47,148 nucleotides of DNA from Fibrobacterota bacterium. GTDB taxonomy: Bacteria > Fibrobacterota > Fibrobacteria > UBA11236. Below the pieces are notes generated by a model that saw only the letters and a list, made by a program, of their open reading frames with translations, made no database searches and was not told the DNA's origin. The stretch is from assembly GCA_028287465.1 (NCBI GenBank), contig JAQBPO010000040.1, positions 1 through 47,148 on the forward strand, given 5' to 3'. The translations under genes and the position numbers were made by a program. This document shows positions 1 to 47,148 of this stretch, one piece after another (position 1 is the first letter of the stretch; the number at the start of each line of letters is the position of its first letter).

Positions 1-3000
1 ACCTGGGAGCGGGCCGCATCGATCAGGGCATTGGCGATGCCGGCGCCGGCCACCTTGGCGCCTCCCGAAAGGCTGCTGTCGATCTGGGCTTCGCCCGGAG
101 CGATACGGCGATAAAGGTGATAACCCAGGTTCTCGAACTCGCTTTCGGTGCTCCATTCCAGGGTATCCACGCCCTCTCCGCCCTTGGCTTCGAAGGACCG
201 CAAGGTCACGGCAAGGCCGGTCTTATGGTTGATGAAGAAGACATGGGTGCCCGGGGCCAGGGTCTTGTTGAACTGCATCACCAGCTCCCCGCCGCCGGCG
301 CCCGCCGTATTCAGGTAGACGTTGTAATGGTAGCCGCGGGTCAGAACCTGGTTGTCCAGAATGACCACTTCGGGCAAGGTGCCCTGGGTCCAGGTATTGA
401 TGCGGAAGGCGGGCGAAAAGGAGGTCTTGGTGTTCGCGAACTTGAAATGGGCGATGCCTCCGGCAGCGGCGTAGGTATAGGCCCCATCGCCTTCGGCGAA
501 ATTATCCGCATTGAAATCCAGGGCGTCCGTGGTAGTGCGGGTGCCGGTGATGGCGGTGATGACGGCCGGGTTCTGCAGATCGGCGGCCAGGGAATCCGCC
601 GTGGCGGAATCGGTGAAATCCTTGGAGAAGTCGAGGAAGAAGTTGGTCGTGATGGGAATGGGCGTGGAATTGGCCTGGGTGAACAGGGCCGGCTTCAGAG
701 CCATCCAGGCGCGGCGGCTGTCCGAGCTACCGTCCGATTGGGTGGCCGTGACCGAGGAAGCCATGAGGTTGGCCCCACCGGTATAGGAGCCGGCATTGTT
801 CTTGACGCTCAGGACGCCTCCCACGATGGAGTGGGTGGTAAGGTCCCCGCCGATCTCGGCCCAGCGGGCATTGGCGGTGGCATAGGCGGCGGCCCAGGCT
901 TCCGTGGGGGCCCCGCCGGCCTTGACCTGCAGGCCGAAGCGCGGATCGTCCAGATTGAAGGCGGCGGATACGCCCGATACCTGGAAGCTGCCGATGATGC
1001 GGCCCGAAGGATAGAAGGTCCACCGCTTGATCAAGGTGAAGGTCCCCTGGCCGCTCATGGACATGGAGGAGAGGACCAGGGACAGGCGCGTTGAGGAGGA
1101 GTCCGCCAAGGTGTAGGTGAGGTTGGCCGTTCCGCCATAGCCTTTCGCTCCGGAGAAGATCGGGTTGGTGCCTCCGGTCAGATCGAAATACATGGGGGAA
1201 AGGCTGCGGTGCAGGCCGTTGGTCGCGTCATAGCCCACCAGGTTGGAGGCGGTGCTGACGGCCACGTTGGGCTCGATGGCCGCGGCCTTCCAGACATTGA
1301 CCTCGCCGAACCCGGCCTGGGATCCCGCCGTGGACGTGGGCGTGATCCAGCCGTTCAGATCCAGCTCCATGTACCATTGCCCGCTGGTCGCCGCGCCGAA
1401 GGTCGTCGACGAGAAGTTTTGGATGGCGATCTTGTCGTTGGCCGTGGCCGTGATGGTCAGGGTCTTCATCTGGGCGGCCTCGCCCATGAACCCGGTGGAA
1501 TCGTCATCGTCCACGAACAGGGTCTGGTCCGCGCCGGTCAGGACCTTGTTGAGCTGCAGGACCAGGGTCGCGCCGAAGGCCTGGTTGCCGACCGAATCGG
1601 TCACGAAGTCCGTATTGGGCTTGAGGCGGATGCCGTTCAGGTACACGAACTTGGGCGTTTTGATGCCGGACCAGTTGGCGATCTGGAAGGCGGGCTGGAC
1701 GCGGGTCTGGGCCGCCGAGCCGTTGATCAGGGCCACCATACGGTTGTTATTGTCGGCCCGGAGGGCGTAATGGCCGGACTTGGAGGAGAAGCCCCGCGCG
1801 TAGACCGCCTGGATGTCCCCTTCCCCGATTTCATTCTTGAAGATGCGGATATCATCCAGGATGCCCTTGAATCGATCCGTGGCGCCTCCGGCCGCGTTCT
1901 CGCCGAAGCGCAGGTCGGTCGCGTTGACCACGGCGGTGGCCGTGGCGGAGGAGGCCGATACCATCACCCCGTTCACGTACAATTCGATCTGCTTGGACCC
2001 GGTGGACTTGACCACGGCGCAGAGATGGGTCCAGACCCCATCCGTCAAGGTGGGGGTGGTGGCCGAGGCCGCGCCCATATTGAAGGTGATCTGGTTCTGA
2101 CCCGAGACCTTGCGGAAATACCAGCCGTCCGAGGTGGTGATGCCCTTGGATAGGATGAAAGCCGTGGTCCCCATGGTCGCGAAATCGGGCTTGACCCAGA
2201 ACATATAGGTGCCGCCCAGAGTGGCTTCCAAGGCGTCATTGTCCGTCACCACGGCCACGTCCGTGGCGGTCAGGGAAAGGCCTCCGCCCACCTTGCCGGA
2301 AACCCAGGCCGCGCCCGCCCCGGATATCGTAGCGTTGTTCTGGAAGTAGACCGCCTTGTCACGCGCGATCGCTCCCGCGCCATCGTCCAGGGTCCAATGC
2401 CCGTCCAGGGCGCTCTGCCAGTCGCGTTCCAGGAGCAGGGAACCGCCGGAAGCCGTGAGGACGCTGGGAACGTAGGCATCGGCATTCAGGGTCGCGGCCT
2501 TTTGGAGGCTCAGGGACGCGTCGCCGATATAGATCAGGAATCCATGGCTGCGCCGCATGAACTTGGCGCTGGCGCTGGGGTTGGCCGTGGAAAAGACCAC
2601 GGTGCCCGGCGAGCCGGACGCGGAGGTGGTGGTCCAGGTTTCCGCCGTGGCGGCCCCGCCGTCCAAATCGCGCGTGACCGCGATCGCGGCGTCGCGCGTC
2701 GTGGTGGTCAGGTACCCGAATCCGTTTTTGCCGCTGGAGGTGGCGAAGGCGGAGGCGGTCGTGCCCAGCTTCAAGGTATAGTCCACCGAGGTCAAAGCGG
2801 TGGAACCGCCGCTGATATTGGAGATCTCGCTCTGGACGTAGATATGGCCCGAGGCATAGATGGCGTAGTAGATATTCAGGTTGAGCGAAGCCGAGACCGG
2901 CACCCATTGGCGCACCACGGCGCGGGCCCGGGTGCGCTCAAGGAAGGCGGGGGTGATGGCGGTGCTGCCCGAGGAGGCCTGGAAGGATCCGACCTTGGCG

Positions 3001-6000
3001 TCGAAGAGCAGGGTATTCGCGGCGAGCAGGTTGGTGGTGGAATCGGCCATGTCCGAGAAGAAGTTGATGCCGCCGCCGCGCGCCTGGTCGAACACGATCT
3101 TCCATTTGGAATTCTTGACCGTGACCGTAGTGGAGGTGGATACCGTGATCAGGGTGTCGAAATCGCCGGTGGGATTGGGAGTATAGCCCGTGCCTTCGTA
3201 CAGGCCGATATCCGGCGCGGTACCGAGGGTGCGGGCATTGCCGAAATAGTCCTGGGAATACCGATAGGTCACGAAACCGCCGCCGGAACCGTAGCTCGAG
3301 GAGCCGGCATCGATGGCCGGGGATCCGGGCAGGAGCTTGTAGGAGTTGAGGTTGGCCAGATTGGTATCCGCGAACATGGGATCCTTGATGAGGGTACCGG
3401 TGGCGTTGGTGACGCCCGTGACCTCGCGGCCGGAGGTGACCTGGTAGAACAGGTTGCTGGCGACCACGCCGATATTGGCCGCCTGGGTCAGGATGCCGTA
3501 ATCCCAATTCTGGATGATGTTGTTCTTGACCGTCATGTCCGTCCAACCGGTATTGAAATTCTGGTAGATCGCATGCTGGCCCGTGCTCCCGGTGCCGATG
3601 ATCACGTTGTTCAGGATATTGAAGGAATTGTCCTGGGTGGTATAGATACCGGAATAGAGCGGCTGGAGGATCAGGTTGTTGGCGATGGTGATTTGATCAT
3701 TCGTGGAATTTCGGATATGGATTCCGTCATGGAGCTTGATACTCCCGTTATTGTGGATGCGGCATCCTTCGATGCGTACCCTCACGGCCGTGGACCATAG
3801 GTAGATCCCGTTGTAATCGTTCACGGCGGGCTTCATGTCCATGCTGCGCAGGAGGACGTCGCTTTTCAGGACAACGGTCGAGCCGGCAAACCCTTCGGTC
3901 CCGGTGGTGCTTCCGTTCAGGACGGCGCGGGAGTTGCGATCGAAGGAGGTGATGATGGTGGGCTTGGAAGTGATCGTGAAATCGGAATCGGTATAGGTGC
4001 CCGGCATCATGCGGACCACCAGGGTATCCGTAGCCCCGCTGCCGCAGAGCATGGCGGTCCAGGCGTTCTTCATGGGGGTCGCGGGATTGCGGGCCTGGAC
4101 GCAGGAATTCAGGTTGTTCCCGATGGCGGAATCCACGTAGACGGTATCCAGCATGTACACGCTGCCCGATAAGTTCGCCGTATCCGACGAGGCCTTGGTG
4201 AACGGGCTCCAGACCCCGTTGGTATTGCGCACGGCCAGGGCGAAGTAGTAGGTACCGGGATAGGTGGCGGGATAGCTGTAACTGGAATCCGTCTTGATGA
4301 GCTTGACCACGCGGGTCGTGGAGGCGGCGTTGGCGGAGTCGGGATAGCCCGAGTATTTGACCCAGAGGCCCACCGAATCGGCATTGGCGGAATCCGAGAC
4401 CGGGGTATTCCAGGACAGGGCGATAGTGTTCACGCCAGCGGTCGCCGTAAGCGAGACGGTATTGTTGGGGCCGGGGCGGGCGTTCCAGAACACATTGCCG
4501 GTCTGGCGCTGGGTCTGGTAGGCGAGTTTGATCCAATCCGGGGAGCGTTGGACGGTACTGAGGGAAACCTCATCGACTACGCCGGTCCATTTGAGAAGAT
4601 TATCGCTCCCGCGCGCGCCGATTTTGAAACCGGAGGCCGTCGTGGTCAGGACCGCGGCGAGGCTGTCCGTTTTCGCCCCATCGATGTAATGGATGACCGT
4701 GGCCCCGTCATAGCTGGCGCAATGCTGATGCCAATTGACGTCGTCGGCGACCGGGCCGATTATGTTGGCGTTCCAGCCCCAGAATCCCCAACGCCCGCCT
4801 GAGTTGCCCCAACCCAGGATGCCATAGGTCGAATTGCCGGAATTCGTACCGTAACTCGCCAGGATCTTGTTCGTGTTGAGCACGCTGGTCTTGGCCCAGC
4901 CGCACAAGGTCCGGCTTGCCGTGTTCGTGGGAAAGGCGGATCCGGCGACGGTGATGTACTGGGTCGATCCGTCCAGGTTCTGCCCGAGCCCGATCATGCC
5001 GCCCACGTCCGAGGCGTTGGTCATCGAGGTTCCCGTGCCGGTATTCCCTTGGCCGCTGGCGTCGCCGTATCCGCCGGCATTGGTATTGCCATCCTCGCCC
5101 AGATGCCAGACGCCGGTGAATCCAACACTGGTGCCGAAGACGCAAGACGCGCACTGCCCGTCGGCCACGGTTACGCCCGAGGCCTGCTGGTAATACATGG
5201 TAATGAAGTCATGGTCGCTGTTTCCGTCCACCTTGGGCACCAGGACCCAGACCTCGGCCGAATCCACGCTCGCGGCCCGATCCCAGCGTTCCACCTGATA
5301 GTTGAGCCAGGTCTTGCCGTCCCCGTCCAGGAAGCGGATGTCCGGAGGGGCATTGGTGCCCGTGCCCGCGACCAGGTCCGTGATGGGGGTGCCGCCCACC
5401 GTACCGGCAATGCGGACCAGCAGCGGGAAGTTGGTGACGCTGTCCATGACGTTGGCGCCGGTCCTGGTGGTGTTGAAGGTGAACTTCTTCGTCTTCTGGA
5501 AATCGGCTGGGCTGGGATTGAACAGCGGGGTCGCGTCCCGGCGCTGATTCTGGTACGTCAGCAAGTTCCATGAGGAGTCGCGCACCACGCTTGAGATTTG
5601 GATTTCATCCAGATTACCGGTATAGTAATTGGACGCAATATTCAATCGACCGATATTCAAGGTGGTAGGAGCGGTCAAGGAAGCGGTGCCCCCGGTCGAA
5701 GCGCCCAATTGCGCTCCGTCGATGTAGAAAACCTTGGCTCCCGTCGCCCTGTTCCGCGTGGCCGTCACGTATTTCCATACCCCGGTGTTCATGGCCGGGC
5801 TCGCCAATTTGATGGTATTGTCCGAGCTGCCGGTGCCGAAAGCCGCGGAAGTCCCGATCAGGGTGACGCCGTAATCCGTGGTGAATCCACTGACTTCACC
5901 GTCCACGAGACCGGTGCCGTCGAACCAGGAAGTGGCGGCGCCGCCCGCCGCCCCGGCCGTTGACGTGTTCATCCAGAATCCGATGGTGAAATCGTCCTGG

Positions 6001-9000
6001 ACCGGACGGGCGATGCTGATATAACCGGTGGTTCCGTTGAAGCTGCGGCCCCGCCCCACGATGCCGCCTACGTCCCCGGTGGCATTGTCGGTTCCATTGA
6101 AGGACCCGGTGGCGCTCGTCACGTCCGTGGCCAAATGGTAGGTTCCCGCAAAGCCGTTGCTCGTTGAGAACACGCAAGAAGCGCATTGCCCGTCCGGCAC
6201 CGTGGCCGAGGCCTGTTGGTAATACATGGTGATGGAATGCGCGGCGCTATTGCCTTCGATCTTGGGCACCTTGACCCAGACCTCGGCGCTGTCCTGGCCC
6301 GGGCTCCAGCGTTCGATCTGATAGTCCAGCCAGGTGACCCCGTCCCCGTCGAGGAAGCGGATGTCCTGGCCCGCCGATTGGGTCAAATCGGTGATGGGGG
6401 TGGCGGAACCGACCGGGGTGCCGGTGATGCGGAGGAGCAGGGGGAAGTTGTAGACGTCGCCGGGGATGTTCGCGCCCGAAGCGGTGGTGTTGAGGGTGAA
6501 CACCTTGGACCGCTGAAAGGAGGCGGTCGTGATGGTGGTCGTGGAAAAGAGGGTGCTGGTAGCCTTCTGGTTCTCATAGGAGAGTTTGATGAAATCCGCC
6601 GAGAGCGCGGAGGGGGCCACCTGGGCCTCCTGGATATTGCCTTTGAAGTTGTACCCCTGGTTGCCGAACCGCTTGCCGATGCCGAAATCATTGGTGATGG
6701 TGGTGGTCCCCAGGGCATGCGCCGTGGTGCCGTTGGAAACGCCGTCCACGTAGAGTTCGATCGCGGTAGCGGTCTTCTTGCCAGTAAGCAGATGCCAGTT
6801 CCCGTCATTGAGGGTGGTGGAGGTGCTCGTCTTCCCCGCGGAAACGTTGGCCGAGAAGATTTCGAATTGGGCCTGTCCGGGCTGGGAGCTGGTGAGGAAA
6901 CTCATGACATAGCCGCCTCGAGTGCCCGGGAATCCGTTCTCCTTCCCGATAACGATGGGCCAGTAGCTTCCAGCGCCGGTATTGGTGGTCTTGACCCAAG
7001 CGCTCACGGTGAAATCCGCGGTGCCGAAATCCAGCTGGCCGCCGGCGGGATTGGGGACCTGCACCGCGTCCTGGGACCCGTCGAAATACTTGGCCGACGA
7101 AGCGGTAAGCCCCGTGACCTTGGCCTGATCGCTGGCGAAGGTGCCGCTGGCCCGGTACCGGGTCGCGTCCACGGGCAAGGCCTCGTTTCCGTCCAGATGC
7201 CAAACGCCATTGTACCCGGCCCAAACCGAATCCTTGACGTCGTACGGGCTGGCCGTGCAGGCCGCGCAGCCGTAATACAGGGTGATGAAATCCGCCGTCG
7301 AATTACCGTCCACCTGGGGCACGCGCACCCAGACCTTGCCCACCTGGTTGGCCTTGTCCCATTCCACCACTTCGTGATAGAGATAGGTGCCGTCCTTGTC
7401 GATGAATTGCAAATCGTTCCCCGTGGCCGTAGTCCCGGAGAAATCGAAATTCGCGGCGGTGAGCGGGACCAGGATGGGGATATTGGTCACGTTGCCCGGT
7501 ACGTTGGCGCCCGTGGCGGTGGTGTTGAAATTGAAGCGGACGGATTTGGTGAAATCCCCGGCCCGGGCGCCCAAGGTGAGGACGGTGGACGCGGCCTTCT
7601 GGGATTCATAGGCCAGCTTGATCCAATCCGCGCTGCGGGCGACGCTCGCTACGCTGACTTCGTCGAGATAGCCGTTCCAGTATTGGCGATTGGTCGCGCC
7701 ATCGTCGTCGACCTCTCCGATCTTGAAGGGCGAGGCCGTCGAATAATAGATATTGCCGGTGAAGGCGGTGCTGCCTTGCTCGATCCCGTTCACGTAGATG
7801 CGGACCTTGGTCCCATCCACCACGCCCGTGACATGGTACCAGGTCCCGTTGGTGGCGGTATAGTTCGAGGAGGCGAAGGTTTCGTTCCCGGACGTACCGT
7901 CCGTGCTAACGCCGAAACGGAACCCGAGGCTCGTATTCTTGTAGATGAGGTTCCAGGAACGATCGGCGCTCGCGGTCCATTCGATCTTGCTTGCGATGCC
8001 CTCGTCCTGTCCCGCCACCGCCGCGCCGGAGCGGTTGACCCAGGCCGATACCGTCACCCGATCGCTCGCCGAGAAATCCATGGTGCTGTTGGAGGCCGCG
8101 CTGATATAGTCGCCATTGCCGTCGAACAGGTGCGCCTTGCTGATCAGGCCCGTCTGCTGGTTCGGTACATTGCCGTTGAAGGTCCCGTTATTGGCATTCG
8201 GTGTCGCATCCAAGGCCGTGCCGGAAGCCTCGTTGAGATGGTATTCACCGGCGATGCCGTTGGAAGGTTGGAAGACGGAGGTGGCCGAAGAAAGCGAAAC
8301 GGCGGACGGCTTGCCCCAATACATCCGGAACCATTGGGAATTGTTGTTGGCCTTGACCGTGGGCAAAAGCACCCAGACTTCCGCGAGCTTGTTGGCCGCA
8401 TCGTACCGGGCCAGCTCATAAGGAAGCAAGGCTCCGGTGCTGTCCGCGAAACGCAAGTCCCCGCCGTCCGTCCGCGCCTGGGAGAAGTCGAAGTTCGCTC
8501 CGGTCAGCCGGACCAGCATGGGGAAGTTGGTCACGTCCGAGGTGGTGTTCGCTCCGGTTGCCGAGGTGTTCACATAGACCTTGCTCGCATACGCCCAGGT
8601 GGACAGGGCCGTATTCGCATACACCAAGGCGGTCGAATTCGCCTTTTGGGTTTCGTAGGACAGTTTGATCCAGTCGGCGCCGCGGACCACGTTGTCCACG
8701 CGCGGCTCATCGATGAGGCCGCCGAAGTAGTTGGAAAGGGTGGTCTGCCCGATGCGCAGGGTCTCGCCGCTTTTCATGAACTGGGGCGTGCCCGCGAAGG
8801 TGCCGCTCCCGACCAGGCTTCCGTTCAGGTAAATGCTGTACGCATTGGTCGTAACGGTCCAGGTGACATGGTTCCAGGTATTGATGACGGGCGTAAAGGC
8901 ATAGTTGGCCGTGGTCGAAAGCCAGGACGATCCATTTCCGATATCCGCGTGCATGCCGCCGGATAAATCGTCCCATTGGGCGTCGAAGGTATACTCCCCG

Positions 9001-12000
9001 CCGAACCGGGACGAGATGATTGCCCGGGTGTTCCCCAGGGAGGCCGGCTTGGTCCAGGCGGAGAAGGAAAAGGACCCGAGATCGAGGCTGGCGGAGTAGG
9101 GCATTTCCACGTACTGGGAGGAACCGGCGAGGAAGGACCGCGCCCGGCCGATCAAGCCCAGGGAGTCGGTCGAATTGGAATTAGCCCCGTTATTGCCGTT
9201 GGACGAGGCGTCCGTGAAGGCGGAGTTCAGATGCCATACGCCTCCGAATCCGGAAGCGGAAGGGAAAACCCCGCTGGAGTTGCTCAGACTCGAGACGCCG
9301 GAATTGCCCCAATACATATTGATGAAATCCCGATTGCTATTGCCGTCCACCTTGGGCACCTTGACCCAGATTTCCGCCTTCTTCAGGGTCGGGTCCCAGC
9401 GCTCGATCTCATAGATAAGCCCGCTGCCGTCAGGGTCCGCGAAGCGGATGTCCCGCCCGTCCGGCATGGCTTGGTCGAAGATGAAGTTGTTGGAATCCAG
9501 GCGCACCAGCATGGGGAAGTCCGTGACGTCGTTCGGGACATTGGCTCCCGTGGAGGTGGTATTGAAATTGATGGTGGAGACGTAGTTCCAGCCCGAATAG
9601 TCGAGTACGTTCAGGCTGACCACGCCCGCCCCCGCGGTGATGGTGGCGTAGATCCCGGTGGGGAGGGTCCCTACGTTCAGGATATTGTTGGTCAGGGTGC
9701 CCGTATAGGTCGCCAGGGTATAGGTGCCGAAGGTGAACCCGGTCCCGGCCGTCACGTTGACGGTACCGTCCAGGGTGAAATTGCCCGTTACCGCTATCAT
9801 GTCCGATCCGGCGGGCGACAAGGTATACGTCAGCACCGAGGTGGAGTTGAGGACCTGGGCGCCGGTGCTCAGGGTCGCTTCATTCGCATCGCCCGGGGAG
9901 ACGATGCCGCCATTGCTCACCGTGACCGTGCCCGGAACCGAGCCCGTACCGGCCAGGGTCGCACCGCTGGCCACGGTTACCGCGCTGCCCGCGTTCAGGG
10001 AGCCGTTGACCTTCAGGGTGCCCGCGCTGAGGGTGGTGGCGCCCGTATAGGTATTGGCCGCGGACAGGGTCCAGGCGCCCGCGTCCTGTTTGGTCAGGGT
10101 GCCCGTGGTGGTTCCCAGGATGCCCGCCAGGCTGCCGTTCTGCGCGCCGCCCAAGGTCAATCCGAAGGTCGCGCCTGTGACGGTTCCCGTATGGCTTAAG
10201 GTGATGGCCCCCGTGCCCGCGATGATGCTGCTGGCGGATCCCAAGGTGAGGAGACCGGCGAAGGTGGCGCCCGTGGCGCTGGAGTTCTGCAAAGCGCCGG
10301 CGGAAGCGAGGCCCGTACCGTTCAAGGTAACGGGCTCGGCCGTGGTGTAGGCGATGCCGTTGAGATCGAGGGCCGCCCCTGTAGCCACCGTGGTCGCGCC
10401 CGCCGCGGTGCCCAAGGCATCGTTCGACGCCAGTTTCAATATGCCCCCGCTCACCGTGGTCAGGCCGGTATAGGTATTCGCGCTTGAAAGGGTCCAGGTC
10501 CCCGCGTCCTGCTTGGTCAGGGTGCCGCTCGTGGTTCCGAGGATGGATGCCAGGGTCCCGTTCGATGCGCCGCCCAAGGTCAGGCCGAAGGTCGCGCCGG
10601 TGATGGTGCCCGCATTGCTTAAGGTGATGGCACCCGTACCCGCGATGACGCTCGCGGCCGCGCCCAAGGTCAAAAGGCCCGGGAAGGTTGCGCCCGTCGC
10701 GCTGGAATTGATGAGGGCGCCGCCCGAAGCGATGCCCGTACCGCTGAGGGTCAGGGGCTCGACATTGGTGTAGGTGATCCCGTTCAGGTCCAGGACGCCG
10801 CCGCTGGAAACCGTGGCGCCGCCCGTAATGGCGCCCAAGGCCGTCGCGCTTCCCACCTTCAGGGTCGTATTGATGGCGACGGTCGTCGTTCCCGAATACG
10901 TATTGTTGCCCGACCAGGTATGCGTGCCGCCTCCCTGGCAGGCGATAGCGAGGGTTCCGGAAGTATTCTGGATGGTCCCGGAATAGCTATAGCTGCCGGG
11001 GCCGACCAAGGTCAGGGTGTACGTGCCCGCCCCCGAGGTATTGTCCACGGTACCTCCGGACCCCGTCACCCCGTAAAACGCTTCGCTATTGCCATTGAGG
11101 TCCAAGGTTCCCGAATTCACGGTCAGGTAGACGTTATTGAAGATTTGGTCCCCGCCCGTCCCCGCGACCTTCACGGTGCCGCCGCCCACGGTCAGGAACG
11201 ATGCGCCCGCAGCGTGGACGGAGCCGCTGCTCGTCTTGGCCAGGATCACGGTGCCCGCGTTCGCCACCAGGGTCATGCCGTTGTTGTCCGTCGTCCCGCT
11301 CAGGGTGAGGGTTCCCGCGCCGATCTTGGTGAGGGTGTTGGAGGTGGTCGCGCCGCTCAGGGTGAAATCCCCACTACCGCCCATATTGCAGGGGTTCGCG
11401 GTGATGGTGACGTCGCCGGCCCAGCTGGCCGCCGTGCCCGAGGAGTTGATGAGCGCGCCGTTGGCCCCTACGCCGGTGCCCGTGATGCTCATGGCTTCCG
11501 CGCCGATGGTCTTGGCGTTCAAATCCAAGGTGGCGCCGCTGGCCACCGTGGTTCCCGCCGCCGTGGTCCCCAGGGCCGCATTATTGTTCAGCTTCAGGGT
11601 TCCCGCGGAAACCGTGGTCAGGCCCGTATAGGTATTCGCGCCGGAGATTGTCCAGGTCCCCGCGTCCTGCTTGGTCAGGGTCCCGGAAGTGGTCCCGAGG
11701 ATGCTGGTCAAGGTGCCGTTCTGCGCGCCGCCCAAGGTCAGGCCTAAGGTCGCGCCGGTGATGGTGCCCGCATTATTGACGGTGATGTCGCCCGTACCCG
11801 CTATGATGCTGGACGCGCTGCCCAGGGTGATCAGGCCCGGCCAGGTCGCGGCCGCGGCATTGCCGTTCATCAGGGCGCCCCCGCTCGAGATACCCGTGCC
11901 GTTCAAGGTCAGGGCCTCGGCGGTGGTATAGGTGGTGCCGTTCAAATCGAGCGCGCCGCCGATGCCGACGGACACTCCGCCGGCGCTGGTGCCCAGGGCG

Positions 12001-15000
12001 GCCGAGGCATGGCCCAACTGCAAGATACCGGCGCTCACGGTAGTCAGGCCCGTATAGGTATTGGCTCCGGAGAGGAGCAGGGTTCCGGAACCGGCCTTGG
12101 TCACGGTGCCGCTGCCCGTGGCGATGATGCCGGAAACCGTGGTGTTACCCGTCCCCTGGAAGGTCATGTTGAAATTGGTCCCGGTCAGGCCCGTGGTCCA
12201 GGTCATCAGGATATCGGGGGTGCCCGGATCGGTAACGTCCAGGACGGAATGGCCCGCAATGGTGCCGCCCCCTCGCAGGGTGAATCCGGCGGTGCCGCTG
12301 GTGACATTGGCCCCTGCGGACACGTTGACCGTATACGCTCCCGCCGTGTTCAGGAAATGCACGCTATGGGTGACTCCGGCGCCGGCCGCGACCCTGTCCA
12401 CCACCACATTCACCCCGGTCCCGACCGCCTCCAGGGAGGCGTTTAAATCGAGGGCCGTATTCGAGACCACGCGGATCGTGGTCCCGGCCGAGGCGTATAC
12501 GAAATCCAAAGTACCGCTATTGCCGAAGGCGTTGGCGTTCCGGCCTTCCAAGGTGCCGCCCGTCAGAAAGATATCGTTGTCGAGTTGCGAATTGTCCACG
12601 CCCAGGATTAAGGTGCCGGAGCCGGACTTATAGACCGGTGCCGTGGTGATTGCCGATATCGCCCCGTTCAAGGTCAAGGTCTGGCTGGAGGCGACATCGA
12701 AGGTTCCCGTGACGCCGGAGTTCAGCAGGAAGGCCTTGGTCAAGGTGAAGGAGCCCGTTGCCGCCAGGGTACCGGTGCCCGTATAGGTCACCACATTGGT
12801 GCCCGAAGGGGATCCCAGATTGTTCGCCGCCCCCACGCTTACGGTTCCGCCCGCTATTTCCGTTCCGCCCGTAAAGGTGTTCGCCCCGGTCAGGGTCCAG
12901 GTCCCCGCATCCTCCTTGATGATCTTGCCCGTGCCGATACCGACTATGCTGGCGATGCTTCCGTTGGCCGCGCCGCCCAAGGTCAGGTTGAAGGCGCCGG
13001 AAATGGTTCCCGCATGGCTCAAGGTGATGTTTCCCGATCCCGCCTCGATGCTGGAGGCCGCGGCCAAGGTCACAAGGCCGGGGAAGGACGCGGCGGTGGT
13101 GCTCCCGTTCTTGACCGCGCCGCCCGCCGAGATGCCCGTGCCCGAAATGGTCAGGGGTTCGGCGGAAGCGTAGGCGATGCCGTTCAGGTCCAGGACCGCG
13201 CCGCTGGACACCACGGTATTCCCGCCCACCGCGCCCAGGGCCGTGGTGGAACCCAGGATGAGGGTACCCCCCGAGCTGACCGTAGTTACGCCGGAATAGA
13301 GGTTGGCGCCGGACAGGGTGAAGGCCCCAGTACCGGTCTTGGTCAGGGCCAAAGTCTGCTGGGTATTCTTGATGACCCCGGAGAAGGCGGTGGTTCCATT
13401 GTTCCCGCCGGTGGTCAGGGTGAAGGTGCCCGCGGTCGCGGCATTATTGTCCACGACGGCGCTGCTAGTGCCGGCCAGGGAACCGATGGTTTCGCTATGC
13501 CCGTACAGATCCAGGCCGCCGTCGGACAACGTCACGGCCACCCCGTCGGGGATGACATTGTTCGCGCCCAGGCGCACCACACCGGGGGTGATGGTCAGGG
13601 TGCCGGTAAAGGTGTTCGCCCCGGCGAGATATAGGGTGTTCTGGGACCCGCCATTGGCCTCATCGACGGTGATATTGCCCGAACCGCTGATGACGCCGTT
13701 GAGGGTCATGGAATTGCTCGTGGCGCCCCCCAGGCCGATTTCGCTCGCGGCCGTCACGCTGATGTTACCGTTCAGGACCACCGCACCGGCCCCGCCGTCA
13801 TGGCACAAGGTGGGGTAGCTGGAATTGCCGCTGCTGCCGTTCAGCACCCAATTGTTGGGGACCGTTATCGCGGAGGGAGCCCAGATCATGGCGAAGGCGC
13901 CGGCGTTCACCGTCACCGTGCCGGTGCCGAACCCGTTATTATGGTCCGTGCGGATATACCCGCCGTTGATGGTGGTGCCGCCGGTATAGGTATTGTTGCC
14001 CGAAACGACCTGGGCGCCGGTCCCGTTTTTGACCAAGGCCACCGTGCCCGAGGTGTTCTTGATGATGCCGGAGAAGGTGGTTCCGGTATTGTCCCCGCCC
14101 GTGGTCAGGGTATAGGTTCCCGTCCCCGCCAGGTTGTCCACCGTCCCCGAGCCCGCCAGGGAGCCGATGGTTTCGTTATGCGCTTCCATATCCAGGGTGC
14201 CGTTGATGGTCACGGCGCTCGCATTGGGCACCACTTCGCTCTGGTTCAGGTAGAGGGTCGTTCCCGAGACGATGGTGGTGGGTCCCGTCCAGGCGTCTCC
14301 GGTCCCGGTGAGGAACAACCGCCCGCTGGTACCCGTGGTGGCTACGCCCCCGTCGGTGGCGGCGTCGCCGCCCTGGGTGGAATGCGCAAGATTGTTGTTC
14401 AATCCCAGGTCGAACCCATTGGCGTCAAGGAGCGCGCCGCCATTGCGGATTTCGACGGCATTGAAATTGCCCAGATGCCACCCGCCCAAGGACGTTCTGA
14501 AGGTGCCTCCGTTGAAATAGAAGTAACCGGCGCCCGATCCCCTTTCCACAAGGCGCCCATTTATCATGGTGCCGCCGTTCAGGTTGATCGTGCCCGTTCC
14601 GCCGTATCCCGGGGTATAGAACTTGTCGTTGGGGAACGCTCCTCCCACCGCCACCGTCAGGGTCCCGCCAGCAATGGTCAAGATGCCCGTGCCATAAGGG
14701 CCGCCGCTCGGTCCCCCGCCCACGAAGGTCCGCCCGCCGCCATTGCCCACGTTCAGGGCGCCGCCCGTATTCAAGGTCAAGGTGCTCGTCCCCGTGGCCC
14801 CGTACCCCACGCCGAAGACGCCGGTGGCGTCGGTCGACAGGGTCACGGTTCCGTCGATGTCGACATTGCCGCCATTGTTCAGGATGAGGCTTTGCGTGCC
14901 GATCACGGAACCGGCGGCATTGATGTCCAAGGTGCCGGCGGTCACGGTCGTCGCCAGGGAATAGGTGCAGGCGCCCCCGAGGTTGAAGGTGAACGCGCCG

Positions 15001-17960
15001 ATCTTGGTCAGGGCCAGGTTGCCGCTGATGACGCCGCTGAAGGTGGTGGCGCCCGTGGGGTTCATGGTCAGGGTGGCGGCGGTGCCGCTGGAATTGGTGA
15101 CCGTGGACGCGCTAGCGCCTTTGGAAATATAGGTAAGGGTCTGACTGAAGCCGTTCAAGTCCAGGATGGACGTTCCGACCGACCCCAACTGGACTCCGGA
15201 GGTGGCGCAGATACCGTTGGTCGCCCCCAGATAGGTCGTTCCCTGGTATATCCCGAGGTTCGCATAGCTTCCCCCTCCTGACAGCACCACCTTGTTGTTG
15301 CGGATGGATACCAGTACCGATGAAGTGATTGCGCCTGAAAGGACGAGGCCGCCGGTGGTATTGCCGCCCTGGAAATGACCGCCATTTGTCGCGGTATTGT
15401 TGATGGTGATGGCGCCGCTCCAGGTGGCCGTGCCCGCGGCCGGACCCTGCACCGTGCCGTTGAACGCCGCGGGATCATTGGCATTGATGGTCAAGGCATT
15501 GGCCACGGTGATGCCGCTTTGCGGCAAAAGCTGGCCCGTTCCATTCACCACCGTGGTCCCGGCTCCCAGGGCCGTATTGTGGGAGATGATGGTCGTGCCG
15601 GCGGTATGGGTATACCCGCCGGTCCAGGTATTGGCCCCGGACAGGGTAAGGGCGCCCGCCCCGCTCTTGATGACGGGCATGTCCCCGTCGTCGTCCCGGA
15701 TGATGCCGGAGAAGGTGTTGCTCGAGGCGTTGCTGATCTCGAGGGTGGGCGTACCGATATCGTCGTAGCTGAGGTTCACCAGCCCGCTGCCGGTGAGGCC
15801 GCCGATCTTGCGGGTGCCCGTCCCGCAGGGCGAGAGGGTCGCCGAAGCGCCCACGTCGATGGTGCTCGCGGGGCCAATGACGGTATATCCCGAGGTGGTC
15901 TCGATCCAGAGCTTGCCGCCGTTGATGATGTTGACGGGGCCCGTATTGTCGCTCGCGCCGGTAGAAGACCCCTTCCATAGGATGCGGTTCTCGAATTGGC
16001 CGCCTCCGCCCGGACCGTCGATGATATAGGTGCCCGCTCCCCTTATCCGCGAGTCGAATTCCATACCCGCCAAGGCGGACGGGATCATGGTCACGGTCGC
16101 GCTATTGGTGATGGAGGAGAAGAAGTAAATGGTGCCAACGGTGCGGCTGAAGGTCAGGTAGCCGCCGCTGACCGTGACCGGGCCCGATTGGGTCTCGGTG
16201 CCGGAAATGGTCAGGGTCCCAGCCCCGGACTTGGTCAAGTTGCCCGTGCCGTTGGCCAATCCACCGGCCATGGTGAAGTCTCCCGAGCCGGTGAAGGTCA
16301 CGTCGATATCCGCTCCCGTCACCGTGCCCGTCATGGTGGTCATGTATGAGGCATTGTTGGTCATCACGAGCGCGGAACCGGCCGCGCCCGAGGTGGCCGT
16401 GGTCACGTTCCAGTCGATTTGCTTCTGGTTGAGGTTCAGCGTTCCAGTATTGAATGCGACCGTTCCGGCGGTGACCTTGAAATAATCCGGCGTTACGGAG
16501 CGGCTGCCCAGGTTGAAGGTGCCGGCCCGGACCTCCAGGTAGGCCGCGGTCACGTCGTAGGTGGATACGGTGGTGGTGCCCGAGCCGGTCTGGACCAAAC
16601 GGCCCAGTTTATACCCGGCTCCGGTCCCGTTCCGGGGAGTGAAGGTTTGCGCGCCCGTTCCGGAGAACTGGAGTTCGCCCGCGCCCATATTGATCGCGCC
16701 TCCCGAGCGCAAATCCACGTTGCCGGTCACGCTCATCCAATAGGGGAGATAAAGCCGGCCCACCGGGACGATCTGTTTGGCCAGGGACGCGCTCGACCAG
16801 CTGAAATGGAGCAAGCCGTTCGAGCCGGTATCCCGGAACTCCAACTTGATATAATAAGGCACCCCGGCGACCAGGTCGATGGTTCCCGTGCCATCCGCGC
16901 AGCAAGTCCAGGAGTCGAAGACGGAAACGTCGTTGACCCAAAGCCGTGCTCCATCGTCCTTGGTGGCGTAGAAGGTATAGGTTTCCGTGTACTGGGGGAT
17001 GATGAAGCCTTCGAACTGGCCGCTGAAATCGTCCCCGGTGAAGAAGTCGTCCGGTCCGGAACCGGCGCCCCAATCGTAGTCGATAAAGGGCGCGGCATTG
17101 GTGCCCGTTGTCCCGGTCATGTCCGTGCCCTGCCACCATTGGACCTTCAGGCCGTTATGATCCGGGTAGAGCTGGCTCTGGGGGATGAGTTGTTTGGCCT
17201 GGGAGGTGCTGGACCACCGTAGTTCCGCGCCGGAGTTCCCCGTGCCCTGGTAGGTTTCGAATATGATTTCGGTGAGCACGCCCGCGGTCAGGGCGATGGT
17301 GCCCGTGTTTTCCGTCCCCATGCCTCCGGCCACGAATTGGTTGATGACCTGGGTGCCGTTCACCCAAAGGCGGCCGCCGTCATCGGTGGTTTCGTAGAAG
17401 GTGTAGGTCTGGCTGTACAGGGGCACGACCCAGCCATGCCAGATGGTGCGGGTATTGTCCGAGCCGATACCGCTCGGCATGCTCACGGCCCAGTTTTCCG
17501 GAAAGTTCACCTGGGCGTCCAGGCGCGAAAAGGTGCTGCCCGTATAGGCATCGTCGCTGAAGTATTGCCCGCGGATGCCCTTGCCGAATTGTGCGTAGCC
17601 CCATTCGAACCGGCCTGTATAGGCGGAGGTGAAGGTGAGGCTCAGTATCGTGGTCGATACCTTGTCGTAATAGCAATTGGCGGTAGAGGTTCCGTTGAAG
17701 GTCACATCGTCGCCGGACCCGGGCACGCCGTCCGGGCTCCAGTTCGCGGCGGTATTCCAAAGGTTGTCGCCGCCGCCATTGTCCCAGACCTTGGCCACCG
17801 CGAAGGACGGTCGCGCGCAAAGCAGGAGCAGAAGGAAAGGGAGGATCAGATAGGATAGGAGAGGGGAAAGGCGCGGCGAGAAGCGGGGGATTTCCGGCAA
17901 CGATCCGACCGATCGCCCTATAGGCGATCGCGCTTCGATCCGGAATCGGGAAGCGGCCAT
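1..17960 (-). CDS. Giant secreted PA14 / PATR / DUF2341-LamG / beta-helix surface protein (partial, C-terminus beyond window)
   Basis: One frame stays open from the ATG at 17960 to the left edge, giving at least 5,986 codons. I checked the frame near 17.9, 5.6 and 1.9 kb. A TGA lies 13 codons upstream of the ATG, and a GTG two codons upstream is the only other start. Residues 36-56 form a signal-peptide core ending PSFA. Two PA14 domains follow (about 105-240 and 270-407; motifs YTFYETTDDGGRLWVNG and YTFYATKDDGARLWVND). Next come autotransporter-associated beta-strand repeats (about 420-2773; signature GSGTLTLSGANTYTG), then five DUF2341+LamG modules (2790-4460), an Fn3-like domain (4500-4593), a parallel beta-helix (4600-4920), an unassigned region, a LamG (5180-5390), another unassigned region, and the start of an Fn3-like domain at the edge. 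The known roles of PA14, LamG and DUF2341 point to glycan binding. The secretion route is unknown because the C-terminus is missing. Function as an adhesin or substrate-binding protein is inference. Confidence 0.93.
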   Translation of the reverse strand, partial: MAASRFRIEARSPIGRSVGSLPEIPRFSPRLSPLLSYLILPFLLLLLCARPSFAVAKVWDNGGGDNLWNTAANWSPDGVPGSGDDVTFNGTSTANCYYDKVSTTILSLTFTSAYTGRFEWGYAQFGKGIRGQYFSDDAYTGSTFSRLDAQVNFPENWAVSMPSGIGSDNTRTIWHGWVVPLYSQTYTFYETTDDGGRLWVNGTQVINQFVAGGMGTENTGTIALTAGVLTEIIFETYQGTGNSGAELRWSSTSQAKQLIPQSQLYPDHNGLKVQWWQGTDMTGTTGTNAAPFIDYDWGAGSGPDDFFTGDDFSGQFEGFIIPQYTETYTFYATKDDGARLWVNDVSVFDSWTCCADGTGTIDLVAGVPYYIKLEFRDTGSNGLLHFSWSSASLAKQIVPVGRLYLPYWMSVTGNVDLRSGGAINMGAGELQFSGTGAQTFTPRNGTGAGYKLGRLVQTGSGTTTVSTYDVTAAYLEVRAGTFNLGSRSVTPDYFKVTAGTVAFNTGTLNLNQKQIDWNVTTATSGAAGSALVMTNNASYMTTMTGTVTGADIDVTFTGSGDFTMAGGLANGTGNLTKSGAGTLTISGTETQSGPVTVSGGYLTFSRTVGTIYFFSSITNSATVTMIPSALAGMEFDSRIRGAGTYIIDGPGGGGQFENRILWKGSSTGASDNTGPVNIINGGKLWIETTSGYTVIGPASTIDVGASATLSPCGTGTRKIGGLTGSGLVNLSYDDIGTPTLEISNASSNTFSGIIRDDDGDMPVIKSGAGALTLSGANTWTGGYTHTAGTTIISHNTALGAGTTVVNGTGQLLPQSGITVANALTINANDPAAFNGTVQGPAAGTATWSGAITINNTATNGGHFQGGNTTGGLVLSGAITSSVLVSIRNNKVVLSGGGSYANLGIYQGTTYLGATNGICATSGVQLGSVGTSILDLNGFSQTLTYISKGASASTVTNSSGTAATLTMNPTGATTFSGVISGNLALTKIGAFTFNLGGACTYSLATTVTAGTLDINAAGSVIGTQSLILNNGGNVDIDGTVTLSTDATGVFGVGYGATGTSTLTLNTGGALNVGNGGGRTFVGGGPSGGPYGTGILTIAGGTLTVAVGGAFPNDKFYTPGYGGTGTINLNGGTMINGRLVERGSGAGYFYFNGGTFRTSLGGWHLGNFNAVEIRNGGALLDANGFDLGLNNNLAHSTQGGDAATDGGVATTGTSGRLFLTGTGDAWTGPTTIVSGTTLYLNQSEVVPNASAVTINGTLDMEAHNETIGSLAGSGTVDNLAGTGTYTLTTGGDNTGTTFSGIIKNTSGTVALVKNGTGAQVVSGNNTYTGGTTINGGYIRTDHNNGFGTGTVTVNAGAFAMIWAPSAITVPNNWVLNGSSGNSSYPTLCHDGGAGAVVLNGNISVTAASEIGLGGATSNSMTLNGVISGSGNITVDEANGGSQNTLYLAGANTFTGTLTITPGVVRLGANNVIPDGVAVTLSDGGLDLYGHSETIGSLAGTSSAVVDNNAATAGTFTLTTGGNNGTTAFSGVIKNTQQTLALTKTGTGAFTLSGANLYSGVTTVSSGGTLILGSTTALGAVGGNTVVSSGAVLDLNGIAYASAEPLTISGTGISAGGAVKNGSTTAASFPGLVTLAAASSIEAGSGNITLSHAGTISGAFNLTLGGAANGSIASIVGIGTGKIIKEDAGTWTLTGANTFTGGTEIAGGTVSVGAANNLGSPSGTNVVTYTGTGTLAATGSFTLTKAFLLNSGVTGTFDVASSQTLTLNGAISAITTAPVYKSGSGTLILGVDNSQLDNDIFLTGGTLEGRNANAFGNSGTLDFVYASAGTTIRVVSNTALDLNASLEAVGTGVNVVVDRVAAGAGVTHSVHFLNTAGAYTVNVSAGANVTSGTAGFTLRGGGTIAGHSVLDVTDPGTPDILMTWTTGLTGTNFNMTFQGTGNTTVSGIIATGSGTVTKAGSGTLLLSGANTYTGLTTVSAGILQLGHASAALGTSAGGVSVGIGGALDLNGTTYTTAEALTLNGTGISSGGALMNGNAAAATWPGLITLGSASSIIAGTGDITVNNAGTITGATLGLTLGGAQNGTLTSILGTTSGTLTKQDAGTWTISGANTYTGLTTVSAGTLKLNNNAALGTTAAGTTVASGATLDLNAKTIGAEAMSITGTGVGANGALINSSGTAASWAGDVTITANPCNMGGSGDFTLSGATTSNTLTKIGAGTLTLSGTTDNNGMTLVANAGTVILAKTSSGSVHAAGASFLTVGGGTVKVAGTGGDQIFNNVYLTVNSGTLDLNGNSEAFYGVTGSGGTVDNTSGAGTYTLTLVGPGSYSYSGTIQNTSGTLAIACQGGGTHTWSGNNTYSGTTTVAINTTLKVGSATALGAITGGATVSSGGVLDLNGITYTNVEPLTLSGTGIASGGALINSSATGATFPGLLTLGAAASVIAGTGAITLSNAGTITGATFGLTLGGASNGTLASILGTTSGTLTKQDAGTWTLSSANTYTGLTTVSGGILKLASNDALGTAAGATTVATGAALDLNGIAYTTAEPVTLNGTGLASAGALQNSSATGATFAGLLTLGSASSIIAGTGAITLSHTGTVTGATFGLTLGGAQNGSLAGILGTTTGTLTKQDAGAWTLSAANTYTGATTLSAGTLKVNGSLNAGSAVTVASGATLAGTGSVPGTVTVSNGGIVSPGDANEATLSTGAQVLNSTSVLTYTLSPAGSDMIAVTGNFTLDGTVNVTAGTGFTFGTYTLATYTGTLTNNILNVGTLPTGIYATITAGAGVVSLNVLDYSGWNYVSTINFNTTSTGANVPNDVTDFPMLVRLDSNNFIFDQAMPDGRDIRFADPDGSGLIYEIERWDPTLKKAEIWVKVPKVDGNSNRDFINMYWGNSGVSSLSNSSGVFPSASGFGGVWHLNSAFTDASSNGNNGANSNSTDSLGLIGRARSFLAGSSQYVEMPYSASLDLGSFSFSAWTKPASLGNTRAIISSRFGGEYTFDAQWDDLSGGMHADIGNGSSWLSTTANYAFTPVINTWNHVTWTVTTNAYSIYLNGSLVGSGTFAGTPQFMKSGETLRIGQTTLSNYFGGLIDEPRVDNVVRGADWIKLSYETQKANSTALVYANTALSTWAYASKVYVNTSATGANTTSDVTNFPMLVRLTGANFDFSQARTDGGDLRFADSTGALLPYELARYDAANKLAEVWVLLPTVKANNNSQWFRMYWGKPSAVSLSSATSVFQPSNGIAGEYHLNEASGTALDATPNANNGTFNGNVPNQQTGLISKAHLFDGNGDYISAASNSTMDFSASDRVTVSAWVNRSGAAVAGQDEGIASKIEWTASADRSWNLIYKNTSLGFRFGVSTDGTSGNETFASSNYTATNGTWYHVTGVVDGTKVRIYVNGIEQGSTAFTGNIYYSTASPFKIGEVDDDGATNRQYWNGYLDEVSVASVARSADWIKLAYESQKAASTVLTLGARAGDFTKSVRFNFNTTATGANVPGNVTNIPILVPLTAANFDFSGTTATGNDLQFIDKDGTYLYHEVVEWDKANQVGKVWVRVPQVDGNSTADFITLYYGCAACTASPYDVKDSVWAGYNGVWHLDGNEALPVDATRYRASGTFASDQAKVTGLTASSAKYFDGSQDAVQVPNPAGGQLDFGTADFTVSAWVKTTNTGAGSYWPIVIGKENGFPGTRGGYVMSFLTSSQPGQAQFEIFSANVSAGKTSTSTTLNDGNWHLLTGKKTATAIELYVDGVSNGTTAHALGTTTITNDFGIGKRFGNQGYNFKGNIQEAQVAPSALSADFIKLSYENQKATSTLFSTTTITTASFQRSKVFTLNTTASGANIPGDVYNFPLLLRITGTPVGSATPITDLTQSAGQDIRFLDGDGVTWLDYQIERWSPGQDSAEVWVKVPKIEGNSAAHSITMYYQQASATVPDGQCASCVFSTSNGFAGTYHLATDVTSATGSFNGTDNATGDVGGIVGRGRSFNGTTGYISIARPVQDDFTIGFWMNTSTAGAAGGAATSWFDGTGLVDGEVSGFTTDYGVTLIGTSAAFGTGSSDNTIKLASPAMNTGVWKYVTATRNRATGAKVFYIDGAQLGASTGGTASLTAPTTLNIGRLNIASNYYTGNLDEIQISSVVRDSSWNLLTYQNQRRDATPLFNPSPADFQKTKKFTFNTTRTGANVMDSVTNFPLLVRIAGTVGGTPITDLVAGTGTNAPPDIRFLDGDGKTWLNYQVERWDRAASVDSAEVWVLVPKVDGNSDHDFITMYYQQASGVTVADGQCASCVFGTSVGFTGVWHLGEDGNTNAGGYGDASGQGNTGTGTSMTNASDVGGMIGLGQNLDGSTQYITVAGSAFPTNTASRTLCGWAKTSVLNTNKILASYGTNSGNSTYGILGWGNSGGRWGFWGWNANIIGPVADDVNWHQHCASYDGATVIHYIDGAKTDSLAAVLTTTASGFKIGARGSDNLLKWTGVVDEVSLSTVQRSPDWIKLAYQTQRQTGNVFWNARPGPNNTVSLTATAGVNTIALSWNTPVSDSANADSVGLWVKYSGYPDSANAASTTRVVKLIKTDSSYSYPATYPGTYYFALAVRNTNGVWSPFTKASSDTANLSGSVYMLDTVYVDSAIGNNLNSCVQARNPATPMKNAWTAMLCGSGATDTLVVRMMPGTYTDSDFTITSKPTIITSFDRNSRAVLNGSTTGTEGFAGSTVVLKSDVLLRSMDMKPAVNDYNGIYLWSTAVRVRIEGCRIHNNGSIKLHDGIHIRNSTNDQITIANNLILQPLYSGIYTTQDNSFNILNNVIIGTGSTGQHAIYQNFNTGWTDMTVKNNIIQNWDYGILTQAANIGVVASNLFYQVTSGREVTGVTNATGTLIKDPMFADTNLANLNSYKLLPGSPAIDAGSSSYGSGGGFVTYRYSQDYFGNARTLGTAPDIGLYEGTGYTPNPTGDFDTLITVSTSTTVTVKNSKWKIVFDQARGGGINFFSDMADSTTNLLAANTLLFDAKVGSFQASSGSTAITPAFLERTRARAVVRQWVPVSASLNLNIYYAIYASGHIYVQSEISNISGGSTALTSVDYTLKLGTTASAFATSSGKNGFGYLTTTTRDAAIAVTRDLDGGAATAETWTTTSASGSPGTVVFSTANPSASAKFMRRSHGFLIYIGDASLSLQKAATLNADAYVPSVLTASGGSLLLERDWQSALDGHWTLDDGAGAIARDKAVYFQNNATISGAGAAWVSGKVGGGLSLTATDVAVVTDNDALEATLGGTYMFWVKPDFATMGTTAFILSKGITTSDGWYFRKVSGQNQITFNMGAASATTPTLTDGVWTHLCAVVKSTGSKQIELYVNGVMVSASSATATAVVNATDLRFGENAAGGATDRFKGILDDIRIFKNEIGEGDIQAVYARGFSSKSGHYALRADNNNRMVALINGSAAQTRVQPAFQIANWSGIKTPKFVYLNGIRLKPNTDFVTDSVGNQAFGATLVLQLNKVLTGADQTLFVDDDDSTGFMGEAAQMKTLTITATANDKIAIQNFSSTTFGAATSGQWYMELDLNGWITPTSTAGSQAGFGEVNVWKAAAIEPNVAVSTASNLVGYDATNGLHRSLSPMYFDLTGGTNPIFSGAKGYGGTANLTYTLADSSSTRLSLVLSSMSMSGQGTFTLIKRWTFYPSGRIIGSFQVSGVSAAFNLDDPRFGLQVKAGGAPTEAWAAAYATANARWAEIGGDLTTHSIVGGVLSVKNNAGSYTGGANLMASSVTATQSDGSSDSRRAWMALKPALFTQANSTPIPITTNFFLDFSKDFTDSATADSLAADLQNPAVITAITGTRTTTDALDFNADNFAEGDGAYTYAAAGGIAHFKFANTKTSFSPAFRINTWTQGTLPEVVILDNQVLTRGYHYNVYLNTAGAGGGELVMQFNKTLAPGTHVFFINHKTGLAVTLRSFEAKGGEGVDTLEWSTESEFENLGYHLYRRIAPGEAQIDSSLSGGAKVAGAGIANALIDAARSQ
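4560..9600 (-). repeat. Five consecutive DUF2341 + LamG modules inside the giant protein
   Basis: Modules of about 1 kb begin near 9590, 8595, 7560, 6535 and 5505 (minus strand). Each starts with a DUF2341-like stretch (FNTTxTGANVxxDVTxFPxLVR, then DIRFxDxDG, then AEVWVxVPKVDGNS) and continues into a concanavalin-A-like LamG domain ending DE(V/P)xxxxVxRxxDWIKLxYExQ. That last phrase is shared by modules 1 to 3 and, in changed form, by 4 and 5. Modules 3 to 5 also carry a CxxC pair. DUF2341-LamG pairs are known from large surface proteins of FCB and PVC bacteria. Confidence 0.85.
10028..10873 (-). repeat. Two tandem copies of a ~423-bp PATR unit (copies A and B)
   Basis: The anchor GCGTCCTGNTTGGTCAGGGT recurs at 10081 and 10504, 423 bases apart. 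The sequence between is closely similar base for base, for example the CGCCCAAGGTCA and CCCGTATAGG/GGTATAGG blocks. Each copy encodes about 141 residues of beta-strand repeats with the phrase LTKQDAG(T/A)WTLS. Boundaries are approximate. Confidence 0.8.
11609..12031 (-). repeat. Third copy (C) of the ~423-bp PATR unit
   Basis: The anchor is at 11662 (GCGTCCTGCTTGGTCAGGGT), identical to copy B. It is separated from copy B by about 740 bases of other beta-strand repeats, which suggests insertion or block duplication after the original tandem arose. Boundaries are approximate. Confidence 0.75.
12854..13276 (-). repeat. Fourth, more diverged copy (D) of the ~423-bp PATR unit
   Basis: The anchor at 12907 has changed to GCATCCTCCTTGATGATC, but the following GCCGCCCAAGGTCAGGTTGA block and the spacing match copies A to C. 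The encoded phrase is IIKEDAGTWTLTGANTFTGG. Boundaries are approximate. Confidence 0.65.
17910..17930 (-). other. 8-bp inverted repeat in codons 11-17 of the giant gene
   Basis: CGATCGCC at 17910-17917 is the exact reverse complement of GGCGATCG at 17923-17930, with five bases between. In the mRNA it would be a strong GC-rich hairpin about 30 bases after the start codon. It could slow initiation or be a protein site, or it could be chance in GC-rich coding sequence. Confidence 0.35.
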
Positions 17961-18001
17961 TTGCACTTTCTGGATTTTTCGGTAAAAAACCCGTCAACGT
18001 T

Positions 18002-18030
18002 ATTTTACGACGCGGCGAATGCGCTTGTAA
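18002..18030 (-). promoter_or_regulatory. Candidate promoter for the giant surface-protein gene
   Basis: Read on the minus strand, TTACAA (18030-18025) is followed after exactly 17 bases by TAAAAT (18007-18002). This is a good sigma70-type pair, 41 bases before the ATG at 17960. No strong Shine-Dalgarno lies between them. The 274-base gap between this gene and rpe holds no other gene I can support. Confidence 0.45.
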
Positions 18031-18234
18031 CGTGATGATGGCCACGGTCTTGAGGCTTTGGCTTGCGAAGCGGCCGGAGTTCAAGCGGAATTTGAAGCGG
18101 AACTTCGAGTGGAACCCTGGATCATCCAACAACCCCAGAAACCCAAAGGGGATTTCCGGGACGAGACGGGAAGGGAGTATTGGAGCGGGGTCGGGGAATC
18201 GGGGAGGTAAGCGGAAGCAAGGGAAACCGGGCGG

Positions 18235-18915
18235 TTACCCCATCAATTCCTTCATCTTGCGGCAGGTCCCGGGGATGTCCCCGGATCCGAAGATGGCGGT
18301 GCCGGAAACGATCACGTTCACGCCCGCGGCGATCACCTCGGCCGCGTTCTTGGGCCCGATGCCGCCGTCCATCTCGATGTCCAGGGCCTTGCCCATGGCA
18401 TCCGCTTTCGCCCGCAGCTTGCGGGCCTTGTCCAGGGCGTAAGGGATGAATTTCTGCCCGCCGAAGCCCGGGTTCACGGACATGATGAGCACCAGGTCCA
18501 GTTCCGGGAGGACATGTTCCAGGGACTCGATGGGGGTGGCGGGATTGAGGCTCACGCCCACCCGCATGTCCCGTCCATCCCTGGTCTTGAGGGCTTTCAC
18601 CACGCGCACCAGGGAATCCAGGTGCACCGTGGCTTCCTGATGGACGGTTATGGAATCGGCTCCGGCCTTGGCGAATTCGGCCACGTATTTTTCCGGATTG
18701 GAAATCATCAGGTGGCAATCCAGGGCCAATTTCGTGTGTTTCCGGGCCGCCTCCACCAAAATCGGGCCGAAACTGAGGTTCGGCACGAAATGGCCGTCCA
18801 TGACGTCCAAATGGACCCAATCGGCCCCGCCCTGTTCGATTGCGGCCAATTGGTCCTTTAAGGACGCCAAATCCGCGTTCAGAATGCTGGGAGCCAACTT
18901 GTTCGCCGTAACCAT
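18235..18915 (-). CDS. rpe: Ribulose-phosphate 3-epimerase
   Basis: A 226-aa TIM-barrel enzyme that interconverts D-ribulose 5-phosphate and D-xylulose 5-phosphate in the pentose phosphate pathway. The family motifs are all present: KLAPSILNADLASL at the N-terminus, VHLDVMDGHFVPNLSFG with the metal-binding and catalytic Asp, DCHLMI, MSVNPGFGGQKF, and DGGIGPKNA for phosphate binding. Length is normal. AGGAG (complement of 18921-18925) lies five bases before the ATG and fixes the start. A TACTTTTTAACC stretch (about 18944-18933) is the likely promoter box. The gene diverges from 18961 with only 45 bases between. Confidence 0.97.
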   Translation of the reverse strand: MVTANKLAPSILNADLASLKDQLAAIEQGGADWVHLDVMDGHFVPNLSFGPILVEAARKHTKLALDCHLMISNPEKYVAEFAKAGADSITVHQEATVHLDSLVRVVKALKTRDGRDMRVGVSLNPATPIESLEHVLPELDLVLIMSVNPGFGGQKFIPYALDKARKLRAKADAMGKALDIEMDGGIGPKNAAEVIAAGVNVIVSGTAIFGSGDIPGTCRKMKELMG

Positions 18916-18960
18916 TTTTTCTCCTGGAGGTCGGTTAAAAAGTAGTTTAATAGATAAGCT

Positions 18961-19443
18961 ATGGGTTTAAACCAGTTCTTCCAAGGCCTCGGGTCCAAGC
19001 TCAACGCTTTTCTGAAAGCGCGCCGCATCAAGTCATCCCTGTTCTCCGGAACGCCCGTTCTCCAGAGCATTTCGGTCCTGGACGGCAAGCCTCCCAACTT
19101 CTCCCTGGTCTTCAAGAACGGCCTCATGCTCACCCTGGGCGAAGCGGGCATCCTCGATTACCAGGATCGGGAGTTCGGGAGTTTCATCGGCGGGCCGGGG
19201 GAGAGCACCGCTCCGGACAACCACGAGTTCCTGGTGCAATTGCACAAGATCGTATTGAAGAGCCTGCTGCGTTACGTCATCCATCCGGGCCTGAGCGCCG
19301 TGGAGCGCGGCCGGGCCGCGGAAGCCGCCTCCAAACTCTGGCTCGCTTCCGAAGGCCGGGACGTAACGGGACGGGACTATTCCATGGCGGATCAAGGTTC
19401 GTGGAAAACGGGCTCCCCCAGGGAATCGGCTCCCTTATATTGA
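18961..19443 (+). CDS. Hypothetical protein, 160 aa
   Basis: I do not recognise this family. The product begins MGLNQFFQGLGSKLNAFL, an amphipathic or hydrophobic N-terminus without a clear signal peptide. It then has alternating hydrophobic segments (SISVLDGKPPNFSLVF, NGLMLTLGEAGILDYQ), a helical middle (LVQLHKIVLKSLLRYVIHPG) and a polar, probably disordered tail (residues 130-160). Codon third positions are G/C-rich, like neighbouring genes, which supports real coding. The start has no good ribosome site, but an AT-rich TAGTTTAATAGATAAG stretch lies just upstream, so the mRNA leader may be very short. It diverges from rpe and converges with the acetyltransferase-like gene at 19482. Confidence 0.65.
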   Translation: MGLNQFFQGLGSKLNAFLKARRIKSSLFSGTPVLQSISVLDGKPPNFSLVFKNGLMLTLGEAGILDYQDREFGSFIGGPGESTAPDNHEFLVQLHKIVLKSLLRYVIHPGLSAVERGRAAEAASKLWLASEGRDVTGRDYSMADQGSWKTGSPRESAPLY

Positions 19444-19481
19444 ACGATTGAACGCCGGATCTCCTCCGAACCGATGCCCGG

Positions 19482-20243
19482 CTATTTGGTGAAGAAGTCC
19501 CGGTCGGCCAGGGTCACCACGGCCAGCGCTTCCCGGGCCAGGTCCCCGGGTATCCCGAAGGTTACCTGCAGGGCTTCCATCATGCCGGCCTGATCCAGCT
19601 TCCGCATCTCCCCGCCTTCCGCCGTGCGCACCAGCAGGCTCCGCTTCTGCAGGTAGTATTGCACTCCGTCCCGCACCTTGTTCAATACGGGATACCGCAT
19701 CATGGGCAGCCGGTAGGAGGCCTCCCAATGGGCCTGGAACTCCGCCTCCCCCACGGCGCGCTTGCGGAAATCGAATCGCTGTTTCACCGCCCCCCGGGGC
19801 CCGCTCCACAGGCGCCAGGCGTCCAGGGCGGGAAGATCCTCCACGCGGACTTCATTCGGCGGAACCCAGGTCGTGGCGGACAGGCCCGCCGTCGGCAGGG
19901 GAATGGGATCGAAAATCAGGTACCCGGGATCGAGCAGATGGCCGCGCCCCTCCCAATCGAATCGCAGGCCGCAATGGATATTGAGCGCCTTGCCCTTGTC
20001 GCCCATCAGGAAGGCGCAGTCCAGCCCTTGGGAACGGATGCGTTCGGCCAGCCACCAGGTGAGGGAAAAGCAGGTGCCGCCGGCCCCGGTATCCCGGGAT
20101 TTCTCGAGCCAGTCGTTCGCCAGCCCCAGGGTACTTTCCATGTTACCCCCCTGGCTGAAGGCGACGATCTTGCTCAGGTTCTCGTAGGGGAGGGCGGAAA
20201 GCTCGCGGAGGGCGGCCAGCACGGGGGCGGGGAAGGGGGTCAT
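19482..20243 (-). CDS. Arylamine N-acetyltransferase-like (NAT/transglutaminase-fold) protein
   Basis: A 253-aa protein with the order and spacing of a NAT Cys-His-Asp triad: C58 in GAGGTCFSLTWWLAERI, H90 in LNIHCGLRF, and D105 in HLLDPGYLIFDP. The N-terminal PYENLSK also matches the family. Known members transfer acetyl from acetyl-CoA to arylamines, or condense acyl groups in antibiotic pathways. The usual RGGxCxE around the cysteine is replaced by GGTCFSL, so substrate and even acyl-CoA use are uncertain. TATATT (complement of 20254-20259) ends ten bases before the ATG. It diverges from the barrel gene at 20321. Confidence 0.75.
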   Translation of the reverse strand: MTPFPAPVLAALRELSALPYENLSKIVAFSQGGNMESTLGLANDWLEKSRDTGAGGTCFSLTWWLAERIRSQGLDCAFLMGDKGKALNIHCGLRFDWEGRGHLLDPGYLIFDPIPLPTAGLSATTWVPPNEVRVEDLPALDAWRLWSGPRGAVKQRFDFRKRAVGEAEFQAHWEASYRLPMMRYPVLNKVRDGVQYYLQKRSLLVRTAEGGEMRKLDQAGMMEALQVTFGIPGDLAREALAVVTLADRDFFTK

Positions 20244-20253
20244 GGGACCGGTA

Positions 20254-20259
20254 AATATA
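20254..20259 (-). promoter_or_regulatory. TAnnTT box (TATATT) before the NAT-like gene
   Basis: It ends ten bases before the ATG at 20243 (TATATTTACCGGTCCC then ATG). The spacing leaves at most a few untranslated bases if it acts like a Bacteroidetes -7 element. Confidence 0.4.
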
Positions 20260-20320
20260 GCCAGAAACCGGTTACCTTTTACCCTGAGCCGAGCCGTCCA
20301 ATCCGAACCTGGTCGAACCC

Positions 20321-21160
20321 ATGAAGCGAACCCTGACCCTCCTCATTTTCCTGATCGCCCTGTTGGCGCCGGCGCCCAAAGCCCAAGAAGGCGGGGGAGG
20401 GGCGCTCCTGTTCCTGGCGGGCGGCGTCCTGCTCGGGGAAAACCTGCTCTCCACCACGGCGGTGAAGCTGGCCGGCGACGAGGCGGGCTACCCCGCGGGC
20501 TTCCTGCCGATGTTCGGATACGGACTCATCGGCATGGTCTCGGCCATGTACCTGTCGCCCTCCGGGAGCAACCTGCTCGTACCCATGATAGCGGGCAGCC
20601 TGGCGGGCAACGCCTATTATCTCTATCGCACCCATTCGGAAAGGCGCGTCAGCCTATCCTTGGGAACCCATTCCCTGGGCTTGGGTCCGGAGGGCACGGC
20701 CCTGGGCCTGCGACTGGGGCTGGGCGGATTCCGGCTCGGGGCCTATCGCGGGGACATCGGGGACAAGTCGGTGCCCGGACCCAATTTCGCCGGCAAGGAC
20801 CTGGACTTCGCGGAGCGCGAAGCCGGATCGATATACGCCGTGGACCTGCAATACCGCCGTGCCGTGTACGGCCGATTGGAACTGGTCGGCGGCGGAGGCG
20901 CCACGCGGGCGACGACCCATTACGCATCCTATTCCCATCCGGATCCGGCCGATAACTTCGACCGCGACCTGCGCTTCACCAATTATTTCCTGACGGGCGG
21001 GATCGGGTATCTGTTTTTCAAACGCCTGGAAGTGGACGCCCAGGCGGGATGGATGCTGTTGCGTGATCGGGAGCGGGAGGCGATCCTGAGCGGCTTCGGA
21101 TCGGATTACGTGAAGGACAATCCCCTGCAGGCGAACCTGAAATTCGGATTGAGGATCTAA
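20321..21160 (+). CDS. Small outer-membrane beta-barrel-like protein, 279 aa
   Basis: It begins MKRTLTLLIFLIALLAPAPKAQ, a clear signal peptide. Residues 25-105 are Gly- and Leu-rich and may insert in a membrane. From about 110 the sequence alternates short hydrophobic beta strands with Gly and Tyr turns (VSLSLGTHSLGLG, LGLRLGLGGFRLGAYRG, YFLTGGIGYLFFKRLEVDAQ), ending in LKFGLRI. This resembles a small outer-membrane barrel, but I know no named family. It diverges from 20243 and converges with aroC; between them lies the short palindrome GTCCTAAGGAC (21170-21180). Confidence 0.7.
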   Translation: MKRTLTLLIFLIALLAPAPKAQEGGGGALLFLAGGVLLGENLLSTTAVKLAGDEAGYPAGFLPMFGYGLIGMVSAMYLSPSGSNLLVPMIAGSLAGNAYYLYRTHSERRVSLSLGTHSLGLGPEGTALGLRLGLGGFRLGAYRGDIGDKSVPGPNFAGKDLDFAEREAGSIYAVDLQYRRAVYGRLELVGGGGATRATTHYASYSHPDPADNFDRDLRFTNYFLTGGIGYLFFKRLEVDAQAGWMLLRDREREAILSGFGSDYVKDNPLQANLKFGLRI

Positions 21161-21179
21161 TCTGATCCGGTCCTAAGGA

Positions 21180-22322
21180 CTAGGTGAACAACCCCGAACG
21201 CGCCCGCTGCTCCAGAAATAGGTCCACCAGGGTCAGCGCCGCCATCGCTTCCACGATCACCACCGCGCGAGGCAATACGCAGGGATCATGCCGGCCCTTG
21301 GCCGCAAGGGTCCGTTCCTTGCCTTGCTTGTCGACGGTCTTCTGGGGCATTGAGATGGTGGCCGTCGGCTTGAAGGCAATCCGGCACAGGATCGGCTCGC
21401 CATTGGTGATGCCGCCCTGGACGCCGCCGGAGCGGTTGGTCTCGGTGCCGATGGCGGCGAAACCCGAAGCCGCCGACTTCGATTTTCCGGCCTTGGTTCC
21501 GGTTTTCGTTCCGCTCTTGTTCACGAACGGATCGTTGTGCTCGCTGCCCCGCAGGCGCGTGCCCGCGAAGCCGCTGCCGATCTCGAAGCCCTTGGTGGCG
21601 GGAAGCGAAAGGAAGGCGCGCGCCAGTTCCGCCTCGGCGCGGTGGAAGACCGGTTCGCCCACGCCCTTGGGCGCGTTCTTGATCACGAGCTGGATCACGC
21701 CGCCCAGGGAGTCCTGGGCCTTACGGGCATCGTCAATGGCCTTGGCCATCTTTTCCGCCGCGACCGGATCCGCGCAACGCACCAGATTGGATTCGATGGT
21801 CTTGAAGGTCGCCTTCAGCGGATCGATATCGGCGTCGATGCTTCCCACCTGGGACACGTAGGCCAGGATCTCGGTGCCGCAGACTTCCTTGAGGATTTTC
21901 CGGGCGATGGCTCCTGCGGCCACGCGGCCGATGGTCTCACGCGCCGAGGCGCGGCCGCCGCCGCGATAGTCGCGGAAGCCGTATTTCAGATCGTAGGTGA
22001 AGTCCGCGTGCGAAGGGCGGTACAGCTCCACCATGTCCCCGTAATCGTGGGAACGCTGATCGGTATTGGGCACGGTCATGCCGATGGGGGTGCCGGTGGT
22101 CCGGCCTTCGAAGAGGCCGGAGAGGATTTCCACCGTATCCGCTTCCTTGCGGGGGGTGGTCAGCTTGCTCTGGCCCGGCTTGCGGCGATCGAGTTCGGCT
22201 TGGATATCCGCTTCCGTGAGCTTGAGTCCCGCGGGGCAGCCGTCCACCACCACGCCCACGGCCTTGCCGTGGCTTTCGCCGAAGGTGGAGATGCGGAACA
22301 GGTTGCCGTAGGTGCTGGACAT
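21180..22322 (-). CDS. aroC: Chorismate synthase
   Basis: A 380-aa enzyme that makes chorismate from 5-enolpyruvylshikimate 3-phosphate using reduced FMN, the last step of the shikimate pathway. Evidence includes the start [20 protein letters not shown], the signature [33 protein letters not shown], and the C-terminal [19 protein letters not shown]. Compared with usual sequences there is an extra Lys/Thr/Ser-rich loop of about 15 residues (around [19 protein letters not shown]) just before GGVQGGI. The ATG overlaps the stop of the MazG-like gene by one base (TGATG), so translation is probably coupled. Confidence 0.97.
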
Positions 22323-22654
22323 CAGTCGGCCTTCAGCTTGGGATTGTTCTTGTGGCGATCGGCGTCCCGCACGGTCTTCTTCTCCAGGTTCTTCTCGAGG
22401 GCTTCGGTCAGATCGATGCCGGTCTGGTTGGCCAGGCAGAGGAGCACGAACAGCACGTCCGCCATCTCGTCGGGCAGGTCCTTGGCCAGATCCGACTTCT
22501 TGAAGCTCTGGTCGCCGTAGGTGCGGGCCATGATGCGGGCCACCTCGCCCACCTCCTCCATGAGGATGGCGGTATTGGTGAGTTCGGAGAAATACCGGAC
22601 CCCGACGGTCTTGATCCAGTCATCGACCTTGGATTGGGCTTCTTTGAGCGTCAT
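22322..22654 (-). CDS. MazG-like nucleotide pyrophosphohydrolase, 110 aa
   Basis: A short all-alpha MazG-type domain. The metal-binding acidic residues are seen in [18 protein letters not shown] and in [20 protein letters not shown], the E(x2)E...E(x2)D pattern of the family. Known relatives hydrolyse (d)NTPs to monophosphate and pyrophosphate, often as house-cleaning enzymes. It is a single-domain form, far shorter than full MazG. Its stop overlaps the aroC start, suggesting one transcript. TAAGTT (complement of 22707-22712) upstream may be its promoter. The real substrate cannot be told from sequence. Confidence 0.88.
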
Positions 22655-22780
22655 GGCTGGTTCCCTGCGGGCCCGGATACCTTCCTCGGCGGCGCGTACG
22701 TCTAAAACTTAGTTCATGAACCGGGGCCTGCAAAGCCGGGCGGGATCCGGCGGGAAGCCGGCCCGGTACCCGTTTGTTTT

Positions 22781-22786
22781 TATCTT
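22781..22786 (+). promoter_or_regulatory. TAnnTT box (TATCTT) before the LtaS-like gene
   Basis: TATCTTAAGG ends 34 bases before the chosen ATG at 22821. Between them lies an eight-codon frame (22798-22824) whose stop overlaps that ATG. Confidence 0.35.
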
Positions 22787-22820
22787 AAGGACCCCTCATG
22801 CCCGCCGCGACGAACCCACC

Positions 22821-24809
22821 ATGAACGCCCTGTACCTGCGGGCCTTCGCCCTCTTCGCCGCCCTCCGGATCCTGTCGCTGTCCCTGCATTTCATGGGCGA
22901 CAACCCCTACGGCGAACCGGTGGTTTTGAACCCGGACCGCTTCCTCCCCAACGCCGCCTTCCACGAGGCGGGCCTCATCATGGCCTGGTGCCTGATCCTG
23001 GCCTCCCTGGACGCCTTCCTCGTCCGGTCCCCGACCGGCCGGTCAGGGACCGGTCGCGCGGGGACGATCGGCCCGCATGGATCCCGGGGCTCCGCGGTCC
23101 TTCGCGCGCTCTGCCTGCTGGGCGGCTGCCTCTATATCGGCTTCTGCCAGATCGACAACGAGGTGGTCCGGTGGATGGGCGAGCACATCAACGTGTCCTT
23201 CCTATGCACCTATTTCGGCTTCCGGGACTCCTTCATGTGGGGCCGGGTGATCAAGGCCGACTGGCTCCATTTCCTGATCGCGGCCCTGCTCATGGCCGCG
23301 CCCTGGTATCCCGCCTGGCGCCTGTGGCGGCGCCGGGATGCGGATCGCGCCCTCGGGACCGCCTGGGCCCCGGTGGCCCTGGTCCTTTCGGCGGTATTCA
23401 TCTCCTTCCCCTTCTGGTTCCACTATTCGGACAAGCGCTGGCGCCGCATCCGCCCCGCGCCCTGGGGTATCATCGCCGATACCTGGAAGGGATTCGCCGG
23501 CCAGGAGGAGCCCCGGAACCGGCTCCGCGCCTATTCCGACCTCATCGCCATGGTCAGGACCGGCAAGCCCTCCTCGACCGACCTGGCGGCCATCCCGGCC
23601 TATCCCCTCCTCGACTCCGACAACCTGGGTTCCCTAAGCCCCGAAGCGTTCAAAGCCCTCCCGCTGGATCAGCGCCCGAACATCGTGCTTCTCATCGTCG
23701 AGACCCTGCGCGGCTGGAAGACGGGCCTGGTGGACGATCCCTCCATGCCCTCGCAGACGCCGCACCTGGACAGCGTCCTGCTCTCGGAGGGCCTGTGCTT
23801 TCCCTGGACCCATTCCAACGGCTTCCCTTCGGTCGAAGGCGGCATCGGCATCCATCTTGGCCTATGGCCGCATTTCCGCCGCACCTTCATCAGCGATTAC
23901 ATCCACGTGCGGAGCCGGTCCATCCCGGAAGGCCTGCGCCTGTTGGGCTACCGGTCCGAGATCCTCTTCGGCTACGATCCCTCCTTCGACAATTTCACCC
24001 CCTGGCTGCGCAAATGGTACGATCGCTACGAGTACGATCCCTCGCGCAGGAACGACGGCCCGCTCATCGATCGGCTCATGTCCATCATCGACACCCTGCC
24101 CACCGATCGCCCCTTCATGACCGCCCTGTGGACCACCACCATGCACCCGCCCTTCGACGTGCCCGCGGACGCGGGGTATCCGCCCGCCAAGGACGCGGAC
24201 GAGGCCTACAACCAGGCCATCGGCTATACGGAGAAGCATATCCTGCGCCTCTTCAAGCACCTGAAGGAACGGCCGGACTTCAAGCGCACCCTGGTCATCC
24301 TGGTGGGCGACCACTCCGATTACACCGCATGGCAGATGCGCAACACCGAGGTGGTGGGCGAACTCAACCCCGGGCATACCTGGACCAACCTGGCCTTCTG
24401 GGGAGGCTGGCCGGGCCTGGGACCCCGCGGCCGCCGGGAAGAGACCGTGAGCCAGATCGACATCGCGCCCACCCTGTTCACCATGCTCAACGCGCGCTTC
24501 CCCAACCACTTCATCGGCCGCAGCCTGCTGCAGCCCTCGCAGCGGGACATCCTGTGCATGCGCTACGGGCACCTGGCCCTGATCTCGGAAGCCAGCCGCA
24601 CGGTTTTCCACATGGAGGCCGATTCCATCTGGCACTGGGACCTCGACAAGCACCGCAAGATCGACTATGCGCTCCTGGAAGGCAATACCGCCCAGGCCAC
24701 GCGCGCCGCGCCTCCGGGTTTCGATCCGGAACGCTACCGGGACATGGCGCGGGCGTATGGACGGGTCTTGGACAGGGATGCGCTGTTGCCGCCGGATCCG
24801 GGCCGATGA
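22821..24809 (+). CDS. LtaS-like membrane sulfatase-fold phosphotransferase
   Basis: A 662-aa protein with about five N-terminal membrane helices (residues 1-210), then an extracytoplasmic sulfatase-fold domain. The metal site is visible as E294 in NIVLLIVETLRG and D497-H498 in VGDHSDY. The likely nucleophile is S337 in SNGFPSVEGG, where LtaS has Thr. Known relatives move phosphoglycerol or phosphoethanolamine onto envelope glycans or lipids. I chose the internal ATG because the preceding 35 residues are not membrane-like and the promoter-like TATCTT lies between. The stop overlaps the next gene by ATGA, so the two are coupled. Donor and acceptor are unknown. Confidence 0.88.
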   Translation: MNALYLRAFALFAALRILSLSLHFMGDNPYGEPVVLNPDRFLPNAAFHEAGLIMAWCLILASLDAFLVRSPTGRSGTGRAGTIGPHGSRGSAVLRALCLLGGCLYIGFCQIDNEVVRWMGEHINVSFLCTYFGFRDSFMWGRVIKADWLHFLIAALLMAAPWYPAWRLWRRRDADRALGTAWAPVALVLSAVFISFPFWFHYSDKRWRRIRPAPWGIIADTWKGFAGQEEPRNRLRAYSDLIAMVRTGKPSSTDLAAIPAYPLLDSDNLGSLSPEAFKALPLDQRPNIVLLIVETLRGWKTGLVDDPSMPSQTPHLDSVLLSEGLCFPWTHSNGFPSVEGGIGIHLGLWPHFRRTFISDYIHVRSRSIPEGLRLLGYRSEILFGYDPSFDNFTPWLRKWYDRYEYDPSRRNDGPLIDRLMSIIDTLPTDRPFMTALWTTTMHPPFDVPADAGYPPAKDADEAYNQAIGYTEKHILRLFKHLKERPDFKRTLVILVGDHSDYTAWQMRNTEVVGELNPGHTWTNLAFWGGWPGLGPRGRREETVSQIDIAPTLFTMLNARFPNHFIGRSLLQPSQRDILCMRYGHLALISEASRTVFHMEADSIWHWDLDKHRKIDYALLEGNTAQATRAAPPGFDPERYRDMARAYGRVLDRDALLPPDPGR

Positions 24810-25936
24810 ACATCCTCATCATCACCCAGGACTTCCCGCCCGAACGCGGCGGCATCCAGACCTACGTGCTCGAGCTCGCGCGCGGCTTCCTGGCCAAGGG
24901 CCATGAGGTGCGCGTCATCTGCCCGGGCTCCCCCGCGGATCCCAATCCCCTTCCCGGCCTCGCGGACCTGGTGCGCCTGAAGATTCCCGGTTCGCTCCTG
25001 TTCATCCGCCTGTTCGCCTTCCTCCCCGGTTACCTGCGCCGCAATCCCTCGGTGACCCATATCCTCTACGCGCAATGGCAAGGCGCGGTGGCCGCGAGCT
25101 TCCTTCCCGGGCCCAAGCGCGCGGGCCCTGCCGGGCCCATCAGGTCCTACTGCCTCGTTCACGGCCGCGAGCTGCTCACCTCCGTGTTCGGGCCCCTGGG
25201 GCCGATGCTGATGCGGCGCGCCTTTTCGCGGCTGGACGCGGCCTTCCCCAACAGCAAGGAGGTGATGCGGCTTACGCGCGAGAAGGCGGCCCCCGCCTGC
25301 CCCTTGCATCTGGTCCATCCCGGCGTGGATCCGGATTTCTTCCGGCCCGCGGACGCGCGCTTCCTGCGCGAGCGTTACGGGCTCGGGGACGCGCCCGTCA
25401 TCGTCAGCATCACCCGCATGGTGGCGCGCAAGAACCTGCGCCGCCTGATCGAAAGCCTGCCCGGCGTCCGCGCCGCGGTGCCGGGAACCGTCCTCCTCCT
25501 CGGCGGGACGGGCCCGGAGCGCGATGCCCTGGTGCGACGGGCGGCGGAGCTGGGGCTGGGCGATTCCGTGCGTTTTACCGGGCGCATCGCCGACGGGGAG
25601 ATGGCCGCGCATTACAGCCTCGCCGACGTCTTCGCCTTGCCGAGCCTCTCTTCGGAAAAGGACATCGAAGGCTTCGGCATCGTCTACCTGGAAGCCGGCG
25701 CCTGCGAGGTCCCGGTGGTGGGGGGACGGGCGGGCGGCGTGCCGGACGCAGTCGCGGAAGGGGAAACCGGATTGCTGGTGGATCCCGAAAATACCGAAAA
25801 CCTCAAACAAGCCCTGGTCGACCTCCTCCGGGACCGGCCCAGGGCCCTTGCCATGGGCAAAAATGCGCGTTCCCGCATCCTCAGGGATTTTACCTGGAGC
25901 GCGGCGGCGGAAGGGTTACTGGGTCGGATCGCTTGA
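24806..25936 (+). CDS. Glycosyltransferase family 4
   Basis: A 376-aa GT-B enzyme. The N-terminal acceptor domain has ITQDFPPERGGIQTYVLEL, typical of GT4. The C-terminal donor domain has ITRMVARKNLRRLIESLP, LLGGTGPERDAL, and the EX7E motif in EGFGIVYLEAGA followed by GGRAGGVPDAVAEGETGLLV. Such enzymes build polysaccharide or lipopolysaccharide glycans from nucleotide sugars at the inner face of the membrane. It starts within the stop of the LtaS-like gene (ATGA) and is followed by the PAP2 gene after 25 bases, so the three probably share a transcript. The sugar is not predictable. Confidence 0.95.
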   Translation: MNILIITQDFPPERGGIQTYVLELARGFLAKGHEVRVICPGSPADPNPLPGLADLVRLKIPGSLLFIRLFAFLPGYLRRNPSVTHILYAQWQGAVAASFLPGPKRAGPAGPIRSYCLVHGRELLTSVFGPLGPMLMRRAFSRLDAAFPNSKEVMRLTREKAAPACPLHLVHPGVDPDFFRPADARFLRERYGLGDAPVIVSITRMVARKNLRRLIESLPGVRAAVPGTVLLLGGTGPERDALVRRAAELGLGDSVRFTGRIADGEMAAHYSLADVFALPSLSSEKDIEGFGIVYLEAGACEVPVVGGRAGGVPDAVAEGETGLLVDPENTENLKQALVDLLRDRPRALAMGKNARSRILRDFTWSAAAEGLLGRIA

Positions 25937-25937
25937 C

Positions 25938-25946
25938 TATCTTTTG
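25938..25946 (+). promoter_or_regulatory. TAnnTTTT box before the PAP2 gene
   Basis: TATCTTTTG begins two bases after the glycosyltransferase stop and ends 15 bases before the ATG at 25962. It is the closest match in the window to the Bacteroidetes TAnnTTTG element. Confidence 0.4.
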
Positions 25947-25961
25947 GGAACTGTGGATAAA

Positions 25962-26555
25962 ATGGACACTGCGGAAATCGATCGGACGGAGGAGCCTTCC
26001 TTGAGGAGCGGCATCTCGGCCCTGACCTCCAGGGTGACGGCCGTCGACGTGGGATTCTTCCGCATGCTCGCCGCCTGGTCCATGCCCAAGCCGGTCACCC
26101 TGTTGCTCATCCTGCTCGTGCGCATCGGGGACGGGTGGATGTGGGGGGCCATCGCCCTGTACCTCTGGTGGGCGCTGCCGTTCGCGGAATTGGAAATGAC
26201 CGTCCTGCACTGCATCCTTTCCATCGGCATCAGCCTGTGCTTCTACCTTCCCATCAAATTCATCATGAAGCGGCCGCGCCCGTACGACAGCGGTCTGGAC
26301 GTCACGCCCCTGGTCCCGCCCCTGGACAAGTACAGCTTCCCGTCCGGGCATACCATGAACAATCTGGCGGTGGCGCTGACCTTGGCCCTCCACCTGCCCC
26401 GGTTGATCGTACCTGCCATCTTGCTTCCCGTGGTCATGGGGATGCTGCGCATCCTCTTCGGCGTCCACTATCTGAGCGACATCGTCGGCGGAACCGTGCT
26501 CGGAACCGTGGCGTTCTTCATTTCCAAGGCCATTTTCCCCGCCATCGACCTCTGA
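25962..26555 (+). CDS. PAP2-family membrane phosphatase
   Basis: A 197-aa polytopic protein with the three PAP2 catalytic motifs: K99-x6-R106-P107 (KFIMKRPRP), PSGH at 127-130 with H130, and R163-x5-H169-x3-D173 (RILFGVHYLSD). Relatives dephosphorylate lipid phosphates such as undecaprenyl pyrophosphate or phosphatidic acid at the outer face of the inner membrane. In this glycan cluster, recycling of the polyprenyl carrier is an attractive but unproven role. A GTG three codons upstream (25953) is an alternative start. The small GCGGG/CCCGC hairpin at 26576-26589 could end the transcript. Confidence 0.92.
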   Translation: MDTAEIDRTEEPSLRSGISALTSRVTAVDVGFFRMLAAWSMPKPVTLLLILLVRIGDGWMWGAIALYLWWALPFAELEMTVLHCILSIGISLCFYLPIKFIMKRPRPYDSGLDVTPLVPPLDKYSFPSGHTMNNLAVALTLALHLPRLIVPAILLPVVMGMLRILFGVHYLSDIVGGTVLGTVAFFISKAIFPAIDL

Positions 26556-26575
26556 TCCCGGCATTCCCGATTTTC

Positions 26576-26589
26576 GCGGGCTTCCCCGC
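26576..26589 (+). terminator. Short GC hairpin after the PAP2 gene
   Basis: GCGGG (26576-26580) pairs with CCCGC (26585-26589) around CTTC and is followed by only three T. It is a weak candidate, and no better terminator is visible in the 140-base gap. Confidence 0.25.
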
Positions 26590-26666
26590 TTTCAGACGGG
26601 TCCCGGGCATGCTAGAATATCCCCGGTGGGGGGCATGCTTGGATGGAAATCCGACGGTCGAGGAAG

Positions 26667-26672
26667 TATCTT
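26667..26672 (+). promoter_or_regulatory. TAnnTT box (TATCTT) before the barrel-flippase gene
   Basis: GTATCTTAAC ends 23 bases before the ATG at 26696. It is the same nine-base string as before the HAD gene at 38443. Confidence 0.45.
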
Positions 26673-26695
26673 AACTCCGGTTCGCCTTACCGCGC

Positions 26696-29600
26696 ATGTC
26701 AAGCAAACGACCGCAGAAAGTAATGAGATTGCGCCTTCCGGCCCTGTTTCCCCTCATGCTCCTGATCGCCTTCGCGGCCGAGGCCGCACCCAAGTCGGAT
26801 TCGACCCGGGTGCGCGGCACCGCCCCGCGCGATTCCGTTCCCGCTCCCATTCCCCCCAGCGCCGCGAAAGCGGCCAAACCGGCCGATTCGACCGCGGCCA
26901 GGGATTCCGCCGAACGCGCTGTCCATAGGGATAAGATCCTCGCGGATTCGCTCAAGGCCGCCGACCTGATCCGCGCCCAGACCGATTCCATCGCCAAGGC
27001 CTCGGGCGAGCCCATCTTCCAGGATTCGGCGCAGGACAAGAAGCTCTACGAATACATCGCCTATCCTATGCTGCAGCTGGCCACCTTCCCGGTGGAATTG
27101 ATCCTGGTGCCCGCCGTGCAGCTGGCCATCTACCCCTCCAAGGCGCCCCTGCGCTACATGCTCAACGAGAACGTCATCGACCGCACCATCCAGCTGATCA
27201 GCTTCGGACAGAACGACAAGGTGATGATCTACCCCACCCTGAACCTGGCGCCGGGAACCGGTTCCTTCACCGGCCTCACCCTGAGGCATCTGGCCATCTT
27301 CGGGCGGAGCACGGAACGCCTGGTCGCCCAGGGGAACCTGTACGTCAACGGGGACTGGAAATTCCGCAGCTACCTTTCCGCCAACGACATCATGGGCACG
27401 GGCTTCAATTCCAAGCTTTCCATGTCCCTGGTCCGGGTGAAGAACACCTCCATGAACCAGCCCGGCACCCCTTCCTTCTGGTTCTACGCGGATACCTCCA
27501 ATATCTTCTCCGCCAACCTGGGGCACCGGGTCATCGAGAAGTTCGCCCTCAAGGGCACCTTCGTCTACCGGGACAACCATTTCGGCCAGGCGCCGCCCCA
27601 ACAGGACTCCCTGCACAGCGATTTCTTCCGCGACCCCGCAGGGCTGCTCGACGTGAAGTCCCGCGGCCTCAACGATTCCTGGCAGGATCGCATCCTGGCG
27701 GCGGGCATTTCCCGGGACACGCGCAACAACGAGAACATCCCCCTGGCGGGCAGCAATTTCAGCGCCACCTACCATTACCACCTCACCACCGCGCACCATG
27801 ATTTCCACGGCTGGGAAGCCTCCATGACCAACTACTTCAAGCTGGGCAAGGAAAAATACGAGGTGGCTTCCAAGGGGGACAAGGAGGCCGGAGGCATGAG
27901 CATGCGCAAGGTCCTGGAGAAGATGGACATCGACAACCTCAAGAAGGAACTGTTCAACCGCAAGGTCTTCGTCACCCACCTGTATACGGCCCAGGTCTAC
28001 GAGCTGCAGGGCAACCGCATGCCCGTCTACGGCCTGCAGACCTTGGGCAACGATACTCCGTTGCGGGGCTACGGCGGCAGCCGGTTCCGCGATTACACCG
28101 TGCTCTCCGCGGGCGGCGAATACCGCTTTCCCATCATGCGCCTGGTGGACGGGGTCATTTTCGACGAATACGGCGTCTTCGGCCGGTCCTGGGACAAGAT
28201 CGACTTCCTGGATAACCTCAAGAACTCCTGGGGATTCGGCATCCGCGTGCGCCGCCCGGACATCTACCTGTTCCGCCTGCAGCTGGGCTTCCACGGGGCC
28301 CAAGGCATCCAGCTGAACATGTCCGTCGACGAGCCTTACTCGCTTTCCCCCCGGACCCTGCCGGCCTCCCAAGAAACCATCCGCCGGGACATCAACCGCG
28401 GCGCCGCCATCTCCTTCGCCGGGAACTTCTTCAAGCTCGCGGAATTCCTCCTGACCCTGCTCGCCGCGCGCCTCTACGGCGTCTCCGTGTGGGGCTCGTA
28501 CATCTTCCTGAATACACTCTTCCTGCCCGTGCTCCGGCTTTCCTGCGCGGGCATGGACAAGGGCATCATCTGGTACGTGTCCAAGCACCGGGAATCCCGC
28601 CTGCCGGCCGGGTTCTTCGCCTGGGTGCGCAACCGCATGCTGATCATCTCCGCCGTGCTCCTCACCGGCTTCGGAGTCTACCAGGCCTTCTGGGGCCGCG
28701 CGTCCTCGGCGCCGGGCGGCCTGCTCGATCCCGTCGCCTTGATCCTCATGGCGGCCGCCATCCCCTTCATCATGCTCACCAACCTCAACCTGGGCGTCTC
28801 CATGGCGTTCAAGAAGATGGAGCACGAGGTGCTGGTGCGCGGCATCCTTTACCCCATCTTCTACCTGGGCCTGCCCTGCGCGTTCGCGTTCCTTTCGCGG
28901 GAGACACGCGTGCTGGCCTTCTTCTTCCTGCTCGGCAGCGCGGCCGGATGGCTGGCCAGCCTATGGCTCGCGGCCCCCCTCAAGAACTCCATGGACGATC
29001 AGCCGGTCACCGAGCATACCGACAAGGCGCTCGCGGTCCTGTGGCACTACTCCTGGCCCATGGGCCTGCGGGACGTATTGCTTTCCATCCAGCAGCGCAT
29101 CGACATCTGGTGCCTGGCCCTGTTCCTGCCGCCCAAGGCCATCGGCATCTACGGCCTGGCCCTCTCCATCGCCAACTCCATCAAGACCATCCGCCAGGCC
29201 TTCGACAATATCCTGCTGGCCGTGATCGCCCAGCTCAAGCGCGGCATCGACAGCGCCAATATCCGGGACGCCTACCTGCACGCGGGGCAGACCACCCTCG
29301 CCCTGCAGATCCCGATCTTCGCATTCCTGACGTTCTTCGCGGGCCCGCTCCTGAGCCTGTCCGGCCCCGAATACGCGCAAGGCGAGTCCGCCCTGCTCAT
29401 CTTCGCCTTCACCCTCATCATCATCGGGTACCTGGGGCTTTCGGGCGTGGTGGTTTTGGGCATGGGCAAGAGCCGTTGGGCCATGTTCAACGATCTCCTC
29501 TGCCTGGTCCTGGCGCTCTTGTTCACGCCCGTCCTGGTCCCGCGTTACGGCATCGCGGGAGCCGCCATGGGCACCTCCCTGTCCATCCTGCTCACCAACG

Positions 29601-29917
29601 TGGTCTGGTTCTTCGAGACCATCTACCTCATCCGCCTGGTCCCCCTGCGCGCCGCCGTCTTCGTCAATTTCATCCTGGGCGTGGGCCTCACCGCCCTGGC
29701 CTGGTCCGGCTGGAAACGGTTCGGCGCGGATACCCTGGTCTCGCGCGGGATCTGGTTCGGGCTCTACGCCGTCCTGTACGCCGCGGTCCTCTGGGCCCTG
29801 TTCGGGAAGGCCTGGCTGAAGCGCCGCCGCGCGGACGCGGCCGCCGCCCTCGAATCCGCGCCCGTACCCGCGACCGCTCCGGAATCCGGCCTCGGTTCCG
29901 GAATCAACCCCGGTTAG
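26696..29917 (+). CDS. Fusion of an Omp85/D15-like outer-membrane barrel with a Wzx/MOP-type polysaccharide flippase
   Basis: One 1,073-codon frame. Residues 1-30 are a signal peptide (ALFPLMLLIAFAAEA), followed by a low-complexity Ala/Ser/Lys/Asp region to about 105. Residues 125-548 read as a D15/Omp85-like barrel: long alternating strands, an RGY motif at 457-459 in TPLRGYGGSRFRDY (compare the VRGF/Y lid of Omp85), and a last-strand-like IQLNMSVDEPY. After a linker, residues 570-1045 form a polytopic protein of about 12-14 helices, starting AISFAGNFFKLAEFLLTLLA, resembling lipid-linked oligosaccharide flippases. The two parts normally act in different membranes. Either it is a real fusion, or an internal start (ATG 28319, residue 542) makes the flippase separately, or a stop codon was lost. 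An alternative N-terminal start is the Met at 26723. Confidence 0.85.
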   Translation: MSSKRPQKVMRLRLPALFPLMLLIAFAAEAAPKSDSTRVRGTAPRDSVPAPIPPSAAKAAKPADSTAARDSAERAVHRDKILADSLKAADLIRAQTDSIAKASGEPIFQDSAQDKKLYEYIAYPMLQLATFPVELILVPAVQLAIYPSKAPLRYMLNENVIDRTIQLISFGQNDKVMIYPTLNLAPGTGSFTGLTLRHLAIFGRSTERLVAQGNLYVNGDWKFRSYLSANDIMGTGFNSKLSMSLVRVKNTSMNQPGTPSFWFYADTSNIFSANLGHRVIEKFALKGTFVYRDNHFGQAPPQQDSLHSDFFRDPAGLLDVKSRGLNDSWQDRILAAGISRDTRNNENIPLAGSNFSATYHYHLTTAHHDFHGWEASMTNYFKLGKEKYEVASKGDKEAGGMSMRKVLEKMDIDNLKKELFNRKVFVTHLYTAQVYELQGNRMPVYGLQTLGNDTPLRGYGGSRFRDYTVLSAGGEYRFPIMRLVDGVIFDEYGVFGRSWDKIDFLDNLKNSWGFGIRVRRPDIYLFRLQLGFHGAQGIQLNMSVDEPYSLSPRTLPASQETIRRDINRGAAISFAGNFFKLAEFLLTLLAARLYGVSVWGSYIFLNTLFLPVLRLSCAGMDKGIIWYVSKHRESRLPAGFFAWVRNRMLIISAVLLTGFGVYQAFWGRASSAPGGLLDPVALILMAAAIPFIMLTNLNLGVSMAFKKMEHEVLVRGILYPIFYLGLPCAFAFLSRETRVLAFFFLLGSAAGWLASLWLAAPLKNSMDDQPVTEHTDKALAVLWHYSWPMGLRDVLLSIQQRIDIWCLALFLPPKAIGIYGLALSIANSIKTIRQAFDNILLAVIAQLKRGIDSANIRDAYLHAGQTTLALQIPIFAFLTFFAGPLLSLSGPEYAQGESALLIFAFTLIIIGYLGLSGVVVLGMGKSRWAMFNDLLCLVLALLFTPVLVPRYGIAGAAMGTSLSILLTNVVWFFETIYLIRLVPLRAAVFVNFILGVGLTALAWSGWKRFGADTLVSRGIWFGLYAVLYAAVLWALFGKAWLKRRRADAAAALESAPVPATAPESGLGSGINPG

Positions 29918-29933
29918 GATCCCGGGCTTTTGC

Positions 29934-29939
29934 TACCTT
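29934..29939 (+). promoter_or_regulatory. TAnnTT box (TACCTT) seven bases before a start codon
   Basis: TACCTT then CGTCCCT then ATG at 29947. There is no room for a ribosome-binding site between box and start if transcription begins where a -7/-10 element would place it. Confidence 0.45.
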
Positions 29940-29946
29940 CGTCCCT

Positions 29947-30792
29947 ATGCTAGGACGCGTACTCCATCATCTGAAGAACCTTCGCGACGTCGCCATCGAG
30001 GACTACCTGGTCCGCCACCTGCAGGAGAATCCCCGCTACCGGGATCCCCTGCGCCTCAACGGGGCCGAGTTCCAGACCTTCTCCCAGCACGGGGAGGACG
30101 GGATCATCGAGGAGATCTTCGCCCGCATCGGCACCACCAACAAGCAATTCGTCGAGTTCGGCTGCGGCAACGGCCTGGAGAACAACAGCGCCCTCCTGCT
30201 GGTGAACGGCTGGCAGGGCCTGTGGATGGACGGCGGCAAGGAAAACGCCGAGCTCATCAAGGCCAAGTACGCGGATCTCCTCAAGTCCGGACGGCTGAGG
30301 TTCCAGCGCTCCTTCATCAATGCCGAGAACATCGAAGCCCTGTTCAAGGAAGGCGGCGTGCCCGCCGAACCGGACTTCCTGTCGATCGATCTGGACGGCA
30401 ACGACTACTGGATCTGGAAGGCCATCAGGAACTACCGGCCGCGCGCGGTCTGCATGGAGTTCAACGGCATCTTCCGCCCGCCCACGCGCTGGGTGATGAA
30501 ATACAATCCCGACCATATCTGGAACGGATCGGTCTATTACAATTCGAGCCTCAAGTCCCTGGAACTGCTGGGCGCCGCCAAAGGCTACAAGCTGGTGGGC
30601 TGCGACTTCACGGGCGTGAACTCGTTCTTCGTGCGCGAGGACCTGGTGGCCGGCAAGTTCCTGGCCCCCTTCACCGCCGAGAACCACTACGAGAGGAATA
30701 AGGCCTTCCTCACCAAGGGGCACCGCCATACGCCGGACTTCGGCGCCTTCACCCTCGACGAGGACCTCGGGGAAAACACCGGCAAGGCCTGA
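29947..30792 (+). CDS. FkbM-like SAM-dependent methyltransferase-type protein, 281 aa
   Basis: The protein has an SAM-binding glycine motif, FVEFGCGNGLENNS, followed by WMDGGKENAELIK and a later FLSIDLDGNDYWIWKAI with the acidic residues expected at the fold's second and fourth strands. Similar proteins occur in surface-polysaccharide clusters, where some methylate sugars. Whether this one methylates a sugar is inference. It follows the barrel-flippase gene by 29 bases and converges with the GT4 gene at 30811. The ATG chosen is the first after the flippase stop. The same frame is open much further upstream, but that is a shadow of the flippase. Confidence 0.75.
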   Translation: MLGRVLHHLKNLRDVAIEDYLVRHLQENPRYRDPLRLNGAEFQTFSQHGEDGIIEEIFARIGTTNKQFVEFGCGNGLENNSALLLVNGWQGLWMDGGKENAELIKAKYADLLKSGRLRFQRSFINAENIEALFKEGGVPAEPDFLSIDLDGNDYWIWKAIRNYRPRAVCMEFNGIFRPPTRWVMKYNPDHIWNGSVYYNSSLKSLELLGAAKGYKLVGCDFTGVNSFFVREDLVAGKFLAPFTAENHYERNKAFLTKGHRHTPDFGAFTLDEDLGENTGKA

Positions 30793-30796
30793 ACCG

Positions 30797-30816
30797 GCGT
30801 AACCCACGGGTTACGC
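30797..30816. terminator. 9-bp inverted repeat between convergent genes
   Basis: GCGTAACCC (30797-30805) and GGGTTACGC (30808-30816) are exact reverse complements two bases apart. The repeat sits just after the methyltransferase stop and covers the GT4 stop codon. It lacks a T tract, so a two-way terminator or an mRNA-end stabiliser are both possible. Confidence 0.45.
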
Positions 30817-31980
30817 TTCCGGGGGCCCGATCCTTCCCGCGTCCCCGATGACCCGGGCGAAGGCCTCGAAGTAACGGCCGCAGGCCTTGTCCCAGGACGA
30901 GGCTTCCGCATGGGCCTTGGCGGCCTCCCCCAACCTGCGCAACAGATCCCTATCGTCCATCAACTGCAGGATCCGATCCGCGATGGCGCGCGGGTCCTCC
31001 GGATCCACCAGGAAACCGGTCTTGCCGTCGATCACGGCGTCCGGGACCCCGCCGCTGTTCCCGCCCAGGGAGGGCGTGCCGCAGGCCCCGGCCTCCAGGA
31101 AGACGATGCCGAAGCCCTCCACGTCCGGCGGGTTCACGGAGGACCGGCTCGGCAGCACGAACAGGTCCGCCCGCGCATAGCAGGCCCCCATGTGTTCGTC
31201 CGGCACCCGGCCCAGGAAGCGCACGTGCCTCTCCAGCCCTTTGTCCGCCACCCGCTTCTTCAGGCGCGGCAGGTCCGGTCCGGACCCGCCGATGCAATAC
31301 AGGAAGTCCTTGCGCCGCTCCGCCACCAGGGCCGCGGCCTCGATGGCCATGTCCACGCCCTTGCGCGGCACCAGGCGGGAGAGGGACAAGGCCACGAAGG
31401 CGCCGGCGGATTCCAGTCCGAACAGGGCGGCGCGATCCGGTTCCGCCGGGATGTCCGGGAACAGGCGCGTACCCAAGGTCAGGACCTGGCGCCGGTCGGC
31501 GGGAACCCCGAAGGCTGCGGCCAGGGAATCCGTGAATCGGCTGATGCTGATGACGCGCCGGGCCCGGCGCAGGACCCCGCCGCGCAAGGCGCGCCAGAGA
31601 GGGATGCCTCCCGGCAACACTTCCAGGCCCATGCACAGGATCAGGTAGGGGACGCCGGTCAAGGTCGAGGCGATCAGGCCGCCCAGACCCGTGGTCACCT
31701 GCATATGGACGATGAGGCTCGGCCGGTAGGTTAAGGCGAGCCAGGGAACGATCCAGGCGGCGCAGAACAGGGAGGCCCACCGTCCGGTGCCGGGAAAATG
31801 ATGGTAGGCGAGAAGTCCGGGCGGCGGGGTATCGCAGGCCGGTTGCCCTATATGGAGGAGGACGATGCGATCGCGCCGGGTAAGGCCATGCCGCACGAGT
31901 TCGGCGGCCAGGGTCTCGATGCCGCCCCGGGTCGGTGGGAAGTTCCGGGTTACCAATAGGATGGGGCGCGGGCTCGGCAT
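30811..31980 (-). CDS. Glycosyltransferase family 4
   Basis: A 389-aa GT-B enzyme. The N-terminus ILLVTRNFPPTRGGIETLAA closely parallels the other GT4 at 24806. The donor domain shows LSRLVPRKGVDMAIEAAALV, GGSGPDLPRLKKRV, and EGFGIVFLEAGACGTPSLGG carrying EX7E. A hydrophobic patch at about 85-120 suggests peripheral membrane association. Two GT4 enzymes with closely related motifs on either side of the island suggest a duplication with different sugar or linkage use. TTAGTTAGTTTT lies upstream. The donor sugar is unknown. Confidence 0.95.
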   Translation of the reverse strand: MPSPRPILLVTRNFPPTRGGIETLAAELVRHGLTRRDRIVLLHIGQPACDTPPPGLLAYHHFPGTGRWASLFCAAWIVPWLALTYRPSLIVHMQVTTGLGGLIASTLTGVPYLILCMGLEVLPGGIPLWRALRGGVLRRARRVISISRFTDSLAAAFGVPADRRQVLTLGTRLFPDIPAEPDRAALFGLESAGAFVALSLSRLVPRKGVDMAIEAAALVAERRKDFLYCIGGSGPDLPRLKKRVADKGLERHVRFLGRVPDEHMGACYARADLFVLPSRSSVNPPDVEGFGIVFLEAGACGTPSLGGNSGGVPDAVIDGKTGFLVDPEDPRAIADRILQLMDDRDLLRRLGEAAKAHAEASSWDKACGRYFEAFARVIGDAGRIGPPEA

Positions 31981-32062
31981 GCCCCGGGAAAACTAACTAA
32001 TGCGCTTTCTGAAAAACCCCAAATATCAATGGCTTAATACCCCGATCTTACCGCGCCGACTC

Positions 32063-32092
32063 TTGATTCTCCCGGATGCCGAGCCCTATAAT
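32063..32092 (+). promoter_or_regulatory. Sigma70-type promoter for the SH3b gene
   Basis: TTGATT (32063-32068), an 18-base spacer and TATAAT (32087-32092) form the best classical promoter in the window. It leaves a leader of about 32 bases that contains GGAG six bases before the GTG start at 32131. Confidence 0.65.
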
Positions 32093-32130
32093 TTTTCAAG
32101 AGCCTGCAACAATCGAAATCGGAGTGCACT

Positions 32131-32895
32131 GTGCGTAAACTCCTCCTCTGCTTGGGAATTTTGGGTCTGGCCCCTTCGGCGACCCATGCGTTCGCGACCA
32201 TGCCCGACAATCCCATCGCCTTCGGCAACTGCACCGCCAAGGTCAAGGTCGATGCGGCCCGATTGCGATCCGGCCCCTCCCTCGAGAGCAAGGTCCTGGG
32301 AGTCCGCACCCAGGATGAGCCCCTCTATGTGACCAAGGTCTTCGGCAAGTGGGTCCAGGTGGTCATGACCGACGGGGACACCGCCTATATCGCCGCCTAC
32401 CTGCTCTCCTTCCCCGCCAACGAGATCCTGGAGCAATGGAAGCGCACCACCCCGGCCCAAAGCGTAGGCAAGAAGGCCAAGGTGAAATGGGCCAAGGTCA
32501 ATTTCCGCAAATACCCTTCCGCGCATTCGCCCCGCATGGGGCACTTCAGCCACAATGACGAAGTCGCGGTGCTGAACGATATGGGCAATGGCTGGAGCCT
32601 GGTGGAAAGCCGCAAGGCCGACGGCAGCGGCACCTGTTTCGGATTCATCGCCAACCGGGCCCTGGCGGCTCCGGATGTGCCGGATCCCCCTGAATGGGTC
32701 GCTCCCTTGGCCATGGTCCGGCTGAATCCCGGCGAAAAGATGGAAAAGGCTCCGGTCATCGAAACCCCGGCCCAGTACTGCCAGCGCACCGCCTGGACCC
32801 CGGAACTGTTCGTGATGGAGCTGAAGGCCAAGTCCCGCCTGCATCCCCAGGACCTGATGAACGGATCGTCCGAACAGCTCGTCGCCATCCAGTAG
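32131..32895 (+). CDS. Periplasmic protein with two bacterial SH3 domains
   Basis: A 254-aa protein starting at GTG, supported by GGAG six bases upstream. Residues 1-20 (RKLLLCLGILGLAPSATHA) are a signal peptide. Two SH3b-like domains follow: about 36-92 (VKVDAARLRSGPSLESKVLG ... WVQV ... AYIAAYLL) and about 118-180 (AKVNFRKYPSAHSPRMG ... WSLV ... GFIANRAL). SH3b domains commonly bind peptidoglycan or peptides. There are four Cys after the signal. The C-terminal 70 residues are unassigned. It converges with the barrel gene at 32960; the 64-base gap shows no clear terminator. Confidence 0.85.
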   Translation: MRKLLLCLGILGLAPSATHAFATMPDNPIAFGNCTAKVKVDAARLRSGPSLESKVLGVRTQDEPLYVTKVFGKWVQVVMTDGDTAYIAAYLLSFPANEILEQWKRTTPAQSVGKKAKVKWAKVNFRKYPSAHSPRMGHFSHNDEVAVLNDMGNGWSLVESRKADGSGTCFGFIANRALAAPDVPDPPEWVAPLAMVRLNPGEKMEKAPVIETPAQYCQRTAWTPELFVMELKAKSRLHPQDLMNGSSEQLVAIQ

Positions 32896-32959
32896 TCGCT
32901 TAGGGCAAGGGTCTATCGGCCGTCCGACCTACCTCGCATCCGTTCATTAGCCTGCCGTC

Positions 32960-34753
32960 CTAGTAGATCAATCCCTCTATGCCACCCATCACGCGGAATC
33001 GCACCGGATTGCCGTTCGGCTGATCCCGGAAATCCTCCCCGAAGGCATGTAAAGCGGACAAGCTCAGCTTCAGGCGATCGGAAAACAGGGTCTGGGACAG
33101 GGAAATATGGTTTTCCCAGTGGGTAGGCACCTTGAAAACCGGCCCCCAACCCCGCACTTCCTTGGGTCCCAGGTAGGTCGCCTGGGCATCCAGCCGGGTC
33201 TGACCGGCTTTACCCGGCAAAGCCCAACCGGCCCCGCCGCCGGCCCACCATGGGCTGGGCCGGAATTCGATTTCGTCCGCGTCATGGCTCCAGAATTCCC
33301 GCATTCCCGCCTGCAATCGCCAGGTCACCTGCTTGGCCGCCTCGCCCGAAGCGAAGATCTTTCCCGAGGCGTTCTGCAGGAGATGGTCGCTGCCCAGATA
33401 GCTTCCCTGCCGGCGCAAGGCCTCGCCGAGGGTATCCAAAACCCCGAGATGGAAGATGGGGAGTTCCCATTCCATGGCATAGTCCCCGCCGATGCCGACC
33501 AGGAAATGCTTCCGCACTTCGCGGTATTCCGCGCCGGTCACCCATCCCCGGGCCTGGGATCCGGGTTGGTTCACGGCCAGGAAGGTGGTGTCCGGGGTCA
33601 GGATTTCGGTCGGTTCCACATACCCTTGCATGCGGTGGCGGTAGTACCCCCGGAGGAATTGCATGGGCTGATGGGAGCCCACGGTCTCGCGGAATTCGGA
33701 ACTGTGTTGGATTTGGATCATGCGCTCCCGGATCCCCATGGTCCCCTGGGAAACCATCCGGAAGGGGAGGGAATCGGGAGCCGACCAATCCTGGCGGTAG
33801 CGGAAGCGGAAGGGGTAGGTCTTCTCCTCGAAGCTTTCGAACGCGCCCTTGGAGCTCATGGTCCGGCGCTGGAATCCCAGGTCCAGGCGCCATAACCAGG
33901 CCCCTTCCGAGGAACCCAAAAAGCTCATGGTGATTTCCGAGCGGCGCCAATGGGACTTGTCGAACTGGAACGGGCTGGGGGAATCCCATTGCTGTTCCAC
34001 AAGGGTCAGGTCGAAATCCTCGCCCGCCTTATACAGGAGTTCGGCGTTGAAGCCCTCCCAGGGATACGCCTGGCCGGATACCGGGGAGGTGGTCCACCAC
34101 CAACCCTGGTTGTACTGGGCCGCCATGGTGCCGCCGCGGCGCTCGAACGCGGCCCCCACGTTCGCCTGGCTCTTGAGGGGCAGATCCCGCCCGAACCAGG
34201 CCAGTTTAGCGTCATTGCCCCGGGAAGAGATGAGTTTCCGGTTGGGGAAGGTGCGCTGGGAATAGAGGCCGTTCTGGTCCAGGCCCGCATGCAGACGGAG
34301 CTCCTCGATCGGGGACCAGGCGATATCGGAAAAGGCGTAGGGCGAGGAGGGTTCGGCGATTTCATTGGAGCCCAGGGCCCGGGCGACCAAGGTCAAGGTA
34401 TCGCTTTGCCAGGACCGATCCGTGCCATAGCGGAGGAAGGGATGGGTGGGCCAGAGGAAGGGGGTGGCGTCCCCGAAGGTCTGGTAGAATTCCCGTCCGG
34501 AAATGAAGCCTTCCTGGCCATTGAGGAGGAAATGGTTCTGGGGCGCCTCCAGGCGATCGCGGAGGAAGTCCGTTTCCACGGCCACGGTCGCGGGCCTATC
34601 CCAGGCGGGGGGCGCATCGGCGGCGCGGACCGGGAGGGGGGAAACGGCAAGGAGGGCCGCGGCGAGAAAGCCGGCGGCGGCCGCATTCGCCATGGCTGGA
34701 GCCGATGCCGGCGATGGGATGCGTTTCAGGATTGCGTTCGAAGCTTCGATCAC
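32960..34753 (-). CDS. Predicted outer-membrane beta-barrel protein, ~597 aa
   Basis: The mature part is almost wholly alternating beta strands with aromatic girdles (GWWWTTSPVSGQAYPWEGF, AWLWRLDLGFQRRTM, HFLVGIGGDYAMEWELPIF) and ends MGGIEGLIY, as expected of a large barrel. I do not recognise the family. The start is uncertain. GTG at 34753 has GGGGAG five bases upstream and yields an N-terminus with Lys and Arg before the hydrophobic AAAAGFLAAALLAVSPLPVRA. ATG at 34693 would give a signal peptide without positive charge. The frame stays open upstream, but that part is a shadow of rsmB, which ends at 34774. It probably follows fmt and rsmB in transcription. Confidence 0.78.
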   Translation of the reverse strand: MIEASNAILKRIPSPASAPAMANAAAAGFLAAALLAVSPLPVRAADAPPAWDRPATVAVETDFLRDRLEAPQNHFLLNGQEGFISGREFYQTFGDATPFLWPTHPFLRYGTDRSWQSDTLTLVARALGSNEIAEPSSPYAFSDIAWSPIEELRLHAGLDQNGLYSQRTFPNRKLISSRGNDAKLAWFGRDLPLKSQANVGAAFERRGGTMAAQYNQGWWWTTSPVSGQAYPWEGFNAELLYKAGEDFDLTLVEQQWDSPSPFQFDKSHWRRSEITMSFLGSSEGAWLWRLDLGFQRRTMSSKGAFESFEEKTYPFRFRYRQDWSAPDSLPFRMVSQGTMGIRERMIQIQHSSEFRETVGSHQPMQFLRGYYRHRMQGYVEPTEILTPDTTFLAVNQPGSQARGWVTGAEYREVRKHFLVGIGGDYAMEWELPIFHLGVLDTLGEALRRQGSYLGSDHLLQNASGKIFASGEAAKQVTWRLQAGMREFWSHDADEIEFRPSPWWAGGGAGWALPGKAGQTRLDAQATYLGPKEVRGWGPVFKVPTHWENHISLSQTLFSDRLKLSLSALHAFGEDFRDQPNGNPVRFRVMGGIEGLIY

Positions 34754-34773
34754 CTTGGCTCCCCGATTGAGAT

Positions 34774-36183
34774 TCAAAGGATAGATTCCCGCGGCGGATT
34801 TTCCACCTTGCGGGACAGGCGGGCGGCGAAAAACCCGTCGTAGCCGGTTTCCCCCGGATGCAGCCAGAGGAACCGTTTTTTCACGGCCCAGGCGGGCAGG
34901 CGATCCCGGGCATCGTCGATTTGCCAGTCCGGATGGGAGTTGAGGAACGCTCCCACCACGGCCGAGGTCTCCTCCTCTTCCGGGCTGCAGGTAGCGTAGA
35001 TGATACGCCCTCGGGCGGAAGCCAGGCGGGCGGCGCTCGCCAGGAGACCCTTCTGGAGCTCCGCCAGGCGGACGAGATCCTCCCGGGTCCGGTTCCAGCG
35101 CGCTTCCGGGCGGCGGCGCAGCACGCCCAGGTTGCTGCACGGCGCGTCCACCACCACCACGTCGAAAAGCCCGGGACCGCCGGGTTCGCCGGGATCCTGG
35201 AAGGCGGGAAAGGCCGGATCCATCACCACCGGGGCCAGCCGCGAATGGCCCAGGCGGCCGATGGCGTCGTGGATGCGGGTCAGGCGGCGGAAGGAGATGT
35301 CGTTGCAGACGATGGGGACCTCCGCGGCCCGGGAATCGCCCAGATGGATGGCGCGCTCCACCAGGCAGGCGGCCTTGCCGCCGGGGGCGGAACAGAGATC
35401 GAGCAGGGTCTCCCCCGAACGCCAATCCGCCAGTTCGGCGATGAGCCAGGCGGCGGGATCCTGGAAGGCGATCCGGCCCGCCTCGAAAAGCGGGGAATGC
35501 AGGGCTTTACCCCCGCCGCCGCCGCCTTCTCCCCCTGCACCCTTGGGCGCGATACGCAGGAACAGGGGCGCGTCCGGATCCGTCTCCGTTTCCACCCCGA
35601 GTTCCGCGAGCGCCGCGCGGGCCTCCGCCACGCCCCCACGCGCGGGGTTGACCCGCAGCCACAGGGGCGCTTCCTGGTTGTTGCGCTCCAGGGCCTTCAG
35701 CAGCCCCTCCGTGCCCAGGCGCTTCCGCCATCGCTTCACCAGCCATTCGGGATGGGAGAAATTGATCGCGAGGGCGGCGATGGCATCCCCGGGAACCTTC
35801 TGCAGGCCGTTGGCCGCCATCTTCTTGAGGACGGCATTGGCGAACCCCGCCTGGAACTTGTCCGCCAGGTTCTTGGCCAGCTCCACGCCCACGTTCACGG
35901 CGGCGAAGTCCGGCACCTCCATGAACCAGAGTTGATATCCCGTGACGCGGAGGATGGTCCGCATGAGGCCGGGCCCCGGCTTCCGGGCGGCATAGAGATC
36001 GATATTATGGTCGAGGAGGGACTGGTTGCGGATCACGCCCAGGGCGATCTCCCGCACCAGGCCGCGATCCTGCGCGGTAAGGGCGTCGGTATGGCGCGCG
36101 AACAGATCCTTGAGGAAGTCGCCGGAGGATTCCTGCTCCAGGAGGATTTTTACGGCGGCTTCCCGCGAGGCGTAACCTTGCAA
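34774..36183 (-). CDS. rsmB: 16S rRNA m5C967 methyltransferase (RsmB/Sun)
   Basis: A 469-aa protein with an N-terminal NusB-like RNA-binding domain (1-135) and a C-terminal SAM methyltransferase domain. The latter has LLDLCSAPGGKAACL, C349 in VDAPCSNLGVLRRRPEARW, and C399 in IIYATCSPEEEE; these are the paired cysteines of RNA m5C enzymes. Known RsmB methylates C967 of 16S rRNA. A Gly-rich insert lies at 216-225. The start codon is TTG, with no in-frame ATG nearby. TATATT (complement of 36212-36217) lies 28 bases upstream. It follows fmt by 35 bases, a common gene pair. Confidence 0.95.
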   Translation of the reverse strand: MQGYASREAAVKILLEQESSGDFLKDLFARHTDALTAQDRGLVREIALGVIRNQSLLDHNIDLYAARKPGPGLMRTILRVTGYQLWFMEVPDFAAVNVGVELAKNLADKFQAGFANAVLKKMAANGLQKVPGDAIAALAINFSHPEWLVKRWRKRLGTEGLLKALERNNQEAPLWLRVNPARGGVAEARAALAELGVETETDPDAPLFLRIAPKGAGGEGGGGGGKALHSPLFEAGRIAFQDPAAWLIAELADWRSGETLLDLCSAPGGKAACLVERAIHLGDSRAAEVPIVCNDISFRRLTRIHDAIGRLGHSRLAPVVMDPAFPAFQDPGEPGGPGLFDVVVVDAPCSNLGVLRRRPEARWNRTREDLVRLAELQKGLLASAARLASARGRIIYATCSPEEEETSAVVGAFLNSHPDWQIDDARDRLPAWAVKKRFLWLHPGETGYDGFFAARLSRKVENPPRESIL

Positions 36184-36218
36184 TGCGATTCCCGGACCGG
36201 AGTGTCGGGGAAATATAG

Positions 36219-37217
36219 CTATTGGAAGCGGAGGCTCTCGCGCTCCGCGGGTTGCAGGCCGTTGATGAAGTCAGGACCGCTCACGCGAGGCTTGCCTTCC
36301 CACTGCACTTCCAGGAGCTTGAGCCAACCCTCGCCGGTGGCGATGATGGGATGGCGATCCTGGGAAACCCGCATCGTGCCGGATTCGACGATTTCCGTAT
36401 CCGGCGACAATTGGATGCCCAGCTTCACCGCATCGTACACGGCCATGAGGCCCGGCGGCGAAGGCTCCCGCCGCGCCGCGTGGATGCGCAGGATGCGCCC
36501 CGTGCCCGCCTGGATTGCGTAACAGATGGGATACGGGTTGAACCCGCGGATGCGATCGTGCAGATGATGCGCGGGCTTCCTGAAGTCCAGCAGGCCGTCT
36601 TCCTTCTTCAGCTTGGGGGCCGGGGTGCTCTTCCCGTGGTCCTGCGGTTCCGGTTTCGCGCGGCCCGCTTCCAGATCGTCCAGGGCCGCCATCAGCGCGT
36701 CCCGGCCCATTCCCTGCAGGCGGATGAACAGGTCCCCGGCGGTCTCCTCGGGTCCGATCGGGGTGACCGCCCGGGCCAGCACGCCGCCATGATCGATCTC
36801 CTTGTCCAGCTGGAAGACCGTCACTCCCGTTTCCGCCTCGCCCGTCGCCACCGCCCATTGCACCGGCGCCGCGCCGCGGAACTTGGGGAGGAGGGATCCG
36901 TGCACGTTGACCGCGCCGAAGCGGGCCAGGGGGAAGAGGGTATCGGGCAGGATACGGTAGGCCACCACCACCAGCAGGTCCGCGTTCTGGGCGCGGATCA
37001 GGTCGTGGAACTCCGGGGTCTTGAGGGAAACGGGCTGGGCCACGGGCAGGCCCAGCTCCAGGGCCTTCTCCTTGACCGGCGGGGCCGCCAGCTTCTGGCC
37101 GCGGCCCTTGGGCTTGTCCGGCTGGGTGACCACCAGGGCCACCTGGTGGCGGCTGTTATGCAGGGTTTCCAGGAACGAGACGGCGAATTCGGGCGTGCCC
37201 ATGAAGATCAGTTTCAT
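36219..37217 (-). CDS. fmt: Methionyl-tRNA formyltransferase
   Basis: A 332-aa enzyme that formylates Met-tRNA(fMet) using 10-formyltetrahydrofolate. It shows MKLIFMGTPEFAVSFLETL, the catalytic N104 and H106 in AVNVHGSLLPKFRGAAPVQW, and D142 in LDKEIDHGGVLA. The C-terminal domain (from about 210) is present, with DGLLDFRKPAHHLHDRIRG. I start at ATG 37217 because MKLIFMG is the family N-terminus. An in-frame ATG at 37235 overlaps the promoter-like TATTTT box and adds six unlikely residues. It is followed by rsmB. Confidence 0.97.
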   Translation of the reverse strand: MKLIFMGTPEFAVSFLETLHNSRHQVALVVTQPDKPKGRGQKLAAPPVKEKALELGLPVAQPVSLKTPEFHDLIRAQNADLLVVVAYRILPDTLFPLARFGAVNVHGSLLPKFRGAAPVQWAVATGEAETGVTVFQLDKEIDHGGVLARAVTPIGPEETAGDLFIRLQGMGRDALMAALDDLEAGRAKPEPQDHGKSTPAPKLKKEDGLLDFRKPAHHLHDRIRGFNPYPICYAIQAGTGRILRIHAARREPSPPGLMAVYDAVKLGIQLSPDTEIVESGTMRVSQDRHPIIATGEGWLKLLEVQWEGKPRVSGPDFINGLQPAERESLRFQ

Positions 37218-37223
37218 GGGCCC

Positions 37224-37229
37224 AAAATA
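37224..37229 (-). promoter_or_regulatory. TAnnTT box (TATTTT) six bases before fmt
   Basis: TATTTT then GGGCCC then ATG (37217). The box lies in the 18-base gap after the GH17 stop, so fmt-rsmB may have its own promoter and be leaderless. Confidence 0.4.
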
Positions 37230-37235
37230 ATTCAA

Positions 37236-38306
37236 TCAGCGCCGGGATGCACCGGCCTCGGGGATCCAGGAAAATACCGCGGTTCCCTTGCGCATCCGGC
37301 CGCTCGCATCCACGGCGTCCGCCCCCAGGGCTTCTTCCGTCGCTCCGGCCCGGATTCCGCGGGTTCGTCCCGGCAGGGCGATCGCCGTCCCGTAAAGTCG
37401 GACCTTCGCCACCGCGGGCTTTTCCGTGCGGTTGGTCCGCCAGATGCCCCAGTTGGCCCCCACTGGTCCCTCCGCGCCCTTCCAGGCCTCGTCGAAGGAG
37501 GTGAAGAGCATGAAGGACATGCCGTTGGCGGCCCCCACCTTGATGAGGTCCTCGGTGAAGCGCGCTTGGGCGGCCTCGCTCGGGATGGCCGGGGAACGCG
37601 ATTGTCCGGCGCTGGGGAAACCGGTCTCGCCGACGATGACGCGCTTCCCCGGGTACTTGGCCTTCACCAGGTTCCATCCCTTGAGCACGTGGGCGGCCCC
37701 GTTCTCGGCGGACTGGTTCTCCCAATAGGGATGCACGTGGCAGAGCACGTAATCGACCACCGGGGCCAGGTCGGCGGAATTGTCGCCGATGCGCTGGTAG
37801 ATGTCGGCGGTGGTGACGGGAATGCCCGTGCCCGCGTTCTTGACCATCTTGATGTACTCGATGAGGCGCGCCTTGGTCACGTCCTGGCGGAGCAGCACCT
37901 CGTTGCCGACGATCAATCCCTTGATGGCGGCGGCGCTCGGGCCCTTGGCCAAGGCGATGAGGGCGTTGACCTGGGCCTGGTTCGCGTTTTCGTCCTTGCC
38001 GATCCAGGCGCCCATATGGACTTCGAGCCCGGCCTCCAGGGCCAGCTTGGGGATCTGGGCGTGGATGCCGTCCGAGGCGTAGGTGCGGATGCCCTTCACC
38101 AGGGGAGCGAGGATCTTGAAGTCCTCGCGGATCTGGGCCTCGGTGGGCTCGGCGCCGCCGGGTTGCTGCCCATCGCGGTACGGGGAATAGCAGATATATT
38201 CCAGCGCCTTGGCGGAAAGGGACGGGACCAGGCAAACGGCTGCCAGCGCCGCGATCGCGGCCGCACGGAAAAACGGACTTTTCAAAACGGAAACCCCCTT
38301 GCCCAC
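37236..38306 (-). CDS. Glycoside hydrolase family 17-like beta-1,3-glucanase
   Basis: A 356-aa secreted (beta/alpha)8 enzyme. The signal peptide is residues 1-33 (LKSPFFRAAAIAALAAVCLV). The probable acid/base E136 lies in LIVGNEVLLRQD and the nucleophile E227 in VIVGETGFPSAG, in the positions and contexts of GH17; CHVHPYWE and MSFMLFTSFDEAWKG also fit. Known GH17 enzymes cut or transfer beta-1,3-glucan. Here it may degrade external glucan or remodel the cell's own osmoregulated glucan. It starts at GTG. TACCTT (complement of 38315-38320) ends eight bases before the GTG. It is followed by fmt after 18 bases. Confidence 0.9.
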   Translation of the reverse strand: MGKGVSVLKSPFFRAAAIAALAAVCLVPSLSAKALEYICYSPYRDGQQPGGAEPTEAQIREDFKILAPLVKGIRTYASDGIHAQIPKLALEAGLEVHMGAWIGKDENANQAQVNALIALAKGPSAAAIKGLIVGNEVLLRQDVTKARLIEYIKMVKNAGTGIPVTTADIYQRIGDNSADLAPVVDYVLCHVHPYWENQSAENGAAHVLKGWNLVKAKYPGKRVIVGETGFPSAGQSRSPAIPSEAAQARFTEDLIKVGAANGMSFMLFTSFDEAWKGAEGPVGANWGIWRTNRTEKPAVAKVRLYGTAIALPGRTRGIRAGATEEALGADAVDASGRMRKGTAVFSWIPEAGASRR

Positions 38307-38314
38307 CCGGGCTT

Positions 38315-38320
38315 AAGGTA
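38315..38320 (-). promoter_or_regulatory. TAnnTT box (TACCTT) eight bases before the GH17 start
   Basis: TACCTT then AAGCCCGG then GTG (38306). No Shine-Dalgarno lies between. Confidence 0.4.
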
Positions 38321-38443
38321 GGGCCGGACCCCCCGGGACGCACGGGGATTCCTGGAACGGTTCCGGGGCGGTTTTGTCCCCACCCCGCGAAGCTTTTGAT
38401 GTTTGGGACCCATGAGAAAGCTAGGGCATCGGCCCCGGATTCG

Positions 38444-38449
38444 TATCTT
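38444..38449 (+). promoter_or_regulatory. TAnnTT box (TATCTT) six bases before the HAD gene
   Basis: GTATCTT then AACCGC then ATG at 38456. The divergent 149-base gap to the GH17 gene carries one such box facing each way. Confidence 0.45.
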
Positions 38450-38455
38450 AACCGC

Positions 38456-39109
38456 ATGAAGACCTTCCGCTGCCTTATTTTCGACCTCGACGGCGTCATC
38501 ATCGACACCGAACCCAAGCACAAGGAGGCCAAGCGCATCGCCTTCGCCAAGCACGGCCTGGAGGTCCCCGAATCCCTTTACCATGAGTTCCGCGGGCGTT
38601 CCGATCAAGACATGGCCGAGCACGTGGTCGCCCACTTCGGCCCGGAGGGACTGGACTGGGCCGAGGTCCTGGAAAGCAAGCACCAGGTCTTCTCGTCCCT
38701 GGAGCACAATATCGAGCTGGTCACCGGCGTCCTCGAGTTCATCCGCGCCGCCCGGGATCGCTACGAGAAGCTGGCCGTCGCCACCTCCGCCACCGCCAAG
38801 AACCAGGGTTATGCCTTCGAGCGTTTCGCCCTGGCGCCCTATTTCGACGTGGTGGTGAACGCCCAGGATCTCACCCATACCAAGCCCCATCCGGAGGCCT
38901 ATGCGGCCACGGTCGCCAAGCTGGGGATCCCCGCCGGCGACTGCCTGGTCATCGAGGACTCGAAGAACGGGATCCTGTCGGCCAAAAGCGCGGGATGCGC
39001 GGTCGCCGCCATCACCACCTCTTTCTCCCGCATCGAATTGATCGACGCGGAAGCGGACTACCTAGTCGACGGCTTCGGGGAACTGGCCGGCCTGCTGAAG
39101 ATCCCGTAG
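38456..39109 (+). CDS. HAD-superfamily hydrolase, beta-phosphoglucomutase/phosphatase type
   Basis: A 217-aa class I HAD enzyme. Motif I is CLIFDLDGVIIDTEPKH, with nucleophile Asp and acid/base Asp. Motif II is the Thr/Ser of AVATSATAKN, motif III the Lys in HTKPHPEAYAAT, and motif IV CLVIEDSKNGILSAKSAG. A helical cap (about 20-90) makes it a C1 type, like phosphoglucomutases, phosphoglycolate phosphatases and sugar-phosphate phosphatases; which one cannot be told. I start at 38456 rather than the in-frame ATG at 38396, because the 20 extra residues read through the TATCTT box and are not HAD-like. Confidence 0.92.
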   Translation: MKTFRCLIFDLDGVIIDTEPKHKEAKRIAFAKHGLEVPESLYHEFRGRSDQDMAEHVVAHFGPEGLDWAEVLESKHQVFSSLEHNIELVTGVLEFIRAARDRYEKLAVATSATAKNQGYAFERFALAPYFDVVVNAQDLTHTKPHPEAYAATVAKLGIPAGDCLVIEDSKNGILSAKSAGCAVAAITTSFSRIELIDAEADYLVDGFGELAGLLKIP

Positions 39110-39120
39110 GCTTGGGCCGA

Positions 39121-39144
39121 GGCGGCCTCCGGGTTACGGCCGCC
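39121..39144. terminator. GC-rich hairpin between convergent genes
   Basis: GGCGGCC (39121-39127) pairs with GGCCGCC (39138-39144) around ten bases, between the HAD stop and the end of the gene at 39156. There is no T tract, so termination is only a guess. Confidence 0.4.
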
Positions 39145-39155
39145 CGCGCGCTTCT

Positions 39156-39530
39156 TCAATACCCGCCGCCGCCGCCCGTAGACGACCCCGTTCCCAGCAG
39201 GACGATGGCCGCCACCGCGAGGGCGACGAAACCCACGATCAGCAAGGTTTTCCTGCCTCCCGATTCGCCCCCCTCCTCCGAAGCCGCGGGTTTGCGCGGC
39301 TCGGGAGCGGAGACGTTCCGATCCGAACGCATCTGCGCCTTCGGCGCCGCCTTCGCCTGGACCGGAGCCGCGGAGGCGGGAGCGGCGATGGCGGACGGAG
39401 CGGATGGAGACGGGATCAGGGCGGCGGATGGATCCGCGGCGACCGCCGTTCCGGGTTCGGAATGGGATCGGGGCGCGGCAAGGGACAGGAAAAGCAGAAC
39501 GGCGGCGAAGAATCCGTAAGGGTTTCGCAT
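39156..39530 (-). CDS. Small Ala/Pro-rich exported protein with C-terminal membrane helix
   Basis: A 124-aa protein. Residues 1-24 (MRNPYGFFAAVLLFLSLAAP) form a signal peptide or first helix. Residues 25-92 are Ala/Pro/Ser-rich and probably unstructured. Residues 94-112 (TLLIVGFVALAVAAIVLLG) form a second membrane helix, and the end is the short tail GSSTGGGGGY. I recognise no family. The architecture suggests a membrane-tethered linker or spacer in the periplasm. Upstream (39531-39660) I see no promoter I would defend. Confidence 0.65.
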   Translation of the reverse strand: MRNPYGFFAAVLLFLSLAAPRSHSEPGTAVAADPSAALIPSPSAPSAIAAPASAAPVQAKAAPKAQMRSDRNVSAPEPRKPAASEEGGESGGRKTLLIVGFVALAVAAIVLLGTGSSTGGGGGY

Positions 39531-39660
39531 GGGGACCTCGTGGTGAGGGGGCGCGTACCGTTAGGAAAGAAAAATCATTCGCCGGGGTTAAACAAGCGGG
39601 GAGGTCCGCATAGGATCCCGCCAGGGCGGCGGATTCCGGTTCCCGTCATCCGTTCCCGGA

Positions 39661-40629
39661 TCAGGATTTCTTGAGGGGACGCCACCATTTTTCGTTGGCC
39701 TTGTACCATTCCACCGTCGCGGCGATCCCGGATTCGAAATCGTGCCTGGGCTTCCAGCCCAATCGTTCCCGGATCCTGGAGGCGTCGATGGCGTAGCGGC
39801 GATCGTGGCCCAGGCGGTCCTCGACGTACTTGATGCTCGTTTCGTCCTTGCCGAGCAGGCCCAGGAGCTTTTTGGCGATCTCGATGTTCTTGCGCTCGTT
39901 GTTGCCGCCGATATTGTACGTCTCGCCGGCCTTGCCCCGTTCCAGCGCGAGCAGGATTCCGGCGCAATGATCCTCTACGTGCAGCCAATCGCGGACGTTG
40001 AGGCCATCGCCGTAGATCGGTATCTGCTGGCCGTCGATGAGGTTGGTGATCAGCAGGGGGATGAGCTTTTCCGGGAACTGGTACGGCCCGTAATTGTTCG
40101 AGCTCCTGGTGATGATGGTGTCCATGCCGAAGGTATGGTGGTAGGCCGAGACCAGCATGTCCGAGCCCGCCTTGCTGGCGGAGTAGGGCGAGTTGGGCGA
40201 GAGCGGCGTCGTCTCCAGGAACAGGCCGGTGGGCCCCAGGGAACCGTAGACCTCATCCGTCGAGACATGCAGGAAGCGGGCCACCTTGGCCGCCCGCGCG
40301 ATCTCCAGGAGCACCTGGGTGCCGAGCACGTTGGTCTGCACGAAGATTTCCGGGCCCAGGATGCTGCGGTCCACGTGGGACTCGGCGGCGAAATGCACCA
40401 CCGCGTCCGGCTTCGAGGAGAAGATGTCCGTCATGAGGGAGCGGTCGCAGATATCGCTCTTGAAGAATTTGTAGGCCGGGTTCCCGGAAAGGTCGGAAAG
40501 GCTCGCGGGGTTGCCGGCATAGGTCAGCTTGTCCACGTTGGTGATCCGCCAGCCCGGACGGGTGGCCAGCACCTGGCGGATGAAATTGGATCCGATGAAT
40601 CCGCAACCGCCTGTGACGACTAGATGCAT
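39661..40629 (-). CDS. rmlB: dTDP-glucose 4,6-dehydratase
   Basis: A 322-aa extended short-chain dehydrogenase. It has the NAD motif TGGCGFIGSNFIRQ, the RmlB signature T124-D125-E126 in HVSTDEVYGSLG, Y149/K153 in SPYSASKAGSD, and RSSNNYGPYQFPEKLIPL plus LGHDRRYAIDASR near the end. It converts dTDP-glucose to dTDP-4-keto-6-deoxyglucose, a precursor of rhamnose and other deoxysugars. It is slightly shorter than many homologues. No rmlA, rmlC or rmlD is seen in this window, so they must lie elsewhere. TAAATT (complement of 40659-40664) precedes it by 29 bases. Confidence 0.94.
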   Translation of the reverse strand: MHLVVTGGCGFIGSNFIRQVLATRPGWRITNVDKLTYAGNPASLSDLSGNPAYKFFKSDICDRSLMTDIFSSKPDAVVHFAAESHVDRSILGPEIFVQTNVLGTQVLLEIARAAKVARFLHVSTDEVYGSLGPTGLFLETTPLSPNSPYSASKAGSDMLVSAYHHTFGMDTIITRSSNNYGPYQFPEKLIPLLITNLIDGQQIPIYGDGLNVRDWLHVEDHCAGILLALERGKAGETYNIGGNNERKNIEIAKKLLGLLGKDETSIKYVEDRLGHDRRYAIDASRIRERLGWKPRHDFESGIAATVEWYKANEKWWRPLKKS

Positions 40630-40702
40630 GCGCGAGCTCCCGAAATGATGGCCGAGGTAATTTAGAAAAAGGAATCGGGGCCGGCGGACGCCGTCCGGAC
40701 GG

Positions 40703-41737
40703 CTACTTGGAGAACTCCCTGGAGACCCGGATCAATTCCTTCTCGATGCGGAGGAACGCCTCCACCAGGTCGGGATCGAAATGCTTGCCGGACTCCCCGA
40801 CGATCATCTCCCGGGCGCGTTCATGGGGAATGGGCTCCTTGTAGCAGCGCCGCGATACCAGGGCGTCATACACGTCCGCCATGGCCACGATGCGGGCCGA
40901 GAGCGGGATGGATTTGCCTTTGAGGGGCTTGCCGATGCCCGGCTCCACGAACATGGCCTTGGTCGCCCCAAGCACGTTGGGGTATCCGGTCCCGTCGTAA
41001 CGCTGGTGGTGATGGTAGGCGATTTCCTTGCTCAGGGAATAGAAGGTCCGCCAGCCCAGCTTCAGCTCCAGCTCGTGCAGGAGATCGCCGCCGATGATGG
41101 TATGCATCTTCATGATCTCGAACTCGTCCGCCGTGAGGCCGCCCCGCTTCTTGAGGATGTCGTCGCGGATGCCGACCTTGCCGATGTCGTGCAAGGGGGC
41201 CGCGATGAAGATCTCGTCGCAATAGGTGCGCGTGATGTAGCTGGAGTATTCCGGGAACTTGGCCATCTCCTGCGCCAGCATGCGGGAGTAATGGCTCATG
41301 CGGATGATATGATCGCCCGTGTCCGGATCGCGCACTTCCGAGATCTTGGCGAAGCCCAGGATGGAGACCTTCTGGATCTCGTTGCCGCGCTCCAGGCCCT
41401 CGAGGATGCGTTCGTGCATGCTCTCGCTGGTCTTGCGGTATCCCGAGGAGATGACCCGCAATGCCGCGTAGGGAACCAGGAATTCCGGGAGCCACGCCAG
41501 GTATTGCAGCGGCGCCGCCGCTGCAGGCAGGAAGCCGGCCGGGCCGCCGTTCAAGGCCAGGTGCATGACGAAGCGGACCGCGTGGAAGAAGAGCCCGAAG
41601 GCGAGGGAAGGGAGGAGGGGATTGTCGAGGATGGTTTCGAACAGGGCCAGGTAGCGGGTCGCCGGAGCGCGCGCCGGGGCCTGCGCTACGGGAGGTTCGA
41701 AGCGCTTTTGCTGACCGTGGATATCCAACAACGTCAT
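40703..41737 (-). CDS. Membrane-associated HD-GYP domain protein (probable cyclic-di-GMP phosphodiesterase)
   Basis: A 344-aa protein. Residues 28-100 contain two or more hydrophobic stretches (LPSLAFGLFFHAVRFVMHLA; LQYLAWLPEFLVPYAALRV), probably membrane-spanning. From 125 there is an HD-GYP domain: H144 in TGDHIIRM, HD at 183-184 in PLHDIGKVGI, HHHQRYDGTGYP at 242-253, and ADVYDALVSRRCYKEP. Between GYP and IPLSARI there is an extra loop of about 20 residues (GATKAMFVEPGIGKPLKGK). HD-GYP enzymes usually hydrolyse cyclic-di-GMP. The 234-base gap upstream is AT-richer and holds TACTATATC near 41797, a possible promoter. Confidence 0.92.
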   Translation of the reverse strand: MTLLDIHGQQKRFEPPVAQAPARAPATRYLALFETILDNPLLPSLAFGLFFHAVRFVMHLALNGGPAGFLPAAAAPLQYLAWLPEFLVPYAALRVISSGYRKTSESMHERILEGLERGNEIQKVSILGFAKISEVRDPDTGDHIIRMSHYSRMLAQEMAKFPEYSSYITRTYCDEIFIAAPLHDIGKVGIRDDILKKRGGLTADEFEIMKMHTIIGGDLLHELELKLGWRTFYSLSKEIAYHHHQRYDGTGYPNVLGATKAMFVEPGIGKPLKGKSIPLSARIVAMADVYDALVSRRCYKEPIPHERAREMIVGESGKHFDPDLVEAFLRIEKELIRVSREFSK

Positions 41738-41971
41738 GCCTTCAAAGCCCTCTCCCTTAAACCGTTATTGCAAAAGACTCTAGATATAGTAAGTCTCAAA
41801 GTTGAGCCGGGCAGGGTGTTTTTCCGGCCGCGCCGCCTTCCCTGACCCCGCCGATATGGGGCGCGGGTGTATGATTTCCCGACGCGCCTCAAAATATTAA
41901 ATACGGAAATGCCGATTTTACTATGATTTGAAACCGGCCGGTCCCCTCCCCCGACCCCCGGAAAACCTACC

Positions 41972-42775
41972 ATGAATCCCCGATTCGAAGACGCGCTCCG
42001 GCGCTACCGGCGCACCGGCCTCGGCAAGGCGAAGCTGCTTACCGCCCTGAGCGCTTCCCTGAATCCCTCCGTGGAAAACCTGGGTTTCGCCCGCCTGGAC
42101 CATGCCCGCGAGGACCGCAAGGGTTTCCCGGAAGTCGTGTTCGGCCAGGGGAAGACCAAGGAGCAGATCGCCGCCATCGCCGCCCGCCTCCTCAAGCGAT
42201 CGGGACGCCTGCTCGTCACGCGGATCGGTCCCGAGGTCTTCGATCATCTCAAGGCCCGCCATCCGGAACTCCGGTACAATCCCGCCGCCCGGGCCGCCTA
42301 CCATGAGGGAACTCCCGCGTTACGGGCCTCCAAGGCCTTGCGCACCGGGCACGTCCTTATCCTGTGCGCCGGGACCAGCGACCTCCCGGTCGCGGAGGAG
42401 GCCGCGCTCACCGCGCGGTTGCTGGGCTGCCGGGTGAAGGCCCTCCACGACGTGGGGGTGGCCGGCCTGCATCGCCTGCTGGCCCAGCTGCCCGCCCTGA
42501 GGCGCGCCTCCGTGATCATCGCGGTGGCGGGCATGGAGGGCGCCTTGCCGAGCGTGGTGGCCGGCCTGGTGGACAAACCCGTGATCGGGCTGCCTACCAG
42601 CGTGGGGTACGGCGCGTCCATGAAGGGCATGGCCGCCTTGCTGGCCATGCTCAACTCCTGCGCGCCGGGCCTGACCGTGGTGAACATCGACAATGGCTTC
42701 GGCGCCGGTTTCGCCGCCGCCCAGATCCTGCGCCTGGCCCAAGGCGCCGGAAAGCGCCGTCCCCGGTTGCCCTGA
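41972..42775 (+). CDS. larB: LarB, nickel-pincer cofactor biosynthesis carboxylase/hydrolase
   Basis: A 267-aa PurE-related protein. The C-terminal half has VLILCAGTSDLPVAEEAALT, DVGVAGLHRLLA, VAGMEGALPSVVAGLVDKPV and IGLPTSVGYGASMKG, then LLAMLNSCAPGLTVVNIDNG, all hallmarks of LarB. Known LarB carboxylates and hydrolyses nicotinic acid adenine dinucleotide, the first step to the nickel-pincer nucleotide of lactate racemase and related enzymes. No larC, larE or larA is visible nearby. A weak TACTAT (near 41919) could be the promoter, and GGAAAA lies before the ATG. Confidence 0.95.
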   Translation: MNPRFEDALRRYRRTGLGKAKLLTALSASLNPSVENLGFARLDHAREDRKGFPEVVFGQGKTKEQIAAIAARLLKRSGRLLVTRIGPEVFDHLKARHPELRYNPAARAAYHEGTPALRASKALRTGHVLILCAGTSDLPVAEEAALTARLLGCRVKALHDVGVAGLHRLLAQLPALRRASVIIAVAGMEGALPSVVAGLVDKPVIGLPTSVGYGASMKGMAALLAMLNSCAPGLTVVNIDNGFGAGFAAAQILRLAQGAGKRRPRLP

Positions 42776-42877
42776 AATCCCGCCCCGACCGCGCCGCGGT
42801 TTCGACCGCCTCCGGGCCGCGATCACCGCCCCGCTTGCGGCCACCGCACTTGCGGCCGGCCCGGTCGAATTCGTAGA

Positions 42878-44140
42878 ATGAGCTTGGCGGCGGTTTCGCC
42901 CCGAGAAGCGAGGATTTTTCCCGTCATGGTCCTGAATCCCTCGAAAACCCCCTTTTCCGGCCTTTTCGGCCCCATCCTCCCGGGGATGACCGTCCTTGCC
43001 CTGGCTCTCGGCGGCTCCCTTTCCTGGGCGGTATCCGGGCTCCAGGCCGCGACCGAGGTCTGCGGGACCTTCTCCCTGGCCACCGAATGGACCGCCAAGC
43101 AATCCCCTTACCTGGTCACGGGCGACATCTTCATTCCCGGCAATTCCCGCCTGCGCATCGCCCCCGGGGTCATCGTCCGGTTCGCCAAGCCCAGGCCCTG
43201 CCCGGACCAGAAGCAAGCCATCCCCCAGGTCGACTGGGCGGACTCCGCGTATACCGGCATCAAGGCCGACGGCACCTTCTACAGCCTGGGCACCGAGGAG
43301 CAACCCGTCCTGTTCGAACCCGACGACCCTAAATCCGGATCGGTCGGCTGGGACGGCATCCGCCTTTCCGGTCACCAGCTCGGAGCCGCGGAGATCGCCT
43401 TCAGCGTGTTCCGCGGGGCCAACCAGGCCGTAACGGCGGACCATGGGGAATTCTTCATCCACCACAGCCTCTTCGAAGGCAACAATACCGGCGTGCTGGC
43501 GGCCAAGCGCGGGGACGTGGGGATCGTGAACTGCGATTTCATCGGCAACTTCAGCGCCGGGATCGTCATCCGCAAGGGAAGCCCGCGCATCGCCAACAAT
43601 ATCTTCCTGGGCAACCGGTCCTACGGCATCTGGGGGGACGGGCGCCCCGCCATCCGGACCTGGAACAATGCCTTCTGGGGCAACCGGGAAGAAGCCTGCT
43701 TCAAATGCCCCTACGCGATCCTGGCCCCCGTCGGGACGAATGCCAACAAGGACACCATCGACCGGTACGGGAACATGGCCGCGGACCCCGTTTTCATCGG
43801 AACGCCCAGCTATCAGGAAGCGTTGCAGGCGGATATGGCCACGGCCACGCCTCCCCATCTGATCAAGGACGCCAACCTGGCCAAGCTGGAGGCGGACGCG
43901 CGCGTGAAGGAGGAGAAGGAGGATCGGGAAGCCGGGCCGGCCGAGGCCAAGGCGGAGTCGAAGCGGAAAGCGAAGGAGAAGTTCGTCCCCGTCGGGAACG
44001 GTCCCTACCTCCTCTCGCAATACTCCAAGCTCGTGAACGCCGGTCACCAGGGGCGCGACTTCAAGGATCGCGACGGCAGCCGGAACGATATCGGCATGCA
44101 CGGCGGGCCCATGGGCCGCATCAGCTCGGATCCCTTCTAG
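42878..44140 (+). CDS. Secreted right-handed beta-helix protein, 420 aa
   Basis: After an N-terminal hydrophobic stretch (about 37-58, MTVLALALGGSLSWAVSG) the protein has a LATEWTAKQSPYLVTGDIFI opening, typical of beta-helix surface proteins. It then runs through parallel beta-helix turns with Asn ladders (FFIHHSLFEGNNTGVLAAKR, VNCDFIGNFSAGIVIRKG, RIANNIFLGNRSYGI, IRTWNNAFWGN). Near 335-370 there is a highly charged Glu/Lys helix-like insertion. The C-terminus SRNDIGMHGGPMGRIS is the usual end of such proteins. The start could instead be the ATG at 42926. Carbohydrate binding is inferred, and no catalytic residues were identified. Confidence 0.83.
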   Translation: MSLAAVSPREARIFPVMVLNPSKTPFSGLFGPILPGMTVLALALGGSLSWAVSGLQAATEVCGTFSLATEWTAKQSPYLVTGDIFIPGNSRLRIAPGVIVRFAKPRPCPDQKQAIPQVDWADSAYTGIKADGTFYSLGTEEQPVLFEPDDPKSGSVGWDGIRLSGHQLGAAEIAFSVFRGANQAVTADHGEFFIHHSLFEGNNTGVLAAKRGDVGIVNCDFIGNFSAGIVIRKGSPRIANNIFLGNRSYGIWGDGRPAIRTWNNAFWGNREEACFKCPYAILAPVGTNANKDTIDRYGNMAADPVFIGTPSYQEALQADMATATPPHLIKDANLAKLEADARVKEEKEDREAGPAEAKAESKRKAKEKFVPVGNGPYLLSQYSKLVNAGHQGRDFKDRDGSRNDIGMHGGPMGRISSDPF

Positions 44141-44209
44141 CCCCTTCCCCAAAAAGCCGCAGGTTCCCCCGTCAACGCAAATACCCCATACGATGCACGC
44201 TTCCCGGGC

Positions 44210-44239
44210 TTGCATCCCGCAGGCGTCGCCCCTTACAAT
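44210..44239 (+). promoter_or_regulatory. Candidate sigma70 promoter for the 72-aa gene
   Basis: TTGCAT (44210-44215), an 18-base spacer and TACAAT (44234-44239) lie 38 bases before the ATG at 44278. Confidence 0.5.
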
Positions 44240-44277
44240 GGGAAGGCCGGTACGTCCAGTCCCCGGCGCGGAGGCCC

Positions 44278-44496
44278 ATGGAAATCAGCAGCTCCACTTC
44301 ATCCGTCCAGGGTATCCAGCAGGCCTTCGCCGCCAATGCCGCCCGCGCCAAGCGCGTCGCCCAACCGGACGGCGGGCCCCAATTCGAAAAGGACATGGCC
44401 GAACTGCCCTCGGACGCGGACAACGTGGCCGCGAATACCAAGGCGCTCAAGACCCGGGATCAGATGTTGGGCACCCTGCTCGATATGGTCGCCTGA
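44278..44496 (+). CDS. 72-aa protein resembling the flagellar rod/hook C-terminal motif
   Basis: It begins MEISSSTSSVQGIQQAFAAN and ends ALKTRDQMLGTLLDMVA. The last 25 residues follow the pattern of FlgC/FlgG-family ends, where xANxKVIKTxDEMxGTLLDIKA is usual. The length of 72 is far shorter than a true rod protein. GGAGG sits about six bases before the ATG and a plausible promoter lies upstream, so I take it as a real gene. The frame is open further upstream, but only as a shadow of the beta-helix gene. No other flagellar gene is in the window. Function is unknown. Confidence 0.7.
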   Translation: MEISSSTSSVQGIQQAFAANAARAKRVAQPDGGPQFEKDMAELPSDADNVAANTKALKTRDQMLGTLLDMVA

Positions 44497-44497
44497 G

Positions 44498-44793
44498 CCG
44501 GCTTTCCCCCGCCGGAAAAAAGGCCGAAAAAAAAGACGGGACCCTCGCAGATCCCGCCTTTCCCTCGTGTGGTGCCCGATGCGCTCTTTGCGCGGGATCG
44601 GGTACGCGCTCCTGATAAGAAAGATCCATGCCAAACGCCGCGGGCCCGCGGAAACGCCCAAACTTTACTTTTTTGGAATGTTTGTGACAGTAAGGGACCC
44701 TAAAGGTATTTTCCTCCTGTAAAGAATCATCCCTGCTTGTCGGGATCCCTTACACGGCCCTTCCCTCTCTACCTTAACCGCCCAGGCCCTCCC
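44498..44793. other. 296-base gap with A-rich tracts and an inverted repeat
   Basis: It contains an A8 tract (about 44526-44533) next to a CGGGA/TCCCG hairpin, which on the minus strand would read as hairpin plus T8. Further on, GTAAGGGA (44690-44697) is the exact complement of TCCCTTAC (44746-44753). I see no gene or tRNA. TACCTT at 44770-44775, 18 bases before the next ATG, is the likely promoter box of the kinase gene. Confidence 0.4.
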
Positions 44794-45789
44794 ATGAACG
44801 AAGAACACCAGTTGAAATTCGAACAGCTCTCCCCGGTCCTGATCAAGTTCCTGGCGCGCTATGGATTCGGGGAATCGTGCGCCATCACCCTGGCGGGCAC
44901 GGCGGGTTCGCGCCGCGTCTATTTCCGCCTGCAGGAGGGCCTGCGGAATTTCATCGTGCTGGTCTCGCCTCCGGACGACGCGGACTTCGGGCGCTTCCTG
45001 CGCATCACCCAGTTCTACCGGCTGATGAACTTCCCCGTGCCCATGGTCTATTGCATCGACGACGCGGCCCATCAGGTGATCCTGGAGGACCTCGGCGATC
45101 GGAGGCTGTACGATCTCATCAAACAGGGCGAGCCGCCCCTGGAGCTCTACCAAAAGGTGATCCACCAGCTGGTCGACCTCCAGACGCGCTGTTTCCAATG
45201 GCATCAGGAGTGCCCGGACATCCGCTCCCGCCTCTTCGACGAGCATGATCTCCTGTGGGAGACGGATTACTACGCGGCCCAGTACCTGCAAGGGCATCGC
45301 GCCATCGTCTATTCCGCCAAGGAGAAGGCCACGCTGGACGGGCTGTTCCATGAGCTCGCCCGCAAGGTGGACGCCCAGCCGAAGTCGATCATGCATCGAG
45401 ATTTCCAATCCCAGAACCTGATGATCCAGTTCGACGGCACGGTGCGCGTGATCGATTACCAGGGAAGCCGCCTGGGATCCGTCTATTACGACCTCGCCTC
45501 CCTGCTGCTCGATCCCTATACCATGCTGCCGGACGAGGACGTCATGGAACTGCTGCGTTACTACCACGCCAAATCGCTCAACCCCCTGGCCTTCGGGGAC
45601 ATGCTGCACCAGTTCCTGCTGGCGGCCTCGCAACGGGTCATGCAGGCCCTCGGAGCGTATTGCTTCCTGAGCCGGCATAAGGGCCTGCCGCAATTCAAGG
45701 CGTACATCGAACCGGGGGAAAAGCGCTTGCGTTGGATCCTGGACCGGCTGGGATGGGCGGAGCTGAAAGCGGTGCTTCCCAGGCCCTGA
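44794..45789 (+). CDS. APH-fold sugar kinase, AmgK-like
   Basis: A 331-aa protein of the aminoglycoside phosphotransferase fold. Catalytic loop H201-x-D203-x4-N208 is in SIMHRDFQSQNLMIQ, and the metal-binding D221 is in VIDYQGSRLGSVYYDLASLL. The N-terminal lobe contains GSRRVYFRL and the hinge ILEDLGDRRLYDLI. The DYQGSRLG phrase and length resemble AmgK, the N-acetylmuramate/N-acetylglucosamine anomeric kinase of cell-wall recycling; no MurU partner is visible in the window, so the assignment is moderate. I start at 44794 since TACCTT lies directly upstream. A terminator follows. Confidence 0.85.
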   Translation: MNEEHQLKFEQLSPVLIKFLARYGFGESCAITLAGTAGSRRVYFRLQEGLRNFIVLVSPPDDADFGRFLRITQFYRLMNFPVPMVYCIDDAAHQVILEDLGDRRLYDLIKQGEPPLELYQKVIHQLVDLQTRCFQWHQECPDIRSRLFDEHDLLWETDYYAAQYLQGHRAIVYSAKEKATLDGLFHELARKVDAQPKSIMHRDFQSQNLMIQFDGTVRVIDYQGSRLGSVYYDLASLLLDPYTMLPDEDVMELLRYYHAKSLNPLAFGDMLHQFLLAASQRVMQALGAYCFLSRHKGLPQFKAYIEPGEKRLRWILDRLGWAELKAVLPRP

Positions 45790-45790
45790 C

Positions 45791-45824
45791 CGGAGCCCCG
45801 GAATGGCTCCGTCCCCGTTTTTTT
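45791..45824 (+). terminator. Rho-independent terminator after the kinase gene
   Basis: CGGAGCC (45791-45797) pairs with GGCTCCG (45805-45811) around a seven-base loop. After TCCCCG comes a run of seven T (45818-45824). This is the best intrinsic terminator in the window. Confidence 0.7.
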
Positions 45825-45907
45825 CCTAACTTTCACGCGTCTTCGGTACTGCGCGACGCGCTGGGGAAGGCTCCGCCGGAGCGTTCCCGGAAAGCGGAAG
45901 GGAAATC

Positions 45908-47148
45908 ATGGCGGGATTCCTCAAGGAAAAAAAACAATGGCTTGGCGCCAACTGGAAGGCGCTCCTCGCGATCACCCTGATCGGCCTGATCCCCTTCCTG
46001 GGATTCCTCACCACTCCGGATGGCGCCCTATACGCCTCCGATCAGTTGGGCGCGCCGGCCTGGAAGTTCTACTTCGACGCCTTGCGCTCCGGGACCGTCC
46101 CCATGTGGCATCCCTACGGACTGGGCGGCATGCCCTCCTTCGACGCCGGCTTCGGCGACGGGGCCTATCCCCTCTTCCTGCTCATCGGCATGATCATGCC
46201 CATCAAGACCTTCATCTCCTGGTGCTTCCTGACCCACGTCATCATCGCCGGCTGGTGCGCGTACTACCTGGTGAACCGCTTTTTCGGCCTCGGCCGCATG
46301 CTCTCGACGGCGCTGGCCGTCGCGTACATGTTCAACACCAACTTCATCTCGCATATCCACGCCGGGCATACGGGCAAGTTCTACATCATGACCTGGCTGC
46401 CGCTCTCCCTGTATCTGCTGCTCCGCAGCCTCAAGCCGGACGCGAAGTGGTACCACTCCGGCCTGTTCTCGCTTTCCATCACCCTTCTGCTGGCCACCTT
46501 CCATCCCCAGTTCATCTATTACGTGCTGATGGGCTATTTCCTGGTCTGGGCGTTCAAGGCGTTCTGGCTCGCCAAGGAGCGGCGCATCCCGGCCTTCCTG
46601 CTTTTGGGCGTGAAATTCTGGCTTCCGGTATTCTGCGGGATCGGCCTGGTGTTCTTCCTGTTCTATCCCGCCACGCAATACACCAAGTTCTTCGGCATCC
46701 GCGGCAGCGGGGAGAAGACCACCTATGAGCACGCGACATCCTGGTCGATGCATCCGGAGGAGACCGCCTCCCTGATCGTTCCCGAGTTCGGCGGCATCAA
46801 CGAGAAATACTGGGGCCGCAACCCGTTCAAGCTGAACTCGGAATACCCGGGCCTCTCCCTCTGGTTCCTGGGCATCCTCGGCTTCGCCCTCTTCCGCAAT
46901 ACCGGGAGGAAATGGTTCTGGCTCTGGGGCGGCGTGGCGCTCCTTTCCATCCTCTTCGGCCTGGGCGCCCATACCCCGCTCTTCCGCCTATTCTACTCCC
47001 TGGTGCCCGGCATCAAGAACTTCCGCGCCCCGAGCATGATGCTGTTCTGGCTGTCCACGGCCCTCCTGATCATGAGCGCGGACGGGCTATCGCGCCTCTC
47101 CGATCCCAAGGCCGTTCCCGCCGCCAGGAAGAAGGCCTGGGGCAAGCG
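45908..47148 (+). CDS. YfhO-family polytopic membrane protein (partial, C-terminus beyond window)
   Basis: 413 codons are visible. After MAGFLKEKKQWLGANWK comes a first helix (ALLAITLIGLIPFLGFL), then a typical YfhO loop, YASDQLGAPAWKFYFDAL with GTVPMWHPYGLGGMPSF, and a series of helices up to the edge, including LAVAYMFNTNFISHIHAGHT. In Gram-positive bacteria YfhO-type enzymes glycosylate lipoteichoic acid. In others they are uncharacterised GT-C-like proteins using polyprenyl sugars. GGAAGGG just upstream supports this ATG. The TAACTT box at 45827-45832 could be the promoter. It may act with the glycan genes. Confidence 0.88.
   Translation, partial: MAGFLKEKKQWLGANWKALLAITLIGLIPFLGFLTTPDGALYASDQLGAPAWKFYFDALRSGTVPMWHPYGLGGMPSFDAGFGDGAYPLFLLIGMIMPIKTFISWCFLTHVIIAGWCAYYLVNRFFGLGRMLSTALAVAYMFNTNFISHIHAGHTGKFYIMTWLPLSLYLLLRSLKPDAKWYHSGLFSLSITLLLATFHPQFIYYVLMGYFLVWAFKAFWLAKERRIPAFLLLGVKFWLPVFCGIGLVFFLFYPATQYTKFFGIRGSGEKTTYEHATSWSMHPEETASLIVPEFGGINEKYWGRNPFKLNSEYPGLSLWFLGILGFALFRNTGRKWFWLWGGVALLSILFGLGAHTPLFRLFYSLVPGIKNFRAPSMMLFWLSTALLIMSADGLSRLSDPKAVPAARKKAWGK

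Follow-up and report, generated by a model that had tools for sequence, protein, structure and literature searches.

Lipoteichoic acid synthesis in Gram-positive bacteria combines a glycolipid glycosyltransferase, the flippase LtaA, which is of the MFS type, and the synthase LtaS, which produces polyglycerophosphate with phosphatidylglycerol as substrate. The metal site of LtaS is given as E255, T300, D475 and H476, and W354 and R356 as residues in contact with the glycerophosphate (PMC7576196). Omp85 proteins without N-terminal domains, in turn, have been suggested to act in membrane-protein biogenesis (PMC4104836). For Fibrobacter succinogenes S85, the title of a 2001 study, as it appears in the reference list of PMC9311074, reads 'lipopolysaccharide-lacking', and a 2019 proteomic paper reports O-antigen-bearing LPS in this strain (PMC6851124). 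Work on the envelope chemistry of Fibrobacterota from outside the rumen is very scarce, and our literature search returned no direct paper on the Fibrobacterota envelope or on barrel-flippase fusions.

Here we analysed contig C72 (47,148 bases, in the following the window) of a 5.8-Mb, 98% complete assembly. Its host is one of the uncultured Fibrobacteria, found in soil and related to rumen Fibrobacter, and kinship labels point to an uncultured Fibrobacteria genus. The window contains a polymorphic envelope-glycan locus, in which a stable core is held at a fixed site and accessory genes are swapped between species.

A stable core and exchanged accessories at one site

The island lies between a mazG-aroC pair and an SH3-domain gene (Table 1). 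All six open reading frames of the preliminary description are real, and the ATGA overlap that it reported was recovered as 4 nt shared by the LtaS-like gene and GT4a. GT4a is separated from the PAP2 gene by 25 nt, the latter from the barrel-flippase frame by 140 nt, and this frame from the FkbM-like ORF by 29 nt. The second glycosyltransferase of the set, GT4b, is indeed present but, because it is encoded on the convergent strand, does not share an operon with the other island genes. Long minus-strand and alternative-frame ORFs across the island were rejected as GC-rich shadow frames. tRNA and Rfam searches of the window gave no match, and promoter and terminator scans yielded matches at chance level only.

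Table 1 Features of the island and its borders (positions within the window)
Feature	Position	Strand	Evidence
aroC (chorismate synthase), left border	21180..22322	-	PF01264; 5/5 congeners
MazG-like gene, left border	22322..22654	-	PF03819; beside island in 5/5 congeners
LtaS-like phosphotransferase	22821..24809	+	PF00884, 67 bits
GT4 glycosyltransferase a (GT4a), core gene	24806..25936	+	PF00534/PF13439; 5/5 congeners
PAP2-family membrane phosphatase, core gene	25962..26555	+	PF01569; 5/5 congeners
Single open frame, Omp85 barrel then Wzx/MatE-type flippase	26696-29917	+	1073 codons
Barrel part of open frame	26696..28339	+	PF01103; model strands 176-543; Foldseek TamA/BamA
Barrel-flippase junction	28340..28360	+	TCG at 28340, CTG at 28358
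Flippase part, Wzx/MatE-type, type A, probably 14 helices	28358..29917	+	PF01554, WZX_like
FkbM-like protein	29947..30792	+	G005 sole congener with orthologue, 86%
GT4 glycosyltransferase b (GT4b), convergent	30811..31980	-	PF00534
SH3-domain protein, right border	32131..32895	+	PF08239; beside island in 4/5 congeners

The nearest solved relative of GT4a is PimB' (3oka, E 7e-38), and the PAP2 protein shows weak matches to undecaprenyl-diphosphatase models and to LpxE and PgpB-type structures. The FkbM-like protein had been called methyltransferase-like, a label that we did not retain: searches of Pfam, NCBIfam and the PDB, phmmer included, gave no match, and its FVEFGCGN stretch is what we take to be a Rossmann-like motif.

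The order GT4a-PAP2-barrel-flippase beside mazG-aroC is kept in all five congeners, and the SH3 gene flanks the other side in four of them; this conserved order, at protein identities of roughly 60-90% between orthologues, excludes chance. While the synteny expected from the preliminary description thus holds for the core, the LtaS-like gene occurs in only two of the five congeners (G002 and G005, 75-77%), being missing from the other three despite an intact core, and the FkbM-like gene and GT4b occur in one (G005), where the close relative of GT4b (66%) lies on the same side of the island. The flippase is exchanged as well. G001, G002 and G004 carry a different flippase of about 28% identity, which overlaps another GT4 in G002 and G004, and a Methyltransf_23 gene comes next on the opposite strand in G001, G002 and G003. 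In trees, the barrels of the six genomes cluster together; the G000/G005 flippase and the G001-G004 type are more than two changes per site apart, on long branches flagged by the tool. The GT4, PAP2, barrel and flippase families recur together, in rearranged order, in the sister genus. With several of its members being exchangeable accessories, the island is not the compact single small pathway that had been suggested.

The LtaS-like enzyme and its neighbours across the phylum

The LtaS-like protein consists of N-terminal membrane helices and a periplasmic domain of the alkaline-phosphatase/sulfatase fold. PF00884, the AlphaFold model and a Foldseek comparison, in which VP1736 (3lxq), PbgA/YejM, LtaP and LtaS were the best matches, place it in the LtaS/OpgB/PbgA branch of the alkaline phosphatase superfamily. 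The metal-site set is kept as E294, S337, D497 and H498, plus H442, with the Glu and Ser/Thr positions assigned through the A2 motif and an alignment to VP1736 instead of a direct LtaS alignment. At position 337, where Ser replaces the Thr of LtaS, each of the 16 rows aligned has one of these two residues. The contact residues are not kept: W354 and R356 of LtaS, together with H347, presumably a further glycerophosphate contact, align with F383 (H347), D390 (W354) and F392 (R356), so that phosphoglycerol specificity is not readable from the sequence. Because the score for the NCBIfam LtaS equivalog is 33.4 bits, the cut-off being 970, and the W354/R356 pair is absent, we refer to the protein as LtaS-like rather than LtaS. 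A further paralogue is encoded on contig C73 of the same genome, and matches of this kind were present in every congener and family member searched.

Across the phylum, the LtaS subfamily (defined by E at most 1e-60) was found in 45 of 167 genomes. Among the flippase matches listed, it lies no more than 11 kb from an island-family flippase in 23 of 30 genomes, on a different contig in six and far apart on the same contig in one, the 15 of 45 LtaS genomes with no listed flippase match being left out of the 30. For one LtaS-flippase pair in a 3-Mb genome, the rough chance value of such proximity is below 1%, the genomes being related rather than independent. Outside the genus, the closest LtaS homologues are those of G055 and G069 (42-43%), which directly adjoin a same-strand flippase of the PF13440 type or a related one, and also abut a PF04464 CDP-glycerol glycerophosphotransferase-like gene. 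The LtaS, flippase and PF04464 families are likewise together in G116, and PF04464-type genes adjoin an island-type flippase in G010 and G013; none of the ten genomes of the window's own family carries a PF04464 gene. In gut Fibrobacter, a flippase/LtaS/MMPL cluster that includes LicD and nucleotidyltransferase genes sits beside LptC- and LptA-like genes and an ABC gene.

Judged by gene neighbourhood, these links favour a product that may be a phospho-, perhaps glycerophospho-substituted glycan or glycolipid. The phospho-substituted glycolipid of the preliminary description is hence supported in its phospho-substitution by the recurrent LtaS-flippase link, sometimes with PF04464, but a glycolipid and a polysaccharide acceptor are not distinguishable. 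The recurrent combination of a flippase, an LtaS-type enzyme and a glycerophosphotransferase, with the barrel and an MMPL exporter, provides concrete genes for the question of the surface lipids.

Barrel and flippase in a single open frame

The barrel part begins with a signal-peptide-like stretch and a helical N-terminal part of roughly 100 residues, followed in the model by 16 strands (residues 176-543, pLDDT mostly 80-97) whose closest structures are TamA and BamA. A PF01103 score of 44.4 bits against a cut-off of 24 assigns it to the Omp85 superfamily, and, with no Pfam match to POTRA domains and a helical N-terminus in the model, it is not a BamA or TamA proper. The flippase part, with about 14 helices, is weakly placed in the Wzx/MATE type by its own scores (MatE 23.8 bits, just below the cut-off of 24.9; WZX_like 26.5 of 300), and its separate 498-aa orthologue in G005 (78% identical) reaches 36.7 bits for PF13440 against a cut-off of 23.

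In all 71 named relatives, the barrel ends in a stop at query position 543-550 (548-549 in 68 of them), and the fused frame is unique to the window's genome among these relatives and among 121 genomes. In the closest relative, G005, the barrel stop is TAG and the flippase ATG follows 17 nt downstream in a different frame. In the window, the triplet at the relatives' stop is TCG, the G005 flippase ATG is replaced by CTG and one extra base brings the two frames together, so that the frame continues into the flippase. A PDB sequence search with the fused protein gave no match. Two apparent further fusions were rejected: L162, with a match reaching query residue 582, has a stop after TPY, and in G001 a single TAA interrupts the frame that is common to barrel and flippase.

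Most likely, the fused frame either yields the flippase by internal initiation, at the CTG at 28358 or at 28319, the sole other in-frame ATG near the junction and located within the last barrel strand, or it reflects a base error; cleavage of the fused product is a further possible route to separate proteins. A sequencing or assembly error in this metagenome-assembled genome, with the genes separate as elsewhere, is a serious candidate, if somewhat short of even odds. Both the uniqueness of the frame and the conflicting topologies of its two halves speak for an error. However, one wrong base would be insufficient, since start and stop are both altered: restoring the TAG alone leaves the flippase without ATG, GTG or TTG near its start, the CTG being the only candidate. 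A chimeric contig is ruled out, as order and spacing at the junction match G005. A true two-membrane fusion, with a barrel in the outer membrane tethered to a flippase in the inner one, is very improbable. In its favour, the frame stays open over 1073 codons, both the stop and the start have been lost and the two frames coincide. Against it, a home-made score favours a flippase N-terminus in the cytoplasm (266 versus 246) whereas the barrel half must be periplasmic, and the linker of about 20 residues, with a pLDDT below 50 at the modelled junction, makes one working polypeptide hard to credit. Separate production or sequence error is thus likelier than a single working barrel-flippase protein, and the frame offers a clean case in which to ask about the bacterial response to a lost stop between outer- and inner-membrane genes.

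A putative pathway and its relation to described systems

With a probability of roughly 0.5, the locus makes a flipped lipid-linked glycan that is phospho-substituted where the LtaS-like enzyme is present. In this scheme, of which we infer every enzymatic step as well as acceptor, donor and barrel role, GT4a, assisted by GT4b or a different GT4 as an accessory, would assemble a short lipid-linked glycan at the cytoplasmic side, and the Wzx/MatE-type flippase would turn it to the periplasmic side. Recycling of the polyprenyl (or similar) carrier, or trimming of a lipid phosphate, may fall to the PAP2 phosphatase. Where present, the LtaS-like enzyme would transfer a phospho-group onto the product in the periplasm, most likely phosphoglycerol with phosphatidylglycerol as donor, and at the outer membrane the Omp85-type barrel would serve the product or help to deliver it. 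The LtaS-like gene, the flippase type, the FkbM-like gene and GT4b are the parts exchanged between species at the one site.

No polymerase, ligase, Wza or Wzz match was found among the window ORFs scanned with Pfam, as the preliminary description had stated for polymerase and Wza, and the island holds no initiating sugar-phosphate transferase. Other contigs of the same genome contain two Wzy_C matches above cut-off (C13) and four Poly_export matches (C13, C32); given these Wzy/ligase-like and Wza-like genes, the local absence says little. The earlier interpretation is plausible in outline and partly supported, whereas its methyltransferase, missing polymerase and single small pathway are not upheld.

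The Wzy_C and Poly_export matches would also fit an ordinary O-antigen/EPS side cluster that decorates or trims the polysaccharide of the main clusters, with the LtaS-like protein as a phosphoethanolamine-type or OpgB-type modifier. The patchy occurrence of the LtaS-like gene and its nearest solved structure, an uncharacterised Vibrio protein, are in line with such a cluster, which we consider possible but on balance unlikely: flippase, GT4, PAP2 and barrel remain grouped in the genus and also, in changed order, in the sister genus, and this points to a separate pathway.

The barrel query matches 120 of the 121 genomes of the class. Of 62 Fibrobacteraceae-type loci, 57 pair the barrel with a divergent MMPL gene (PF03176), two have no room for one and three lack it. 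The genome under study also encodes an MMPL homologue, on a contig other than the window. These pairs would be expected if the true partner of the barrel were an MMPL/RND lipid exporter and the barrel unrelated to the glycan genes between which it sits. This is improbable, however, as PAP2 and flippase take the place of MMPL beside the barrel in most members of the window's family, and flippase and GT4 accompany it in G010, a member of another family, arrangements that would not persist by chance. It is reasonable to suppose that the barrel takes part in lipid or glycolipid delivery; by analogy with Omp85 proteins that lack N-terminal domains, it might alternatively act in membrane-protein biogenesis.

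Extending the lipid-linked glycan pathway to the phylum, one may speculate about a teichoic-acid-like diderm route in Fibrobacterota, an alternative or addition to LPS. A Wzx-flipped lipid-linked glycan would receive phosphoglycerol from an LtaS-type enzyme in the periplasm (in relatives from a cytoplasmic TagB/F-like one) and be delivered to the outer membrane with the help of an MMPL exporter and a POTRA-less Omp85 barrel. We regard this route as doubtful.

Compared with the lipoteichoic acid pathway, the island likewise combines a glycosyltransferase, a flippase and an LtaS-fold enzyme, in which E294, D497, H498 and the Ser/Thr nucleophile position are kept. It differs in its diderm host, a flippase of the Wzx/MatE rather than LtaA type, the loss of H347, W354 and R356, the presence of PAP2 and an outer-membrane barrel, and the optional nature of LtaS. 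With the OpgB, PbgA-YejM and VP1736 branch, the LtaS-like protein has fold and membrane anchor in common, but identities are 16-18% and none of the solved members is known to fill such a role within a glycan locus. Like the island, O-antigen/EPS loci of the Wzx type join a flippase with GT4s and carry variable cassettes at a fixed site; in contrast to them, the island lacks a local polymerase, ligase, Wzz and Wza, and its core includes PAP2 and an Omp85 barrel. Finally, the 16-strand TamA/BamA-like barrel without a POTRA match resembles the Omp85 'noNterm' group as outlined in PMC4104836, and differs from it in its roughly 100-residue helical N-terminus and in adjoining flippase or MMPL genes.

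Partners and junction of the barrel gene

In named Fibrobacteraceae (L083, L104-L166), a gene of the MMPL/RND lipid-exporter family is the divergent partner of the Omp85-type outer-membrane barrel gene in 57 of 62 loci, a pairing that suggests that the barrel and the MMPL/RND protein form a lipid-export pair. In G001, a genome of the same genus as the window, a lone TAA parts the barrel gene from the flippase gene (locus L076, 8270-8580). Because both lie in the same frame, one change would be enough for fusion there too.

Genes outside the envelope-glycan island

The frame at the left end of the window comprises at least 5,988 codons and continues past the contig end; its predicted product is a giant surface protein or adhesin.

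Further genes in the window
Feature	Position	Strand	Remarks
Giant open frame	3-17966	minus	PA14, DUF2341, Laminin_G_3, PATR repeats
Glycoside hydrolase family 17-like gene	37236-38306	minus	close to island

LtaS-family gene sets in relatives

At four gut Fibrobacter loci (L174, L175, L178 and L179), LicD, aminotransferase and nucleotidyltransferase genes were clustered with LtaS-family, flippase and MMPL genes, and a Pfam scan of L174 revealed adjoining LptC/LptA-like and ABC genes. A CDP-glycerol glycerophosphotransferase-like gene (PF04464) occurs together with LtaS-like and flippase genes at L184, L185 and L188; these three genes constitute a putative teichoic-like set, in a phylum that is diderm.
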